Origin: Terriglobia bacterium
GTDB lineage: Bacteria > Acidobacteriota > Terriglobia > Bryobacterales > Bryobacteraceae
Length of the DNA: 49,548 nucleotides
Assembly: GCA_020073445.1 (NCBI GenBank)
Contig: JAIQFE010000039.1
Location: 1 to 49,548, forward strand
Direction: 5' to 3'
Positions within the stretch are counted from its first letter, which is position 1; the number at the start of each line of letters is the position of its first letter. Under the pieces are notes generated by a model. The model had not been told where the DNA came from and ran no database searches. It saw only the letters and a program-made list of their open reading frames with translations. Of the stretch, positions 1 to 49,548 are shown one piece after another. The position numbers and the translations under genes are program-made.

Positions 1-165
1 TGGCGGACGGGCGATCAGATCGAGCGATGGGTTGGCTCAGGGTTGCTCGTCGCCGAGCGGCACTTCCGCAGGGTGATCGGTCATCGCCAGATTCCGTTGT
101 TGCTGTCCTCGATGGCTAACGCCGTTTCCAAGAAACCGATTGCGAAAGGAGCCGCCGTCGCGTAG
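1..165 (+). CDS. Transposase, C-terminal fragment (5' end outside window)
   Basis: Frame 1 is open from the first base to a TAG at 163-165 and encodes about 54 residues. The residues include DQIERWVGSGLLVAE followed by HFRRVIGHRQIPLLL, a pattern typical of the extreme C-terminus of IS256/Mutator-like transposases, which commonly end in a D-Q-x-x-R-W ... F-R-R-x-x-G-Y/H-R segment. The stop is followed by non-coding sequence that probably holds the right terminal repeat of the element. The family name rests on remembered C-terminal patterns and not on the catalytic domain, which lies outside the window. The alternative is a degraded remnant; nothing visible shows whether the rest of the gene is intact. 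Confidence 0.6.
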   Translation, partial: WRTGDQIERWVGSGLLVAERHFRRVIGHRQIPLLLSSMANAVSKKPIAKGAAVA

Positions 166-689
166 CCTATGAGGATCGAGAGTCGCTAACTTTCAACGGA
201 GTTCCGGGCAATCTCGCTTGAACAAGTCGTTCGGAAGGAATGCTTAAGCAAATGGCGGACTGTGGAAGGTCCTGCCATGGTCCAATCAGCGTTTCACAGT
301 GTGTGCCAGCGACACTAGCTCGCCCATCATCTAGATCGCAAAGTACTGATTAAGCGGCGGACCGGACCTCGCTCCGATCACTGAGGCACGTGGGCCAAGA
401 CTATGTGTTCTTCGCACAGGCTGCAGTCACTGGAGAATTCCTGGGAATCATTCGGTTCTTAGGAGTTCTGCACGAACCGCTCTCGAAACACCGGCAGACC
501 GTTAGGGGGACTATTGTGGGGAGAGTCGGTGAGTTTTTAACGACACAGCCTGATCGCCGTTTCGCGCAGGTGGCTGTCCTCTGTGCCGGGCGGGCGGCCG
601 GCCTGTTCAAGATGCTCGTCTTCGAACGGGCCGCCTTGCCTCGGGCCATTTGAGGTCGATCTCGAACGGGGTGTTTCCAGAGACTCCGC
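166..689. other. Intergenic stretch next to the left IS; no supported gene
   Basis: The first 100 bases or so probably include the right end of the transposable element whose transposase ends at 165, but the terminal repeat cannot be defined because its partner is outside the window. Two overlapping open frames (390-653 plus, 401-730 minus) lie on opposite strands. Neither resembles a known protein, has a ribosome-binding site or shows a domain, so I do not call either. No RNA gene was seen. Confidence 0.5.
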
Positions 690-2468
690 TCAGTGAATAT
701 CGACAAACACAGCGTTGGATGGAACTCCATCCACTGTCAAGACTAAATGTCCATCCTTGTTTCCTCTTGCATCAGTCGTCAGACGCACATTCACCTGATC
801 CAGACCCGGCACGCCTTCGCCGTTCGAGCCGGCATAATCGACCGGCATAGTGATTCCGCCGATCGTACATCCCACGTTGGCGAGCGAGGACCGGTTGCGA
901 ATACCCGTCGCAAATAAGATCAGGTAAACTTGCCGGTCGTCCAGCACAATCGCGCTGCCAGCGGGTAAAATCGTCTGTGATCCGTCGGCTTCAATACGTA
1001 GCGCGTAAGCCACCGCCTTGTTCCCTGGAAAGGCGAACAGCCCTGGCGCGATACCGCGAATTTCCGCTGTCACTAGAGATCTAGCTGCGCCGTTGATGAC
1101 TTCTAGCAAGATGTCGCCCAGAGCCGTCCCTGGGGGAACCTCAAAATTGATCTGCGAGGGTGAGACGTAGAGCAATGGGGCGAGGCGCTCGCTCCCGGCG
1201 CTATCGCGTACATTTAGGCTGATCCCGCCAAGGCTCGTGCCCGGGGCAGTCCTGTCGGCGCTTGCGGTGGTCGTCGCCAGACGCGCGCCGAAAAGAGAGG
1301 CCAGCGATTCGGGCGCCAGGGGCGAGGTCAGGCTCGCGCTAGAAACCGCGGATGGAGCGGGAATGTACAACTCAGAACCGCTGCCTCCCTTGAGCAGAAC
1401 TGTCCCGTCGGCGAGCGAGACCGGCCATCCATCGCTCCCGTCCAGCAGGTTGCCGGCAGCGGCAAATGTTCCCAAGGCAGGGTCGTAAAGTTCCGCGAGG
1501 CTGCAGTCGCCTTCACAGAGGCCACCTGAAATGAAAATCTTGCCGCCCGGAAGTATTGTGGCGGTATGCCAAGCTCTTGCTCGCACCAAGTGGCCCGTAT
1601 TCTCGAAGGTTCCAGTGGAAGGGTCGTACAATTCTGCGTTTTGCAGTGAATCTTCTCCGTCCGCGTCTGATGGATCGGGATATTCCTGGTTACCACCAAC
1701 GATCAAAACCTTCCCGTTCGCCAAGAGCGTGGCGGAGTGCCCGAACAGAGGTTGAGGCAAGTTGGCTGAATTTAAGGCGCTGAAAGTGCCAACTGTCGGA
1801 TCGTACAACTCGGCGTTGCCCCCGACCAAGAGAACCCTTCCGTCGGCCAGCAATGTGGCTGTGGGATGGAATACTGCTCCCAGATCTTCCAGTCTGGCGA
1901 ACGTGCCGCTGGCGGGATCGTACAGCTCAGCGGGCGCAGTTACCTCGTGAGTAGCATCGACACGTCGAGTCCCACCTGCTATCAGAACCTTACCGTTGCC
2001 AAGCAAAACGGCAGTCTGGTAAAGCTGAGCCGTGATCATATCTCCCGTGGGCTGGAAAGTTCCGGCGAAAGGGTTATAGATCTCCGCGCTGGATAAGACG
2101 TCGTTGACCGCGATTGACGTATATCCTCCCGCCACCAAAACCCGACCATCCTTCAGCAGAGTGGCGGACTGTCCACAACGTGCACTGATCATGCTACCGG
2201 TAAGCATGAATGTCCCGGTGGAGGCGTCGTAAACCTCCGCGCCACGGCCCCCGGTATAGAGGATCCCTCCGTCACGAAGAGGAGTTGCTGAACACGCACC
2301 TGAGTAGATGCTGGGAATGCCAGTCGCAACAACTATTCCCGCGGTCTGGGCTCTTGCACTCTGCGTGAGGCCGAGAAGCCCGAGCAGGAGCACTGGAAGG
2401 ACGGAACCAAGTTCCAACGGAACAAGGATCGAACGGTAGCTCAGGCCAGGTCGAAACGGAGGATTCAC
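690..2468 (-). CDS. Secreted kelch-propeller protein with TIGR03437 C-terminal domain
   Basis: The protein has 592 residues and starts with GTG at 2468, preceded by a good Shine-Dalgarno (AAAGGAG, 7 nt away). An N-terminal hydrophobic stretch ending in SARAQ (about residues 15-40) is a signal peptide. Residues about 45-370 hold repeated kelch-type blades, each about 50 residues, with a recurring A-E-L-Y-D-P-x-x-G-T-F strand and G-G turns; these fold as a beta-propeller. Residues about 380-592 match the TIGR03437 domain (LYVSPSQINFEVPPGT is its signature), which is common on exported Solibacter proteins and has no known function. It follows the dirigent-like gene by 45 bp on the same strand, and both carry TIGR03437-type tails, so they are probably co-transcribed. 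An extracellular binding role is likely; the ligand is unknown. Confidence 0.85.
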   Translation of the reverse strand: MNPPFRPGLSYRSILVPLELGSVLPVLLLGLLGLTQSARAQTAGIVVATGIPSIYSGACSATPLRDGGILYTGGRGAEVYDASTGTFMLTGSMISARCGQSATLLKDGRVLVAGGYTSIAVNDVLSSAEIYNPFAGTFQPTGDMITAQLYQTAVLLGNGKVLIAGGTRRVDATHEVTAPAELYDPASGTFARLEDLGAVFHPTATLLADGRVLLVGGNAELYDPTVGTFSALNSANLPQPLFGHSATLLANGKVLIVGGNQEYPDPSDADGEDSLQNAELYDPSTGTFENTGHLVRARAWHTATILPGGKIFISGGLCEGDCSLAELYDPALGTFAAAGNLLDGSDGWPVSLADGTVLLKGGSGSELYIPAPSAVSSASLTSPLAPESLASLFGARLATTTASADRTAPGTSLGGISLNVRDSAGSERLAPLLYVSPSQINFEVPPGTALGDILLEVINGAARSLVTAEIRGIAPGLFAFPGNKAVAYALRIEADGSQTILPAGSAIVLDDRQVYLILFATGIRNRSSLANVGCTIGGITMPVDYAGSNGEGVPGLDQVNVRLTTDARGNKDGHLVLTVDGVPSNAVFVDIH

Positions 2469-2513
2469 AAAGATCTCCTTTGTTCTTTTCGTCTAGACAA
2501 CAGTTCCCTGAGC

Positions 2514-3581
2514 TTACTGAACGGGCATCTTCACGTCGCCCCCCACCACCCAAGCGGCCCGCAGTTGAACCGACGCTAAACACTTATTGTGCCGGCATGA
2601 GGCCCCAGCGGCTGCGTTGGACGGGACTCGAAAGTTGACTTGGTAATTGCCGACCGTGCCCGGATAACCGGCGGAATACAGCACCTCACTGGCTATTCCA
2701 TTCACCACCACATCGATTGGCGAATTTACAATTTGCTCGGGAGAGGCCGGGAACGGCTGGCCCGGATCTACCCCAGGGCGCGTTGGACCAAGCCCAGAAG
2801 CCACCAGCGTTAGTACTTCGCCTGCATTCGCGGGCTTAGCCGCCGACACCAAGGAGTAATCGCCAGAATGAACGATGACGGGGCCGGCGGTCGTCGATAC
2901 GATTTCTGGTGTCCTCAGGGGAATCAATTCAATAGCCATTTTCCACAGCCCGCCCGGGAAGGTGCGTCGATTGACCGGGTTCTCGAAGGTTGAAGTAGGT
3001 CTAAAGCTATTCATGATTGTCGCAGCTTGGCCGCGTGCACCAAGAAATGCTCCGGTCCCCCCGACTACCGCGAAGTTACCAGTCGGAGCCGATTTAGGAG
3101 CGCCCAGAGGAGGAGCGCCACCCGTGACGCCACTCAAGAGGATGGTGCCAAGTGCCGTCCCGTCTTCAAGCTGAATTTCGAGAACGATGTCCATTGTCTG
3201 AAATCGGGTGATGTCCGCAATCGCCTGGCTCCCTGTGGCGTTGCTGTTTAGATTGAACCATAGATCCTTGGCGATGGTCGTTCCTTTTGACCTCGTGCCA
3301 TTTATGGTCACAATATCTGCAATAAAGTAGCCGGGCGAGAACGTACCGGGAACAACGGGAGCTTCGATAACTGTTGAGGTTCCGTTCTTCTGGAGGTTTG
3401 CGTAGTTTTCCTGGTACTGCACTACGTGCTCCATGTCGATCGTCAGTACGGTAACAGGGGGCGTCTGGGCTGACATGACTGAGCCAAGCGCCAAAGCGGC
3501 ACAGCCCAGTCGCGAGACCGTATGGCGGCTCGTCGGTGTCATTAAAGTGGCCAAAACTTGGCCTCGAATTGTTGAGTTCAT
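2514..3581 (-). CDS. Secreted dirigent/AOC-barrel-like protein with TIGR03437-type tail
   Basis: The frame is open to 3749, but the start chosen is ATG at 3581 because GGAAAGGAAT lies just upstream and the next residues form a signal peptide ending near VMSAQ. The resulting protein is about 355 residues. The middle (about 45-190) contains NFAVVGGTGAFLGARGQ, which resembles the G-G-T-G-x-F-x-G-A-R-G motif of dirigent and allene oxide cyclase-like beta-barrels. The C-terminus (about 230-355) has the VGNYQVNFRVPSNAAAG pattern of TIGR03437 domains. In plants, dirigent barrels steer phenoxy-radical coupling or cyclisation; no such role should be assumed here. The gene is divergent from the winged-helix/TPR regulator across 131 bp and lies upstream of the kelch gene, with which it probably forms an operon. 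Confidence 0.7.
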   Translation of the reverse strand: MNSTIRGQVLATLMTPTSRHTVSRLGCAALALGSVMSAQTPPVTVLTIDMEHVVQYQENYANLQKNGTSTVIEAPVVPGTFSPGYFIADIVTINGTRSKGTTIAKDLWFNLNSNATGSQAIADITRFQTMDIVLEIQLEDGTALGTILLSGVTGGAPPLGAPKSAPTGNFAVVGGTGAFLGARGQAATIMNSFRPTSTFENPVNRRTFPGGLWKMAIELIPLRTPEIVSTTAGPVIVHSGDYSLVSAAKPANAGEVLTLVASGLGPTRPGVDPGQPFPASPEQIVNSPIDVVVNGIASEVLYSAGYPGTVGNYQVNFRVPSNAAAGASCRHNKCLASVQLRAAWVVGGDVKMPVQ

Positions 3582-3645
3582 AAAACAGTATTCCTTTCCT
3601 TTCAAGCCGGGGTGCCTTTTCAGTCGCACCGGATGCTCTAGACTA

Positions 3646-3679
3646 ACGGTGAGCCCGCTCAGAGTCCTTAAGTCACCGT
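3646..3679. promoter_or_regulatory. Inverted repeat in divergent promoter region (candidate operator)
   Basis: ACGGTGA at 3646-3652 is the exact reverse complement of TCACCGT at 3673-3679, with 20 nt between. The repeat is roughly midway between the divergent starts at 3581 and 3713. It could be an operator serving both genes, possibly for the winged-helix regulator itself. A 7-bp match can arise by chance, and PhoB-type winged helices more often bind direct repeats. Confidence 0.25.
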
Positions 3680-3712
3680 GAGAAACGCATGAAAGAGTTG
3701 TGAAGGAGTCCT

Positions 3713-5548
3713 GTGGACGAGACGAGGACGAGATTTTACAGGTTTGCACCGTTTGAACTCGACCTCGAACAACGACTGCTTCTCAACGGTGGCGAACTGG
3801 TACCTCTAACGCCGAAGGCCTTCGATACTTTGCTGGTTCTAGCAGCTCGGTCAGGTAAGGTTGTCGATAAGTCGGAACTGATCAAGCTGGTGTGGCCCGA
3901 TACGTTTGTCGAGGAGAACAATCTTACTCAAAACATCTCGGCTCTGCGAAAGGCCCTGGGAGCCGGGAATTTCATCGAAACAATCCCTCGTCGCGGATAC
4001 CGGTTCTTGGTCGAGGTTGAAGCCATCTCCGTGCCCAAACCCGGACCGGCGTCGGTTCCACTGGAGGCTCCCGCCCCCACGGAAATTCGCAAGCCCCGCC
4101 TAGGTCGGCCGGCGCTTTTGGGTTGGACCGGACTGGCGCTCGTGGCGACCTTAATTCTCATCGCCCTCGTCTCTGGACGACTCCCGGGAACAGGACAGAA
4201 TAGCAGTCGAGTGGACTCCCTGGTGGTCCTCCCTTTCGTGAACTTGACGGCCGATCCTGAGATCGAGTACTTCACCGACGGCCTCACTGAGGAATTGACG
4301 AACGCGATAGCCCATCTTGAAGGTGTCCGCGTCGTGGCGCGCACGACGGCGTTCCATTTCAAAGGCGCCACACTGGATATTCGCTCCATAGCACAGCAAC
4401 TGAATGTAGGCGCGGTGCTCGAAGGTAGCGTACGCAGACAGGACAGACACTTGCGCGTGACCGTGCAACTGAATGATGCGCGAAGCGGATATCACATCTG
4501 GTCGCAAACCTACGATCGCGGCGAAGGAGACATTCTTGATATCCAGGAAGACATATCCAATCAAGTCGCTCGCACGATACGGCCGGGCACTGCGATAGTG
4601 CCGCCCGGCACAAACGATCGTGAGGCCCACACCGCATACTTGTTGGGGCGGTTCCACAGAAGGAGGCCAGACCGGGAATCCATCAATAAAGCGGTTGCGT
4701 TCTTCCAACAGGCCATCAGCAAGGATCCCAGGTATGCCGCCGCGTATGCAGGCTTGGCCGAATGCTACCTGCTCCTGGCTCAGGAGAATGCGATGTCACC
4801 AGAGGAAGCTCAAACCCGCGCCAGGGAGGCGATCCGGCAAGCGCTGGAGCACGACGCCAATCTGGCCGAGGCGCATACGACGCTGGCGACAATGTATTTG
4901 CTGCTGGATCGCGACTGGCCGGCCGCCGAACGGGAGTTCCGGCAAGCCATCGCACTAAATCCAAATGACGCCGCGGCTCATCATTGGTTCTCGCACTACT
5001 TAGTTGCCATGGGTCGATTCCCCGAATCGCTTGTTGAAAGCCGCAAAGCATTGGACCTCGACCCTTTGGACGTGCTGATCAGCGCTCATCTCATTTGGCA
5101 CTACATTTACGCCGGCGATTTCCAGAGCGCGATCAAGTCCGGGCTACAGACGCTCGATCTTGAACCTAGTGCTGAACTGCCGCAATTATTCTTGACCTGG
5201 GCTTACGAAGATTTATCGCAGTGGGACAAGGCCATCGATGCATTGCAACGCTCCGACAGGGTTCATCCGGATCCGTCGATGCTCCAGGCTGCCCTTAACG
5301 CAGGTGGCCCCCCCAGCTATTGGCGGGCCCGTCTGGTATTCCTTGGAGCTCAAAAGAATCCGGAGAACTATTTTCTAGCGGTATATCATGCCAGGCTAGG
5401 CGAAACGGACAAGGCTTTGGACTGCCTGACGCTGTCGCTGCGATTGCGGGAACCCAATCTAATCTACCTAAAGGGCGAACCTGCTTTCTCCGGACTGAGA
5501 GGGAATCCGAGGTTTAAGGCGCTGACGGCCGCGATCAAGTTGCCCTGA
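3713..5548 (+). CDS. Membrane winged-helix transcriptional regulator with TPR sensor region
   Basis: The protein has 611 residues and starts with GTG at 3713, with AAGGAG 4 nt upstream (a tight spacing). Residues 10-102 form an OmpR/PhoB/CadC-type winged helix, with a recognition region containing NNLTQNISALRKALG and the wing RRGYRFLVEVE. A single membrane helix covers about 135-155. Residues about 167-290 (LVVLPFVNLTADPE ... VGAVLEGSVRRQ) resemble the TolB/FlgO-like domain found in adenylate-cyclase-type regulators, followed by TPR repeats at about 305-600 (for example YAAAYAGLAECYLLL and DAAAHHWFSHYLVAMG). This is a ToxR/CadC-like layout: cytoplasmic DNA binding with an extracytoplasmic sensor. 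It is divergent from the dirigent-like/kelch pair, so control of those genes is plausible but inferred. Confidence 0.88.
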   Translation: MDETRTRFYRFAPFELDLEQRLLLNGGELVPLTPKAFDTLLVLAARSGKVVDKSELIKLVWPDTFVEENNLTQNISALRKALGAGNFIETIPRRGYRFLVEVEAISVPKPGPASVPLEAPAPTEIRKPRLGRPALLGWTGLALVATLILIALVSGRLPGTGQNSSRVDSLVVLPFVNLTADPEIEYFTDGLTEELTNAIAHLEGVRVVARTTAFHFKGATLDIRSIAQQLNVGAVLEGSVRRQDRHLRVTVQLNDARSGYHIWSQTYDRGEGDILDIQEDISNQVARTIRPGTAIVPPGTNDREAHTAYLLGRFHRRRPDRESINKAVAFFQQAISKDPRYAAAYAGLAECYLLLAQENAMSPEEAQTRAREAIRQALEHDANLAEAHTTLATMYLLLDRDWPAAEREFRQAIALNPNDAAAHHWFSHYLVAMGRFPESLVESRKALDLDPLDVLISAHLIWHYIYAGDFQSAIKSGLQTLDLEPSAELPQLFLTWAYEDLSQWDKAIDALQRSDRVHPDPSMLQAALNAGGPPSYWRARLVFLGAQKNPENYFLAVYHARLGETDKALDCLTLSLRLREPNLIYLKGEPAFSGLRGNPRFKALTAAIKLP

Positions 5549-6351
5549 GACTGACTACAAGTGGGCTGCAGCAAGCCTGGCGTCGAACGACAGATGGTTC
5601 TGGGGGGAGCCACACAACGTCATCGGCGGTCCGGCGCGCTATCTCAAGTCGAGATGAAAAGCGCGAGTCGAAATCGAAAAGAGTCTGCTCCACCTTTTCA
5701 TAGAGATGCGTCCTGATCCAGCCGCGGATTGAGGTAGATGCCTGCAACTGGTAGAGATAGCACGTAATGCCATCCAAAGCTATTCCCTGGGTGAATGGAC
5801 CGAGCCCTGATTGATGCCGAGTTATCTTTCCGTAATTTGAACCGACGCGTGACCAAGAGTTCAAGCTCCCCACCCGCAGCACGGCAACACTAGGCGCACG
5901 TGCGTCGCAGGTCATGTGAGGCGCGATGCCGGGAAGCGTTCCCTGCCCTTCTTCGAACTGTTTGAACCACTTGCGTACCTGCCTAGATCTCACCCCGCCG
6001 CACCAATCAGCAGGCGCGTTTGGCAAGTTACCGAAATTCAGCAGGCCTCGAAAATGAATCGAATCTTTAAGCCTGGAGACCGCCCACCGTTTTCGAAACA
6101 CAAGGTAACGCTGGAAGGAGAGGATTGAATTCCGCGTATCCCGTATCCTAGTGTTTTGGTATCCCAAAAGAGAGTGACGTCCAATCTGGATGGCTGGACG
6201 TCGATTTGAAGTTCCACGGGCCTTCACTTCCTTACTGCGATTACTGCGTTAAGTGGTCCGCAGATCGCAGAAGCCCGGATTTCCTGGCTTTTGATGGTCG
6301 GGATCCAGCGCCATGGTCGCATATGTTGTCTGTTTCCAATCGCTGAGTAAG
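5549..6351. other. Non-coding or decayed stretch before the tRNA scar
   Basis: About 800 bp with no recognisable gene. A 230-codon minus-strand frame (5535-6227) overlaps the regulator's 3' end and shows no domain, no signal peptide and no clear ribosome-binding site. The stretch contains an 8-bp inverted repeat at 6176-6202 and ends at the tRNA-Gly 3'-half fragment. That arrangement fits the distal end of an old integrated element, in which non-coding decay is common. Confidence 0.5.
6176..6202. repeat. Short perfect inverted repeat
   Basis: GACGTCCA (6176-6183) and TGGACGTC (6195-6202) are perfect reverse complements separated by 11 nt. The segment GCTGGACGTCG inside and next to the right arm recurs in the tRNA-Gly fragment at 6359-6369. 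This may be chance, a protein-binding site, or an arm-type site of the element that used the tRNA. Confidence 0.35.
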
Positions 6352-6396
6352 TTCCCAAGCTGGACGTCGCCGGTTCGACCCCGGTCTCCCGCTCCA
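6352..6396 (+). other. tRNA-Gly(CCC) 3'-half fragment; candidate att site of an integrated element
   Basis: These 45 bp read as the 3' half of a tRNA: anticodon loop TTCCCAA (anticodon CCC, 6352-6358), 3' anticodon stem GCTGG, five-base variable loop ACGTC, T-stem GCCGG, T-loop TTCGACC, T-stem CCGGT (five pairs, one of them G-U), acceptor strand CTCCCGC, discriminator T and encoded CCA (6394-6396). The upstream bases do not pair with GCTGG, and no GCGGGAG acceptor partner is seen in 5549-6351, so the 5' half is absent and the copy cannot be functional. Integration into a tRNA gene by a tyrosine recombinase leaves exactly such a 3' duplicate at the far end of the element. By that geometry the element would lie to the left (lower coordinates), with the intact tRNA beyond the window. 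No integrase is visible here. Confidence 0.8.
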
Positions 6397-6832
6397 TTTA
6401 ACCCCTTTTAACAGTGGTTGTTAGGCCAATCCCCGACTCGTCGATTTCTGGTCGGGACTCCAGAAGACTCCATTCGCCGTTTACACTGCCTCCTCGGCGC
6501 CTTGGAAGCTCGCGAAAAACGCCTGTCGCTGGTTGCGTAGCTCGTGGACGCAAAGGATGGGGGCGTGAGCAACTGGCTGGATTCATTTCCAGGCGAAACG
6601 CGTGACACGGCCAAGTGACCGCTTACCCGAATTACCGGCCCCGATCCGATCTCTCGTTCTTAATCCGATCCGACTTCCTAGCCGTTCAGTCTCATCGGAC
6701 AAGGGTCGTTGCCTATAAGCTCCGCATCGCCATTCCATCAGAATCATTTATGGATGGATGGCCGACGATCCGTTGGGCTACAGAGTCGAATACCCCAGGC
6801 AGTGCGACGGATGGCTCGGGCTTCGACTCCCC
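6397..6832. other. Intergenic stretch downstream of the first kinase; no supported gene
   Basis: About 436 bp between the tRNA fragment and the stop codon of the first kinase gene. Only short overlapping frames without domain content are present. No convincing terminator hairpin was recognised by eye. Confidence 0.4.
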
Positions 6833-9433
6833 TTACTTCTTCAGCGTGGCTTGCCAGTTGGTGACGACGGTCAGAGGCGGAGCGGTGACCTCGCCACCAG
6901 CGGAGAGCAGCATCAGGAACTGGCTGCCGTCGGCATTAGGTTGATACTGGAACCCAAAGACGTCCCAGTGCGGCTCTGGCTGGCTGAATAGTTCGTGCGG
7001 CACTCCGAACATAAGCTCCGGACCGGTTTTGACGTCAACCGCCATCAGAGCGTTATTAGTGCTGGTGATAAAGTAAAGCTCCTTACCATCGGTTCTCCAG
7101 TGCGGGTATCCACCGCCGTTCACTGATACCGGGTGTGCGGCTCCGCCCGGCACGATCGACTCGACATAGATTTCATTCCGGCCCGAGGAGTCCGAGGTGT
7201 AAGCCATCCAGCGACCGTCGGGGGAGATGTGGCCGTCTCGCTCCGCGGCGGGGGTTTGCTTGAAGGGCCGGGGCTTTTGATCGCTTTTGTCCAACGGCAG
7301 CAGCCATATATCAGCCTTCGTGGTGGAACTTGTTTGCGAGTACACAAGTAGCCTGCCGTCCGTGGACCAACTAGTTGCCGTGCTGTCTGTCCCTTGGACC
7401 GTCAAGGCGAGCTCTTGCGCCGAAGCCACGGCTTTGCTGAAAAGCCGATCGATCGGGTAGGCAGAAAATATGACGGTGGAGTTATCGGGGGACCAAACGG
7501 GCGCGTAGGATGAATCGAAAGTCCCGGCCGTAAATTTCTGTGTGGTTCCGCGCGCAACGTCCCGCATCCAAAGGTCCCCTTTGATGGATTCAGCCGCTGT
7601 GGAATAGACTAGTTGGGTTCCATTGGGAGACAGCGCGAAGCCCGTGACGCCTCTTTGCTTCAAGAGAGACTTGCCGTGTTTGCCGGCGTGGTCCAGCCAA
7701 ACGATTTCCTTTTCCTGATTGGCAGTTTCGCCCGCCGCATATAGCAACAGGCCGTCCGAAGAAACGGTGAAATCGGCGTAACCAGTGTTCCCTCGAGACA
7801 GCAAGGATTCCGCCAAAGGGAAGGCCTCTCCGGTGGTCTTCAACTTGGCCGCGTCGAACGGTTGGGCCATGAGCGTCGCCTCGCGGTGGAAGAGGATGTA
7901 ACCGTTGGTTTGGGATCCAAGGGATGGAGTGAATTGGGTCATGGAGAGGACCGAGGAGATGCGAACGGGAGGGCCGCCGGTGACAGAGCCCACGTAGGTG
8001 CCAACGTGATTGCTCTGGGTTACTTCGATCGTATATAGAAAGTGATCCGAGCCAGGGAGAAACGTCGGGAAGCGGAGCGAATCTCCGACGTCGTCGCCGG
8101 GGAGCGGCAGTTTGATTGGAGTTTCCGGGCCCGCCGTTCCGTCACCGGACACGGAAAGGCGGAAGAGACCGCCCTTCACCGCCGGAGCGAAAACGATGGT
8201 GCCATCTGGGCCCCAAGTGCCGCCTCGGCCGTCGGGAGTGGGGGCGAGATCGGTGGCTGGTCCACCTGCAAGGGCCACTTGTCTCAGTTTCGTGCGGGAG
8301 AAGAACGCGATGTGGGTGCTATCGGGAGACCAGAATGGATAGCTGGAGCCCTCGGTGCCGGGAATTTCGCGATCAAGCCCAGAATCGAGCTGCCTGACAA
8401 ACAGGCGGCCAGACTCATCGTTGCCGGTTGGGACGATGAAGGCGAGGTAGCGGCCATCGGGGGAGAGTTGGAAATGGGTAAATCCGAAGGGGCCGGGGCG
8501 CGTGAGCTGCGTGCGGAGGCTTTGCTGCGCGGGCGGCGTTTCGTGGAAGTGGATCCAGGAGACTGCCACAGCCGCGATGGCGATCGTGGCGGCAATGGAG
8601 GGCCACAGCCAATTGGTGGGTTGTTGCGCAGGCTCGGCTAGCAGCAGGTGGTGGTCGCCAATGGCTTGCAGTCGCCGCTTGGGATCCTTTTGCAGGCAGG
8701 CTTCGAGCAGGCGGCGAACCTTGCGCGGAATGGCGCTGAGATTAGGCTCTTCCTTGACAACGCTGGCCAAGGTTTCGGTGAGATCCGCGCCCCTGAATAG
8801 GCGGCGGGCGGTGAGCATCTCATAGAGCACGACGCCGAAGGCCCAAATGTCGGCGCGAGCATCGACGGGTTTGCCCCGGGCCTGTTCGGGGCTCATGTAG
8901 GCCGCTGTGCCGACGATAACGCCCGTTTGCGTGAGCGTCATCGAGAATGTGGGCGAATCTTCGCTTTCTCTGGCCGTTGGCGTACCGCCGACCTTCGCAA
9001 GGCCGAAGTCCAAGACTTTGACCGTGCCGTCGCCTTTGATCTTGACGTTTCCAGGTTTTAGGTCCCGATGAGTGATGAACTTCTGATGCGCGGCTGCCAG
9101 AGCCTCAGCGATCTGCTCGGCGATGCGCAGGGCTTCGTCGAGGGGGATGGGGCCTTCTCCGATGCGCTCCTTGAGGGTTGGACCTTCTATCAGCTCCATG
9201 ACCAGGTAATCTGGACCCACGTCGTAGATGTGGCAGATGTTCGGATGATTGAGGGCGGCGATGGCGCGGGCCTCGCGCTCAAAACGCTCGTCGAAACGTT
9301 GGGAGGAAATCTTTATGGCGACGTCGCGTCCTAAGCGAGGGTCATGCGCGCGATAGACCTCTCCCATGCCACCCTTGCCGATGGGCGCCAGTATTTCGTA
9401 CGGGCCGAGTTTGTCGCCGGAAGAGAGCGGCAT
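6833..9433 (-). CDS. Transmembrane Ser/Thr protein kinase with TolB/WD40-like propeller (paralogue 1)
   Basis: The protein has 866 residues. The kinase domain (about 12-270) is complete: glycine loop GKGGMGEV at 19-26, catalytic Lys41, helix-C Glu54, HRDLKPGN with Asp124, DFG at 142-144, and activation segment MSPEQARG near 180. One membrane helix lies at about 274-294. The remaining ~560 residues are a TolB/WD40-like beta-propeller with repeated LSPDGRYLAF / WSPDSTHIAF strands, placed outside the membrane. The architecture is PknB-like: an extracytoplasmic sensor coupled to cytoplasmic phosphorylation of Ser/Thr. No Shine-Dalgarno precedes the ATG at 9433, but a promoter-like motif shared with paralogue 2 lies 34 nt upstream. 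Substrates are unknown and no phosphatase gene is nearby. Confidence 0.92.
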   Translation of the reverse strand: MPLSSGDKLGPYEILAPIGKGGMGEVYRAHDPRLGRDVAIKISSQRFDERFEREARAIAALNHPNICHIYDVGPDYLVMELIEGPTLKERIGEGPIPLDEALRIAEQIAEALAAAHQKFITHRDLKPGNVKIKGDGTVKVLDFGLAKVGGTPTARESEDSPTFSMTLTQTGVIVGTAAYMSPEQARGKPVDARADIWAFGVVLYEMLTARRLFRGADLTETLASVVKEEPNLSAIPRKVRRLLEACLQKDPKRRLQAIGDHHLLLAEPAQQPTNWLWPSIAATIAIAAVAVSWIHFHETPPAQQSLRTQLTRPGPFGFTHFQLSPDGRYLAFIVPTGNDESGRLFVRQLDSGLDREIPGTEGSSYPFWSPDSTHIAFFSRTKLRQVALAGGPATDLAPTPDGRGGTWGPDGTIVFAPAVKGGLFRLSVSGDGTAGPETPIKLPLPGDDVGDSLRFPTFLPGSDHFLYTIEVTQSNHVGTYVGSVTGGPPVRISSVLSMTQFTPSLGSQTNGYILFHREATLMAQPFDAAKLKTTGEAFPLAESLLSRGNTGYADFTVSSDGLLLYAAGETANQEKEIVWLDHAGKHGKSLLKQRGVTGFALSPNGTQLVYSTAAESIKGDLWMRDVARGTTQKFTAGTFDSSYAPVWSPDNSTVIFSAYPIDRLFSKAVASAQELALTVQGTDSTATSWSTDGRLLVYSQTSSTTKADIWLLPLDKSDQKPRPFKQTPAAERDGHISPDGRWMAYTSDSSGRNEIYVESIVPGGAAHPVSVNGGGYPHWRTDGKELYFITSTNNALMAVDVKTGPELMFGVPHELFSQPEPHWDVFGFQYQPNADGSQFLMLLSAGGEVTAPPLTVVTNWQATLKK

Positions 9434-9467
9434 CTGAATGAGTCAGCTAAGTTTAACCCATCAAGAA

Positions 9468-9500
9468 GCCGATAGCTCCCATCTGAATGACGGCGTATCC
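9468..9500 (-). promoter_or_regulatory. Conserved promoter-like motif upstream of kinase 1
   Basis: On the minus strand this reads GGATACGCCGT, 14 nt, CTATCGGC, ending 34 nt before the kinase ATG. The same two blocks occur 34 nt before the start of kinase 2 with a 10-nt spacer. The GGATAC/CTATCG pair is reminiscent of ECF-sigma promoters (-35/-10), but the sigma factor is not identified. Confidence 0.45.
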
Positions 9501-9657
9501 GGACAGAACTAGGTAATGGAAGGGTTGCCGACCATAGGGGCGCTGTCGGGGGCCACTTCCATCCTCGGGGGATCAAGTGGTTCAGTTTTTTGCGGACCAC
9601 GGCTTTGGTGACAGCGTAAGTCGATGCTCCTCGCCAAGTCTGATAAACTTACAAGCG

Positions 9658-10110
9658 ATGCCTGGGACGATGCTGATCTTACGCGGCATAACTAATCTGA
9701 GCGTTTGGCCCAAGTACCCGAATGGAGCGTTGGACGAACCACCCGCGCTCCAATACGCAAGCAACAGGGGCTATTCTGGCCGAGTGTTGAATGTCTCGGG
9801 CGAGACCGGAGATAACAGCAAGCAAACGAAAATGGCCTTGCAGGAGTTCATTCACGACTCCACAATTACCGCACTCTATGGATTTTCGGGCGGCGGCTAC
9901 AATGTGTATCACATCCTTAACCAACTGACGCAGGCGCAACGCGACCGCCTTGAATTGGTAGTCGTGCTTGGTGTTGAGGCAGGCAAGCTTTCCGCCCACG
10001 CGTTAAATCCCCATAGGTATCACGCGCACTGGGAACTGGTCTATCGAAATGATCCGCCGAAGCCGTTAGGCCACATCGACGGCCCGCAGTATTTGCTCTC
10101 CGGTCATTAG
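9658..10110 (+). CDS. Small alpha/beta-hydrolase-like protein
   Basis: The frame is open from 9577. ATG at 9658 is chosen because the recognisable fold begins there (MPGTMLILRGITN), giving about 150 residues; ATG at 9670 is also possible, and no strong ribosome-binding site settles it. Residues about 70-85 read ALYGFSGGGYNVYHIL, in which G-F-S-G-G fits the nucleophile elbow of alpha/beta hydrolases (Ser as nucleophile). His residues near the C-terminus (HWELVYRNDPP, GHIDGPQYL) could supply the catalytic His. It is much shorter than usual hydrolases (250-300), so it may be a minimal or truncated member. It lies alone on the plus strand between two kinase paralogues. The substrate is unknown. 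Confidence 0.55.
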   Translation: MPGTMLILRGITNLSVWPKYPNGALDEPPALQYASNRGYSGRVLNVSGETGDNSKQTKMALQEFIHDSTITALYGFSGGGYNVYHILNQLTQAQRDRLELVVVLGVEAGKLSAHALNPHRYHAHWELVYRNDPPKPLGHIDGPQYLLSGH

Positions 10111-10847
10111 CGAGGCGCAGCAACAGGACTTATGCGCAGTCACCGAGCCGCGTTGGCGGGTGGAAACTCCGCGGGCGCAGCCATCTTTCTCCAGCCCATT
10201 CCGCACAGCCAAGTGGATATTTTCGGGTTCTCGGCTCCGCCCAAAAAGTAGTGGGAGTTTAGCCGACCATCTGGGAGTTGAACGGTTGCTCTTTGGTCTA
10301 TGCTGCGCGGTCAGTGCGGATCTGGCCGGACTCCGAGCTCGGTTTGGTTCATTCACCTGCACGGCCCATTGTGGCACCACAACGGAGTCCGCTCACGGGG
10401 CAACCTGTCGCCCGACTCGAAGACGTCGATCAGATTGTGAGACTGAGTTATGAGGCTTCTGAAGGGCTGATTTCATTGCCTTGCCGGAGTGTCTCAGGAC
10501 TTACCCGATTGTGACGCGATCATCGGATAGACGATCCGCAATACGGTTATCGACTAATAGCACCGCGCCGAAAATCCTCCTCCGCACAGTTTCGACTGCA
10601 TTACACAAAGGGCTCTTTGTGAGACGCGAGCCATGCGTCAATTCCGAACACCTCTATAGATCGCGATCGGTCGGGTAGTGTTTGCCGATCCACGGCGGGG
10701 TGGAAGCGGTTAGCGCCTGTATCACGGCGTATCCGGAAGCTATCCTTCGTCTCGATCCGCCTAAAAGTAGCTACCGAGTTGCCGACCATTCGGACACAAT
10801 CTCTTCGCCCACGGCATGACTGTTCGACATGCGAGGGCTCTCTGAGC
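10111..10847. other. Relic intergenic region containing degenerate copies of kinase upstream sequence
   Basis: No supported gene in about 737 bp. Two segments resemble the DNA upstream of the kinase genes: AAAAAGTAGTGGGAG with GCCGACCAT (10243-10270), close to the arrangement at 13552-13578, and a copy at 10706-10789 containing the promoter-like motif plus GTTGCCGACCAT. No kinase start codon follows the second copy at the expected distance. This suggests a former duplication unit whose coding part was deleted. Confidence 0.45.
10706..10734 (-). promoter_or_regulatory. Orphan copy of the kinase promoter-like motif
   Basis: On the minus strand: GGATACGCCGT, 10 nt, CTAACCGC. The -10-like block differs by two bases from kinase 1 and by one from kinase 2. 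There is no ATG 34 nt downstream and the next gene in that direction is on the other strand, so this looks like the remnant of a deleted kinase paralogue. Confidence 0.4.
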
Positions 10848-13439
10848 CTAGTTCTTCAGCATCGCCCGCCAGTTCAGCACGACGTTCACGGACATTTGCG
10901 CGCCCCCCGGAGCCTGTGGCACCGATAGCAGGAAGCGCTTCCCATCGGGGGTCACGTCCCAACCAGCGAAAAGGGTTGCGGGGGCCAAGAAGAGCTGATG
11001 GGGGACATCAGCCTCGAATACGTCGCCATTTGTTTTCACTTCCACGGCCATCATCCTCCCGATCAGGTAGGAAAAAAAAATTTCCTTTCCGTCGGCGCGC
11101 CATTTGGGTGTGTACCCTCCATCTGTCGAAATCTGCCACTTCCCCTCGCCAAGCGCTGGCACGCCTATCGGGCCCGAAGCCAAGAACGGACGGACATACA
11201 CCTGGTCTGAGCGGGATTCGTTGGAAATATACGCGATCCAATGGGAGTCAGGCGAAAAACTGGCATTGAATTCGTTGAACTCCGAGCCTAGGAGGAGTAC
11301 GGGCTTGCGACCTCCTTCCAGAGGCAGTACCCACAGATCACTCCCCGTTTTGGACGCAGTCTGTGCGGTGTACAGCAAGAACCGCCCGTCGCGCGACCAG
11401 CTGGTGGGTTGGAGAGTCTGACCGGGTTCCTTCAACAGTTCTTTCTCTCTCCCCGCGCCCGATGTGGCTTTTTCAAAAATCGTATCCGCGTTGATAGTAC
11501 CAGCGGCAAAGGCGACACGATTCCCGTCCGGGGACCATATGGCGTCGGAGCCAACGCTTCGAAGAAAGGTCACTCGAGTGCGGCCGCCGCGGGCAAAATC
11601 GACGATCCAGAGATCGTTTTCTTCGCGGACCGCACCCCGCGTTCCGTCCGGCGATAGCACAATAGTCTGATTAGCGCCTGCTGTCTCAACGGTGCCCGTC
11701 GGTTTTCCTTGCCGGTCCCACCAGGTAACTTGATAGTTCCGATCCGGCAATCGATTTCGATACGCGAGAGTGCTGTCGGATACGGAGAAGACTTCCACTT
11801 GTTCGGCCGCTGGTACTGGCTCGCCGCTCAATCGGATACGGTCCGCGTCAAAGGGTTGAGCCATGAGCGTCTTTTCCCGCATGAAGAACAGGTAGCCGTT
11901 CGCATAGGATACAGCGGACTCGCTTGCTATCAGGCGCTCCTCCGATTGTTTTTCGGGCTTGGCGTCTATCGAGCCAACGTACGTACCCCTGACCTCCGGT
12001 GATCCGTTGCGCACATAGAGAAAGTGTTTGCCATCTGGCAGGAAAGAAGGCCGAGAGTGGGAGATTTCTCCCCGCGCCGTGTCCACAGAAGTAATTGCCG
12101 TGACCGCACCACCCGCCTGCGAAATCTTCCACAGCGGATCGCGTCCACGGTCGCCGAAAGCAATGGTGCCTTCGCGGCTCCAGGAACCCGACCCGAGCGC
12201 GACGCGTTGCTCGCTCAGCGTCTGGGCCGCACCCCCGGCAATATCGATCTTCACAAGCCGGTCGATTATAGTGAATCCAACAAACTGGCTGTCCGGGGAC
12301 CAGAACGGGTTTGCCGCTGCAATTAGGGCACCGGGCAATTTCCGCCAAGCCAACGCATCTAGATCGCGAACCCATAGGCCAGCCTCCTCACCCGTGGCTT
12401 CGATGACCAGTTTGCGGCCGTCGGGCGATAGTGAGAGGGAACGGCCCAAGATCACTTTTTCGGGCAGAACCACTTGTAGGCGGGTGGTCTGTGCAGATCG
12501 CCCCGGCTTCGACCATGACATCCAGGCTGCGATACCAATCGCCGTCATAGCTACCAGCACTGCAACGAATTGCCCTAGCCGCGGCACCTTCAAGGGCGTT
12601 TTCTGCGAAGCCGCCGGTGCTGGGGTCACTTTCAACATCCATCCCAGGGCGTGCTTGATCTCGCGTGCGGATTGCCAACGTTTACCGGGATCCTTTTCAA
12701 GGCACGTCTCGATTATTTGCTCGAGGCCAGCCGGCGTTAGGGGCTGTATCTCACGCAGGGGCCGGGGCTGCTCTTTAAGAATTGCTGCAACCAGACTCGC
12801 CTGATTGCTACCGGTGAATGCGCGTTTGCCGCCGATCAACTCGTAGAGGACCAGCCCGAAGGAGAAGATGTCGCTGCGCGCGTCGGCCTGCTTGCCTTCC
12901 AGTTGTTCTGGCGCCATGTAATGCGGCGTGCCCACCACGGTACCCTCGCCGGTTAGCGGCACGGTCTCGGCGGATGCGTCGGACCTCCTGCCTCGCTCCG
13001 GCGTAGACCGCTCGAATATCGCGAGGCCAAAGTCGAGCACCTTTACGCCATTTTTGCCCACCAGAATGTTCCCGGGCTTGAGATCACGATGAGTAATTCC
13101 TGCGAGATGAGCCGCATCCATCGCGTCCAAAATTTGTCCGGCCATTCGGAGCGCTTCTTCGATGGCCAGCGGGCCCTGAATCGGCTTCCCGTCGACGTAC
13201 TCCATCACCAAGTAATCTGGACCAACGTCGTGGAGAGTGCAAATGTTAGGATGATTCAGCGCTGCAATGGCCTGTGCCTCGCGCTCGAAGCGATCGGTGA
13301 ATTGCGCAGCGGAGACCTTGATCGCGACGTCGCGATTCAGGCGCGGGTCTCTGGCGCGATAAACCTCTCCCATGCCACCCGCACCGATAGGTGCGAGGAT
13401 TTCGTAAGGGCCGAGTTTGTCGCCGGGCTTGAGCGGCAT
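10848..13439 (-). CDS. Transmembrane Ser/Thr protein kinase with TolB/WD40-like propeller (paralogue 2)
   Basis: The protein has 863 residues. Kinase landmarks: glycine loop GAGGMGEV at 19-26, Lys41, Glu54, HRDLKPGN with Asp119, DFG at 136-138, and MAPEQLEG in the activation segment near 175-182. One membrane helix lies at about 290-310. The C-terminal propeller carries repeated S-P-D-G and W-S-P-D motifs (LSPDGRKLVI, WSPDSQFVGF, WSPDGNRVAFAAG). It is closer to paralogue 3 than to paralogue 1: both share VRPFLASGP and PALGEGK in the last blades. No Shine-Dalgarno precedes the ATG at 13439; a conserved promoter-like motif lies exactly 34 nt upstream, as for paralogue 1. The propeller probably senses an extracytoplasmic ligand, which is unknown. 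Confidence 0.92.
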   Translation of the reverse strand: MPLKPGDKLGPYEILAPIGAGGMGEVYRARDPRLNRDVAIKVSAAQFTDRFEREAQAIAALNHPNICTLHDVGPDYLVMEYVDGKPIQGPLAIEEALRMAGQILDAMDAAHLAGITHRDLKPGNILVGKNGVKVLDFGLAIFERSTPERGRRSDASAETVPLTGEGTVVGTPHYMAPEQLEGKQADARSDIFSFGLVLYELIGGKRAFTGSNQASLVAAILKEQPRPLREIQPLTPAGLEQIIETCLEKDPGKRWQSAREIKHALGWMLKVTPAPAASQKTPLKVPRLGQFVAVLVAMTAIGIAAWMSWSKPGRSAQTTRLQVVLPEKVILGRSLSLSPDGRKLVIEATGEEAGLWVRDLDALAWRKLPGALIAAANPFWSPDSQFVGFTIIDRLVKIDIAGGAAQTLSEQRVALGSGSWSREGTIAFGDRGRDPLWKISQAGGAVTAITSVDTARGEISHSRPSFLPDGKHFLYVRNGSPEVRGTYVGSIDAKPEKQSEERLIASESAVSYANGYLFFMREKTLMAQPFDADRIRLSGEPVPAAEQVEVFSVSDSTLAYRNRLPDRNYQVTWWDRQGKPTGTVETAGANQTIVLSPDGTRGAVREENDLWIVDFARGGRTRVTFLRSVGSDAIWSPDGNRVAFAAGTINADTIFEKATSGAGREKELLKEPGQTLQPTSWSRDGRFLLYTAQTASKTGSDLWVLPLEGGRKPVLLLGSEFNEFNASFSPDSHWIAYISNESRSDQVYVRPFLASGPIGVPALGEGKWQISTDGGYTPKWRADGKEIFFSYLIGRMMAVEVKTNGDVFEADVPHQLFLAPATLFAGWDVTPDGKRFLLSVPQAPGGAQMSVNVVLNWRAMLKN

Positions 13440-13473
13440 CTGAGTGAATCAGTACAGTTTATCTAATCGAGAG

Positions 13474-13502
13474 GCGGATAGGGAATGTATTACGGCATAT
13501 CC
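13474..13502 (-). promoter_or_regulatory. Conserved promoter-like motif upstream of kinase 2
   Basis: On the minus strand: GGATATGCCGT, 10 nt, CTATCCGC, ending 34 nt before the ATG of kinase 2. It matches the motif at kinase 1 in both blocks and in distance to the start. A further shared segment further upstream (AAAAGTAGTGCGAG ... CCGACCAT, 13552-13578) also has counterparts near kinase 1. Confidence 0.45.
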
Positions 13503-13699
13503 TTCCATTACTTTTCAAGTTTGGCATTTGGCGTAGGGTTGAGGTCCGCAGAAAAGTAGTGCGAGTGTACCCGACCATCCGGATTTAATCGGATCATCCG
13601 CCTCAATGCGAATTGTATTGTTTTTTACTAAAAAGCGGATGTTGCGGGCAAAATGTTTTGCGTGAACCATCGGATCAATCGTCTAAGCGGCCTTCGACA

Positions 13700-16297
13700 T
13701 TACTTCTTCAACTCTGCCTGCCAGTTGAGCAGCACGGTGATGGGCGTCACCGCGTTTGGCTGCCCCGTCGGCAAGACGGCCAACAGGAAGCGTTTGCCAT
13801 CGGCGGTCACGTCCCAACCATAGTCCAGCGGAGCCGTGAACAGGAGTTGCGGAGCTTCGGGATGGAAAGCACCGTCCACGATCCGCACTTGGACGGCCAT
13901 TTTCGAGGTTCCCCTGGGAGGAGCCTGGAAGATGATCTCCGTCCCATCTCTACGCCACTTGGGTTCAGTCCCACCGTCCTTGGATATTTGCACCTTGCCC
14001 TCGCCCAATGCAGGTGCTCCCGAGGGGCCCGAAGCCAGGAAAGGACGCACATAGATTTCATACCGGCCGGATTCATTAGACTGGTACGCAATCCAACGCA
14101 TGTCGGGAGAGAAGCTGGCATTACCTTCAGTGAACTCCGTTCCCAGCAAAAGTACCGGCTTGCGGTCGCCTTCCATCGGCAGCACCCAAAGATCGACGCC
14201 TGTCTTGGGAGCGTTGACGGTGTGATACAAAAGAAAGCGCCCATCATGGGACCAACTGGTAGGGTGTTTCGACTCACCGGCTCTGTTGAATAACTCTTTG
14301 TCGTCGCCGGAACCGGATGACTTTTTCTCATATAGCGTTTCCAGGAATGTAGTGCCGGCCGAAAACGCGATGCGGCTTCCATCCGAAGACCAAACCGGAA
14401 AAGATCCGGCGCTGTGGCGGGAAGTAAGGCGAGTGCGAATCCCTCGCGCAAAGTCGAGCAGCCAGAGATCGCCCTGCCCTTGCGTTCCGGCATCCCGGAC
14501 CGCGGCTCGCGTACCGTCGGGGGAAATTGCGATCCCCTGAGCCGGGCCGGGCTTGTCGAAGTCGCTCTGGGCCTTACCTTGACGGTCAAACCAGGTCAGT
14601 TGATATTTCTTATCGAAGGTTCCGCTGCGATAGGCCAGAGCGCCGCCTGGAGAAACCGAAAACATTCCGATGGATTGCGAAGTCTCCACAGATTCCACGA
14701 TGCGGACCGGTTCTCCCTGCAGCTGCATCCGCCCAGCGTCAAAGCGCTGGGCCATCAACGCGCTTTCCCGCATGAAAAACAGGTAGCCACCCACGTACGT
14801 TCCCGCGTACTGGCTGGCGAGTATCCGTTCCTTCGATTGCTCCGAAGCCTTGACATCGAGGTCCCCGACGTACATTCCTCTTACCTGATCGGATCCCTGG
14901 CGCAGATACAGAAAGCGTTTGCCGTCCGGCAGGAAGGTGGGTAACGCGTGGAAGGTTTCTCCCCGGGCGGCGTCCAGAGAAGTCACCTCAGTGGGTGTAC
15001 CGCCCCCTTGGGACACTCGCTGTATCGTGCCGTTCGCGAAGCTTCCGAAAATAATCACGCCGTCCCGGCTCCAGGAGCCCGAACCTACCTGCCAGGGCAC
15101 TTCGCACAACGTTTGCGGGAGTCCGCCGGAGGTATCCATCTTCATGAGCTGGTTTTTGACGCCGAACGCCAGGTATCGACTGTCTGGCGACCAAAACGGA
15201 CTTCTAGCGCCTTGCGTGTCGGGAAGACGCCGCCAAGTGAGTTGGTCCAGTTCGCGGATCCACAAACCAGCCTGCTCCCCTTCGGCGTTGAACACCAGTT
15301 TGCGCCCATCCGGCGAGAGCGAGATATACAGACTGGGACTCACGTTCTCCGGCAGCCCGACCTCAAATCGCGCCACTCCAGGCGGAGCGGCCTTGGGCCA
15401 GAGCACCCAGGCTGTTGCTCCCAAGGCGATCGCTAGCAATACCGCCAAAGCCGGCCAGAGCCAGCTCCCTGCCGCCGCGGCCGGCGCCGTTGTGGCGGGA
15501 ATCTCCGCAGTGGTCCACGCCAGCGCGTGTTTCAACTCCCGAGCCGACTGCCACCGTTCGTCTGGATTTTTTTCCAGGCAGGTCCCGACGATTCTGTCGA
15601 GAGTTCTCGGGATCGCTGGCTGGAGGGTGCTCGGTGGCGGGGGCTGGTCCTTGAGAATCGACGCGATCAGGCCGGCACGGGTCGCCCCATGGAAAGCCCG
15701 CTTGCCCGCAATCATCTCGTAGAAAACCAGGCCGAAGGCGAAGATGTCGCTTCGGGCGTCGGCTTCCTTGCCTTCGAGCTGCTCCGGCGACATATATTGC
15801 AGGGTACCCAGCACCGCTCCGTCGCTGGTGAGGGCGGTGATGGTGTCGTCCTCCGGGCCGGGTGCGTGCGACGTCTTGGCCAGGCCGAAGTCGAGCAGCT
15901 TCACACCGCTCCTGGTTACCAGAATGTTGCCAGGCTTGAGATCGCGATGAGTGATGCCCTTGCGGTGTGCCGCCTCGAGGGCATCAAGGATCTGCACAGC
16001 AAGTTTCAAGGCTTGATCGATCGGAAGGGGGCCTTTGAGCGGCGTACCTTCAACGTATTCCATGACCAGGAAGCCCTGGCCGACATCGTAAAGCGAACAG
16101 ATATGCGGATGATTCAGCGCCGCTATCGCGAGGGCCTCGCGTTCAAAGCGCTCATTGAACTGTTTGTGGCTGGTCTTAATGGCAACGATGCGGTCCAGCC
16201 GCGTGTCGCGAGCTTTGTACACTTCCCCCATCCCGCCTGCGCCGATGGGAGCAAGTATTTCGTAGGGGCCGAGCTTGTCGCCAGGCGCGAAAAGCAT
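13700..16297 (-). CDS. Transmembrane Ser/Thr protein kinase with TolB/WD40-like propeller (paralogue 3)
   Basis: The protein has 865 residues with start ATG at 16297. Kinase landmarks: GAGGMGEV at 19-26, Lys41, Glu54, HRDLKPGN with Asp119, DFG at 136-138, and MSPEQLEG near 169-176. One membrane helix spans about 279-300 (WLWPALAVLLAIALGATAW). The C-terminal propeller has the same blade pattern as paralogue 2. Unlike paralogues 1 and 2, its upstream region lacks the shared promoter-like motif, so its expression may be controlled separately. The gap of 260 bp to kinase 2 and the lack of overlap argue for individual transcription units arising by tandem duplication rather than an operon. Confidence 0.92.
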   Translation of the reverse strand: MLFAPGDKLGPYEILAPIGAGGMGEVYKARDTRLDRIVAIKTSHKQFNERFEREALAIAALNHPHICSLYDVGQGFLVMEYVEGTPLKGPLPIDQALKLAVQILDALEAAHRKGITHRDLKPGNILVTRSGVKLLDFGLAKTSHAPGPEDDTITALTSDGAVLGTLQYMSPEQLEGKEADARSDIFAFGLVFYEMIAGKRAFHGATRAGLIASILKDQPPPPSTLQPAIPRTLDRIVGTCLEKNPDERWQSARELKHALAWTTAEIPATTAPAAAAGSWLWPALAVLLAIALGATAWVLWPKAAPPGVARFEVGLPENVSPSLYISLSPDGRKLVFNAEGEQAGLWIRELDQLTWRRLPDTQGARSPFWSPDSRYLAFGVKNQLMKMDTSGGLPQTLCEVPWQVGSGSWSRDGVIIFGSFANGTIQRVSQGGGTPTEVTSLDAARGETFHALPTFLPDGKRFLYLRQGSDQVRGMYVGDLDVKASEQSKERILASQYAGTYVGGYLFFMRESALMAQRFDAGRMQLQGEPVRIVESVETSQSIGMFSVSPGGALAYRSGTFDKKYQLTWFDRQGKAQSDFDKPGPAQGIAISPDGTRAAVRDAGTQGQGDLWLLDFARGIRTRLTSRHSAGSFPVWSSDGSRIAFSAGTTFLETLYEKKSSGSGDDKELFNRAGESKHPTSWSHDGRFLLYHTVNAPKTGVDLWVLPMEGDRKPVLLLGTEFTEGNASFSPDMRWIAYQSNESGRYEIYVRPFLASGPSGAPALGEGKVQISKDGGTEPKWRRDGTEIIFQAPPRGTSKMAVQVRIVDGAFHPEAPQLLFTAPLDYGWDVTADGKRFLLAVLPTGQPNAVTPITVLLNWQAELKK

Positions 16298-16651
16298 AGC
16301 GTTTGGACTATTCTACTCCTTCGGCGGGGACTCAAATCCCTAGAAAACGCACAAACCGGGATGTGGAACAGGCTGCGGATCTGAAACGATTCGCGCGAAT
16401 TCCCAGCCGTATCGGCGCCAGGCGGGTTCAATTTGTCATAGAATCAACAGACCGGCCAGGCAATCTTCGAAGTTCCGGGAGGACCTCCTGGGGCCGGACG
16501 AACCAGTGCCCTGTCTATTCCAGACGGATTTAGCGGCGGGAAACCACGGCCTCCTTGTCGAGGCAGCAGGCGGAAATTGGTAAAAGATGGGCAGGCGCTG
16601 GGGGGCGGTACCCGTTTCAACTCAAGCTTAAAAGGAGCCTCGTCGATCACT
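16298..16651. other. Intergenic stretch; upstream part of the next reading frame
   Basis: The first ~140 bp hold no gene. From about 16441 the frame of the following hypothetical protein is already open, and the translated sequence (EVPGGPPGAGRTSALS ... ALGGGTRFNSSLKGAS) looks more protein-like than random, but it contains no ATG before 16652. A non-ATG start (TTG at 16577) or an upstream sequence change cannot be excluded. Confidence 0.4.
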
Positions 16652-17500
16652 ATGGACAAGCAAGATTATCCAAGTCGTTACTTGTATATTTCCGGCGCGT
16701 TCGCTGTAGGTGGAACGTTCACCGAAATCGCTCCCGATGTGAAAATCCACATGCAAGTTCCCACCATAGCTCCGGTACATCTGCCGATGGTAGGTGGAAT
16801 ATCGGAAGCGACGCAGAAGAAGAAGTTCGTCCTCGATTTCAGATCCGCTAAATTCGAGCGAATCGGCGGCAAACGGAAGCGTCAGCTGCAGAAGCAGGAG
16901 GCTCTCTCGGTGGGTGCGGCTCGCTCACTCGCCCAGACCGAACCAGAGGTCGCTGGGAGGCCCTTCGTGTCCCGAAGTCTGAGCGAAGTAGAGTCGGTCC
17001 GGATCGCCGGTGGGTTCTTTCTTAAGTACGGAATCCTCAACCTGACGTCGACTCATGATCCCAACAAAAGCCGCCATCCGGAGATCAGGTTTGGGACGAC
17101 GGAGATTCGCGGGCTGAGACTCGGCACGTCGAAGGTGAAGATAACGCTGGATGTGGGCCCCTTCAACAAATACCCGACACTCGAAGCGTTCGAGACCGCT
17201 TTCCAAAACGACTCGAGGCTCCGCCAAAAACTGTCGTCCAGGTTCGTGATGGACCCGAAAACCGGTGGATTGCACAAGAACGAATCAGGTTACGTGATCG
17301 GCTCTCTGGTGCAGAAGGTCGAAGGCCTTCCCGATGATGCGTCGTTCGATGGCTTTACTATTACTTGGCCCAAGTTCGGCAAGATCATCCTGGGCGAAGT
17401 TCTGATGGGACCGTATGTGCGGCGGGTAACGTTGGTTCGTTTCAAGCACTCGGACGGAGACATCGGCTCGGGATGCTCGGGCGGGAGTACGTGGCCTTAA
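16652..17500 (+). CDS. Hypothetical protein, family not recognised
   Basis: With ATG at 16652 the protein has 282 residues; AAAGGAG lies about 14 nt upstream, longer than usual. TTG at 16577 would add 25 residues, and the frame stays open back to about 16441. There is no signal peptide or membrane helix. The early part (RYLYISGAFAVGGTFTEI) is beta-rich, a basic/Gln-rich segment (KRKRQLQKQEAL) follows near residue 95, and the second half alternates hydrophobic beta strands with KYPTLEAFETAFQND-type helices. It ends in a small Gly/Ser-rich tail (SGCSGGSTWP). Consistent codon use across the frame supports a real gene. No function can be assigned; it lies alone between the kinases and a decayed region. 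Confidence 0.55.
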   Translation: MDKQDYPSRYLYISGAFAVGGTFTEIAPDVKIHMQVPTIAPVHLPMVGGISEATQKKKFVLDFRSAKFERIGGKRKRQLQKQEALSVGAARSLAQTEPEVAGRPFVSRSLSEVESVRIAGGFFLKYGILNLTSTHDPNKSRHPEIRFGTTEIRGLRLGTSKVKITLDVGPFNKYPTLEAFETAFQNDSRLRQKLSSRFVMDPKTGGLHKNESGYVIGSLVQKVEGLPDDASFDGFTITWPKFGKIILGEVLMGPYVRRVTLVRFKHSDGDIGSGCSGGSTWP

Positions 17501-18022
17501 AAGGAGACAAATTAAGGATACAAACGATACGGCGATGCTTCATCTTCCTGTTGTTGCCCGCGTTGATGAAGCTGTACTCTCGTCAAAAGATCAATTTCCG
17601 ATTGGCCGGTGTGTGCCTATTCTCCGGACCCCATTGGAAACCCTCTGATAATGGTACTTACGGCCCGGCCGAGCGCCGGTCTGGTGACATCCCCGGTTGC
17701 CACAAACAAGGGCTCGTGCCTCCCTACTGGACTGAATCCCTTAGGGAGGGCACGGACACCGAACTCATCTCCTTGGCCGGACCGTCAACCGCTGGAGACC
17801 TTCGCGTCTCGAAACTCGCGTTGTCGCTTCACGTATTCTTGCCATTCGGCCGCGAAGGAACACTATCCCCATTCCCAGCGGCCCCTCATCGCCCTTCAAT
17901 CTTGGGATTCGAATGGTGGTGGACCTTCAAAACCTACGAAACCAGGTTTTGACGGTTTTGTAGGTTAGATCTTCGAGGGGTGCGGATTGTGGTCACCTTT
18001 GATGGGTGCTTTCAAAGCCACA
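17501..18022. other. Non-coding or decayed stretch
   Basis: About 520 bp with only overlapping short frames that lack domain content. It ends in a strong hairpin at 17931-17966. The following two genes are both truncated, so this region may belong to the same decayed segment. Confidence 0.4.
17931..17966. terminator. Strong inverted repeat, possible bidirectional terminator
   Basis: AACCTACGAAACC (17931-17943) and GGTTTTGTAGGTT (17954-17966) pair over 13 positions with one mismatch around a 10-nt loop. There is no clean T-run, so it may be a factor-independent terminator of weak type or a structural repeat. It lies between the hypothetical gene on the plus strand and the LuxR fragment on the minus strand, a convergent position that suits a shared terminator. 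Confidence 0.35.
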
Positions 18023-19856
<1,834 letters not shown>

Positions 19857-19870
19857 GGCCGTGGTTCTCC

Positions 19871-21412
19871 TTACGGGAGGGCGAACGCGTACAGCGAACC
19901 GCCTCCGCCCACCACTATATACTGCTTGCCATCGAGCTCATACGCGATGGGACCGTTGCCCATCCTGCCGATGTTCTCGTGCCATAGGGTGGCTCCGTCG
20001 CTGGTGCGAAACGCCATCGCGTTGCCGGCTATGTCGCCGCTAAATGTCAGTCCAGTATCGGTTGTCAGTACGCCGGCCGTGCCCGCACCATCGCCGATCG
20101 GATGGTTCCAAACGATCTTTCCAGTCTGGTAATCGATGGCCCGAAGGAACGCCTTGCCTCCGACAGCATAGTCCGCGCCAGCCCAGCCGTAGGACCCGTG
20201 CTCGGATTTGAAGAAGTAGATGCCATAGCCGTCCTGAGCGCTGACAATGAACAGGCCAGTCTTCGGGTCAAAGCTTGGCGGGCGGAAGTTGGTGGCGCCG
20301 CTCTCGTTGGGCGCTACCAGAACGCCGCTTTTCGAGGGATACTTGGCCGGATCCGGAATGGGGTGTCCCTTCGCATCGACCCCCTTCGCCCAATTCACAG
20401 TGGCGAACGGCGTGGTCAGCAAGCTGTTCCCGTTCGTCCGGTCGAGCACGAAAAAGTAGCCGTTGCGCGAGGCCTGCATCAGCATCTTGCGAGGCTGGCC
20501 CTTGAAATTCGCATCGACGAGCACGGGGACTTCATTGGCATCCCAATCGTGCGTATCGTGCGGCGAGGCTTGGAAGCCCCAGACCATTTTCCCGGTGTCC
20601 GGATTGAGCGCCACGATGCTGCACGTCCAGGGATTGTTTCCCGGCCGGACCTCGCCATTCAAAACCGGCGTGGGATTCCCAGTGCCCACGTAGACCAGGT
20701 TGAGATCGGGATCGTAGGTGCCGGTAGTCCACATCTGGCCGCCGGTGGCTCCGCCGCTGTTCGGCTCCTTAGCTCCGGGAGGAGACGTGCTGTAAAAGAT
20801 CCACTGTGTCTTGCCGGTGTCCGCGTCAACGGATTTCAATTGACCCGGTAGGTTATCGAAATCGCCGGAAACGCCGACCAGGACATGATTACCCACCACC
20901 AGAGGAGCGTTGGTCGACCAATATCCCTTGTTGGAATCGGCAATCACGACGTCCCATTTAACCTTCCCGTCTTTCGCGTTCAGCGCGATCAGGTGGCAGT
21001 CGGGCGTGGTCAAATACACGGTGTCTTTGTAGATGGCCGCGCCGCGATGGCCGATGTGAAAGGCGTTGTTCGGTGGATTCTGATAGTGCCAGAGTTCCTT
21101 CGCCGTACGCGCATCGATGGCCCAGATGTTGTCCGGCAAGGTCACATAGAGTATGCCGTTCGACAGGATCGGCGACGCCTTGATCTGCTGATTCTGCCCC
21201 GTCTGGAAGCGCCACACCTGCTGTAGCTTGCCGACGTTTTCTGGAGTAATTTCGCTGAGATTGGAATGCCGCTGACCGGTATAGTTGCCGTGAAAAGTAA
21301 GCCAGCTATCGGCAGGCGGATGGAGCAGACTTTTGGGATCGACGGTTTGGGCGGAGGCGATCAGACCCAGCCCGATTCCGAGACTCAACAGAGCGCGCAC
21401 GTTTCCCCTCAT
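19871..21412 (-). CDS. PQQ-type quinoprotein dehydrogenase (periplasmic)
   Basis: The protein has 513 residues with a signal peptide (residues 1-23, ending IASAQT). Repeated tryptophan-docking blades characterise the eight-bladed PQQ propeller: LQQVWRFQTGQNQQIKASP near residue 50, AKELWHYQNPP, GKVKWDVVIADS, GKMVWGFQASPHDTHDWDAN (the W-D-x-N segment lies near the PQQ/Ca site) and GATLWHENIG. It lacks the vicinal Cys-Cys disulphide typical of methanol/ethanol dehydrogenases and has no haem domain of its own, so electrons probably pass to the adjacent di-haem cytochrome c. The start ATG overlaps the cytochrome stop by 4 bp (ATGA), showing translational coupling. The substrate (alcohol or sugar) cannot be told from the sequence. 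Confidence 0.85.
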   Translation of the reverse strand: MRGNVRALLSLGIGLGLIASAQTVDPKSLLHPPADSWLTFHGNYTGQRHSNLSEITPENVGKLQQVWRFQTGQNQQIKASPILSNGILYVTLPDNIWAIDARTAKELWHYQNPPNNAFHIGHRGAAIYKDTVYLTTPDCHLIALNAKDGKVKWDVVIADSNKGYWSTNAPLVVGNHVLVGVSGDFDNLPGQLKSVDADTGKTQWIFYSTSPPGAKEPNSGGATGGQMWTTGTYDPDLNLVYVGTGNPTPVLNGEVRPGNNPWTCSIVALNPDTGKMVWGFQASPHDTHDWDANEVPVLVDANFKGQPRKMLMQASRNGYFFVLDRTNGNSLLTTPFATVNWAKGVDAKGHPIPDPAKYPSKSGVLVAPNESGATNFRPPSFDPKTGLFIVSAQDGYGIYFFKSEHGSYGWAGADYAVGGKAFLRAIDYQTGKIVWNHPIGDGAGTAGVLTTDTGLTFSGDIAGNAMAFRTSDGATLWHENIGRMGNGPIAYELDGKQYIVVGGGGSLYAFALP

Positions 21413-22290
21413 TTCAGCGTATCCAGATAAGCGAAGACGTTGTGCATGTCGCCGTCAGTGTATTTCCCTAGTTGATCGAAGTGCACCGACATCGGGTCGT
21501 CAATCTTAAACTTCACCGCACTCTTTTCGTACGTCTGGCGCGCTCCCGAGGAATCCAGAACCACGATCGTGAATTCATCCTCGGTGGCCAAGGGTCCGGT
21601 CACGGTCTGGCCCGAGGCCAGCGTCACGGTGACTTTCGGCCGCGGTGGAGCGGGCCGACCGTTGGTGGGATTGAGCATCCGCTGGAGCAGCGCCAATCCC
21701 TGAAAGCGTGTAGCGATGCCAGCCAGATCGCCCGTGGCGGAATGGCACTTGGAGCAGCCACCGGCTCCGTTGAAGTAGCGCCGGCCTGCGGCCGCATTGC
21801 CAGTCGCCAGGTCCGAGGGATCCACCGCGCGGCGCCCTCCGCCCAACGCTTCGAATTTGGATTTCTGGTCGTGGATGAAGGCGACGATCGCGCCCAGATC
21901 GGCGTCACTCAGGTTAAACGAGGGCATACCCTGGTCCGGCCGCCCCTGACGAAGCAGGGTTCCGATCTTATCGCCACGCGTGTCTTCGGCGACGAGCTTG
22001 GAGCGCGTAAGGTCCGGTCCGGTTTCTCCCCCCGCGGCATCGCGGCCGTGGCAGAATCCGCATTGCGACGTAAATCGTAGTTCGCCGGCCTTAATCTGCT
22101 CAGCCGGATACGTTTGTGGCGTCACCGTTGGTGGCCCCGGCAGCGAGGCCGGGCTCTGAATGGGACTTCTCGCAACCTGTCCCTTCGCCGGACCATTGGC
22201 TCGACCAGCCACCTGGCCGCCAGGTCCCTGGGCAACCACCATGCCGACCCCTATCAGCGCGGCGGACAGGGTCCAAACGGTTTGCTTCAT
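21409..22290 (-). CDS. Di-haem c-type cytochrome
   Basis: The protein has 293 residues with a signal peptide (about 1-20). A first haem-c motif CGFCH is at residues 77-81, with GMPSFNLSDADLGAIVAFIHD (Met122 as likely distal ligand) following. A second motif CSKCH lies at 179-183. The C-terminal third (VTVTLASGQTVTGPL and DEFTIVVLDSSG) is beta-rich and resembles the extra segment seen in cytochromes paired with quinoproteins. It is the first gene of the run with the PQQ-type enzyme (4-bp overlap) and the ThuA protein, and is the natural electron acceptor of that enzyme in the periplasm. Confidence 0.88.
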   Translation of the reverse strand: MKQTVWTLSAALIGVGMVVAQGPGGQVAGRANGPAKGQVARSPIQSPASLPGPPTVTPQTYPAEQIKAGELRFTSQCGFCHGRDAAGGETGPDLTRSKLVAEDTRGDKIGTLLRQGRPDQGMPSFNLSDADLGAIVAFIHDQKSKFEALGGGRRAVDPSDLATGNAAAGRRYFNGAGGCSKCHSATGDLAGIATRFQGLALLQRMLNPTNGRPAPPRPKVTVTLASGQTVTGPLATEDEFTIVVLDSSGARQTYEKSAVKFKIDDPMSVHFDQLGKYTDGDMHNVFAYLDTLK

Positions 22291-22363
22291 CCTTGAGCAA
22301 TACTGACGAAATTCGCGCCCGAATGCAAATCGACGCTAGGCCGGTGAGCGTATTAGAGCCGGC

Positions 22364-23188
22364 CTAGACACGTTTGCGCGCCACGACGGCCGCGGTCATC
22401 TCGGACGCCACCTTGACCAATGCCGCCATCTTGGGGTGCACGGGCACGATGTCGACAGGGAAGCCGGCGGCTGCAAGCGATGCCGTCATCACTGGCCCCA
22501 CAGACGCGATGGCCGTATACTCGCGCAGAGCATCGGCGACCTGCGGTTGGATTCCAAGCCCCTCGGCGATCATCATGAGGTGGTCAAACTGGATGGAGGA
22601 GGTGAACAGGACTACGTCGACCTGGCGATCGGCCAACCGGCGCGCCGCCATTTGAAGCGGTCCGATATCGGCAGGAAGTTCCCAGCGGTAGAGCACGATC
22701 GGCGTAACGCACGCACCCAGTTTTTCGAGCGCGGCTTTCATCTCGACATTAGGACGCCCATATTCCTGCACGGCGATCCGCCGCTCCGTGCGAGCCGCTA
22801 CGGCTTCCACGATTTCTTTCCACGTGTTGGGTTCCGGGACCACGATTTGCGCGCGTACGCCCAGCTCGCGCAGAATCGGCAGGGGCTTGGGCCCGCGCGA
22901 CACGATGGTGACGCGACTCAAGGCCGAGCCGAGCCTGGCCTCGTTAGAGTGCGCGGCAGCCTGATCGCGCAGAAACGCTATCCCGGTGCCGGTCATGACG
23001 ATGACCATGTCGAATTCGCCGCCCTCCAGCCGCTCAACAAAGTGGATGGCCTCGCCCTGATCATCGAAAGCGCGCTCCTGGACCGACGGCGCGACGAATG
23101 GATCGCCCCCCTCCCTGCGGATGAGGGCTTCCATTTCCTTGGCGCGGCGACTTTCCAGGCTGAGAACGCGGAGTCCTGCAAATGGCAT
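22364..23188 (-). CDS. hemD: Uroporphyrinogen-III synthase
   Basis: The protein has 274 residues, with no signal peptide (cytoplasmic). The two-domain HemD pattern is visible: GLRVLSLESRRAKEMEALI at the N-terminus, VIVMTGTGIAFLRD near 65, RIAVQEYGRPNVEMKAAL near 145, VDVVLFTSSIQFDHLM near 205 and YTAIASVGPVMTASLAAAG near 243, which carry the conserved T-S and G-P-x-T segments. It cyclises hydroxymethylbilane to uroporphyrinogen III, the precursor of siroheme. It lies 31 bp after the outer-membrane barrel gene at the end of the nitrate gene run, so it probably boosts siroheme supply for NirB. The siroheme-specific methyltransferase is not in the window. Confidence 0.85.
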   Translation of the reverse strand: MPFAGLRVLSLESRRAKEMEALIRREGGDPFVAPSVQERAFDDQGEAIHFVERLEGGEFDMVIVMTGTGIAFLRDQAAAHSNEARLGSALSRVTIVSRGPKPLPILRELGVRAQIVVPEPNTWKEIVEAVAARTERRIAVQEYGRPNVEMKAALEKLGACVTPIVLYRWELPADIGPLQMAARRLADRQVDVVLFTSSIQFDHLMMIAEGLGIQPQVADALREYTAIASVGPVMTASLAAAGFPVDIVPVHPKMAALVKVASEMTAAVVARKRV

Positions 23189-23219
23189 GTATTAGAGCGC
23201 GGTAAGACTTTCCTCCAGT

Positions 23220-24671
23220 CTAAAACTTAAACATGGCCTCCACGTATCCGAATTCGCCATTTTTTCCATTCGGATAGATTTGCTCCATCGCCGCCAGACC
23301 CTGGGCGTATCCGAAGTATGCAGTGAGTGTTGTCCAGCGGTTCGCACGATACTCGACGCTGGTGTCGTACAGATTGGCCAAGGAACGCCGCCCAGAGGTC
23401 GGACGGCCGACGTAGCCGAAGGTCCACGGCTGAAACACCCCGCCGCCGCTGTACCAAAGGTCATTCGCATTGCTTAGGCGCAGCGCATGAAACTCGCTGG
23501 AAACCGTGATCTTAGTATGCGGACGCAGCACGAGTGCCCCGAAGCGATCCTCGGTGTTCATCATGTTGAAGAATGGAAACCGCGCGTAAAGACGAGGCGT
23601 CGGAAGCACCTGGAAGAAGGTCCCGTGGCGCGAATCTCCGGGATTGCCGTCGCCGGAGCCCATCGTGAACCCGCCTCGCAGCCATGGTTTTAGCCGCGGA
23701 AGAACCTTGGGTTGGAAGCCGCCCTCGACATCGAGAGCGTAGGCCCTTTGAGATTGCGTCCCCCATCTGCCGGTTTGTACGGCTCCCCACGCGAGAGCAT
23801 CGATCGTCCCGGCTTTCGTTGTGAACGCGTGCATGCTGTGCGCACCGAAAGTCTCGATGCGGATGTTCTCCGTCTCGTGGGCCCGGATCGCCGCAGAGCG
23901 ATTGTCGGTCTTCACGATATGGCGCCAATCGTCGTAATCGAGCATGAAGACGCGCGTGTCGGCTGCGTGATTTCCGTGTCCCCATTCGTGAGTGAAAGCC
24001 GCATAACCGAAGGCGGCGCGATTCCATCCCCAGCCGTCTGTCTGATACACGCCTCGCGTCGGAATGGCCGCCACGAACGTGAAATCGTTAGCCGGCTTGG
24101 AATACGAGAAACGCGCGCCGTCGAAGCCGCGCCCGACATCAGACCATCCGAACGTCCCAATCAGGCGCTGGCTGATACGATCGCGCTTGAGCGTCGCCAG
24201 CGTGGCGCTTTTGGGGACGATCTCCGTTCCGTCGTTGAACTCGAATCGTCCGACTTGCAGCGAGCCGGCTTCGCTGGGACCCAAGCCCTTGACCCGCACA
24301 TACAGTTGCTTTGGGAACACCATCCCGCTGTACTGGCTGTTGCCGTTCGCCGAGTAGTAGTTCGAGCCGAGGCCGAGCGCACCTTGGGGCGCCGGTGCGG
24401 TCGCCGTGTCCGGCAATCCGAGCAGGAAAGGAGCCGCGAATTCCGCGTCCCAATCCCAGCCCTTGCGATGCTCCGTAAGATTCACGCGAAGTATGTTGCC
24501 GCTGTAACCATATTCATTGTTGCCGGAAGACGGCTCGAACCAATCCCACGCGTAGGCGCGCGTGCGGAAGGTTCCTGTGACGACCACGTCACCCAGCTTC
24601 ATGGGCGTATCCGCGGATTGTCCAAACGATACGGTAGCGGCAAGCAGCGAAAGAACAAGAATGTTTCGCAT
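23220..24671 (-). CDS. Alginate-export-family outer-membrane beta-barrel
   Basis: The frame is open to 24878, but the real start is ATG 24671: a signal peptide begins there (MRNILVLSLLAATVSFGQ) and the preceding gene's stop ends just one base before. The product has 483 residues. Alternating strands run from about residue 25 to an aromatic C-terminus (EAMFKF), as expected for a barrel recognised by BAM. The sequence fits the alginate_exp family: LDYDDWRHIVKTDNRSA near 245 and GTFFQVLPTPRLYARFPFF near 350. In this location it more likely passes a small solute, perhaps nitrate, than alginate, as no polysaccharide genes surround it. It is translationally coupled to the NarK-type gene. Confidence 0.8.
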   Translation of the reverse strand: MRNILVLSLLAATVSFGQSADTPMKLGDVVVTGTFRTRAYAWDWFEPSSGNNEYGYSGNILRVNLTEHRKGWDWDAEFAAPFLLGLPDTATAPAPQGALGLGSNYYSANGNSQYSGMVFPKQLYVRVKGLGPSEAGSLQVGRFEFNDGTEIVPKSATLATLKRDRISQRLIGTFGWSDVGRGFDGARFSYSKPANDFTFVAAIPTRGVYQTDGWGWNRAAFGYAAFTHEWGHGNHAADTRVFMLDYDDWRHIVKTDNRSAAIRAHETENIRIETFGAHSMHAFTTKAGTIDALAWGAVQTGRWGTQSQRAYALDVEGGFQPKVLPRLKPWLRGGFTMGSGDGNPGDSRHGTFFQVLPTPRLYARFPFFNMMNTEDRFGALVLRPHTKITVSSEFHALRLSNANDLWYSGGGVFQPWTFGYVGRPTSGRRSLANLYDTSVEYRANRWTTLTAYFGYAQGLAAMEQIYPNGKNGEFGYVEAMFKF

Positions 24672-24672
24672 C

Positions 24673-26010
24673 CTAGTCTCCCATTGCCGCAGCGGTGGCG
24701 AGTTCGCCTGCCAAGCGGGCTTCGATCTCCGCACGCGCGGATTGCTCTTCGCTCTCAGAGAAGCGGACCACGAAGGTAAGCACGGAAACGACGGATATCG
24801 TCGCTCCGAGAACCAACAGCGCTTGGGTCCACGGCATGCTGCCTTTGAACAGGAACCCCGCGAGCACCGACCCGACATTGCCTCCGGCGCCTACGATCCC
24901 GGCGACCGCTCCCAGTGCACGCTTGTTCACGAAGGGAACCAGCGCGTACGTGGCTCCGTTCGACATCTTGATGAACAGCCCGGTTAGCATCATCGCCGCG
25001 ATCGCTAGCGGGAGCACACGCATCTGCGAGAACAGCATCAGGGCGAGCCCTTCGCAGCAGATGGTGGCGCCCAGCAGCAGAGCGCGTCCGCGGAGGCCCC
25101 AGCGCCGGTGAAAACGGTCGCTCACGATGCCGCCCAGAGCGCGCGCAAATAGGTTCATCATTCCGAACGAGCCGGCCACCACACCGGCGGCGGTCAACGC
25201 AAGGTGAAAATAGTCGGTGAAATACAGCGCCGCGATGTTGTCGATGGTCAACTCCATTCCGAAGCACGCGCCATACACCACAAACAGCGCCCACACCCGG
25301 GGATCGCGGCATGCAGTCGCGAATGCCGCGCCCGCGCCAGAACGGCTGGACAGCTCACCTCGGGCGCGAAGCTCCTTGAAATCGCCGTCCGCTGTGTCCC
25401 GGGTGAGCATGTAGTAGGCGATCCCGCACAAGAACATCGCCACTCCGGGCACGAACATCGCCATGCGCCATCCCCACCAGGAGCCCACACCCAAACTGAC
25501 GAATCCCGCGAACAACAGGGGCATCACAATTTGCGTGACCCCGCCGCCCAGGTTGCCCCATCCGGCCGACGCGGCGTTGGCGGTGCCGACGACGTTCGGC
25601 GCGAACATCACGGACGTGTGATATTGCGTGATGACGAAGGAAGCTCCGATGGCGCCAATCGCCAGGCGGAAGAGCAGGAACGTGCTGTAGTCGTGCGCCA
25701 GTCCGACGGCCATTACGGGCAGCGAACCAAGAATCAGCAGCCAGGCATACGCCCGGCGCGGTCCAATGTGGTCGCACAGCCAACCGATAAGCATCCGCAC
25801 GAGTACGGTGATCGCCACCGAAGCGATGGTCAGGTTGCCGATCTGTGCTTTTGTAAGGTGCAGCTCTTCGCGGATGACCGGCATCAAGGGCGCGATGCCG
25901 AACCATCCGAAAAAGCATAAGAAAAACGCAATCCACGACATGTGGAATGCGCGCATGGGAGCGCTGGAAAAATCAGCCAGGCGGATCCGGGTTGCTTTGC
26001 GAAAGTTCAT
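24673..26010 (-). CDS. NarK-type nitrate/nitrite transporter (MFS, NNP family)
   Basis: The frame extends to 26085; ATG at 26010 is preferred because AAGGAG lies about 11 nt upstream. The product has 445 residues with twelve predicted membrane helices. NNP features are visible: FFLCFFGWFGIAPLMPVI in TM1, RMLIGWLCDHIGPRRAY in the TM2-3 loop (the conserved Arg of nitrate binding) and the nitrate signature SAGWGNLGGGVTQ in TM5. The second half-signature is less clear (GIVGAGGNVGSVLAG). It imports nitrate, and perhaps nitrite, across the inner membrane for the reductases encoded upstream. The 141-bp gap to nirD may hold a secondary promoter; the next gene starts one base after the stop. Confidence 0.88.
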   Translation of the reverse strand: MNFRKATRIRLADFSSAPMRAFHMSWIAFFLCFFGWFGIAPLMPVIREELHLTKAQIGNLTIASVAITVLVRMLIGWLCDHIGPRRAYAWLLILGSLPVMAVGLAHDYSTFLLFRLAIGAIGASFVITQYHTSVMFAPNVVGTANAASAGWGNLGGGVTQIVMPLLFAGFVSLGVGSWWGWRMAMFVPGVAMFLCGIAYYMLTRDTADGDFKELRARGELSSRSGAGAAFATACRDPRVWALFVVYGACFGMELTIDNIAALYFTDYFHLALTAAGVVAGSFGMMNLFARALGGIVSDRFHRRWGLRGRALLLGATICCEGLALMLFSQMRVLPLAIAAMMLTGLFIKMSNGATYALVPFVNKRALGAVAGIVGAGGNVGSVLAGFLFKGSMPWTQALLVLGATISVVSVLTFVVRFSESEEQSARAEIEARLAGELATAAAMGD

Positions 26011-26151
26011 TTGAGTCGGTTCTCCTTGAGTTGGATTCAATTCAAATCGGCTCACACGGGGAGAGTCATCGAGCATTCGGGACACCCGTTCGCATCCGCT
26101 CGGCTGAATGATAGTCCTCAGACGTTGAGGGGAACTGCAGGAATGACGAAA

Positions 26152-26505
26152 CTACGCGGCCGCTTCTTCGCCGGCCTTGCAGGCACCTCCTAGATCGACG
26201 AAAACCACGCCGTCGTCGACGCGTGTCGGAAAGATCGCGACGCACCCAGGCTGAGACGCCAGCACAGGCATGCCCGTCTCCAGATCGAAGCGCTGCCCGT
26301 GCAGGGGGCACACCACTTTCGTCCCCGAGACAATTCCGTCGCACAAAGGTCCTCCCTTATGCGGACACTTGTTCTCGATCGTCAAATACCGGCCTTCGAG
26401 ATGGAAGATCGCAATCTCGGCATCCCCGACCAACACAGCCCGGCCCTCGCGGAGCGGGATATTGTCGGCCTTCGTGATAGGCGTCCAGCCACGAACGGCG
26501 TTCAT
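26152..26505 (-). CDS. nirD: Nitrite reductase small subunit, Rieske [2Fe-2S] type
   Basis: ATG at 26505 overlaps the nirB stop by 4 bp (ATGA) and gives a 117-residue protein; the longer open frame is an overlap shadow. The Rieske ligands are complete: NKCPHKGGPLCDG (Cys-x-His) and VVCPLHGQRFDLETG (Cys-x-x-His). This differs from the cluster-free E. coli NirD, so this subunit should carry a [2Fe-2S] centre and may feed electrons to NirB. It works with NirB in cytoplasmic reduction of nitrite to ammonium. The C-terminus ends in a short Ala/Glu tail. Confidence 0.9.
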   Translation of the reverse strand: MNAVRGWTPITKADNIPLREGRAVLVGDAEIAIFHLEGRYLTIENKCPHKGGPLCDGIVSGTKVVCPLHGQRFDLETGMPVLASQPGCVAIFPTRVDDGVVFVDLGGACKAGEEAAA

Positions 26506-28928
26506 GTGCGTTGCACCTCCATGGGTTGAATTTGGACGAACTGCGTCGCATGTACAGGAGTCTCGCGTTCCAGCCACGCATCTTTCGCCAGCGCTTTGGA
26601 GCGAGCCAGGCGATCCAGCAGCTTCTTTTTGTCTGCATCCGTGGCGTACACAGTTTCTTTGCGAATCTTCTCGATACCCAGGCGCTCGACGAAATCGTAG
26701 CTGCGTTCGAGATAATTTGCGTTTTCGCGATAGTACTGAAAGAAGAGATCGCACGTTTCCATCGCCTGATCCGTAGTCTCCACCGTGATCAGCAGATCGG
26801 CCTTGCGAACGGATTTACCGGCAGCTCCTCCCACTACGACCTGCCAGCTTCCTTCTTGGCCCACCATCCCCAGATCCTTGACCGTGGCCTCAGCGCAATT
26901 CCGCGGGCATCCTACAACGCCCATCTTGAACTTGTGCGGCGTGAACAGATTCTCCAGGCGACGCTCCAGTTCAATACCGGCACGTGTGGAATCCTGTACA
27001 CCAAAGCGGCAGAACTCCGTGCCCACACATGTTTTGACCATGCGGACGCCTTTGGTGTAGGCCTGGCCCGAAGGCATGCCCAGCTCGGCCCAGACTTTCG
27101 GAAGATCCGCTTTCTTGATGCCCAGCAGATCGATGCGCTGGCTTCCGGTAACCTTCACCATCGGCACTTTGTACTTGTCGGCGACGTCCGCGATGCGGCG
27201 CAGTTCGTCGGGAGTGGTCACGCCTCCGCGCATGCGGGGCACCACGGAAAACGTCCCGTCCTTCTGGATATTGGCGTGAACCCGGTCGTTGATGAAGCGC
27301 GCCGAGCGGTCTTCTTCGTGTTCGCCGCACCACACCATGTCGAGCATGTAGCTCAGCGCCGGCTTACACACCTCGCAACCCTTGCGATTGCCATATACAT
27401 TGAGCACCTCTTCCACCGACTTGAGCTTCTGCCCGCGGATGATGTCGCGAAGCTGTTCGTAGGAGAACGGGACGCAGGCGCACAAAGTGGTCCGAGTCTC
27501 TTCCTGGAAATCCGGCGTAACCGCGCGGAGCAGCTTTTCGCAGAGACCCGTGCAGCTTCCGCAACTCGTAGACGCGCGCGTCGATTCCTTCAGCCCGGCG
27601 AGGGTCGTGATGCCACGGGCGTGAATCGCCTGAATGATGTCGCCTTTGCGAACCCCATTGCAGCCGCAGATGGTTTCGCTGTCCGGCATGTCGGCCACTT
27701 CCCTGCCCGGATCGGCGTCGCGCGGCGGAAACAGAATCTGGCGGCGATGCGGCGTAAGATCGGTCCCGCTGCGCATCCATTCCATGTACAGATGCTCGTC
27801 TTCGATGTCTCCCACCAGGATCATTCCATGCAGGCGGTTGTCCTTGAGCAGCAGCTTCTTATACGTGCCGAGCGCGGGATCCTCATAGGTAACAGCCTCG
27901 ACGCCCGGTTCGGACTCGTCGATCGATCCGGCCGAGAAAATGTCGACCCCCATGATCTTCAGCTTGGCCGCGGGAGAAGCGCCCGTAAATGCCTGCCCGG
28001 TGTTCCCTGTGATGGCCGATGCCAGCACGCGGCCCTGATCGAACAGCGGCGCAACCAATCCGAACGTTTGTCCACGATGCTCCGTACATTCGCCCACCGC
28101 GAAGATATGCGGATCGGATGTCGCCATGTAGTCATCGACGACAATCCCCCGGCGAACCTCTAGCCCCGCGCGGCGAGCCAACTCCGCATTCGGCCGGATG
28201 CCGGCGGCGATCACGACCAGCTCGGCTTCCATCTCTTCGCCCGAAGCGAAGCGCAGGCCGTCGACCCGGCCGTTGCCGAAAAGAGCAGCCGTTTGCTGAG
28301 GCAGCATGACGCGGATGCCGAGGCTCTCGATCTTGCGCTTGAGATACTCCCCGCCGGTCGAATCGAGCTGCCGCTCCATCAGCGTGTCCATCAGATGGAC
28401 CACCGTAACGTCGCAGCCTCGAACCTGCAGGCCTCGGGCAGCCTCCAGACCCAGGAGCCCACCGCCAATCACCGCGGTTTTCAGGCCGGGACGGGCTTGC
28501 TCCAACAGGGCTCTAGTGTCATCAAGGGTACGGAACACGTGCACGTTCTTTTTGTCGACACCTGGGATCGGAGGGATGAACGCGCTGCTTCCCGTTGCCA
28601 GGATCAGCTTGTCGTACTCGGTTTCGCCGCCATCTTCATCGATCACGACTCGCCTTTCGCGGTCGATTCCGACGATCTTCACGCCCAGCCGGGCGCGGAT
28701 ATCGTGCGTCTGGTACCACTCGATATCGTTGATGACGATTTCTTCAGGAGACTTTTCGCCCGCCAGCACCAGAGACAGCAGGATGCGATTGTAGTTCGCA
28801 TGCGTCTCATCGCCGAAGATCGTGATTTCGAAGTTGTGAGGCTGCTTGAGGATCTGCTCGACGCAGGCCACGCCCGCCATCCCATTGCCCACCACCACAA
28901 GTTGCTGCTTCATGGTTTGCGTCGTCAT
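26502..28928 (-). CDS. nirB: NAD(P)H nitrite reductase large subunit
   Basis: The true start is ATG 28928, overlapping the nitrate reductase stop by 4 bp; the longer frame to 29558 is antisense or overlap. The protein has 808 residues, close to the usual 840. Order: FAD domain with VVVGNGMAGVACVEQIL (10-27), NAD domain with TAVIGGGLLGLEAARGL (151-167), a BFD-like [2Fe-2S] domain with C421/C423/C456/C459, a second Cys pair set (C483, C485, C518, C521), and the siroheme/[4Fe-4S] domain with C634/C640 and C674/C678 (TCVGTEFC and GCPRNC). It catalyses six-electron reduction of nitrite to ammonium using NAD(P)H in the cytoplasm. NirD follows directly. Confidence 0.95.
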   Translation of the reverse strand: MTTQTMKQQLVVVGNGMAGVACVEQILKQPHNFEITIFGDETHANYNRILLSLVLAGEKSPEEIVINDIEWYQTHDIRARLGVKIVGIDRERRVVIDEDGGETEYDKLILATGSSAFIPPIPGVDKKNVHVFRTLDDTRALLEQARPGLKTAVIGGGLLGLEAARGLQVRGCDVTVVHLMDTLMERQLDSTGGEYLKRKIESLGIRVMLPQQTAALFGNGRVDGLRFASGEEMEAELVVIAAGIRPNAELARRAGLEVRRGIVVDDYMATSDPHIFAVGECTEHRGQTFGLVAPLFDQGRVLASAITGNTGQAFTGASPAAKLKIMGVDIFSAGSIDESEPGVEAVTYEDPALGTYKKLLLKDNRLHGMILVGDIEDEHLYMEWMRSGTDLTPHRRQILFPPRDADPGREVADMPDSETICGCNGVRKGDIIQAIHARGITTLAGLKESTRASTSCGSCTGLCEKLLRAVTPDFQEETRTTLCACVPFSYEQLRDIIRGQKLKSVEEVLNVYGNRKGCEVCKPALSYMLDMVWCGEHEEDRSARFINDRVHANIQKDGTFSVVPRMRGGVTTPDELRRIADVADKYKVPMVKVTGSQRIDLLGIKKADLPKVWAELGMPSGQAYTKGVRMVKTCVGTEFCRFGVQDSTRAGIELERRLENLFTPHKFKMGVVGCPRNCAEATVKDLGMVGQEGSWQVVVGGAAGKSVRKADLLITVETTDQAMETCDLFFQYYRENANYLERSYDFVERLGIEKIRKETVYATDADKKKLLDRLARSKALAKDAWLERETPVHATQFVQIQPMEVQRT

Positions 28929-31108
28929 GAATTGGCTCCAGAGCGCTCTACTCGGACGGCGCACTGCTTGTAATTCGGCTCCCGAGAGATCGGATCGAAG
29001 GCGTCCTGTGTAACTTCGTTCACGTTGGTCTCCGCGAAATGGAAGGGCATGAACACCTGTCCCGGCGCAGTAATTTCTGTGAGCCGCAGCTCGACGGCGC
29101 GCACACGGCCCCTTCGCGAGACGATGTCGACCGAATCGTGACTGCGCAGCCCGAGCACCTTCGCATCGCGCGGATTCATCTCCAGCCAAGCCCTCGGTGA
29201 CAGGCGCTCCAGAATCGGCACTTCGCGCGTCTTCGTGCGCGTATGCCAGTGCTCGACCGTTCGTCCCGTGTTCAGCACGAATGGGTATTTCCCACCGGGT
29301 TGTTCCGGGAACGGAGCCCAGTCCGCACAGATCAACTTGGCGCGGCCATCGGCCGTCTGAAATTCGCCGTCGGTGTAGAGGCGCGATGTGCCGTTCGGCG
29401 CGGCTCCCTCGGTCAGCGGCCACTGCACGGCGCCGTGCTCGGCTAGCAGAGCGTAGCTGATGCCGGAATAGTCGCAGAGCCTGCCCTTCGACACCCGCCG
29501 CCACTCGTTGAACGCGTCCTCGACCGTGGTCCAGCCCGGATACAATTCGTCGCGCCATCCAAGCTTTTCCGCGACCGCAAGAAAAATGTCGAAATCCGAG
29601 CGAGCCTCACCCATGGGCTGCACCGCCTGGTTAACCTTGCTCACACGGCGCTCGGAGTTGGTGTAGGTGCCTTCTTTTTCGCCCCAGATCGCAGCCGGCA
29701 ACACCAGATCCGCGAGCTCAGTCGTCGGCGTCGGATGGTATCCATCCTGGACGACCAGAAACTCGAGATTCGACAGCCCGTGCCGAAGGACATCTTGATT
29801 GGGGTACGACACGAGAGGATTCGTCGCGATGATCCACAACGCGCGAATCTTCTTGGCGACGGCCGCCTCGACAATATCGGGATACGCCAGGCCGCGCTTA
29901 GCCGGCAGCCGCGATTCGTCCACGCCCCAGATTGCAGCTAGTTCGCCACGATCCGTAGGGTTGTCAAACTTGCGATAGCCCGGCAGGCTCGACGTGAACC
30001 CAGCCTCGCGAGTGCCCATGGCGTTGCACTGACCGGTGATGGAAAAGGGCGAGGCTCCCGCCCGCCCGATATGTCCCGTCAGCAACGCCAGGTTGCAGAT
30101 CGCGTTCACAGTCGCAGTGCCGAGAGTGCTGTGATTCACACCCATCGTCCAGCCGATGAAGCCGGCCTTAGCGCGGCCGTATAGGAGCGCCGTCTTGAAA
30201 ATCACTTCTTGACTGATGCCGGTGATCTCGGCGACGCGTTCCGGCGTATATGCTTCGAGGAAACGCTCGAGTTCCGTGAACCCTGCCGTGTGCTTCTCTA
30301 GGTACTCGCGATCGATCAGGTTGTAGCGGATTAGAATATACGCGATGCCATTGAGCAGCGCCAGGTCGGAACGAGGCTTAACCGGCAGATGCATGTCCGC
30401 CATCATGGCCGTCTTGGACACCCGCGGATCGGCCACGATCAGGGTCTTATTGCGATTTGCTTCCAGGTACTGGCACAGGATCGGATGGTTGTCGGCCAGA
30501 TTCGCGCCGACCAACAGAATCACATCGGCACGTTCCAGATCCTCGTAGGCTCCCGGAGGTCCATCGCTGCCGAACGACACCTTGTATCCGGAAACCGCGC
30601 TAGCCATGCACAGCGTCGTATTGCCGTCGTAGTTATTCGTCCCGAAGCCGAGCTGCACCAGCTTGCCCAGCGTATAGAACTCCTCCGTCACCAACTGGCC
30701 TGTGCTCAGCACGCCCAGGGATTCCGCGCCGTATTTCGCTTGCGTGGCCCGGAAGCGCTCCGTCATCACAGTGAGCGCCTCATCCCACCCGACGCGCACC
30801 AGCTTGCCGTTCTTCCGCAGCATCGGATACTTGGCGCGATTCTCCGCGTCGATCGTGTAGTGTTCGGAGAGTCCCTTGGGACACAGCTTGCCCCGATTCA
30901 CCGGATGCATCGCGAAGGGCCGGGACGCGACAGCACGGCCATCTTTCACGCCGATCTCGATCCCGCAACCGACCGAACAGTAGCCGCAGGTGGTGGGCAC
31001 CCAGTGGTCCGGAATCTTCTTCGCCGACGTGTAGCCGGTCGATTCACTGCGTTCGAACGCATACTCTTCGCTCAGATTGTCGAGGCCGACAGTGCGCTTC
31101 CAGTTCAT
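28925..31108 (-). CDS. Assimilatory-type nitrate reductase, Mo-bis-MGD catalytic subunit
   Basis: The protein has 727 residues; ATG at 31108 with AAGGAG 7 nt upstream overlaps the previous stop by 4 bp. An N-terminal [4Fe-4S] site is present (C41, C44, C48, C76: CGYCSVGC and GKLCPKG), followed by the molybdopterin oxidoreductase domains, including GWTMGVNHSTLGTATVNA and TGHIGRAGASPFSITGQCNA near 350, and the C-terminal dinucleotide-binding domain ending in SREPNYKQCAVRVE, typical of NarB/NasA. It has no twin-arginine signal and no C-terminal [2Fe-2S] extension of the Klebsiella NasA kind. It reduces nitrate to nitrite in the cytoplasm. Its electron partner is most likely the fused Fe-S/membrane subunit encoded just upstream rather than NAD(P)H or ferredoxin. 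Confidence 0.92.
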   Translation of the reverse strand: MNWKRTVGLDNLSEEYAFERSESTGYTSAKKIPDHWVPTTCGYCSVGCGIEIGVKDGRAVASRPFAMHPVNRGKLCPKGLSEHYTIDAENRAKYPMLRKNGKLVRVGWDEALTVMTERFRATQAKYGAESLGVLSTGQLVTEEFYTLGKLVQLGFGTNNYDGNTTLCMASAVSGYKVSFGSDGPPGAYEDLERADVILLVGANLADNHPILCQYLEANRNKTLIVADPRVSKTAMMADMHLPVKPRSDLALLNGIAYILIRYNLIDREYLEKHTAGFTELERFLEAYTPERVAEITGISQEVIFKTALLYGRAKAGFIGWTMGVNHSTLGTATVNAICNLALLTGHIGRAGASPFSITGQCNAMGTREAGFTSSLPGYRKFDNPTDRGELAAIWGVDESRLPAKRGLAYPDIVEAAVAKKIRALWIIATNPLVSYPNQDVLRHGLSNLEFLVVQDGYHPTPTTELADLVLPAAIWGEKEGTYTNSERRVSKVNQAVQPMGEARSDFDIFLAVAEKLGWRDELYPGWTTVEDAFNEWRRVSKGRLCDYSGISYALLAEHGAVQWPLTEGAAPNGTSRLYTDGEFQTADGRAKLICADWAPFPEQPGGKYPFVLNTGRTVEHWHTRTKTREVPILERLSPRAWLEMNPRDAKVLGLRSHDSVDIVSRRGRVRAVELRLTEITAPGQVFMPFHFAETNVNEVTQDAFDPISREPNYKQCAVRVERSGANS

Positions 31109-32628
31109 GCGGCTCTCCTTTCGCCGGAGGTGAACGCTGCGGCGATATTCTTAGGCACTACGCTTACGAAGAACAGATAGCGCCCCAACCATTCGCCCGC
31201 CAGCGCCGCTGCGAATGCCGCCGCGATGATCCCGCCGCGCGTCGCCACCAGCGGGAGGACGACACCGGCGACGCCCAGAACAGCCAGCCGGGTCACGAAG
31301 AGATTCTGCAAACGGCCCGATAGCAGCAGGGACGAAGCCCGCAATTCGAACACCTCCGATCGGGAAAGCCACAGGAATTTGAGCAGTTGCGTTATCAACT
31401 GGCTGGATGCACCCGCAATTGCCGCGATACGGACCCACGAGGGAACGTTTCCCTCGAGCATCTGCACAAACAGCGGTCCCAGCATCAGGGCGGTGGAATA
31501 AAACTCGGCCAGGGTGTAAGTGCTGAACCACGCTGGACGCGCGGGAACAACATAAATCCGCGCCGAGCACGTGACGCCGGCGATTCCCGCGATGAACGTC
31601 AGCATGCCGACGATGCCCCGCCCCTGCATATCGAACCACAGCATTCCGGCAAATGCGCTGGCGGCCCCGGCGAACAACGACAGCGTCAGCACCTCGCGGC
31701 TCAGCCATGACCGCCGCAGACCCTTGAGCGCGCGCCACGCGTAGATCGGGCGCCCAAGATGCAGCGTTGAAGCTCCCAAGCTGATACCCGCGAGCCCGAG
31801 CGATGCCAGCGCCGCGATCGTTAGTCCCGTGCCGCGGCCCAGCATGTCGAGCAGCCACAGCACCGCGAACGCGCCCACGGAGAGCTGTGTGAGGACCAGC
31901 ATGAAAACCAGTGGCCAGTGTGGATGTTCCGGCTCCACGCGGTGCAGGTCCACGCGCCCCGTATCCGGCACCAGATTCTCGGGCAGCGTGACACGCGTCG
32001 TAGAAATGCTATCGTCGGCCGAAGGCAGTCCGGGAGCATTCGCCGACAGATAATCGCGGCGCCATTCGGCGACATTCACGATTTCGATCGCGATCGCGCC
32101 TTCCGGACACGCGGAGACACACGCCGGAGCCATCCCATCGTCCAGCCGGTTGTGGCACATGTCGCACTTGCCGACCACGCCGCGCTCGGCGTTGTACTGC
32201 GGCACTCCGTAAGAGCAGTTCCAGGTGCAGTATTGGCAGCCGATGCAGGTATCGGCGCTGTGCAGGACCACGCCCGTCTTGGCATCCTTTGTATAAGCTT
32301 CTACCGGACACCCGATCAGGCAGGATGGCTCGACGCAGTGGTTGCAGCCCATCGAGAGGTGATAGCGCTGCGTGTGGGGATAATGCCCACCCTCAAGTTC
32401 GCCCACTCGCCGCCAGTTCAGCTCGGCCGGATTGCCGTTCTGCTCGTTGCACGCAACCACGCAGCACTTGCAGCCGATACACTTCGTCATGTCGAAGTGA
32501 AATCGATACTGTTCACCCGCTTCCAGGGGTCGCGCGGGTATCAGTGGCCTTGGCTCGATCTCGATTTGCACCAGAGATTTGGCCACGGTAGAAAGCAGCG
32601 CGCTCTCCATCAGCGGTAGCGTGGTCAT
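31105..32628 (-). CDS. Fused DmsB-like four-cluster Fe-S protein and DmsC-like membrane anchor
   Basis: The protein has 507 residues. The first ~200 residues are a DmsB/NrfC-type ferredoxin with sixteen cluster cysteines in four sets: C50/C53/C56/C60, C95/C98/C103/C107, C128/C131/C134/C138 and C155/C158/C170/C174. Residues about 240-500 are a DmsC-like anchor with about eight membrane helices (WPLVFMLVLTQLSVGAFAVL, then MLTFIAGIAGVTCSARIYVV). In dimethyl sulphoxide reductases these are separate proteins that take electrons from menaquinol. Here they are fused and placed first in the nitrate operon, 4-bp overlapping the Mo subunit, and neither carries a Tat signal, so the complex should face the cytoplasm. 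ATG at 32610 (residue 7) is an alternative start. Confidence 0.88.
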   Translation of the reverse strand: MTTLPLMESALLSTVAKSLVQIEIEPRPLIPARPLEAGEQYRFHFDMTKCIGCKCCVVACNEQNGNPAELNWRRVGELEGGHYPHTQRYHLSMGCNHCVEPSCLIGCPVEAYTKDAKTGVVLHSADTCIGCQYCTWNCSYGVPQYNAERGVVGKCDMCHNRLDDGMAPACVSACPEGAIAIEIVNVAEWRRDYLSANAPGLPSADDSISTTRVTLPENLVPDTGRVDLHRVEPEHPHWPLVFMLVLTQLSVGAFAVLWLLDMLGRGTGLTIAALASLGLAGISLGASTLHLGRPIYAWRALKGLRRSWLSREVLTLSLFAGAASAFAGMLWFDMQGRGIVGMLTFIAGIAGVTCSARIYVVPARPAWFSTYTLAEFYSTALMLGPLFVQMLEGNVPSWVRIAAIAGASSQLITQLLKFLWLSRSEVFELRASSLLLSGRLQNLFVTRLAVLGVAGVVLPLVATRGGIIAAAFAAALAGEWLGRYLFFVSVVPKNIAAAFTSGERRAA

Positions 32629-32916
32629 GCGCCGGTCCTGTTGAGATACACGTATCCCTTTTCCGCCACGAAGGCTCCTTTGCCAGACAAAGAAATGACA
32701 CGGTTCGCGACAAAGCGACGGTCTGATTCTCGACGACTTGGAAACAACTCCGCTGGGAGTTTAAAGGTGGGAAGCGAACAAGGTCCCGGGATTGCCCCGG
32801 AAAACCCGTTTGTTTCGCAGGCGAGCTAAGAGCATCTTAGCAGAGATACGGCCCTTTGGGAAGATTAGAGTTATAAGATTCTTTTTATGAGCACGATAAG
32901 ACCGGTCCTGGGCCGT
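32629..32916. promoter_or_regulatory. Probable promoter region of the nitrate operon
   Basis: This 288-bp gap precedes the first gene of the nitrate run and must contain its promoter, as the gene to the right is read in the same direction and ends at 32917. I looked for a sigma-54 TGGC-TTGC pair and an Fnr/NarL-like site and did not find a convincing one. No regulator gene for nitrogen control lies nearby. Confidence 0.4.
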
Positions 32917-34059
32917 CTAATTCGTGTGGAGCGTAAGCTTCTGGACCCTCCAGTTGCCGATCTCCCCCACATATAGTTCGTTATCGGTGCGGCAACTGAT
33001 GGCATTGACGGTGCCGAACTCCTTCGGCAGCTTGCCGGCTTTGCCGAACTTGCCGACGACCTTCCCGCTCAGATCCATCTTGTAAATCTCCCCATCCACG
33101 TCGATATTCTCGGGCGGGTTGGAGTTGGAACTGTAGAGGAATGGACGGGGACCCGGCGTGATGCAGATCGCTGCCGGAGCTCCGATATTCGATATCTGCG
33201 TCTTGAAATTGCCGTCACCGTCGAAGACTTGAATGCGTTTATTCCCGCTATCCGCGACGTACACATTCCCCTGCGCATCAATCGCGATTCCGTGGACGAT
33301 ATTGAACTGGCCGTTCTCGGTCCCCCTGGATCCCCAGGATTTTATGAACTTGCCGTTCTTGTCGAACTTCGCGACGCGGGAGTTGCCGTAGCCGTCAGCT
33401 ACATAGATGTTGCCTGCCGCGTCCCACGCAACGTCGGTCGGACGCTGAAACACGTCGCTCTGCTGGCCAGCGCCCGGGAGCGCTCCGCCGCGCCCTCCGC
33501 GTCCCGCAGGAGCCTGACCACCGGGGGCAGCGTTCGCTCCTGCGCCTCGCCCTGCGCCAGGTCCGGCGCCAGGACCACCTCCGAAAGCCGGCGGTGCTGC
33601 GGTAGGCAGCCGCTCCGACTCGGATTTTCTGCCGAGCAATAGTTGCACTTGCCCATTCGGATCAAACTTGATGACCATGCTGGCCATCTGATCGACCACC
33701 CAGATGTTGTCCTGCGGATCGATTCGCACCTGCTGAGCGACCAGGAATGCATAGGAATCCTGTCCAATCTCGCGAATGAACTTCCCGTTCTTATCGAACT
33801 GGAACAGCCGCGAGCCTCCGTGGGCGAAGGGCCGCGCGGTGCCGATGGAGATGGTCGGATGGCCGGTGCGCGTATAGACGAAAATATCGCCCTTGGAGTT
33901 GGTGGCGACGCCTGCGGCTTCACCTAGATGAATATTGGCTGGAAATTTCAGCAGGTCGGCGTTGGAATCGAAGGCGATTTCCGGCACAGAAGACTGGGCG
34001 CCCGCAGGCATGCCCGAGATGAGCGCAGCGGCCAAAAGAACCTGGAAATGATGTCTCAT
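32917..34059 (-). CDS. Secreted NHL-repeat propeller protein (first of a pair)
   Basis: ATG at 34059 with AGGAG 7 nt upstream is the start; the frame to 34281 overlaps the preceding gene. The product has 380 residues with a signal peptide ending near AGAQS. NHL blades recur: GVATNSKGDIFVYTR near 50, VRIDPQDNIWVVDQMASMVIKF near 105, PTDVAWDAAGNIYVADGYG near 225, and GIAIDAQGNVYVADSGNKRI near 275. A Gly/Ala/Pro-rich spacer (residues about 175-215) splits the propeller, which the paralogous neighbour largely lacks. NHL propellers bind proteins, nucleic acids or ligands; peptidyl-glycine lyase-type activity is also possible. It follows the paralogue by 8 bp, so the two form an operon. Confidence 0.85.
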   Translation of the reverse strand: MRHHFQVLLAAALISGMPAGAQSSVPEIAFDSNADLLKFPANIHLGEAAGVATNSKGDIFVYTRTGHPTISIGTARPFAHGGSRLFQFDKNGKFIREIGQDSYAFLVAQQVRIDPQDNIWVVDQMASMVIKFDPNGQVQLLLGRKSESERLPTAAPPAFGGGPGAGPGAGRGAGANAAPGGQAPAGRGGRGGALPGAGQQSDVFQRPTDVAWDAAGNIYVADGYGNSRVAKFDKNGKFIKSWGSRGTENGQFNIVHGIAIDAQGNVYVADSGNKRIQVFDGDGNFKTQISNIGAPAAICITPGPRPFLYSSNSNPPENIDVDGEIYKMDLSGKVVGKFGKAGKLPKEFGTVNAISCRTDNELYVGEIGNWRVQKLTLHTN

Positions 34060-34067
34060 GAGTTCTC

Positions 34068-35111
34068 CTATCGGGACGCCGAGACCTTCGCGGCCTGCGG
34101 TTTCAAGATCAGTTTCTGCACCCGCCAGGATTCGATCTCCGCCACGATAATCTCGTTCGGGTTGCGGCAATCCATCATGTGAACCACCTGGAATCCGCCA
34201 AATTCCTTGCTGGCATGGCCGAATCTGCCGAGAATCGTTCCGTCCAATTCCATCTTGTAGATCTCGCCGGTGATATCCCATGAACCTGGAGTGTTGCCGT
34301 TGGGATTGGAATTGGACGTGAACAAGTACTGATGCGGCCCCGGTGAGATGCAGACCGTCCAGGAATCGCCAATGTTGTCGTAAATCGCCTTCGGACCCAG
34401 GTTGTTATCGAACACCTGCATCCGGTGGTTGGCGCGGTCCGCCACGTACACATTGCCTTGCGCGTCCACCGCGATCCCGTGCGGCGTGTTGAACTGGTTG
34501 GGCTCCGAGCCGGGCTTCTCGCTGCCAATCTGCTTGAGGAACCTGCCGTTCTTGTCGTACTTCACGACTCGATGATTGATGTATCCGTCCGAGACGAAGA
34601 TGTTGCCCTGCGCATCCCACGCGACATCGGTCGGGCGCCCGAGGATGTACTTCTCGGCGGGCACGTTCGGCGCCGGCGATTGCGCCACCGCGCCCGCGAC
34701 CGCGTCCGGCCTGTGGCCCAGGACCATGACGATCCGACCCGCGGGGTTGAATTTGAGGACCATGTTGGTTCCCTCGTCGACGGCCCAGATGTTGTCCTCG
34801 GGATCGACACGCACGGAGTGTGCGAACTCGAAGCCGTAATTCCCTTCGCCGATCTCGCGGACGTATTTCCCGGTCTGATCGAATTCGAACAGCCGCGTGT
34901 TCGCGCTTCGCGTATAGACGAAGATGTGTCCCTTTGAGTTGGTCGCCACACCCATGGCTTCGCCCAAATATAAGCCGGGCGGGAATTTCAGGAAATTCGG
35001 CACCGACTCATACGGGATCTCAGGCACGTTTTGCGCCTTCGCCTTGGTCTGCGCGAAGACGGCGCTGCTAAACAAGACCGGGACAACCAACCAGGACAAC
35101 CATCGGCTCAT
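34068..35111 (-). CDS. Secreted NHL-repeat propeller protein (second of a pair)
   Basis: ATG at 35111 (GGAGG just upstream) is chosen over the frame start at 35138 because a signal peptide follows (MSRWLSWLVVPVLFSSAVFAQ). The product has 347 residues. The blades are GVATNSKGHIFVYTRSANTR, VRVDPEDNIWAVDEGTNMVLKF, PTDVAWDAQGNIFVSDGYINHR and GIAVDAQGNVYVADRANHRM, the same order as in the downstream paralogue. It is transcribed first; only 8 bp separate it from the next gene. It probably acts in the periplasm or at the cell surface, ligand unknown. Confidence 0.85.
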   Translation of the reverse strand: MSRWLSWLVVPVLFSSAVFAQTKAKAQNVPEIPYESVPNFLKFPPGLYLGEAMGVATNSKGHIFVYTRSANTRLFEFDQTGKYVREIGEGNYGFEFAHSVRVDPEDNIWAVDEGTNMVLKFNPAGRIVMVLGHRPDAVAGAVAQSPAPNVPAEKYILGRPTDVAWDAQGNIFVSDGYINHRVVKYDKNGRFLKQIGSEKPGSEPNQFNTPHGIAVDAQGNVYVADRANHRMQVFDNNLGPKAIYDNIGDSWTVCISPGPHQYLFTSNSNPNGNTPGSWDITGEIYKMELDGTILGRFGHASKEFGGFQVVHMMDCRNPNEIIVAEIESWRVQKLILKPQAAKVSASR

Positions 35112-35210
35112 ACGAACCTCCAATACTTTCGGACTCACGACGACCTATGAATCTATCACACGAGCCGCGGGACGAGGGCTCTTCACCCCTCATGGGCTCA
35201 ACTCATTGGC

Positions 35211-35702
35211 TCAACGGCGCAGGATGCCGGCCAGTTCGTTCGATCGCTCCGATCCCACCACGACGACGGCGCCACTTGCCAGTTTCAGCCGAACACCCTG
35301 GTGGCCTTTGGCAAGGTAAGCCTTCCCTTCGCGATTGGAGCGGATTCCGTAGCCGCCGTAGTCGCGCTCCGGATCGAACGTGACTGTCTCCGCCGACTGG
35401 ATGTCGGCAAGAGCGATGCGGCGGGTACGCCACAGCCCGCGCAGAGCCACGATAAGCGTTTCGTCTCGAACTTCCGTGACTAGACGGACCGTGATCAGGC
35501 GGAAGTAGACCACCCACAGGAATATGGTCCAGCCGATCACGCGGGCGTTCGACATCGGGTGTTTCCCCCACGGGTGGCCCAGGACCACCTGCCAGATAAG
35601 AAGACCCAGCATGATGCTGGGCGGGACCAACAGAGCAACGCCCACACGGCGCAGCGGCAAACCCTGCTTCTCGAAAAAGCGCTGGCCTGAGTTCTGGCTC
35701 AC
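35211..35702 (-). CDS. Membrane protein with two helices and PH-like C-terminal domain
   Basis: The protein has 163 residues. Two membrane helices lie at about 20-43 (VGVALLVPPSIMLGLLIWQVV) and 55-75 (VIGWTIFLWVVYFRLITV), followed by a soluble beta-rich domain (TEVRDETLIVALRGLWRTRRI, then GAVVVVGSERSNELAGIL) with the strand pattern of bacterial PH domains. Function is unknown. It is the last gene of the efflux run, 16 bp after the TolC-type gene, so it may be an accessory or a co-transcribed passenger. Confidence 0.65.
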   Translation of the reverse strand: MSQNSGQRFFEKQGLPLRRVGVALLVPPSIMLGLLIWQVVLGHPWGKHPMSNARVIGWTIFLWVVYFRLITVRLVTEVRDETLIVALRGLWRTRRIALADIQSAETVTFDPERDYGGYGIRSNREGKAYLAKGHQGVRLKLASGAVVVVGSERSNELAGILRR

Positions 35703-35718
35703 GGCTTTTTATTGTCGA

Positions 35719-37029
35719 TTACCGCAGAAGACCGATGGTGTATTGGAGTGCGGAGTATTGCGTTTGATAGTCATACTTCGCATTGAGATTCTCAATCTCG
35801 GCTTGGGTCAGATTCAGTTGCGCCTGCGTCAGTTCGACAATGGACGACAAACCCAGACTATAACGCTGGTTGGAGAGGTCCAGAGCCAGAGCCGCCTGGC
35901 GGAGAAACTGCGCTGTGACGTCGATCCGCTGATAGGCGTCATTCGCGCTCGCCCAGGCGACCCGGACGTCTCGCGCAAGGCGTTGCTGCTCATCGCGAAG
36001 CCTTTGATCCGACTCCATGGCGCGCTGCAGCGCCGCCTCGCGGCGGGCGGAGAACAAATGTCCGTTGAATAGCGGGATGCTGACATTCGCGGCCAAGCCT
36101 TCGTATTCAGCCGGAATGGAAGACGTGGTTGTGTTGTTGATAAAAGGGATGAATCCGCCCACGGCAACCGCGCTGACCGTTGGCCGGGATAAATCCTTTT
36201 CAGCTTCCGCGAATTTGTAGGCTGCATCGCGCGAAAAGCGAAGACCCGCAAGCTCAGGCCGGTTAGCGATAGCCTGCGCGACCAATGGATCGGCGGACGC
36301 AGGCGGTCCGGCGGGAAGCGGCTCGTCGGCGAGCTGATAGTTCGCCGGCATATCGGAGCCCATGGCACGGCCCAGCTCGGCGAGCGCTTGCTGCACGGCG
36401 TCCTGTGCCCGTAGCAGCAGGAGTTTGGCTTCCGACACGTTCACGTCCGCGAAGCTGACGTCGAGCTGCGACTTCAAGTTATTCCTGGCAAGCTCGGTGA
36501 CCTGATCGCTCAGCAACTGGCGCGCGCTGACCGTTTCCTGCGCGACTTTCACCACGGCTTGCGCATGAAGAACGTCAAAATAGGAGCGATACACCGCCAG
36601 GAGCACGTCATAGCGCGTGGCTTGCGCATTCTGCGTCACTGCCTGCGCCTGCAGGCGCGAGCTGCTCACCAGATTGGACGTGCGGCCGGAATCGGTGATC
36701 AACTGACGCACCACCACGCCCTGGCCGAAGCGGTTGAACAGACGGGAAGCAGAGAGGTCCCCTGCCCCGATCCGCGAATCGGTGTTGCCCTGCGAACCCG
36801 TGAGATTACCGGTCACGTTGGGGTAATACACGGACCGATCCTCGATGATCTGTTGGTTCGAGTAGTTGATCTCGTTTTGCGCGGCCTGAATCTGCGGGTG
36901 ATTCTGAATCGCCAGTGCTTCGGCCTCCTGCAGCGTTAGCGTGGGCAGGGCCTGCGCGGAAGCGCGAAATCCGCCTATGGCCGCGGATACTGCGAAAGCG
37001 ATCAGAGTCGTATTGGTTCTCAGAGACAT
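35719..37029 (-). CDS. TolC-type outer-membrane efflux channel
   Basis: ATG at 37029 follows the RND stop by 5 bp; the frame to 37254 is overlap. The product has 436 residues with a signal peptide ending at ASAQA. Two outer-membrane-efflux repeats are visible, beginning LTLQEAEALAIQNHPQIQAAQ (residue 29) and ADPLVAQAIANRPELAGLRF (about 240), with long coiled-coil helices rich in Ala and Gln, as in TolC/OprM. It forms the outer channel of the tripartite pump with the two upstream gene products. Confidence 0.92.
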   Translation of the reverse strand: MSLRTNTTLIAFAVSAAIGGFRASAQALPTLTLQEAEALAIQNHPQIQAAQNEINYSNQQIIEDRSVYYPNVTGNLTGSQGNTDSRIGAGDLSASRLFNRFGQGVVVRQLITDSGRTSNLVSSSRLQAQAVTQNAQATRYDVLLAVYRSYFDVLHAQAVVKVAQETVSARQLLSDQVTELARNNLKSQLDVSFADVNVSEAKLLLLRAQDAVQQALAELGRAMGSDMPANYQLADEPLPAGPPASADPLVAQAIANRPELAGLRFSRDAAYKFAEAEKDLSRPTVSAVAVGGFIPFINNTTTSSIPAEYEGLAANVSIPLFNGHLFSARREAALQRAMESDQRLRDEQQRLARDVRVAWASANDAYQRIDVTAQFLRQAALALDLSNQRYSLGLSSIVELTQAQLNLTQAEIENLNAKYDYQTQYSALQYTIGLLR

Positions 37030-37034
37030 GGCAA

Positions 37035-40000
37035 TTACGCGACCGATGGCTGGGGCTTGTTCCGGTAGACCAGCAGATACGCCGCAGGCACGATGAATAC
37101 AGTCAGCACCACCGAGACCGTTAAGCCGCCGATAATGGTGCGCGCCAGGGGAGCGTATTGTTCGCTTCCCGTCCCCAGCTTCAGCGCCATGGGCACCATT
37201 CCAATAATGGTTGCGAGCGAGGTCATCAGGATTGGCCGCAAGCGAACCCGGCACGAAGTGATCACCGCCGACTCCACCGACTGGCCCTGCTCTTCCAGGC
37301 GGTGCGCGAATTCCACGATCAGAATACTGTTCGATGCCGCGATGCCGACCAGCATCAGAACTCCCATCAGCGACATCACGTTCAGTGTCGTGTGGGTCAG
37401 CGGCAGAATCACCATCACGCCGATGAAGCCCATCGGGATCGCCAGCATGATCAAGAACGGATCTTTAAAGGAGCGGAACTGGGCCACCAGGATCAGGAAC
37501 AAAAGAACCACGGCAAGCGAGAGGCCGGTTCCGAAGCTATAGAAGGAATCATTCATTCCCTTCACCATTCCGCGCAGATTAATGCGAATCCCAGAAATCT
37601 TCGTCTCGTCCACCAACTTGCCGATCTGGCTGGACAGTTTGCCCAGGTCTTCGCCAGACGGAGTTACGTACACGTCTATCACGGGTTGGATCTGGTAGTG
37701 ATCCACTTCCGTGGGAGTTTGAACGGCCTGGAGACTCGCCACGTTGGATAGCACGGTGATGGGCCGCGGACTGCCGTCCAAACGGAACGAAGAACGCGCG
37801 TCCGACTTGCTTTCCAGGCCTCGCAAGGGAATCTGTTGCAGATCGATAGGATCGTGGATGGCCGGTTTGCCGTTTTCGTAGTATTGAACGGTCAGGAAGT
37901 AGTCGTTACCGGTTTGATGGTCCACCCAATAGTTCGGCGCGATCATCGTATTCGAATTCAGCGATGTGATCACGTTGTCCACGACCTCTTTTTCGGTTAA
38001 GCCGAGTTGGGCGGCGTGGACTCGGTCGATGTTCAGCTGGAGAGCTGGATAGTTGAGGTCCTGCGGAATGTAGACTTCGCCGGTGCCTGGCAGCTTGCGG
38101 ACACGCGCCGCAAGATCCTGAGCGACGCCGTAAGCACGATCGAGATTGCGGCTGCTGACCTGGATGTCGATCGGCGCCGCCATACCGGAATTCAGGACGG
38201 CATCCACCATCGATCCGCTGGAAAAGAATGTCCGAAGAGTGGGATACTTGTTGGCAATAGCGCTGCGCACGCGATCCATGTAGTCAAAGCTACTGATCTT
38301 GTGCGACTCCTTCAACTCCACCTGCACTGTGGCTGTATATGGTCCGGCATTGCTGCTGTACAAAGCGGAAAAGTCCGGCACGATCCCGATGTTCGAAACC
38401 ACCATATTGAAGTCTGTCGGATCGACCACCTGCTTGATCAGATCTTCGACTTTGGCTACGTAATCTTCGGTCACTTCAATCCGCGAGCCAGTGGGAGCCT
38501 TAAGTGTGATCGTGAATTGACCAGCGTCAGTGCGCGGGAAAAAAGCGACGCCCAAGTACGGATAGATCAAAAGGCTGGCCAGGAATAAGCCGATCAACGC
38601 CACCACCGTGAGTACGGGAACCCGCAGAGCTGCCCGCACAGATCGTTCGTAGACGTTTAGTAATCCCGTAAATCCGCGGTTGAACCAGGCATTGAACCCG
38701 CGAGCGTTTTCGGCATCGTGCCCATGAGGCGCCTGCTTGAGAAATCTCGCACAGAAAAGAGGAATGACGGTCATGGCCACGAAGTACGAGACGAAAAGCG
38801 AAAGAACCACCGCCAGGGCCAGGGCGGTAAACAGGAATTTACTGACGCCGTTCAGGAACGTGACGGGAAAGAACACCACCGCCGTAGTGAGAGTGGCAGC
38901 CAGAACCGCAAGGCTCACTTCGGAGCCGCCTAGTTCCGCCGCCGCCTCGGGGGACGCACCCATCTCGAGGTGCCGGTAGATGTTCTCAAGCGAGATGACG
39001 GAATTGTCGATCACGCGCGAGAATGCCAGAGCCAAGCCGCCCAGGATCATGGTATTGATCGTGCTGCCCATCAGGTAGAGGATCACCAAGGTGGCCAACG
39101 CCGAAAGAGGGATGGAGAGAAACACCGCCACAGTAGCGCGCAGGCTTCCGAGAAAGATGAGAATCATCAGGCTGGTCAGTACCAGGCCGATCGTGCCCTC
39201 ATCCGCCAGCGTCCGCATGGCCTCCTTGACGAAGGCCGACTGGTCGAAAACCACGGCTGTGGAAAGCTGCTTGGGAAGGTTCTCCAGATTCGGGAGCATT
39301 TCCCGGATGCCGTTGACGACGCTGATCGTGTTGGTGTCGCCGCCCTGCTTCAGGATCGGCAGGTACACGGAGCGCTGTCCGTCCACGCGAACCACGTTGT
39401 ACTGGATTTGATTGGCGTCCTTGGCTTGGCCGATGTCGCCGATGGTGACCGATCTCTTGTCGATCGTTTTGATCGGAATCTGGTTGATATCCTCGACTTT
39501 GTCCACCAGGCTGTTGGAATAGAGGTAGTAATCATACGGCCCCATCTTCACATCGCCCGCGGGAAGAATCAGGTTGCTGCTATTGAGTGCGCCGACGACA
39601 TCCATGGGGCTCAACTGACGGGAAAGCAGCTTGATCGGATCCACGTACACCATCACCTGCCGGTATTCGCCGCCGAACGGAGGCGGAATCGCCGAGCCGG
39701 GCACCACCACGATCTGATTGCGAATCGTGAACTGTCCGATATCGTGGAGCTGTGTCTGACTGAGACCTTCGCCCTTCAGTGTGACCAGGCACACCGGCAA
39801 GCTGGATGCGTCCATCTTGAGCACGACCGGCGGAAGCGTTCCCGGCGGGAGACGTTTCAGATCCGCCAGAGCAAGGTTGGAAAGCTGGGTCACGTCGGCG
39901 TCCGCGTTCGTTCCCGGCTGGAAGAATACCTTGATCATGCTGATGCCCAGCATGGATCGGGATTCCATATGATCGATGCCCGACGCCAGAGTAAAGAAGC

Positions 40001-40199
40001 GCTCCAGCGGATTGGTGATATCGGTTTCCACGTCCTGCGGCGGCATCCCGGAATAGAAAGTCGCCACCACTACTTCAGGAATGTTGATCGGGGGGAAGAG
40101 ATCGACCGGCATTCGGAGCGCGCTGGTCACTCCGATGAGCACCAGCACCAGGCAGACTACTACGACGAAATACGGATTACGGATGGAGAATCGGGACAT
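37035..40199 (-). CDS. RND-family efflux pump (HAE1/AcrB type) with altered proton-relay residues
   Basis: The protein has 1054 residues with twelve membrane helices in the AcrB order and both large porter loops. Start ATG 40199 gives MSRFSIRNPYFVVVVCLVL, the normal N-terminus. In TM4 the usual V-D-D-A pair (AcrB Asp407/Asp408) is I-D-N-S (Asp398/Asn399), and in TM10 the conserved Lys940 (A-K-N-A) is A-S-N-S (Ser956); the Arg of TM11 (CRVRLRPILMTSLA) is kept. Drug or lipid export driven by protons is expected for the family, but the relay must differ here. It is encoded between its membrane fusion protein (20 bp upstream) and the TolC-type channel (5 bp downstream), so a full tripartite system is present. 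Confidence 0.93.
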   Translation of the reverse strand: MSRFSIRNPYFVVVVCLVLVLIGVTSALRMPVDLFPPINIPEVVVATFYSGMPPQDVETDITNPLERFFTLASGIDHMESRSMLGISMIKVFFQPGTNADADVTQLSNLALADLKRLPPGTLPPVVLKMDASSLPVCLVTLKGEGLSQTQLHDIGQFTIRNQIVVVPGSAIPPPFGGEYRQVMVYVDPIKLLSRQLSPMDVVGALNSSNLILPAGDVKMGPYDYYLYSNSLVDKVEDINQIPIKTIDKRSVTIGDIGQAKDANQIQYNVVRVDGQRSVYLPILKQGGDTNTISVVNGIREMLPNLENLPKQLSTAVVFDQSAFVKEAMRTLADEGTIGLVLTSLMILIFLGSLRATVAVFLSIPLSALATLVILYLMGSTINTMILGGLALAFSRVIDNSVISLENIYRHLEMGASPEAAAELGGSEVSLAVLAATLTTAVVFFPVTFLNGVSKFLFTALALAVVLSLFVSYFVAMTVIPLFCARFLKQAPHGHDAENARGFNAWFNRGFTGLLNVYERSVRAALRVPVLTVVALIGLFLASLLIYPYLGVAFFPRTDAGQFTITLKAPTGSRIEVTEDYVAKVEDLIKQVVDPTDFNMVVSNIGIVPDFSALYSSNAGPYTATVQVELKESHKISSFDYMDRVRSAIANKYPTLRTFFSSGSMVDAVLNSGMAAPIDIQVSSRNLDRAYGVAQDLAARVRKLPGTGEVYIPQDLNYPALQLNIDRVHAAQLGLTEKEVVDNVITSLNSNTMIAPNYWVDHQTGNDYFLTVQYYENGKPAIHDPIDLQQIPLRGLESKSDARSSFRLDGSPRPITVLSNVASLQAVQTPTEVDHYQIQPVIDVYVTPSGEDLGKLSSQIGKLVDETKISGIRINLRGMVKGMNDSFYSFGTGLSLAVVLLFLILVAQFRSFKDPFLIMLAIPMGFIGVMVILPLTHTTLNVMSLMGVLMLVGIAASNSILIVEFAHRLEEQGQSVESAVITSCRVRLRPILMTSLATIIGMVPMALKLGTGSEQYAPLARTIIGGLTVSVVLTVFIVPAAYLLVYRNKPQPSVA

Positions 40200-40219
40200 G
40201 GCTCATTCCTTCGATGCTG

Positions 40220-41467
40220 CTATTTCTTTTCTTCCTGTCCCTTGAACCCAACCGACTCTATGACCTTCGGCTCTACGTCCTGACCGGCCTTGAGACCGGC
40301 GCGATCGCTAACCACAATCGATTCGCCTTCGTTCAAGCCGGAAAGAACCTCGGCGTCGTCCGCGGTCTGAATGCCGAGCTTGACGTTGCGGACTTCAATC
40401 TTGTTGGATGGGTTCACCACATACACGCTCTTCTGGTCACCTTGGCTCACTGCCTGGACGGGAACGACCAGAGCGTTGTCCTTCTTTTCAAGCCGGATGG
40501 TCGCTTCCGCATACAGCCCCGGAAGCAATATCCGATTAGGGTTTAGGACATCCACTTCCGTATGCATGGTGCGGGTGTCGGACTGGACATCGACGGAGAA
40601 GCGGGCCACCTTGCCTGGAAACGTACGGTTCAGCGAAGGAACCAAGACGCTCACCGGGTCGCCTTCGTGGATGAAATGGACGTAGGACTCAGGCACGGGA
40701 ATCACTAATCGAAAACGGTCGTCTTGAGAGAGCCGGACCAGCGGCATCGCCTGCGTGCTCGAATTGGTGCCGGCCTGCATCAGGGTGCCCAGATTGGCGT
40801 AGCGCTGGGTGATCACTCCGGCAAAGGGGGCCGTGATCTTCGCATAGTCGAAGAGCACCTTATCGTGCTCCTTTTTAGCCCGTGCCGACTCGAGCTGGCT
40901 CTGCGTGACCTCCAGGTTCGATTGCGAAGCTTCCACCTGCGCGTCCGCCGCCAGATCCTTACCTTGGGCGTCGTCTACTTCCTGCTGGGCCACCAGCCCA
41001 GGCTTGCTCTTCGCGACCTTGCTCAGCCGGTCGTACTGCAAATGCAATGCCGTGTATTGAGCCTTCACCCGTGCCAGTTCGTTCTGCGCGTGGGTCACTT
41101 GATTCTGAGCGGTCTTGATGGCTGCGTCGTCCTGCATCAATTGCGACTGCAATTCCGGGATGTCCAGCGTCGCCATCACCTGGTCTTTCTGTACATGCGA
41201 TCCGTAATCGACGTTCAGTTCCTTGACGTAGCCGGCTTCTTTCGCGTAGACGTCGATCACCTGATACGGAACCAGCTCGGAAGACAACGCCAGAGTCCGC
41301 TCCAGAGTCTTCCTTCCGACCTTCGTGACGCCCACGGAAACCGCGGCCGAGCCCGGACTGCCGGGATCATTAGCCTGGACCTTTGCGGAATTTCCGCAGG
41401 ACGCCAGCAAGCCGGCCATAACCGGGATCGCTCCGAAGAGGAATGCAGTATGCTTTCTCGGTCTCAT
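40220..41467 (-). CDS. Membrane fusion protein (HlyD/AcrA-type) of the RND pump
   Basis: ATG at 41467 gives 415 residues; the frame to 41593 is overlap with the previous gene. A lipoprotein signal is present (VMAGLLASCGNSA, lipobox LASC with Cys25). The lipoyl and hairpin region runs from about 60 to 240 (VIDVYAKEAGYVKELNVDYG, a long Gln/Ala-rich coiled coil, YAKITAPFAGVITQRYANLG), followed by the beta-barrel and membrane-proximal domains (VPVQAVSQGDQKSVYVV). It links the RND pump and the TolC-type channel in the periplasm. The gene is 10 bp after the RraA-like gene and 20 bp before the pump gene. Confidence 0.92.
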   Translation of the reverse strand: MRPRKHTAFLFGAIPVMAGLLASCGNSAKVQANDPGSPGSAAVSVGVTKVGRKTLERTLALSSELVPYQVIDVYAKEAGYVKELNVDYGSHVQKDQVMATLDIPELQSQLMQDDAAIKTAQNQVTHAQNELARVKAQYTALHLQYDRLSKVAKSKPGLVAQQEVDDAQGKDLAADAQVEASQSNLEVTQSQLESARAKKEHDKVLFDYAKITAPFAGVITQRYANLGTLMQAGTNSSTQAMPLVRLSQDDRFRLVIPVPESYVHFIHEGDPVSVLVPSLNRTFPGKVARFSVDVQSDTRTMHTEVDVLNPNRILLPGLYAEATIRLEKKDNALVVPVQAVSQGDQKSVYVVNPSNKIEVRNVKLGIQTADDAEVLSGLNEGESIVVSDRAGLKAGQDVEPKVIESVGFKGQEEKK

Positions 41468-41477
41468 AAGACTTGCC

Positions 41478-42203
41478 TCATTTCGATCTCCAGGGCAAGT
41501 CGCAGTTTGCGCTCGAGGTCCGAATCCGCTCCGATAACCCATCCAAGGAGAACTCACGGGAGCGGCAGTATTGTATGAGCTCCCGCTCCTCACCCAGAAT
41601 TTTGGACGCCTCGTCCGGTATTTGGTTTGCGATCGACAACGGGATCGTCAGAAGTCCGTGGCAATCGCCGTGAAGCAGATCGCCGGACGAAATCTTCAAG
41701 CCGTCGATCTCGACGGGCTCGCCGAACTCGATGATGTGCGCATACGAGTGGGACACGGAGAGGTTCCCCGCGAAGAGCTGAAAACCCATCTCCTCGACGG
41801 CCGCGAGATCGCGTACCGCGCCGTTTGTAACGCAACCGACGCATTTTAACGCCAGCCCGATAGTGGCGTGGATTTCGCCGATGAACGCTCCCACACCCGG
41901 CTTCGGATCGGCGTCCTGCAGCACCATCACCTTGGGCTCCGGCAGAGACGCCACATAAGTCCACCAATCCATGCGGTCGTAGTAGCAGCGGTGCGTCATG
42001 GGCGGAGTCGCCGTGCGGATCCGTCCGGTGGCTGCGTAGCCGACCATCGAACCCAACTTGGGAAATTGGCACTTCGTCGCGCCGGAGGCGAAACCCTCAT
42101 TGCGCAACCGGACATCCAACTGCTCTATCGCGTTCGAAACTGTACAGCTGTCCAATGCGCGAAGTCTTTCAAGGTCGGCGGCCGGAAGAGCATGTTGAGT
42201 CAT
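41478..42203 (-). CDS. RraA-family protein (aldolase/decarboxylase-like)
   Basis: The frame permits TTG at 42206 or ATG at 42203; ATG is preferred. No Shine-Dalgarno is visible. The product has 241 residues. The family core is visible: GEIHATIGLALKCVGCVTNG at about 110-130, with N-G-A-V-R-D in place of the common D-G-x-V-R-D, and SGDLLHGDCHGLLTIP at about 178-193 supplying the metal-binding Asp. RraA-like proteins include RNase E inhibitors and 4-hydroxy-4-methyl-2-oxoglutarate aldolases; the conserved Arg-Asp favours the aldolase or oxaloacetate decarboxylase type. It lies 10 bp before the membrane fusion gene, so it may be co-transcribed with the efflux system, but a shared function is not evident. 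Confidence 0.8.
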   Translation of the reverse strand: MTQHALPAADLERLRALDSCTVSNAIEQLDVRLRNEGFASGATKCQFPKLGSMVGYAATGRIRTATPPMTHRCYYDRMDWWTYVASLPEPKVMVLQDADPKPGVGAFIGEIHATIGLALKCVGCVTNGAVRDLAAVEEMGFQLFAGNLSVSHSYAHIIEFGEPVEIDGLKISSGDLLHGDCHGLLTIPLSIANQIPDEASKILGEERELIQYCRSREFSLDGLSERIRTSSANCDLPWRSK

Positions 42204-42375
42204 CAATTTCTAATACGGTATCAGTGAGTAGTCAGGCTACGGAGTGAGCACCGACCAACCAAGAATCTTCTATGTGTATAAGAATACGACGGGAGTACGG
42301 GCGGACCCCATACCAGAAGCTTGGTATTTTAGGGGTGCAAAGCCATTAGGAGTGGGTTCCGCCCGGCCCTTCGAA

Positions 42376-43812
42376 TTACCGCCGTCCGCCGCCATGTCCG
42401 CCGCCGCCGGAATGCCCGCCACCGCCGCCCGAGTGCCCGCCGCCGAAGCTCGAGCGTCCGCCTGAGAACCCGGAACCTCCACCGGAGCGTGGGGCAGAAA
42501 CGGACCGCGGAGCGGAGAAGCTTCGGCTCGGCGATGCGAAGGATCGCGCCGGGGCGGAAAAGCTCCGGCTTGGCGACGCATTGAATCGCGGAGCGGAATA
42601 GCTCTGGCCGCGAGGCGCAGAATACGCTTGCGCCGGAGACCGATTGGACGAGCGGTTGTACGACGGCTGATTGCGGAAACTCTGTGCTGAGTTCGACCCG
42701 CGATAATTCTGTGCAGGAGCCCGGAAGCTTTGTGCGGATCCCCGGCTATAGTTCGGAGATGCTTGTCGATTAAAGCTGGGATTGCCGCCGGTTGCAGTTC
42801 GGCTGTCGCCATTAAACCTGCGCCATCCGCCTGCATTCGCACCGGCACCGACGGTGCTCCCTCTGCTGACGTTGCTGAATTGGCGACCACTCCCACCGCT
42901 ACCGGTGAACCGGTTCGAATTGAATCGGCTCGCCACTGCGCGGTTGGAGTACGGAACGCCCATCCGATGGCCGGGATCGTGCGCCCATGCGCCGCGGCCT
43001 CCGAAACCGCCGCCCGCAAAACCACCGCGGAAGCCGCCTCGGAATCCGTATCTATTGAAGAAGCCCGTGTTCACGTACAGGCTGCGGCCAAACCATCCGC
43101 AGCCCCATCCCCAGCTTCCCCAACCGCCCCAGCCCGGGAAGAAGCTGCTGATATAGATTCCCGGTCCGAACCCAAATCCGAATCCGAATCCATCGGGGTA
43201 CCACAGATCCGGGTATGCGCCCCATACAGGAGGACCCCACACGTAAGCCGGGTTGTAGACCGGAACGTACACCACTTGGGGATCGGCCGGCTGTATCTCG
43301 ATGGCGCTTTGGTTATCTTGAGTGTCCGTCGTGACCACCTGTTGCGGCGTGGTCGCCAGCCTGCCGTTCGCCTGGGCCCTCGCTCTCATTACCTGCACCG
43401 CGTTCATCACATCAGCCTGCTGTCCGAGGAACGCGTCCCCGAGGGCAGTGGTCCAGCGGATGTCATTGCTTAACAAGCTCAACGCATCCGGAAACGCCAC
43501 CAGGGCCTGAATACTGGGATCCCAGTTCTGCTGTTTGGCGGCGTCCACCAGCTGTGCGCCTTGAAGATTGCCGTTCTGTCGAACCCATTGCTCCGCCTCG
43601 ACGATCTCCAAAGGATATGTGCTTGCGGCCAGCACCTGGCTGAGGAGTGGATCGGGGTAGAGGGCAATCGGCGCGACCAGGTTATTCAACTGATCCGGCG
43701 ACAGCGGAGCCGGCGCGGGCCCCGGCGTCTGGGCAAAGCCTAACGAGATAGGAAGCAGCACGGCGCAGAACAGCGCCGCGGACTTTCGAGCTGGCAATCC
43801 GGCGCGTTTCAT
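42376..43812 (-). CDS. Secreted DUF3300 protein with aromatic/glycine-rich and Ser/Arg-rich tail
   Basis: The protein has 478 residues with ATG at 43812 and GGAGG 9 nt upstream. A signal peptide ends near LGFAQ. Residues about 37-200 match DUF3300 (LVAPIALYPDPLLSQVLAAS near 45 is its hallmark; DPQVVYVPVYNPAYVWG near 180). A Trp/Gly/Phe-rich segment (about 195-260: FGFGFGFGPGIYISSFFPGW) follows, then a Ser/Arg/Asn-rich, low-complexity tail with repeated SFSAP and SGGG units to the end. DUF3300 proteins are exported and uncharacterised; the composition suggests a cell-surface or matrix protein. It is alone in its orientation between two unrelated genes. Confidence 0.85.
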   Translation of the reverse strand: MKRAGLPARKSAALFCAVLLPISLGFAQTPGPAPAPLSPDQLNNLVAPIALYPDPLLSQVLAASTYPLEIVEAEQWVRQNGNLQGAQLVDAAKQQNWDPSIQALVAFPDALSLLSNDIRWTTALGDAFLGQQADVMNAVQVMRARAQANGRLATTPQQVVTTDTQDNQSAIEIQPADPQVVYVPVYNPAYVWGPPVWGAYPDLWYPDGFGFGFGFGPGIYISSFFPGWGGWGSWGWGCGWFGRSLYVNTGFFNRYGFRGGFRGGFAGGGFGGRGAWAHDPGHRMGVPYSNRAVASRFNSNRFTGSGGSGRQFSNVSRGSTVGAGANAGGWRRFNGDSRTATGGNPSFNRQASPNYSRGSAQSFRAPAQNYRGSNSAQSFRNQPSYNRSSNRSPAQAYSAPRGQSYSAPRFNASPSRSFSAPARSFASPSRSFSAPRSVSAPRSGGGSGFSGGRSSFGGGHSGGGGGHSGGGGHGGGRR

Positions 43813-43878
43813 CGTTTTGCGCCTCCATTACTGGGACGTGGCGGGTGGCCGCCAGGATTCCGATATCTTCGCCCCCTA

Positions 43879-44349
43879 CTACCTGCGCGCCTGCACGGCT
43901 GGCTTGGGTGCGCTAGTCCAATACGATAGTGCCAATTTGACCAGAGGGGTGACCTGATCCGCCCGAAGGGGCTTCGGAAGAACGTCGTATCCCCCCCGGC
44001 GGATGAGTTCCTGCCGCAAATAATCGTCAACCACGCCGGACATCAAGATGACGCAAGGCCCGTGCGGCGAATCCGCGAGGCTCTTGACGGCTGTCTTCCA
44101 TTCGGTTCCCAGCAAGTCACGGTCCAGCAGAATAACCGGCGCAGCCATCCGGTTCGCGACCGTATAGGCTTCTTCACACGATTCCGCGAAGCGTACTTCC
44201 AATGAGTCCTGGCCCGAGACGCTCGCCAGAACGTACCGGTCCGAATCGCTGGTGACCAGGGCAACAACGGGAATCCGAGCCGGCGTGGCCATTCGACGAG
44301 GAGCACTTCCCGTGAAAACCGAATGGATGACTTGCCAGATGCTTGACAT
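43879..44349 (-). CDS. Stand-alone response-regulator receiver protein
   Basis: ATG at 44349 gives 156 residues; the longer frame to 44664 overlaps the next gene. Residues about 26-140 form a CheY-like receiver: acidic pair in VTSDSDR (near 33-38), phospho-acceptor Asp76 in VILLDRDLLG, Ser104 in ILMSG, and Lys126 in VLPKPLRAD. There is no output domain, so the protein would act by phosphorylation-dependent binding to a partner. No histidine kinase is in the window. It lies 66 bp upstream of the DUF3300 gene and reads in the same direction, and could regulate or be co-transcribed with it. Confidence 0.7.
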   Translation of the reverse strand: MSSIWQVIHSVFTGSAPRRMATPARIPVVALVTSDSDRYVLASVSGQDSLEVRFAESCEEAYTVANRMAAPVILLDRDLLGTEWKTAVKSLADSPHGPCVILMSGVVDDYLRQELIRRGGYDVLPKPLRADQVTPLVKLALSYWTSAPKPAVQARR

Positions 44350-44480
44350 GCGAAGGCCGGAACAGCAATCGGAGAGATTCGAACCTCGTACCAGTTCGAG
44401 CTTAGCGTTGATCGGGCATTCCCGGAATACCAGACGGCTGGTATTTAGGCATCGAAAGATCCGGGTAGAGGCTGCCGCCG

Positions 44481-45116
44481 TCAGAAGCTGAGGCCAAATT
44501 CGAAGGAAACGTTGGTCCAGTGGTCGGTGGTCTTCAAAGCCGGCACATTGCCAACCGCCGCGCCGTTCGTCGAGGCAGCGATGAACTGAACCGTGGTTCC
44601 GACGTGAAACATCCGGCCGCTGTCGAGGAAATAACTCACGTTGGCCAATCCGTAGCCGCCCCATCCACCGCGCGAAGTACAGGAATAGCAGCCGACGGAA
44701 TAACCCACGTTGCTCGAAGAAACCGTCTCCGAATAGTGCAGGTATGCGGTTCCTCCTCCTGCCGAAAATTCCAAACGTTTGAACGGCTGCGGTATGTAGA
44801 CACGTCCGCCAAGAGGAATCATGAACTCGTGGTCGCCGCCCTGTATCGCGCCGACGTCGGTGATTTCCGCATTTTGATTGTGCGCCGCTCCAAATGCCAT
44901 CTGGACGCCCGCATCCGCCTGAAGGAACCGGTTGAACCGGTATCCATAGCCAAAATTAATCAGCGGCGCTGTGCTCAAGTAATTCGTGGTATTACCCACG
45001 GGAATGGCCGCTCCCACGCTGAAAGTCGCATTGTGATGGTGGATATCCGTATCCTGGGCGAGCCCCAGAGCAGACACAAAGAGTCCCGCGAGTACGACTG
45101 ACTTGGTTCGTTTCAT
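44481..45116 (-). CDS. Small outer-membrane beta-barrel protein
   Basis: The protein has 211 residues with a signal peptide ending near GLAQD. Alternating hydrophobic/polar strands begin at NATFSVGAAIPVG and end in the C-terminal aromatic FEFGLSF, as for OmpA/OmpW-like eight-stranded barrels. A Cys pair is seen in VGCYSCTSRGG, possibly a disulphide in an outer loop. No family was recognised beyond this; a role as an adhesin-like or structural porin is only a guess. The neighbours are the receiver (132 bp downstream) and the guanylyltransferase homologue. Confidence 0.7.
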   Translation of the reverse strand: MKRTKSVVLAGLFVSALGLAQDTDIHHHNATFSVGAAIPVGNTTNYLSTAPLINFGYGYRFNRFLQADAGVQMAFGAAHNQNAEITDVGAIQGGDHEFMIPLGGRVYIPQPFKRLEFSAGGGTAYLHYSETVSSSNVGYSVGCYSCTSRGGWGGYGLANVSYFLDSGRMFHVGTTVQFIAASTNGAAVGNVPALKTTDHWTNVSFEFGLSF

Positions 45117-45233
45117 TGAGCCAGTGTAGAGCGCATCGTGGTTTCAGCAAATACCAGTCCAGCGCCATTTAGAGCTGCCTTCGGCTAGTAATTGTGGGCG
45201 AGGAGGACCGGACGCGATAACAGCTCGCCGATC

Positions 45234-46196
45234 TTAGGAGACCGACATCTTGCCCAGGCTTTCGGAGTTCTCGTGTTGGGCTGCCTCCGGCCCGTGAGAC
45301 TCGAGCCCAGAGCGTGCCATCGCAAGCCTGACACGCTCTGGAGTCCCAAGATCGCTCCAGCCAACACTGCCTAGCCGGAGTACCGCTAACTGTTCGGTGG
45401 ACACCGCCAACACTTGCTTTGAGAAGTCTCCTGGCGTCAGCGCAGCATACGCCTGATCCGCGCTCGCGGCCGCCAATCCCGAATCTGAAGGCTGGCCGGC
45501 CGAGGCAAGGATTCGCATCATCCCCGGCACAGCAGCCTTGAGGATTTCGAGAAAGGCTGACGCCCGCCCGATCATCACAAACGTGTTCCACAAACACCCG
45601 CGCGCGTGGAGCGCCTGAGCAACATGAGACGCCGGCTTTTCCCAGAATCGGTTCACGCGAAGGAGTGATTTGGTAAAGCGGAAGTCGAAACGCTCACTAG
45701 GCTCGATCCACCCGTACTGAACCTCGGCGTAATCGGCGCTGGCTCCCAGGAGAATAAGAGTATCAGGACGGCTCATCACAACCCTCGTCGCTCGGCGAAC
45801 CGAGGCCGCGAAGCGCATCTCCTTTAAATAATGGTGGTCGGTTGGAAAGAAGCCGACAATTGGGTCGCCGGCGAGACTGGTGATCCGTAGAAGACTGTAA
45901 ACGATCGCAGCCGTCGTGCCCTTGTTGGAAGGCTGAACAACCAACCGCGATGGTGTGACATCGGCCAGTTCCGCCGCATAAAACCGCTCGTGAGCCTTCA
46001 CCACCGAGTACAGAGTCCGTTCCGGGGATATCGCGCGAGCGAGCCGGGATCGTGTTTGAGCAAGGAGTGTCCTGGCTCCGTACAAACGGCAAAACTGCTT
46101 AGGCCGGTCTTCCCCTGCGATCGACCGAGTGAGAGCTCGCAAACGGGTCCCATCACCGCCCGCAAGAACCACGGCCCATGATTGTGGATGATTCAC
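45234..46196 (-). CDS. Mannose-1-phosphate guanylyltransferase-like nucleotidyltransferase
   Basis: The protein has 320 residues, starting with GTG at 46196. The nucleotidyltransferase core shows AVVLAGGDGTRLRALT (8-23), the sugar-binding RPKQFCRLYG (31-40), PSNKGTTAAIVYSLL near 90 and FFPTDHHYLKEM near 115, as in ManC. It lacks the C-terminal isomerase domain of bifunctional GMP enzymes, which is normal for the monofunctional class. It would form GDP-mannose from mannose-1-phosphate and GTP for glycan synthesis. It lies alone; no glycosyltransferase is nearby. Divergent paralogues without full activity are common, so specificity is uncertain. Confidence 0.82.
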   Translation of the reverse strand: MNHPQSWAVVLAGGDGTRLRALTRSIAGEDRPKQFCRLYGARTLLAQTRSRLARAISPERTLYSVVKAHERFYAAELADVTPSRLVVQPSNKGTTAAIVYSLLRITSLAGDPIVGFFPTDHHYLKEMRFAASVRRATRVVMSRPDTLILLGASADYAEVQYGWIEPSERFDFRFTKSLLRVNRFWEKPASHVAQALHARGCLWNTFVMIGRASAFLEILKAAVPGMMRILASAGQPSDSGLAAASADQAYAALTPGDFSKQVLAVSTEQLAVLRLGSVGWSDLGTPERVRLAMARSGLESHGPEAAQHENSESLGKMSVS

Positions 46197-46409
46197 CTGG
46201 CTCTCTTTCCGGCCCAGTTGAGCCTCTCTGGAATCATTAGCTCAACCTTATGCCTCTCTCTCGGGCTCTTCCATACCCTGCGGCTAGTAATTAGAAGCTA
46301 AGGATTTCAGTAATCGTCCGCGTAGGGCCTACGGTGGCGTTTCTACCAGACTAGTGCGAGCAACCGGGTCGCCAAGCGTGCATCCAACTAGATGGAGGCT
46401 TTAATAGTT

Positions 46410-47492
46410 ATGAAGCGGTCAAGGTGGAACGCCGGTGGAGGCTTCTTCCTGGCTGCGCTGATATTCAGCCCCGCGTGGGGCTCTGTACCTCCGCAACCCG
46501 GAACGGTAAATTACATCGAAGGGAAAGCTGCGATCGGCGCGCAAGCTCTCAGCGACAAATCCGTAGGATCCGCCAAGCTGGCAGCAGGCCAATCGCTCTC
46601 GACGGACGACGGCAGAGCGGAGATCCTGCTGACGCCAGGCATATTTTTGAGAATCGACGGTCATAGTTCTCTGCAGATGAACTCGCCAGGACTGGCGGAC
46701 ACGATCATGACCCTGCGAAAAGGCCGCGCCATGATTGAAGTAGCGGACATCCGGCCGGAGAACAACGTTCGACTCGGTGAGGATGGCTCCAGCACGCAGT
46801 TGCTAAAGCCGGGCCTATACGACTTCGATGCGGATCGCGGCCTGATCCGAGTGTTCGACGGAAAGGCCGAGGTGCAGGCGGGTGGTCAGAATATTCAGGT
46901 CAAAGGCGGCCGTCAACTCACGCTTAACGCCGCCGGAAAACTGAAGGCACGAAAGTTCGACAAGAAAGCCTACATGGACGACTTCTACAGGTGGGCCAGC
47001 CTGCGGTCCTCATACTTGGCGGAGGCGAACGTCGATGCGGCCCGAACGTACGCGGGCGGAGGCGGTTGGTCTCCCGGCGGCTGGTATGGCTACGGATGGT
47101 ATTGGGATCCCCTCTACGATGCCTACACGTTTGTCCCCGGCGACGGAATCTTCTACGACCCGTTTGGCTGGGGCTTCTACTCGCCAGGGTTCGTTTTCGG
47201 AGCTCCCTTCTTCGGGTATGGCTATGGTTTCGCGGGAGGCGGCTTTCACCACCATTTCGGACCGGGCTACCGGCCTCACTACTCCGCTGGCGGCTCGTCC
47301 GGGTTCATTGGACACGCGCATAGCGTGGGCAGCGGCGGTTTCGCCGGCTCTGGCCGGGGCAGAGGTTTCGGCGGAGGAGGCTTCCGTGGCGGAGGCGGCC
47401 TCCGCGGCGGAGGTGGAGGATTTCACGCTGGTGGCGGATCCCATGGTGGCGGCGGAGGTTTCCACGGCGGCGGAGGAGGACACGGCCGTTAA
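46410..47492 (+). CDS. Secreted FecR-like protein with aromatic/glycine-rich C-terminus
   Basis: ATG at 46410 is preferred over 46392, because GGAGG (46394-46398) then lies 11 nt upstream. The product has 360 residues with a signal peptide ending near PAWGS. Residues about 25-190 fit a FecR-type beta domain (GTVNYIEGKAAIGAQAL near 30, GIFLRIDGHSSLQMNS near 75). Residues about 215-280 are Tyr/Trp/Phe/Gly-rich (GWYGYGWYWDPLYDAYTF), and the last ~80 are almost pure Gly with Phe, His and Arg (FGGGGFRGGGG). The composition recalls the DUF3300 protein encoded at 42376-43812. It is read convergently with the TIGR03435 gene, overlapping its 3' end by 4 bp. A surface or matrix role is likely but unproven. 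Confidence 0.78.
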   Translation: MKRSRWNAGGGFFLAALIFSPAWGSVPPQPGTVNYIEGKAAIGAQALSDKSVGSAKLAAGQSLSTDDGRAEILLTPGIFLRIDGHSSLQMNSPGLADTIMTLRKGRAMIEVADIRPENNVRLGEDGSSTQLLKPGLYDFDADRGLIRVFDGKAEVQAGGQNIQVKGGRQLTLNAAGKLKARKFDKKAYMDDFYRWASLRSSYLAEANVDAARTYAGGGGWSPGGWYGYGWYWDPLYDAYTFVPGDGIFYDPFGWGFYSPGFVFGAPFFGYGYGFAGGGFHHHFGPGYRPHYSAGGSSGFIGHAHSVGSGGFAGSGRGRGFGGGGFRGGGGLRGGGGGFHAGGGSHGGGGGFHGGGGGHGR

Positions 47493-49126
47493 TTGTCGGC
47501 GGGCTTGTCCTCAATGTGGTCGATCACCAGGACGGACACGGGCCGCTTCTGTTCCACCAACTTCAGTCCGAGTTGTTTGTCGACCGCTTCGAAGATCGAC
47601 ACGCCGCCGATGGGATCGGCAGCAGCTCCAGCAGCGCCGGCGGGGTCGGGCGGACGGCTCAGGTTCGCGAGCATCGCCGGCGCAATCGGCGAAAACGTCA
47701 GCGTAAAGTCGTAGCCGCCCTCGAGCCCAGTCGCGTCGATCACGGGCGCGTGAATATAGGTACCGGCGAGAGCTGGAAGTCTCTCCGCCAGCTGCGCCAT
47801 GCTCATGTTCTGAAACTTGATGGTCGTAGATGGCGCCGAAGAACCCGGATTCAGGAGAATGGGCCCACTCGCATTGGTCCATTTCGTCCGGCCGGCCGGA
47901 TCCGCTTTTTTGAGTTTGGGTTTGGGAGCCGTGAGCGTGTAGGCCGTCATGGGGCGTTCCTCAAAGTGCACGGCGAGTTTGAAACGATCCGCAAGCAGCG
48001 CCCGCACCATCACATAGACGCTATCGGTATCGACAGGAGTGTTGGGCGCTGACACAGGCCCGTTTGCAGGCACCTTCGCGACGATGGAGTAGCGATCCGT
48101 CTCCATCCACTTAGGTGCATTGACAATCGAATCGGCCTGGATACCCCAAGCCTGCTGCATGAGCTGTTTGAGCGTAAGACCGGAGATCTCGACGCGCCCG
48201 CCGGGCTGCATCCGGATTCCTATCGCAATGGGTCCGGTGCCAGGGCTGGGGGGAGCGAATGGCTTGATGGTCGCGACTTCGAACTCCGTCGGAAAAGCCG
48301 GAATCTTTTTCGTCACGTCCGGTTCATTCGGCGACGCGCGATCGGCTTTCTCCACGACGATGACGGGGAGCGACATGGTTTGCTGCTCCAGTTTCAGCCC
48401 GAGTTGTTTGTCGATCGCATCCAGAAGCGTGATCTCATCACCGGGGGCTGCGGATCGAGGCAGGGTGTACTTGAAATTGAATTCCCACTTCCCTTCGAGA
48501 CCAGTCTTATCTTGCACCGGATTCGTTCCAATGTATTGCTGCGCGAGGGCCATTCCCGTAAGTCCCTGGGCGAACGCTGCCATCGTCATATTGCGGCAGG
48601 CATAAGAGACGGTGATGGCCGGCGGAGCCCCCGCAGCGAGATCGGCCGGACGAGGTTGATCCAACGACAGCCGGCACCCGGTATCGCCTGAGCCATCGGC
48701 TTCCTTCAGCTTCTGCTTCCCCTTCGGGGCGGTCAGCACGTAGGAGGGCAGAGGTTTCTCTTCTTTGCGGAACGCGAGATGGAAACGATCCGCGAGCAGC
48801 GTCTGGAGCATCCGCTTGGCATCGGCGGCCGAGGTTTGGAGCGGCATCAAGGCGCTGATATCGAACCGGTCGTATTCCAGCCAATTCGGTCCATCGAGAA
48901 CTTTGTCAGCGGTGACGTCGTAAGCCCGGACGATCAGATCGACCAGCGTGGCGCCGCGCAAGTCGTAGCGGGCTCCGCTCATAAATGGGCCGCGGACGAA
49001 CTGAGGCCCGATTAGCGGACTAGGATGGATATCGGCGGCCTCGAAATGGGGTGACGCACTGCCGGCTTGACCGAATGCCACGCACCCGGCGAGAGCAGAC
49101 ACAGCGATATAGAGACAAGTACGCAC
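47489..49126 (-). CDS. Tandem TIGR03435 soil-associated protein
   Basis: The protein has 545 residues, starting with GTG at 49126 with GGAGG 9-11 nt upstream. A signal peptide ends near AFGQAG. It contains two copies of the TIGR03435 domain: about 25-270 (FEAADIHPSPLIGPQFV, LLADRFHLAFRKEEKPLPSY, DAIDKQLGLKLEQQ) and about 275-540 (FEVATIKPFAPPSPGTGP, LLADRFKLAVHFEERPMTAY, EAVDKQLGLKLVEQKRPVSVL). The usual member has one copy of about 270 residues, so this is an internal duplication. The family is exported, nearly confined to Acidobacteriota, and has no known function. It sits at the right edge of the region, next to an IS. Confidence 0.92.
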   Translation of the reverse strand: MRTCLYIAVSALAGCVAFGQAGSASPHFEAADIHPSPLIGPQFVRGPFMSGARYDLRGATLVDLIVRAYDVTADKVLDGPNWLEYDRFDISALMPLQTSAADAKRMLQTLLADRFHLAFRKEEKPLPSYVLTAPKGKQKLKEADGSGDTGCRLSLDQPRPADLAAGAPPAITVSYACRNMTMAAFAQGLTGMALAQQYIGTNPVQDKTGLEGKWEFNFKYTLPRSAAPGDEITLLDAIDKQLGLKLEQQTMSLPVIVVEKADRASPNEPDVTKKIPAFPTEFEVATIKPFAPPSPGTGPIAIGIRMQPGGRVEISGLTLKQLMQQAWGIQADSIVNAPKWMETDRYSIVAKVPANGPVSAPNTPVDTDSVYVMVRALLADRFKLAVHFEERPMTAYTLTAPKPKLKKADPAGRTKWTNASGPILLNPGSSAPSTTIKFQNMSMAQLAERLPALAGTYIHAPVIDATGLEGGYDFTLTFSPIAPAMLANLSRPPDPAGAAGAAADPIGGVSIFEAVDKQLGLKLVEQKRPVSVLVIDHIEDKPADN

Positions 49127-49326
49127 TGGTTTCCGCCTCCTCCCTCACAAACTGAAACAATAGACGCATCTGGGCGCCGAAAGTGTGGATAATCTCAATC
49201 GATATCGAGTATATTCCTGTCGTTCGCAGCGCGCAAAGCCCGCCCCCAAAGAATGCAGCGACAAAACGAACCCAAAAGTCACCGAGAACAAGGCCGCGCG
49301 GGGTCCATTTCCAGGTTTACGGTCTA

Positions 49327-49388
49327 AGAGCTTGCTGAAAAACTCTGCAGGGGCGTAGCCTCTAAGCAGAAGCAAACGTCTTGTAGTA
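49327..49388 (+). mobile_element. Left end of an IS element preceding the right-hand transposase
   Basis: GAGCTTGCTGAAAAACTC (from about 49328) is the kind of terminal repeat often found at IS5/IS1182-like ends, lying about 60 bp upstream of the transposase start. The right terminal repeat is outside the window, so the exact end and any target duplication cannot be verified. Confidence 0.45.
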
Positions 49389-49548
49389 ATGCGCGGACAA
49401 GATGAACATCAGGACGGAGTTTTCAGTTACATCGCACCGGAAGAACGGATTCCACAAGACCATCCGCTGCGAGCGATCCGTGGGCTAGTGGATCCGATCC
49501 TGAAGGAGATGTCGCCGCAGTTTGCCAGGATCTACGCCAACAACGGAC
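49389..49548 (+). CDS. IS5-family-like transposase, N-terminal part (runs off window)
   Basis: ATG at 49389 opens a frame to the window edge, giving 53 residues: MRGQDEHQDGVFSYIAPEER and then IPQDHPLRAIRGLVDPILKE, MSPQFARIYANN. This is the conserved N-terminal DUF772-type start of IS5-like transposases, which read F-S-Y-I-S-P-E-x-R-V-P-x-D-H-P-L-R-x-I-R. The catalytic DDE domain is beyond the window, so activity cannot be judged. Together with the transposase tail at 1-165 it shows that the window lies between two insertion elements. Confidence 0.85.
   Translation, partial: MRGQDEHQDGVFSYIAPEERIPQDHPLRAIRGLVDPILKEMSPQFARIYANNG

Follow-up and report, generated by a model that had tools for sequence, protein, structure and literature searches.

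A 3′ half of tRNA-Gly(CCC) as the probable downstream end of an integrated element in a Terriglobia bacterium

The half tRNA and the element end that it probably marks

What does the 3′ half of a tRNA gene with no 5′ half beside it record? Such a half, with the sequence TTCCCAAGCTGGACGTCGCCGGTTCGACCCCGGTCTCCCGCTCCA, is found at positions 6352–6396 (plus strand) of a 49,548-nucleotide contig of a Terriglobia bacterium, which was analyzed as a whole and is hereafter called the window (contig C95 of genome G000). It is best read as a leftover half tRNA-Gly that marks an insertion of mobile DNA, i.e., as the scar (attR) left at the downstream boundary of an element that integrated here. The 45 bp are identical to bases 31–75 of the intact, 75-nt tRNA-Gly(CCC) gene of the same genome (G000:C82:7786–7860, minus strand). 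The half begins with the complete anticodon loop (7 nt, TTCCCAA) and ends with CCA, and at the 6352 boundary GTAAG stands in place of the tRNA 5′ stem CCAGC. A first-pass annotation of the window had claimed a tRNA 3′ half running from the anticodon loop to CCA, broken in that loop, and had proposed a search for an intact tRNA-Gly(CCC) sharing it; the exact match to the C82 gene, in which identity begins at the first loop base, bears out both claims and supplies the intact gene. ARAGORN and Rfam made no tRNA call in the window, as a half gene falls under their thresholds. No 5′ tRNA half that could complete the tRNA, an objection that the annotation had raised against itself, adjoins position 6352; the 60 upstream bases match an arm common to other scars.

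Another objection of the annotation, that these 45 bp might occur only once, fails as well. When up to three mismatches are allowed, the 6.58-Mb genome contains six copies (five exact and one with two mismatches), one of which lies in the C82 gene, the only intact tRNA-Gly(CCC) found. Given that a reversed control pattern yielded no copies in the same search, the six copies are not due to chance. Besides the window scar, four copies lack a 5′ half: three exact copies at C16:996–1040 and C16:6189–6233 (both minus strand) and C80:3162–3206, and the copy with two mismatches at C54:2690–2734. The genome's other glycine tRNAs, with the anticodons GCC (C91) and TCC (C44), are each single copy under a related search pattern. 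The assembly is a draft of 102 contigs, and the six copies are spread over five of them; no joining overlaps were found among C82, C80, C54, C16 and C95, for which only the first 20 kb of C82 were compared. A candidate join of C16 and C95 through a 225-bp, 100% identical match (C16:9–233, i.e., L037:9–233, and window 49324–49548) was rejected, because both contigs end in the same orientation there; the match is a shared repeat where the assembly breaks.

The arm immediately upstream of the half (6292–6351, plus strand) is the element-side attachment arm, or P arm, with the consensus CgCC.TgaaCgccTAtGTtcTTTATTTtCAAtCgA. When scored with a matrix made from 79 other distinct scars, which left out the window and its homologue in G014, a related genome of another species, these 60 bases reach 30.3 bits; the runner-up among the roughly 99,000 positions of the two strands reaches 6.5. 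For the arm counts, copies of tRNA-Gly(GCC) were removed and six ambiguous copies, with CAGC upstream and no full 5′ half, were set aside. The C80 and C16:6189 scars match window positions 6285–6399 at 81–82%, and no such arm was found in the alignment of the C54 scar. On the other side of the core, counted over distinct loci, a motif near TTTTCAATAACTTA is present 3′ of 45 of 81 scars and of 45 of 117 intact CCC tRNAs, in comparison to 1.2–1.5% for shuffles and 2 of 18 Gly(GCC/TCC) genes; the sample of loci is uneven, and a few of them come from records titled as other phyla. In two scars of another genome (L079 and L080; G021:C68 and C143), the core begins with TTTCGACC instead of TTCCCAAG; a candidate reading is a variant crossover site or target.

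The boundary itself is best seen by comparison with G014. The right end of the element (5788–6396, plus strand) is 95% identical (586/614) to G014:C72:13890–14503, the sole close match across the boundary among the matches listed, and the similarity ends exactly at CCA, after which the sequences diverge. The annotation had conceded that its reading would fall if relatives kept the same order across 6396, which G014 does not. Inside the core, the two genomes share the sequence from the anticodon loop to GACGTCG and differ in the T-stem with pairing kept (CGCCGG..CCGGT in the window vs CGTGGG..CCCAT in G014), and all three copies of G014 have G014's own T-stem. A host-specific T-stem is what displaced host 3′ halves predict, so the crossover most likely occurred within 6352–6369 (plus strand), where tRNA identity has begun and the host-like T-stem, which starts at 6370, has not. 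The anticodon loop at 6352–6358 (TTCCCAA) is probably the 7-bp crossover overlap.

The two sides of the scar differ in their conservation. Window positions 1–5787 have no match in G014, which therefore carries different cargo behind the same element end. At E ≤ 1e-5, this stretch is matched in 12 of 22 other genomes of the genus, nearly always by the repeat at 1–215; outside the repeat, only 5 of 22 have matches, the longest being 303 bases at 68%. Positions 18900–24690 are matched in 22 of 22, in many by just a few hundred bases, with about 3.4 kb at 84% in G014 and 79% in G020; at most 13 candidates were scored per genome in both searches. Because the left side is nearly unmatched and the right side is conserved in the genus, the island lies on the left, as first annotated, with its left end beyond the start of the contig, and the chromosome on the right. 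The chromosome-side flank (6397–49548) contains kinase genes from 6833 and the conserved DNA at 18900–24690, and we infer that it begins exactly at 6397; neither an attachment motif nor an integrase is found directly 3′ of 6396. Among the matches listed, window 6796–9503 is 72% identical to G014, in kinase genes that belong to a large family. The annotation had also suggested looking for the uninterrupted locus in relatives. The left flank of the C82 tRNA is present in G020, and in no fetched locus is it joined to the right flank of the window. A search for the host right flank through the end of G020:C93 did not find it; the protein fragment there has a single match in the bacterium's own genome (38%, C91).

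Integrases and the order of copies in relatives

The C82 tRNA is followed, after about 72 bp, by the end of a convergent tyrosine integrase gene (PF00589; PHROG integrase), which is where the first-pass annotation had suggested looking for one. A second such gene (PF00589), also convergent with the tRNA strand, comes about 59 bp after the C80 scar on its 3′ side. No integrase was found inside the window or at the window, C54 and both C16 scars. The C54 and C16:6189 scars still have the downstream motif; the C16:996 scar, like the window scar, has neither motif nor integrase, so these two scars look terminal. The six copies may belong to one array, with the window scar probably the last of the tandem. 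With regard to a possible integron, which would have an IntI integrase, two of three integrases scanned in NCBIfam match only a XerA-type recombinase model, at 38.7 and 19.4 bits vs a cut-off of 220, and the third matches none.

With three integrases as queries, by which distant integrases could be missed, tblastn found whole or partial integrase matches within 600 bp 3′ and on the opposite strand at 22 of 65 tabulated copies. One of the 65 is a Gly(GCC) tRNA, one locus is counted twice, and seven of the unmatched copies have less than 400 bp downstream. Integrase remnants of 22–219 aa are found at six loci (L077, L074, L155, L162, L170 and L123). In 18 IMG/VR stretches, 15 of 19 copies have an integrase match, one of only 57 aa. 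In named genomes, among the matches listed and by the same queries, most copies have no integrase match. When IMG/VR loci are excluded and a copy is counted only if it has a match or else 400 bp or more of downstream sequence, a match accompanies 14 of 41 scars and 12 of 62 intact tRNAs. At one locus (L172, G008:C28), contrary to the usual layout, the integrase is on the 5′ side of the intact tRNA-Gly(CCC) and shares its strand. On G030:C1, the sequences after the tRNA and after a scar 172 kb away (L132 and L133) are alike beyond the core, and after each comes an integrase that shares only about 30% identity with the three queries. A serine recombinase beside a C16 scar was also weighed as the responsible enzyme; in the set of loci compared, C80 alone carries a relative, and the serine recombinase was dropped because tyrosine integrases adjoin the tRNA and scars in relatives too.

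The order of the copies is consistent among relatives. Nine fetched contigs, chosen among the matches listed for having more than one copy, combine an intact tRNA with one or more scars (G019, G020, G203, G100, G134, G148, G109, G186 and G030). In all nine, the copies share a strand and the intact tRNA comes first at the 5′ end, with tRNA-to-scar distances of about 3.6 to 172 kb. The repeats in these relatives are thus in line, 3′ of one RNA gene and on the same strand, as expected of a tandem array. The G109, G186 and G030 contigs are 4.9–6.7 Mb long, and that of G186 was read as circular. Five further contigs (G000:C16, G214:C7, G103, G123 and G139) have two scars on a shared strand and no called tRNA. 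The outermost scar of G186 is old, because both of its sides are conserved in IMG/VR contigs (88%, 2.6 kb). A 190-bp piece homologous to the flank of G169 sits between two G186 scars, so that stretch is not one simple element. In genus g56, the DNA left of the tRNA aligns at 80% (G143/G196) and 89–91% (G169/G089/G186) over 1.9–3.6 kb, and in the same comparisons nothing aligns directly right of CCA.

Segments between copies fall into short and larger ones. The eight shorter than 6 kb, which were read whole (C16, G019, two of G020, G100, G214, G103 and G134), have no full-length match to the three integrase queries; two contain remnants, of 22 and 219 aa, and four have the downstream motif. Seven of the eight larger segments (G203, two of G186, G109, G148, G030, G139 and G123) have a full-length match; G203 was read whole, the remaining segments at the ends.

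Of 200 genomes in the family, 129 carry one or more copies, whether intact or not, as do 16 of the 23 in the genus. Among the matches listed, titles of the copy-bearing genomes include Bryobacter, Bryobacterales, Candidatus Solibacter and Paludibaculum MAGs and some other phylum names. Seven of the 23 genus genomes, which are drafts, have no copy, and three drafts (G001, G014 and G016) have scars and no intact tRNA-Gly(CCC) under the pattern used. These genomes suggest that the target tRNA may be dispensable, and G001, G014 and G016 may have lost it.

Serial integration and its alternatives

The copies, the order in relatives, the arms, the adjacent integrases and the host-specific T-stem are seen directly, and we propose that they are very probably explained by serial (tandem) integration and decay at one tRNA-Gly(CCC) hotspot. 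A tyrosine integrase would recombine the tRNA-Gly(CCC) gene with the attP site of an element, in which the element's own arm adjoins a copy of the gene's 3′ half, and the crossover would fall in or near the anticodon loop. The element's 3′ half would rebuild the tRNA, and the old host 3′ half would be displaced to the far end of the element (attR). Repeated at the rebuilt tRNA, this would produce a tandem of tRNA, newest element, scar, older element, scar and host flank, and later deletion of integrases would leave integrase-less remnants between scars. The recombination itself and the age order of the elements are our interpretation of this layout. The integration history that the annotation had proposed is supported by the copies, the arms, the integrases and the G014 boundary; the five scars in the bacterium's own genome and the same pattern in relatives extend it.

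The alternatives concern different parts of this model. Retro-copied or transposed tRNA halves, scattered without any integration at the tRNA, could account for six copies over five contigs of a draft genome, and hardly for a fixed break in the anticodon loop, a common arm, one strand, a fixed order after the intact tRNA, integrases beside part of the copies and single-copy Gly GCC and TCC tRNAs; this explanation is close to untenable. An assembly chimera, in which the 45-bp repeat misjoined an element end to an unrelated contig at 6352–6396, concerns only the right-hand neighbor of the window scar. A repeat of this length, present in six near-identical copies in a draft with repeat-bearing contig ends, could in principle mislead a short-read assembler, but the junction of arm and core is found independently in G014, and the same architecture recurs on the very long G109, G186 and G030 contigs, which make a chimera very unlikely. 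There is also some chance that the window scar is internal, with another decayed element right of 6396 and the chromosome further right. Window 6567–6769 is 89% identical to G014:C20 (L156:9134–9336), beside an ORF that resembles an ArdC-type antirestriction gene, an 85-aa integrase remnant comes after the homologous scar of G014, and the C54 and C16:6189 scars indicate that a scar can precede an element without integrase. These observations are set against the absence of an attachment motif or integrase after 6396, the 72% relative in G014 of the kinase gene from 6833 and the conservation of the DNA from 18.9 kb, and we consider the internal position possible and the less likely one.

A further reading applies to the short integrase-less units (3.3–5.3 kb, with one to a few genes), at part of whose ends arms are still recognizable. 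Instead of decayed remnants, they could be cassettes moved in trans by an integrase of the array, which we regard as improbable; if true, it would be a cassette system on a dispensable tRNA gene, integron-like in use and served by a phage-type integrase.

Related systems and cargo

Serial integration at an RNA gene is a well-known process. In the passages of the paper considered here, the Dehalococcoides ssrA islands are described as lying in tandem 3′ of one RNA gene, bounded by that gene and by repeats of the gene's 3′ end in direct orientation, with an integration module at the gene-proximal edge, a conserved motif directly upstream of the repeats and integrase-less members that were read as cis-mobilizable (PMC3146451). 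The hotspot studied here is like these islands in its tandem layout, gene-end repeats, gene-proximal integration module and motif upstream of the repeats. The two differ in that, according to those passages, ssrA islands have ssrA as target, a 20-bp repeat, insertion at the T-loop and an integrase tree that includes Ccr recombinases, whereas here the target is tRNA-Gly(CCC), the repeat is 45 bp, the break is in the anticodon loop and the integrases are tyrosine integrases (PMC3146451). By the description in part of another paper, tycheposons of Prochlorococcus are also tRNA-anchored, carry a tyrosine recombinase and cargo and span 4–200 kb, at other tRNAs and in other taxa than here (PMC10872708). 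Tycheposons would be recognized by a tRNA-linked tyrosine recombinase together with the core genes that the family shares; a tyrosine recombinase and a primase/helicase pair are present here. The additive tRNA-Lys island of Methylophilaceae, which the same portion of text describes as having repeats of the tRNA-Lys end, is close to this hotspot, again at another tRNA and in another taxon (PMC10872708). Accretion of ICEs, IMEs and CIMEs, as outlined in partial accounts for, e.g., Streptococcus, is of a related kind; here no conjugation or mobilization gene, and no relaxase, was found among the few proteins scanned. The genome paper of Solibacter usitatus, in the passages considered, reports candidate islands, tRNAs and many integrases and no such array (PMC3174227). 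In a literature search on integrase hotspots at tRNA-Gly in Acidobacteriota, we did not find a description of the tRNA-Gly(CCC) site. The 45-bp half together with the arm is a simple signature with which mobile islands of Bryobacter/Solibacter-type Acidobacteriota may be found and delimited, and if the model of serial integration holds, the arrays log insertions in sequence, with the newest beside the tRNA.

The cargo side of the window (1–5787), which is nearly absent from the genus outside 1–215 and whose left boundary is off the contig, encodes a Kelch-repeat protein with a TIGR03437 C-terminal domain (690–2468, minus strand), a second protein with a TIGR03437 C-terminal domain (2514–3749, minus strand) and a regulator with an OmpR-type winged helix (PF00486) and TPRs (3713–5548, plus strand). 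The TIGR03437 pair and the regulator had been named as cargo before, and they stand as such; the transposase tail listed with them was not borne out as a protein, and the contig-end repeat at 1–215, which has 12 further occurrences in the genome, several of them where contigs end, fits an insertion sequence and is probably the end of one. An ORF at 5535–6227 was rejected as a gene; it has no family match and straddles the start of the G014 similarity.

Elsewhere in the genome, two ORFs of primase/helicase type are found in the element upstream of the C80 scar, together with a serine recombinase that is truncated where the contig ends. On C82, the element next to the tRNA contains a CBASS-type pair of a cyclase and a cGAMP-activated phospholipase (L040:1009–2985). 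The cyclase matches SMODS at 44 bits (cut-off 26.5) and a PADLOC cyclase model at 217, with the NCBIfam cGAS model below its cut-off (61 of 150), and the phospholipase matches CBASS_lipase at 273.5 bits (cut-off 200). This anti-phage pair makes the hotspot worth searching for defense genes. On C16, a KAP NTPase (L037:9878–12055) has a PifA-like match of 220 bits in PADLOC.
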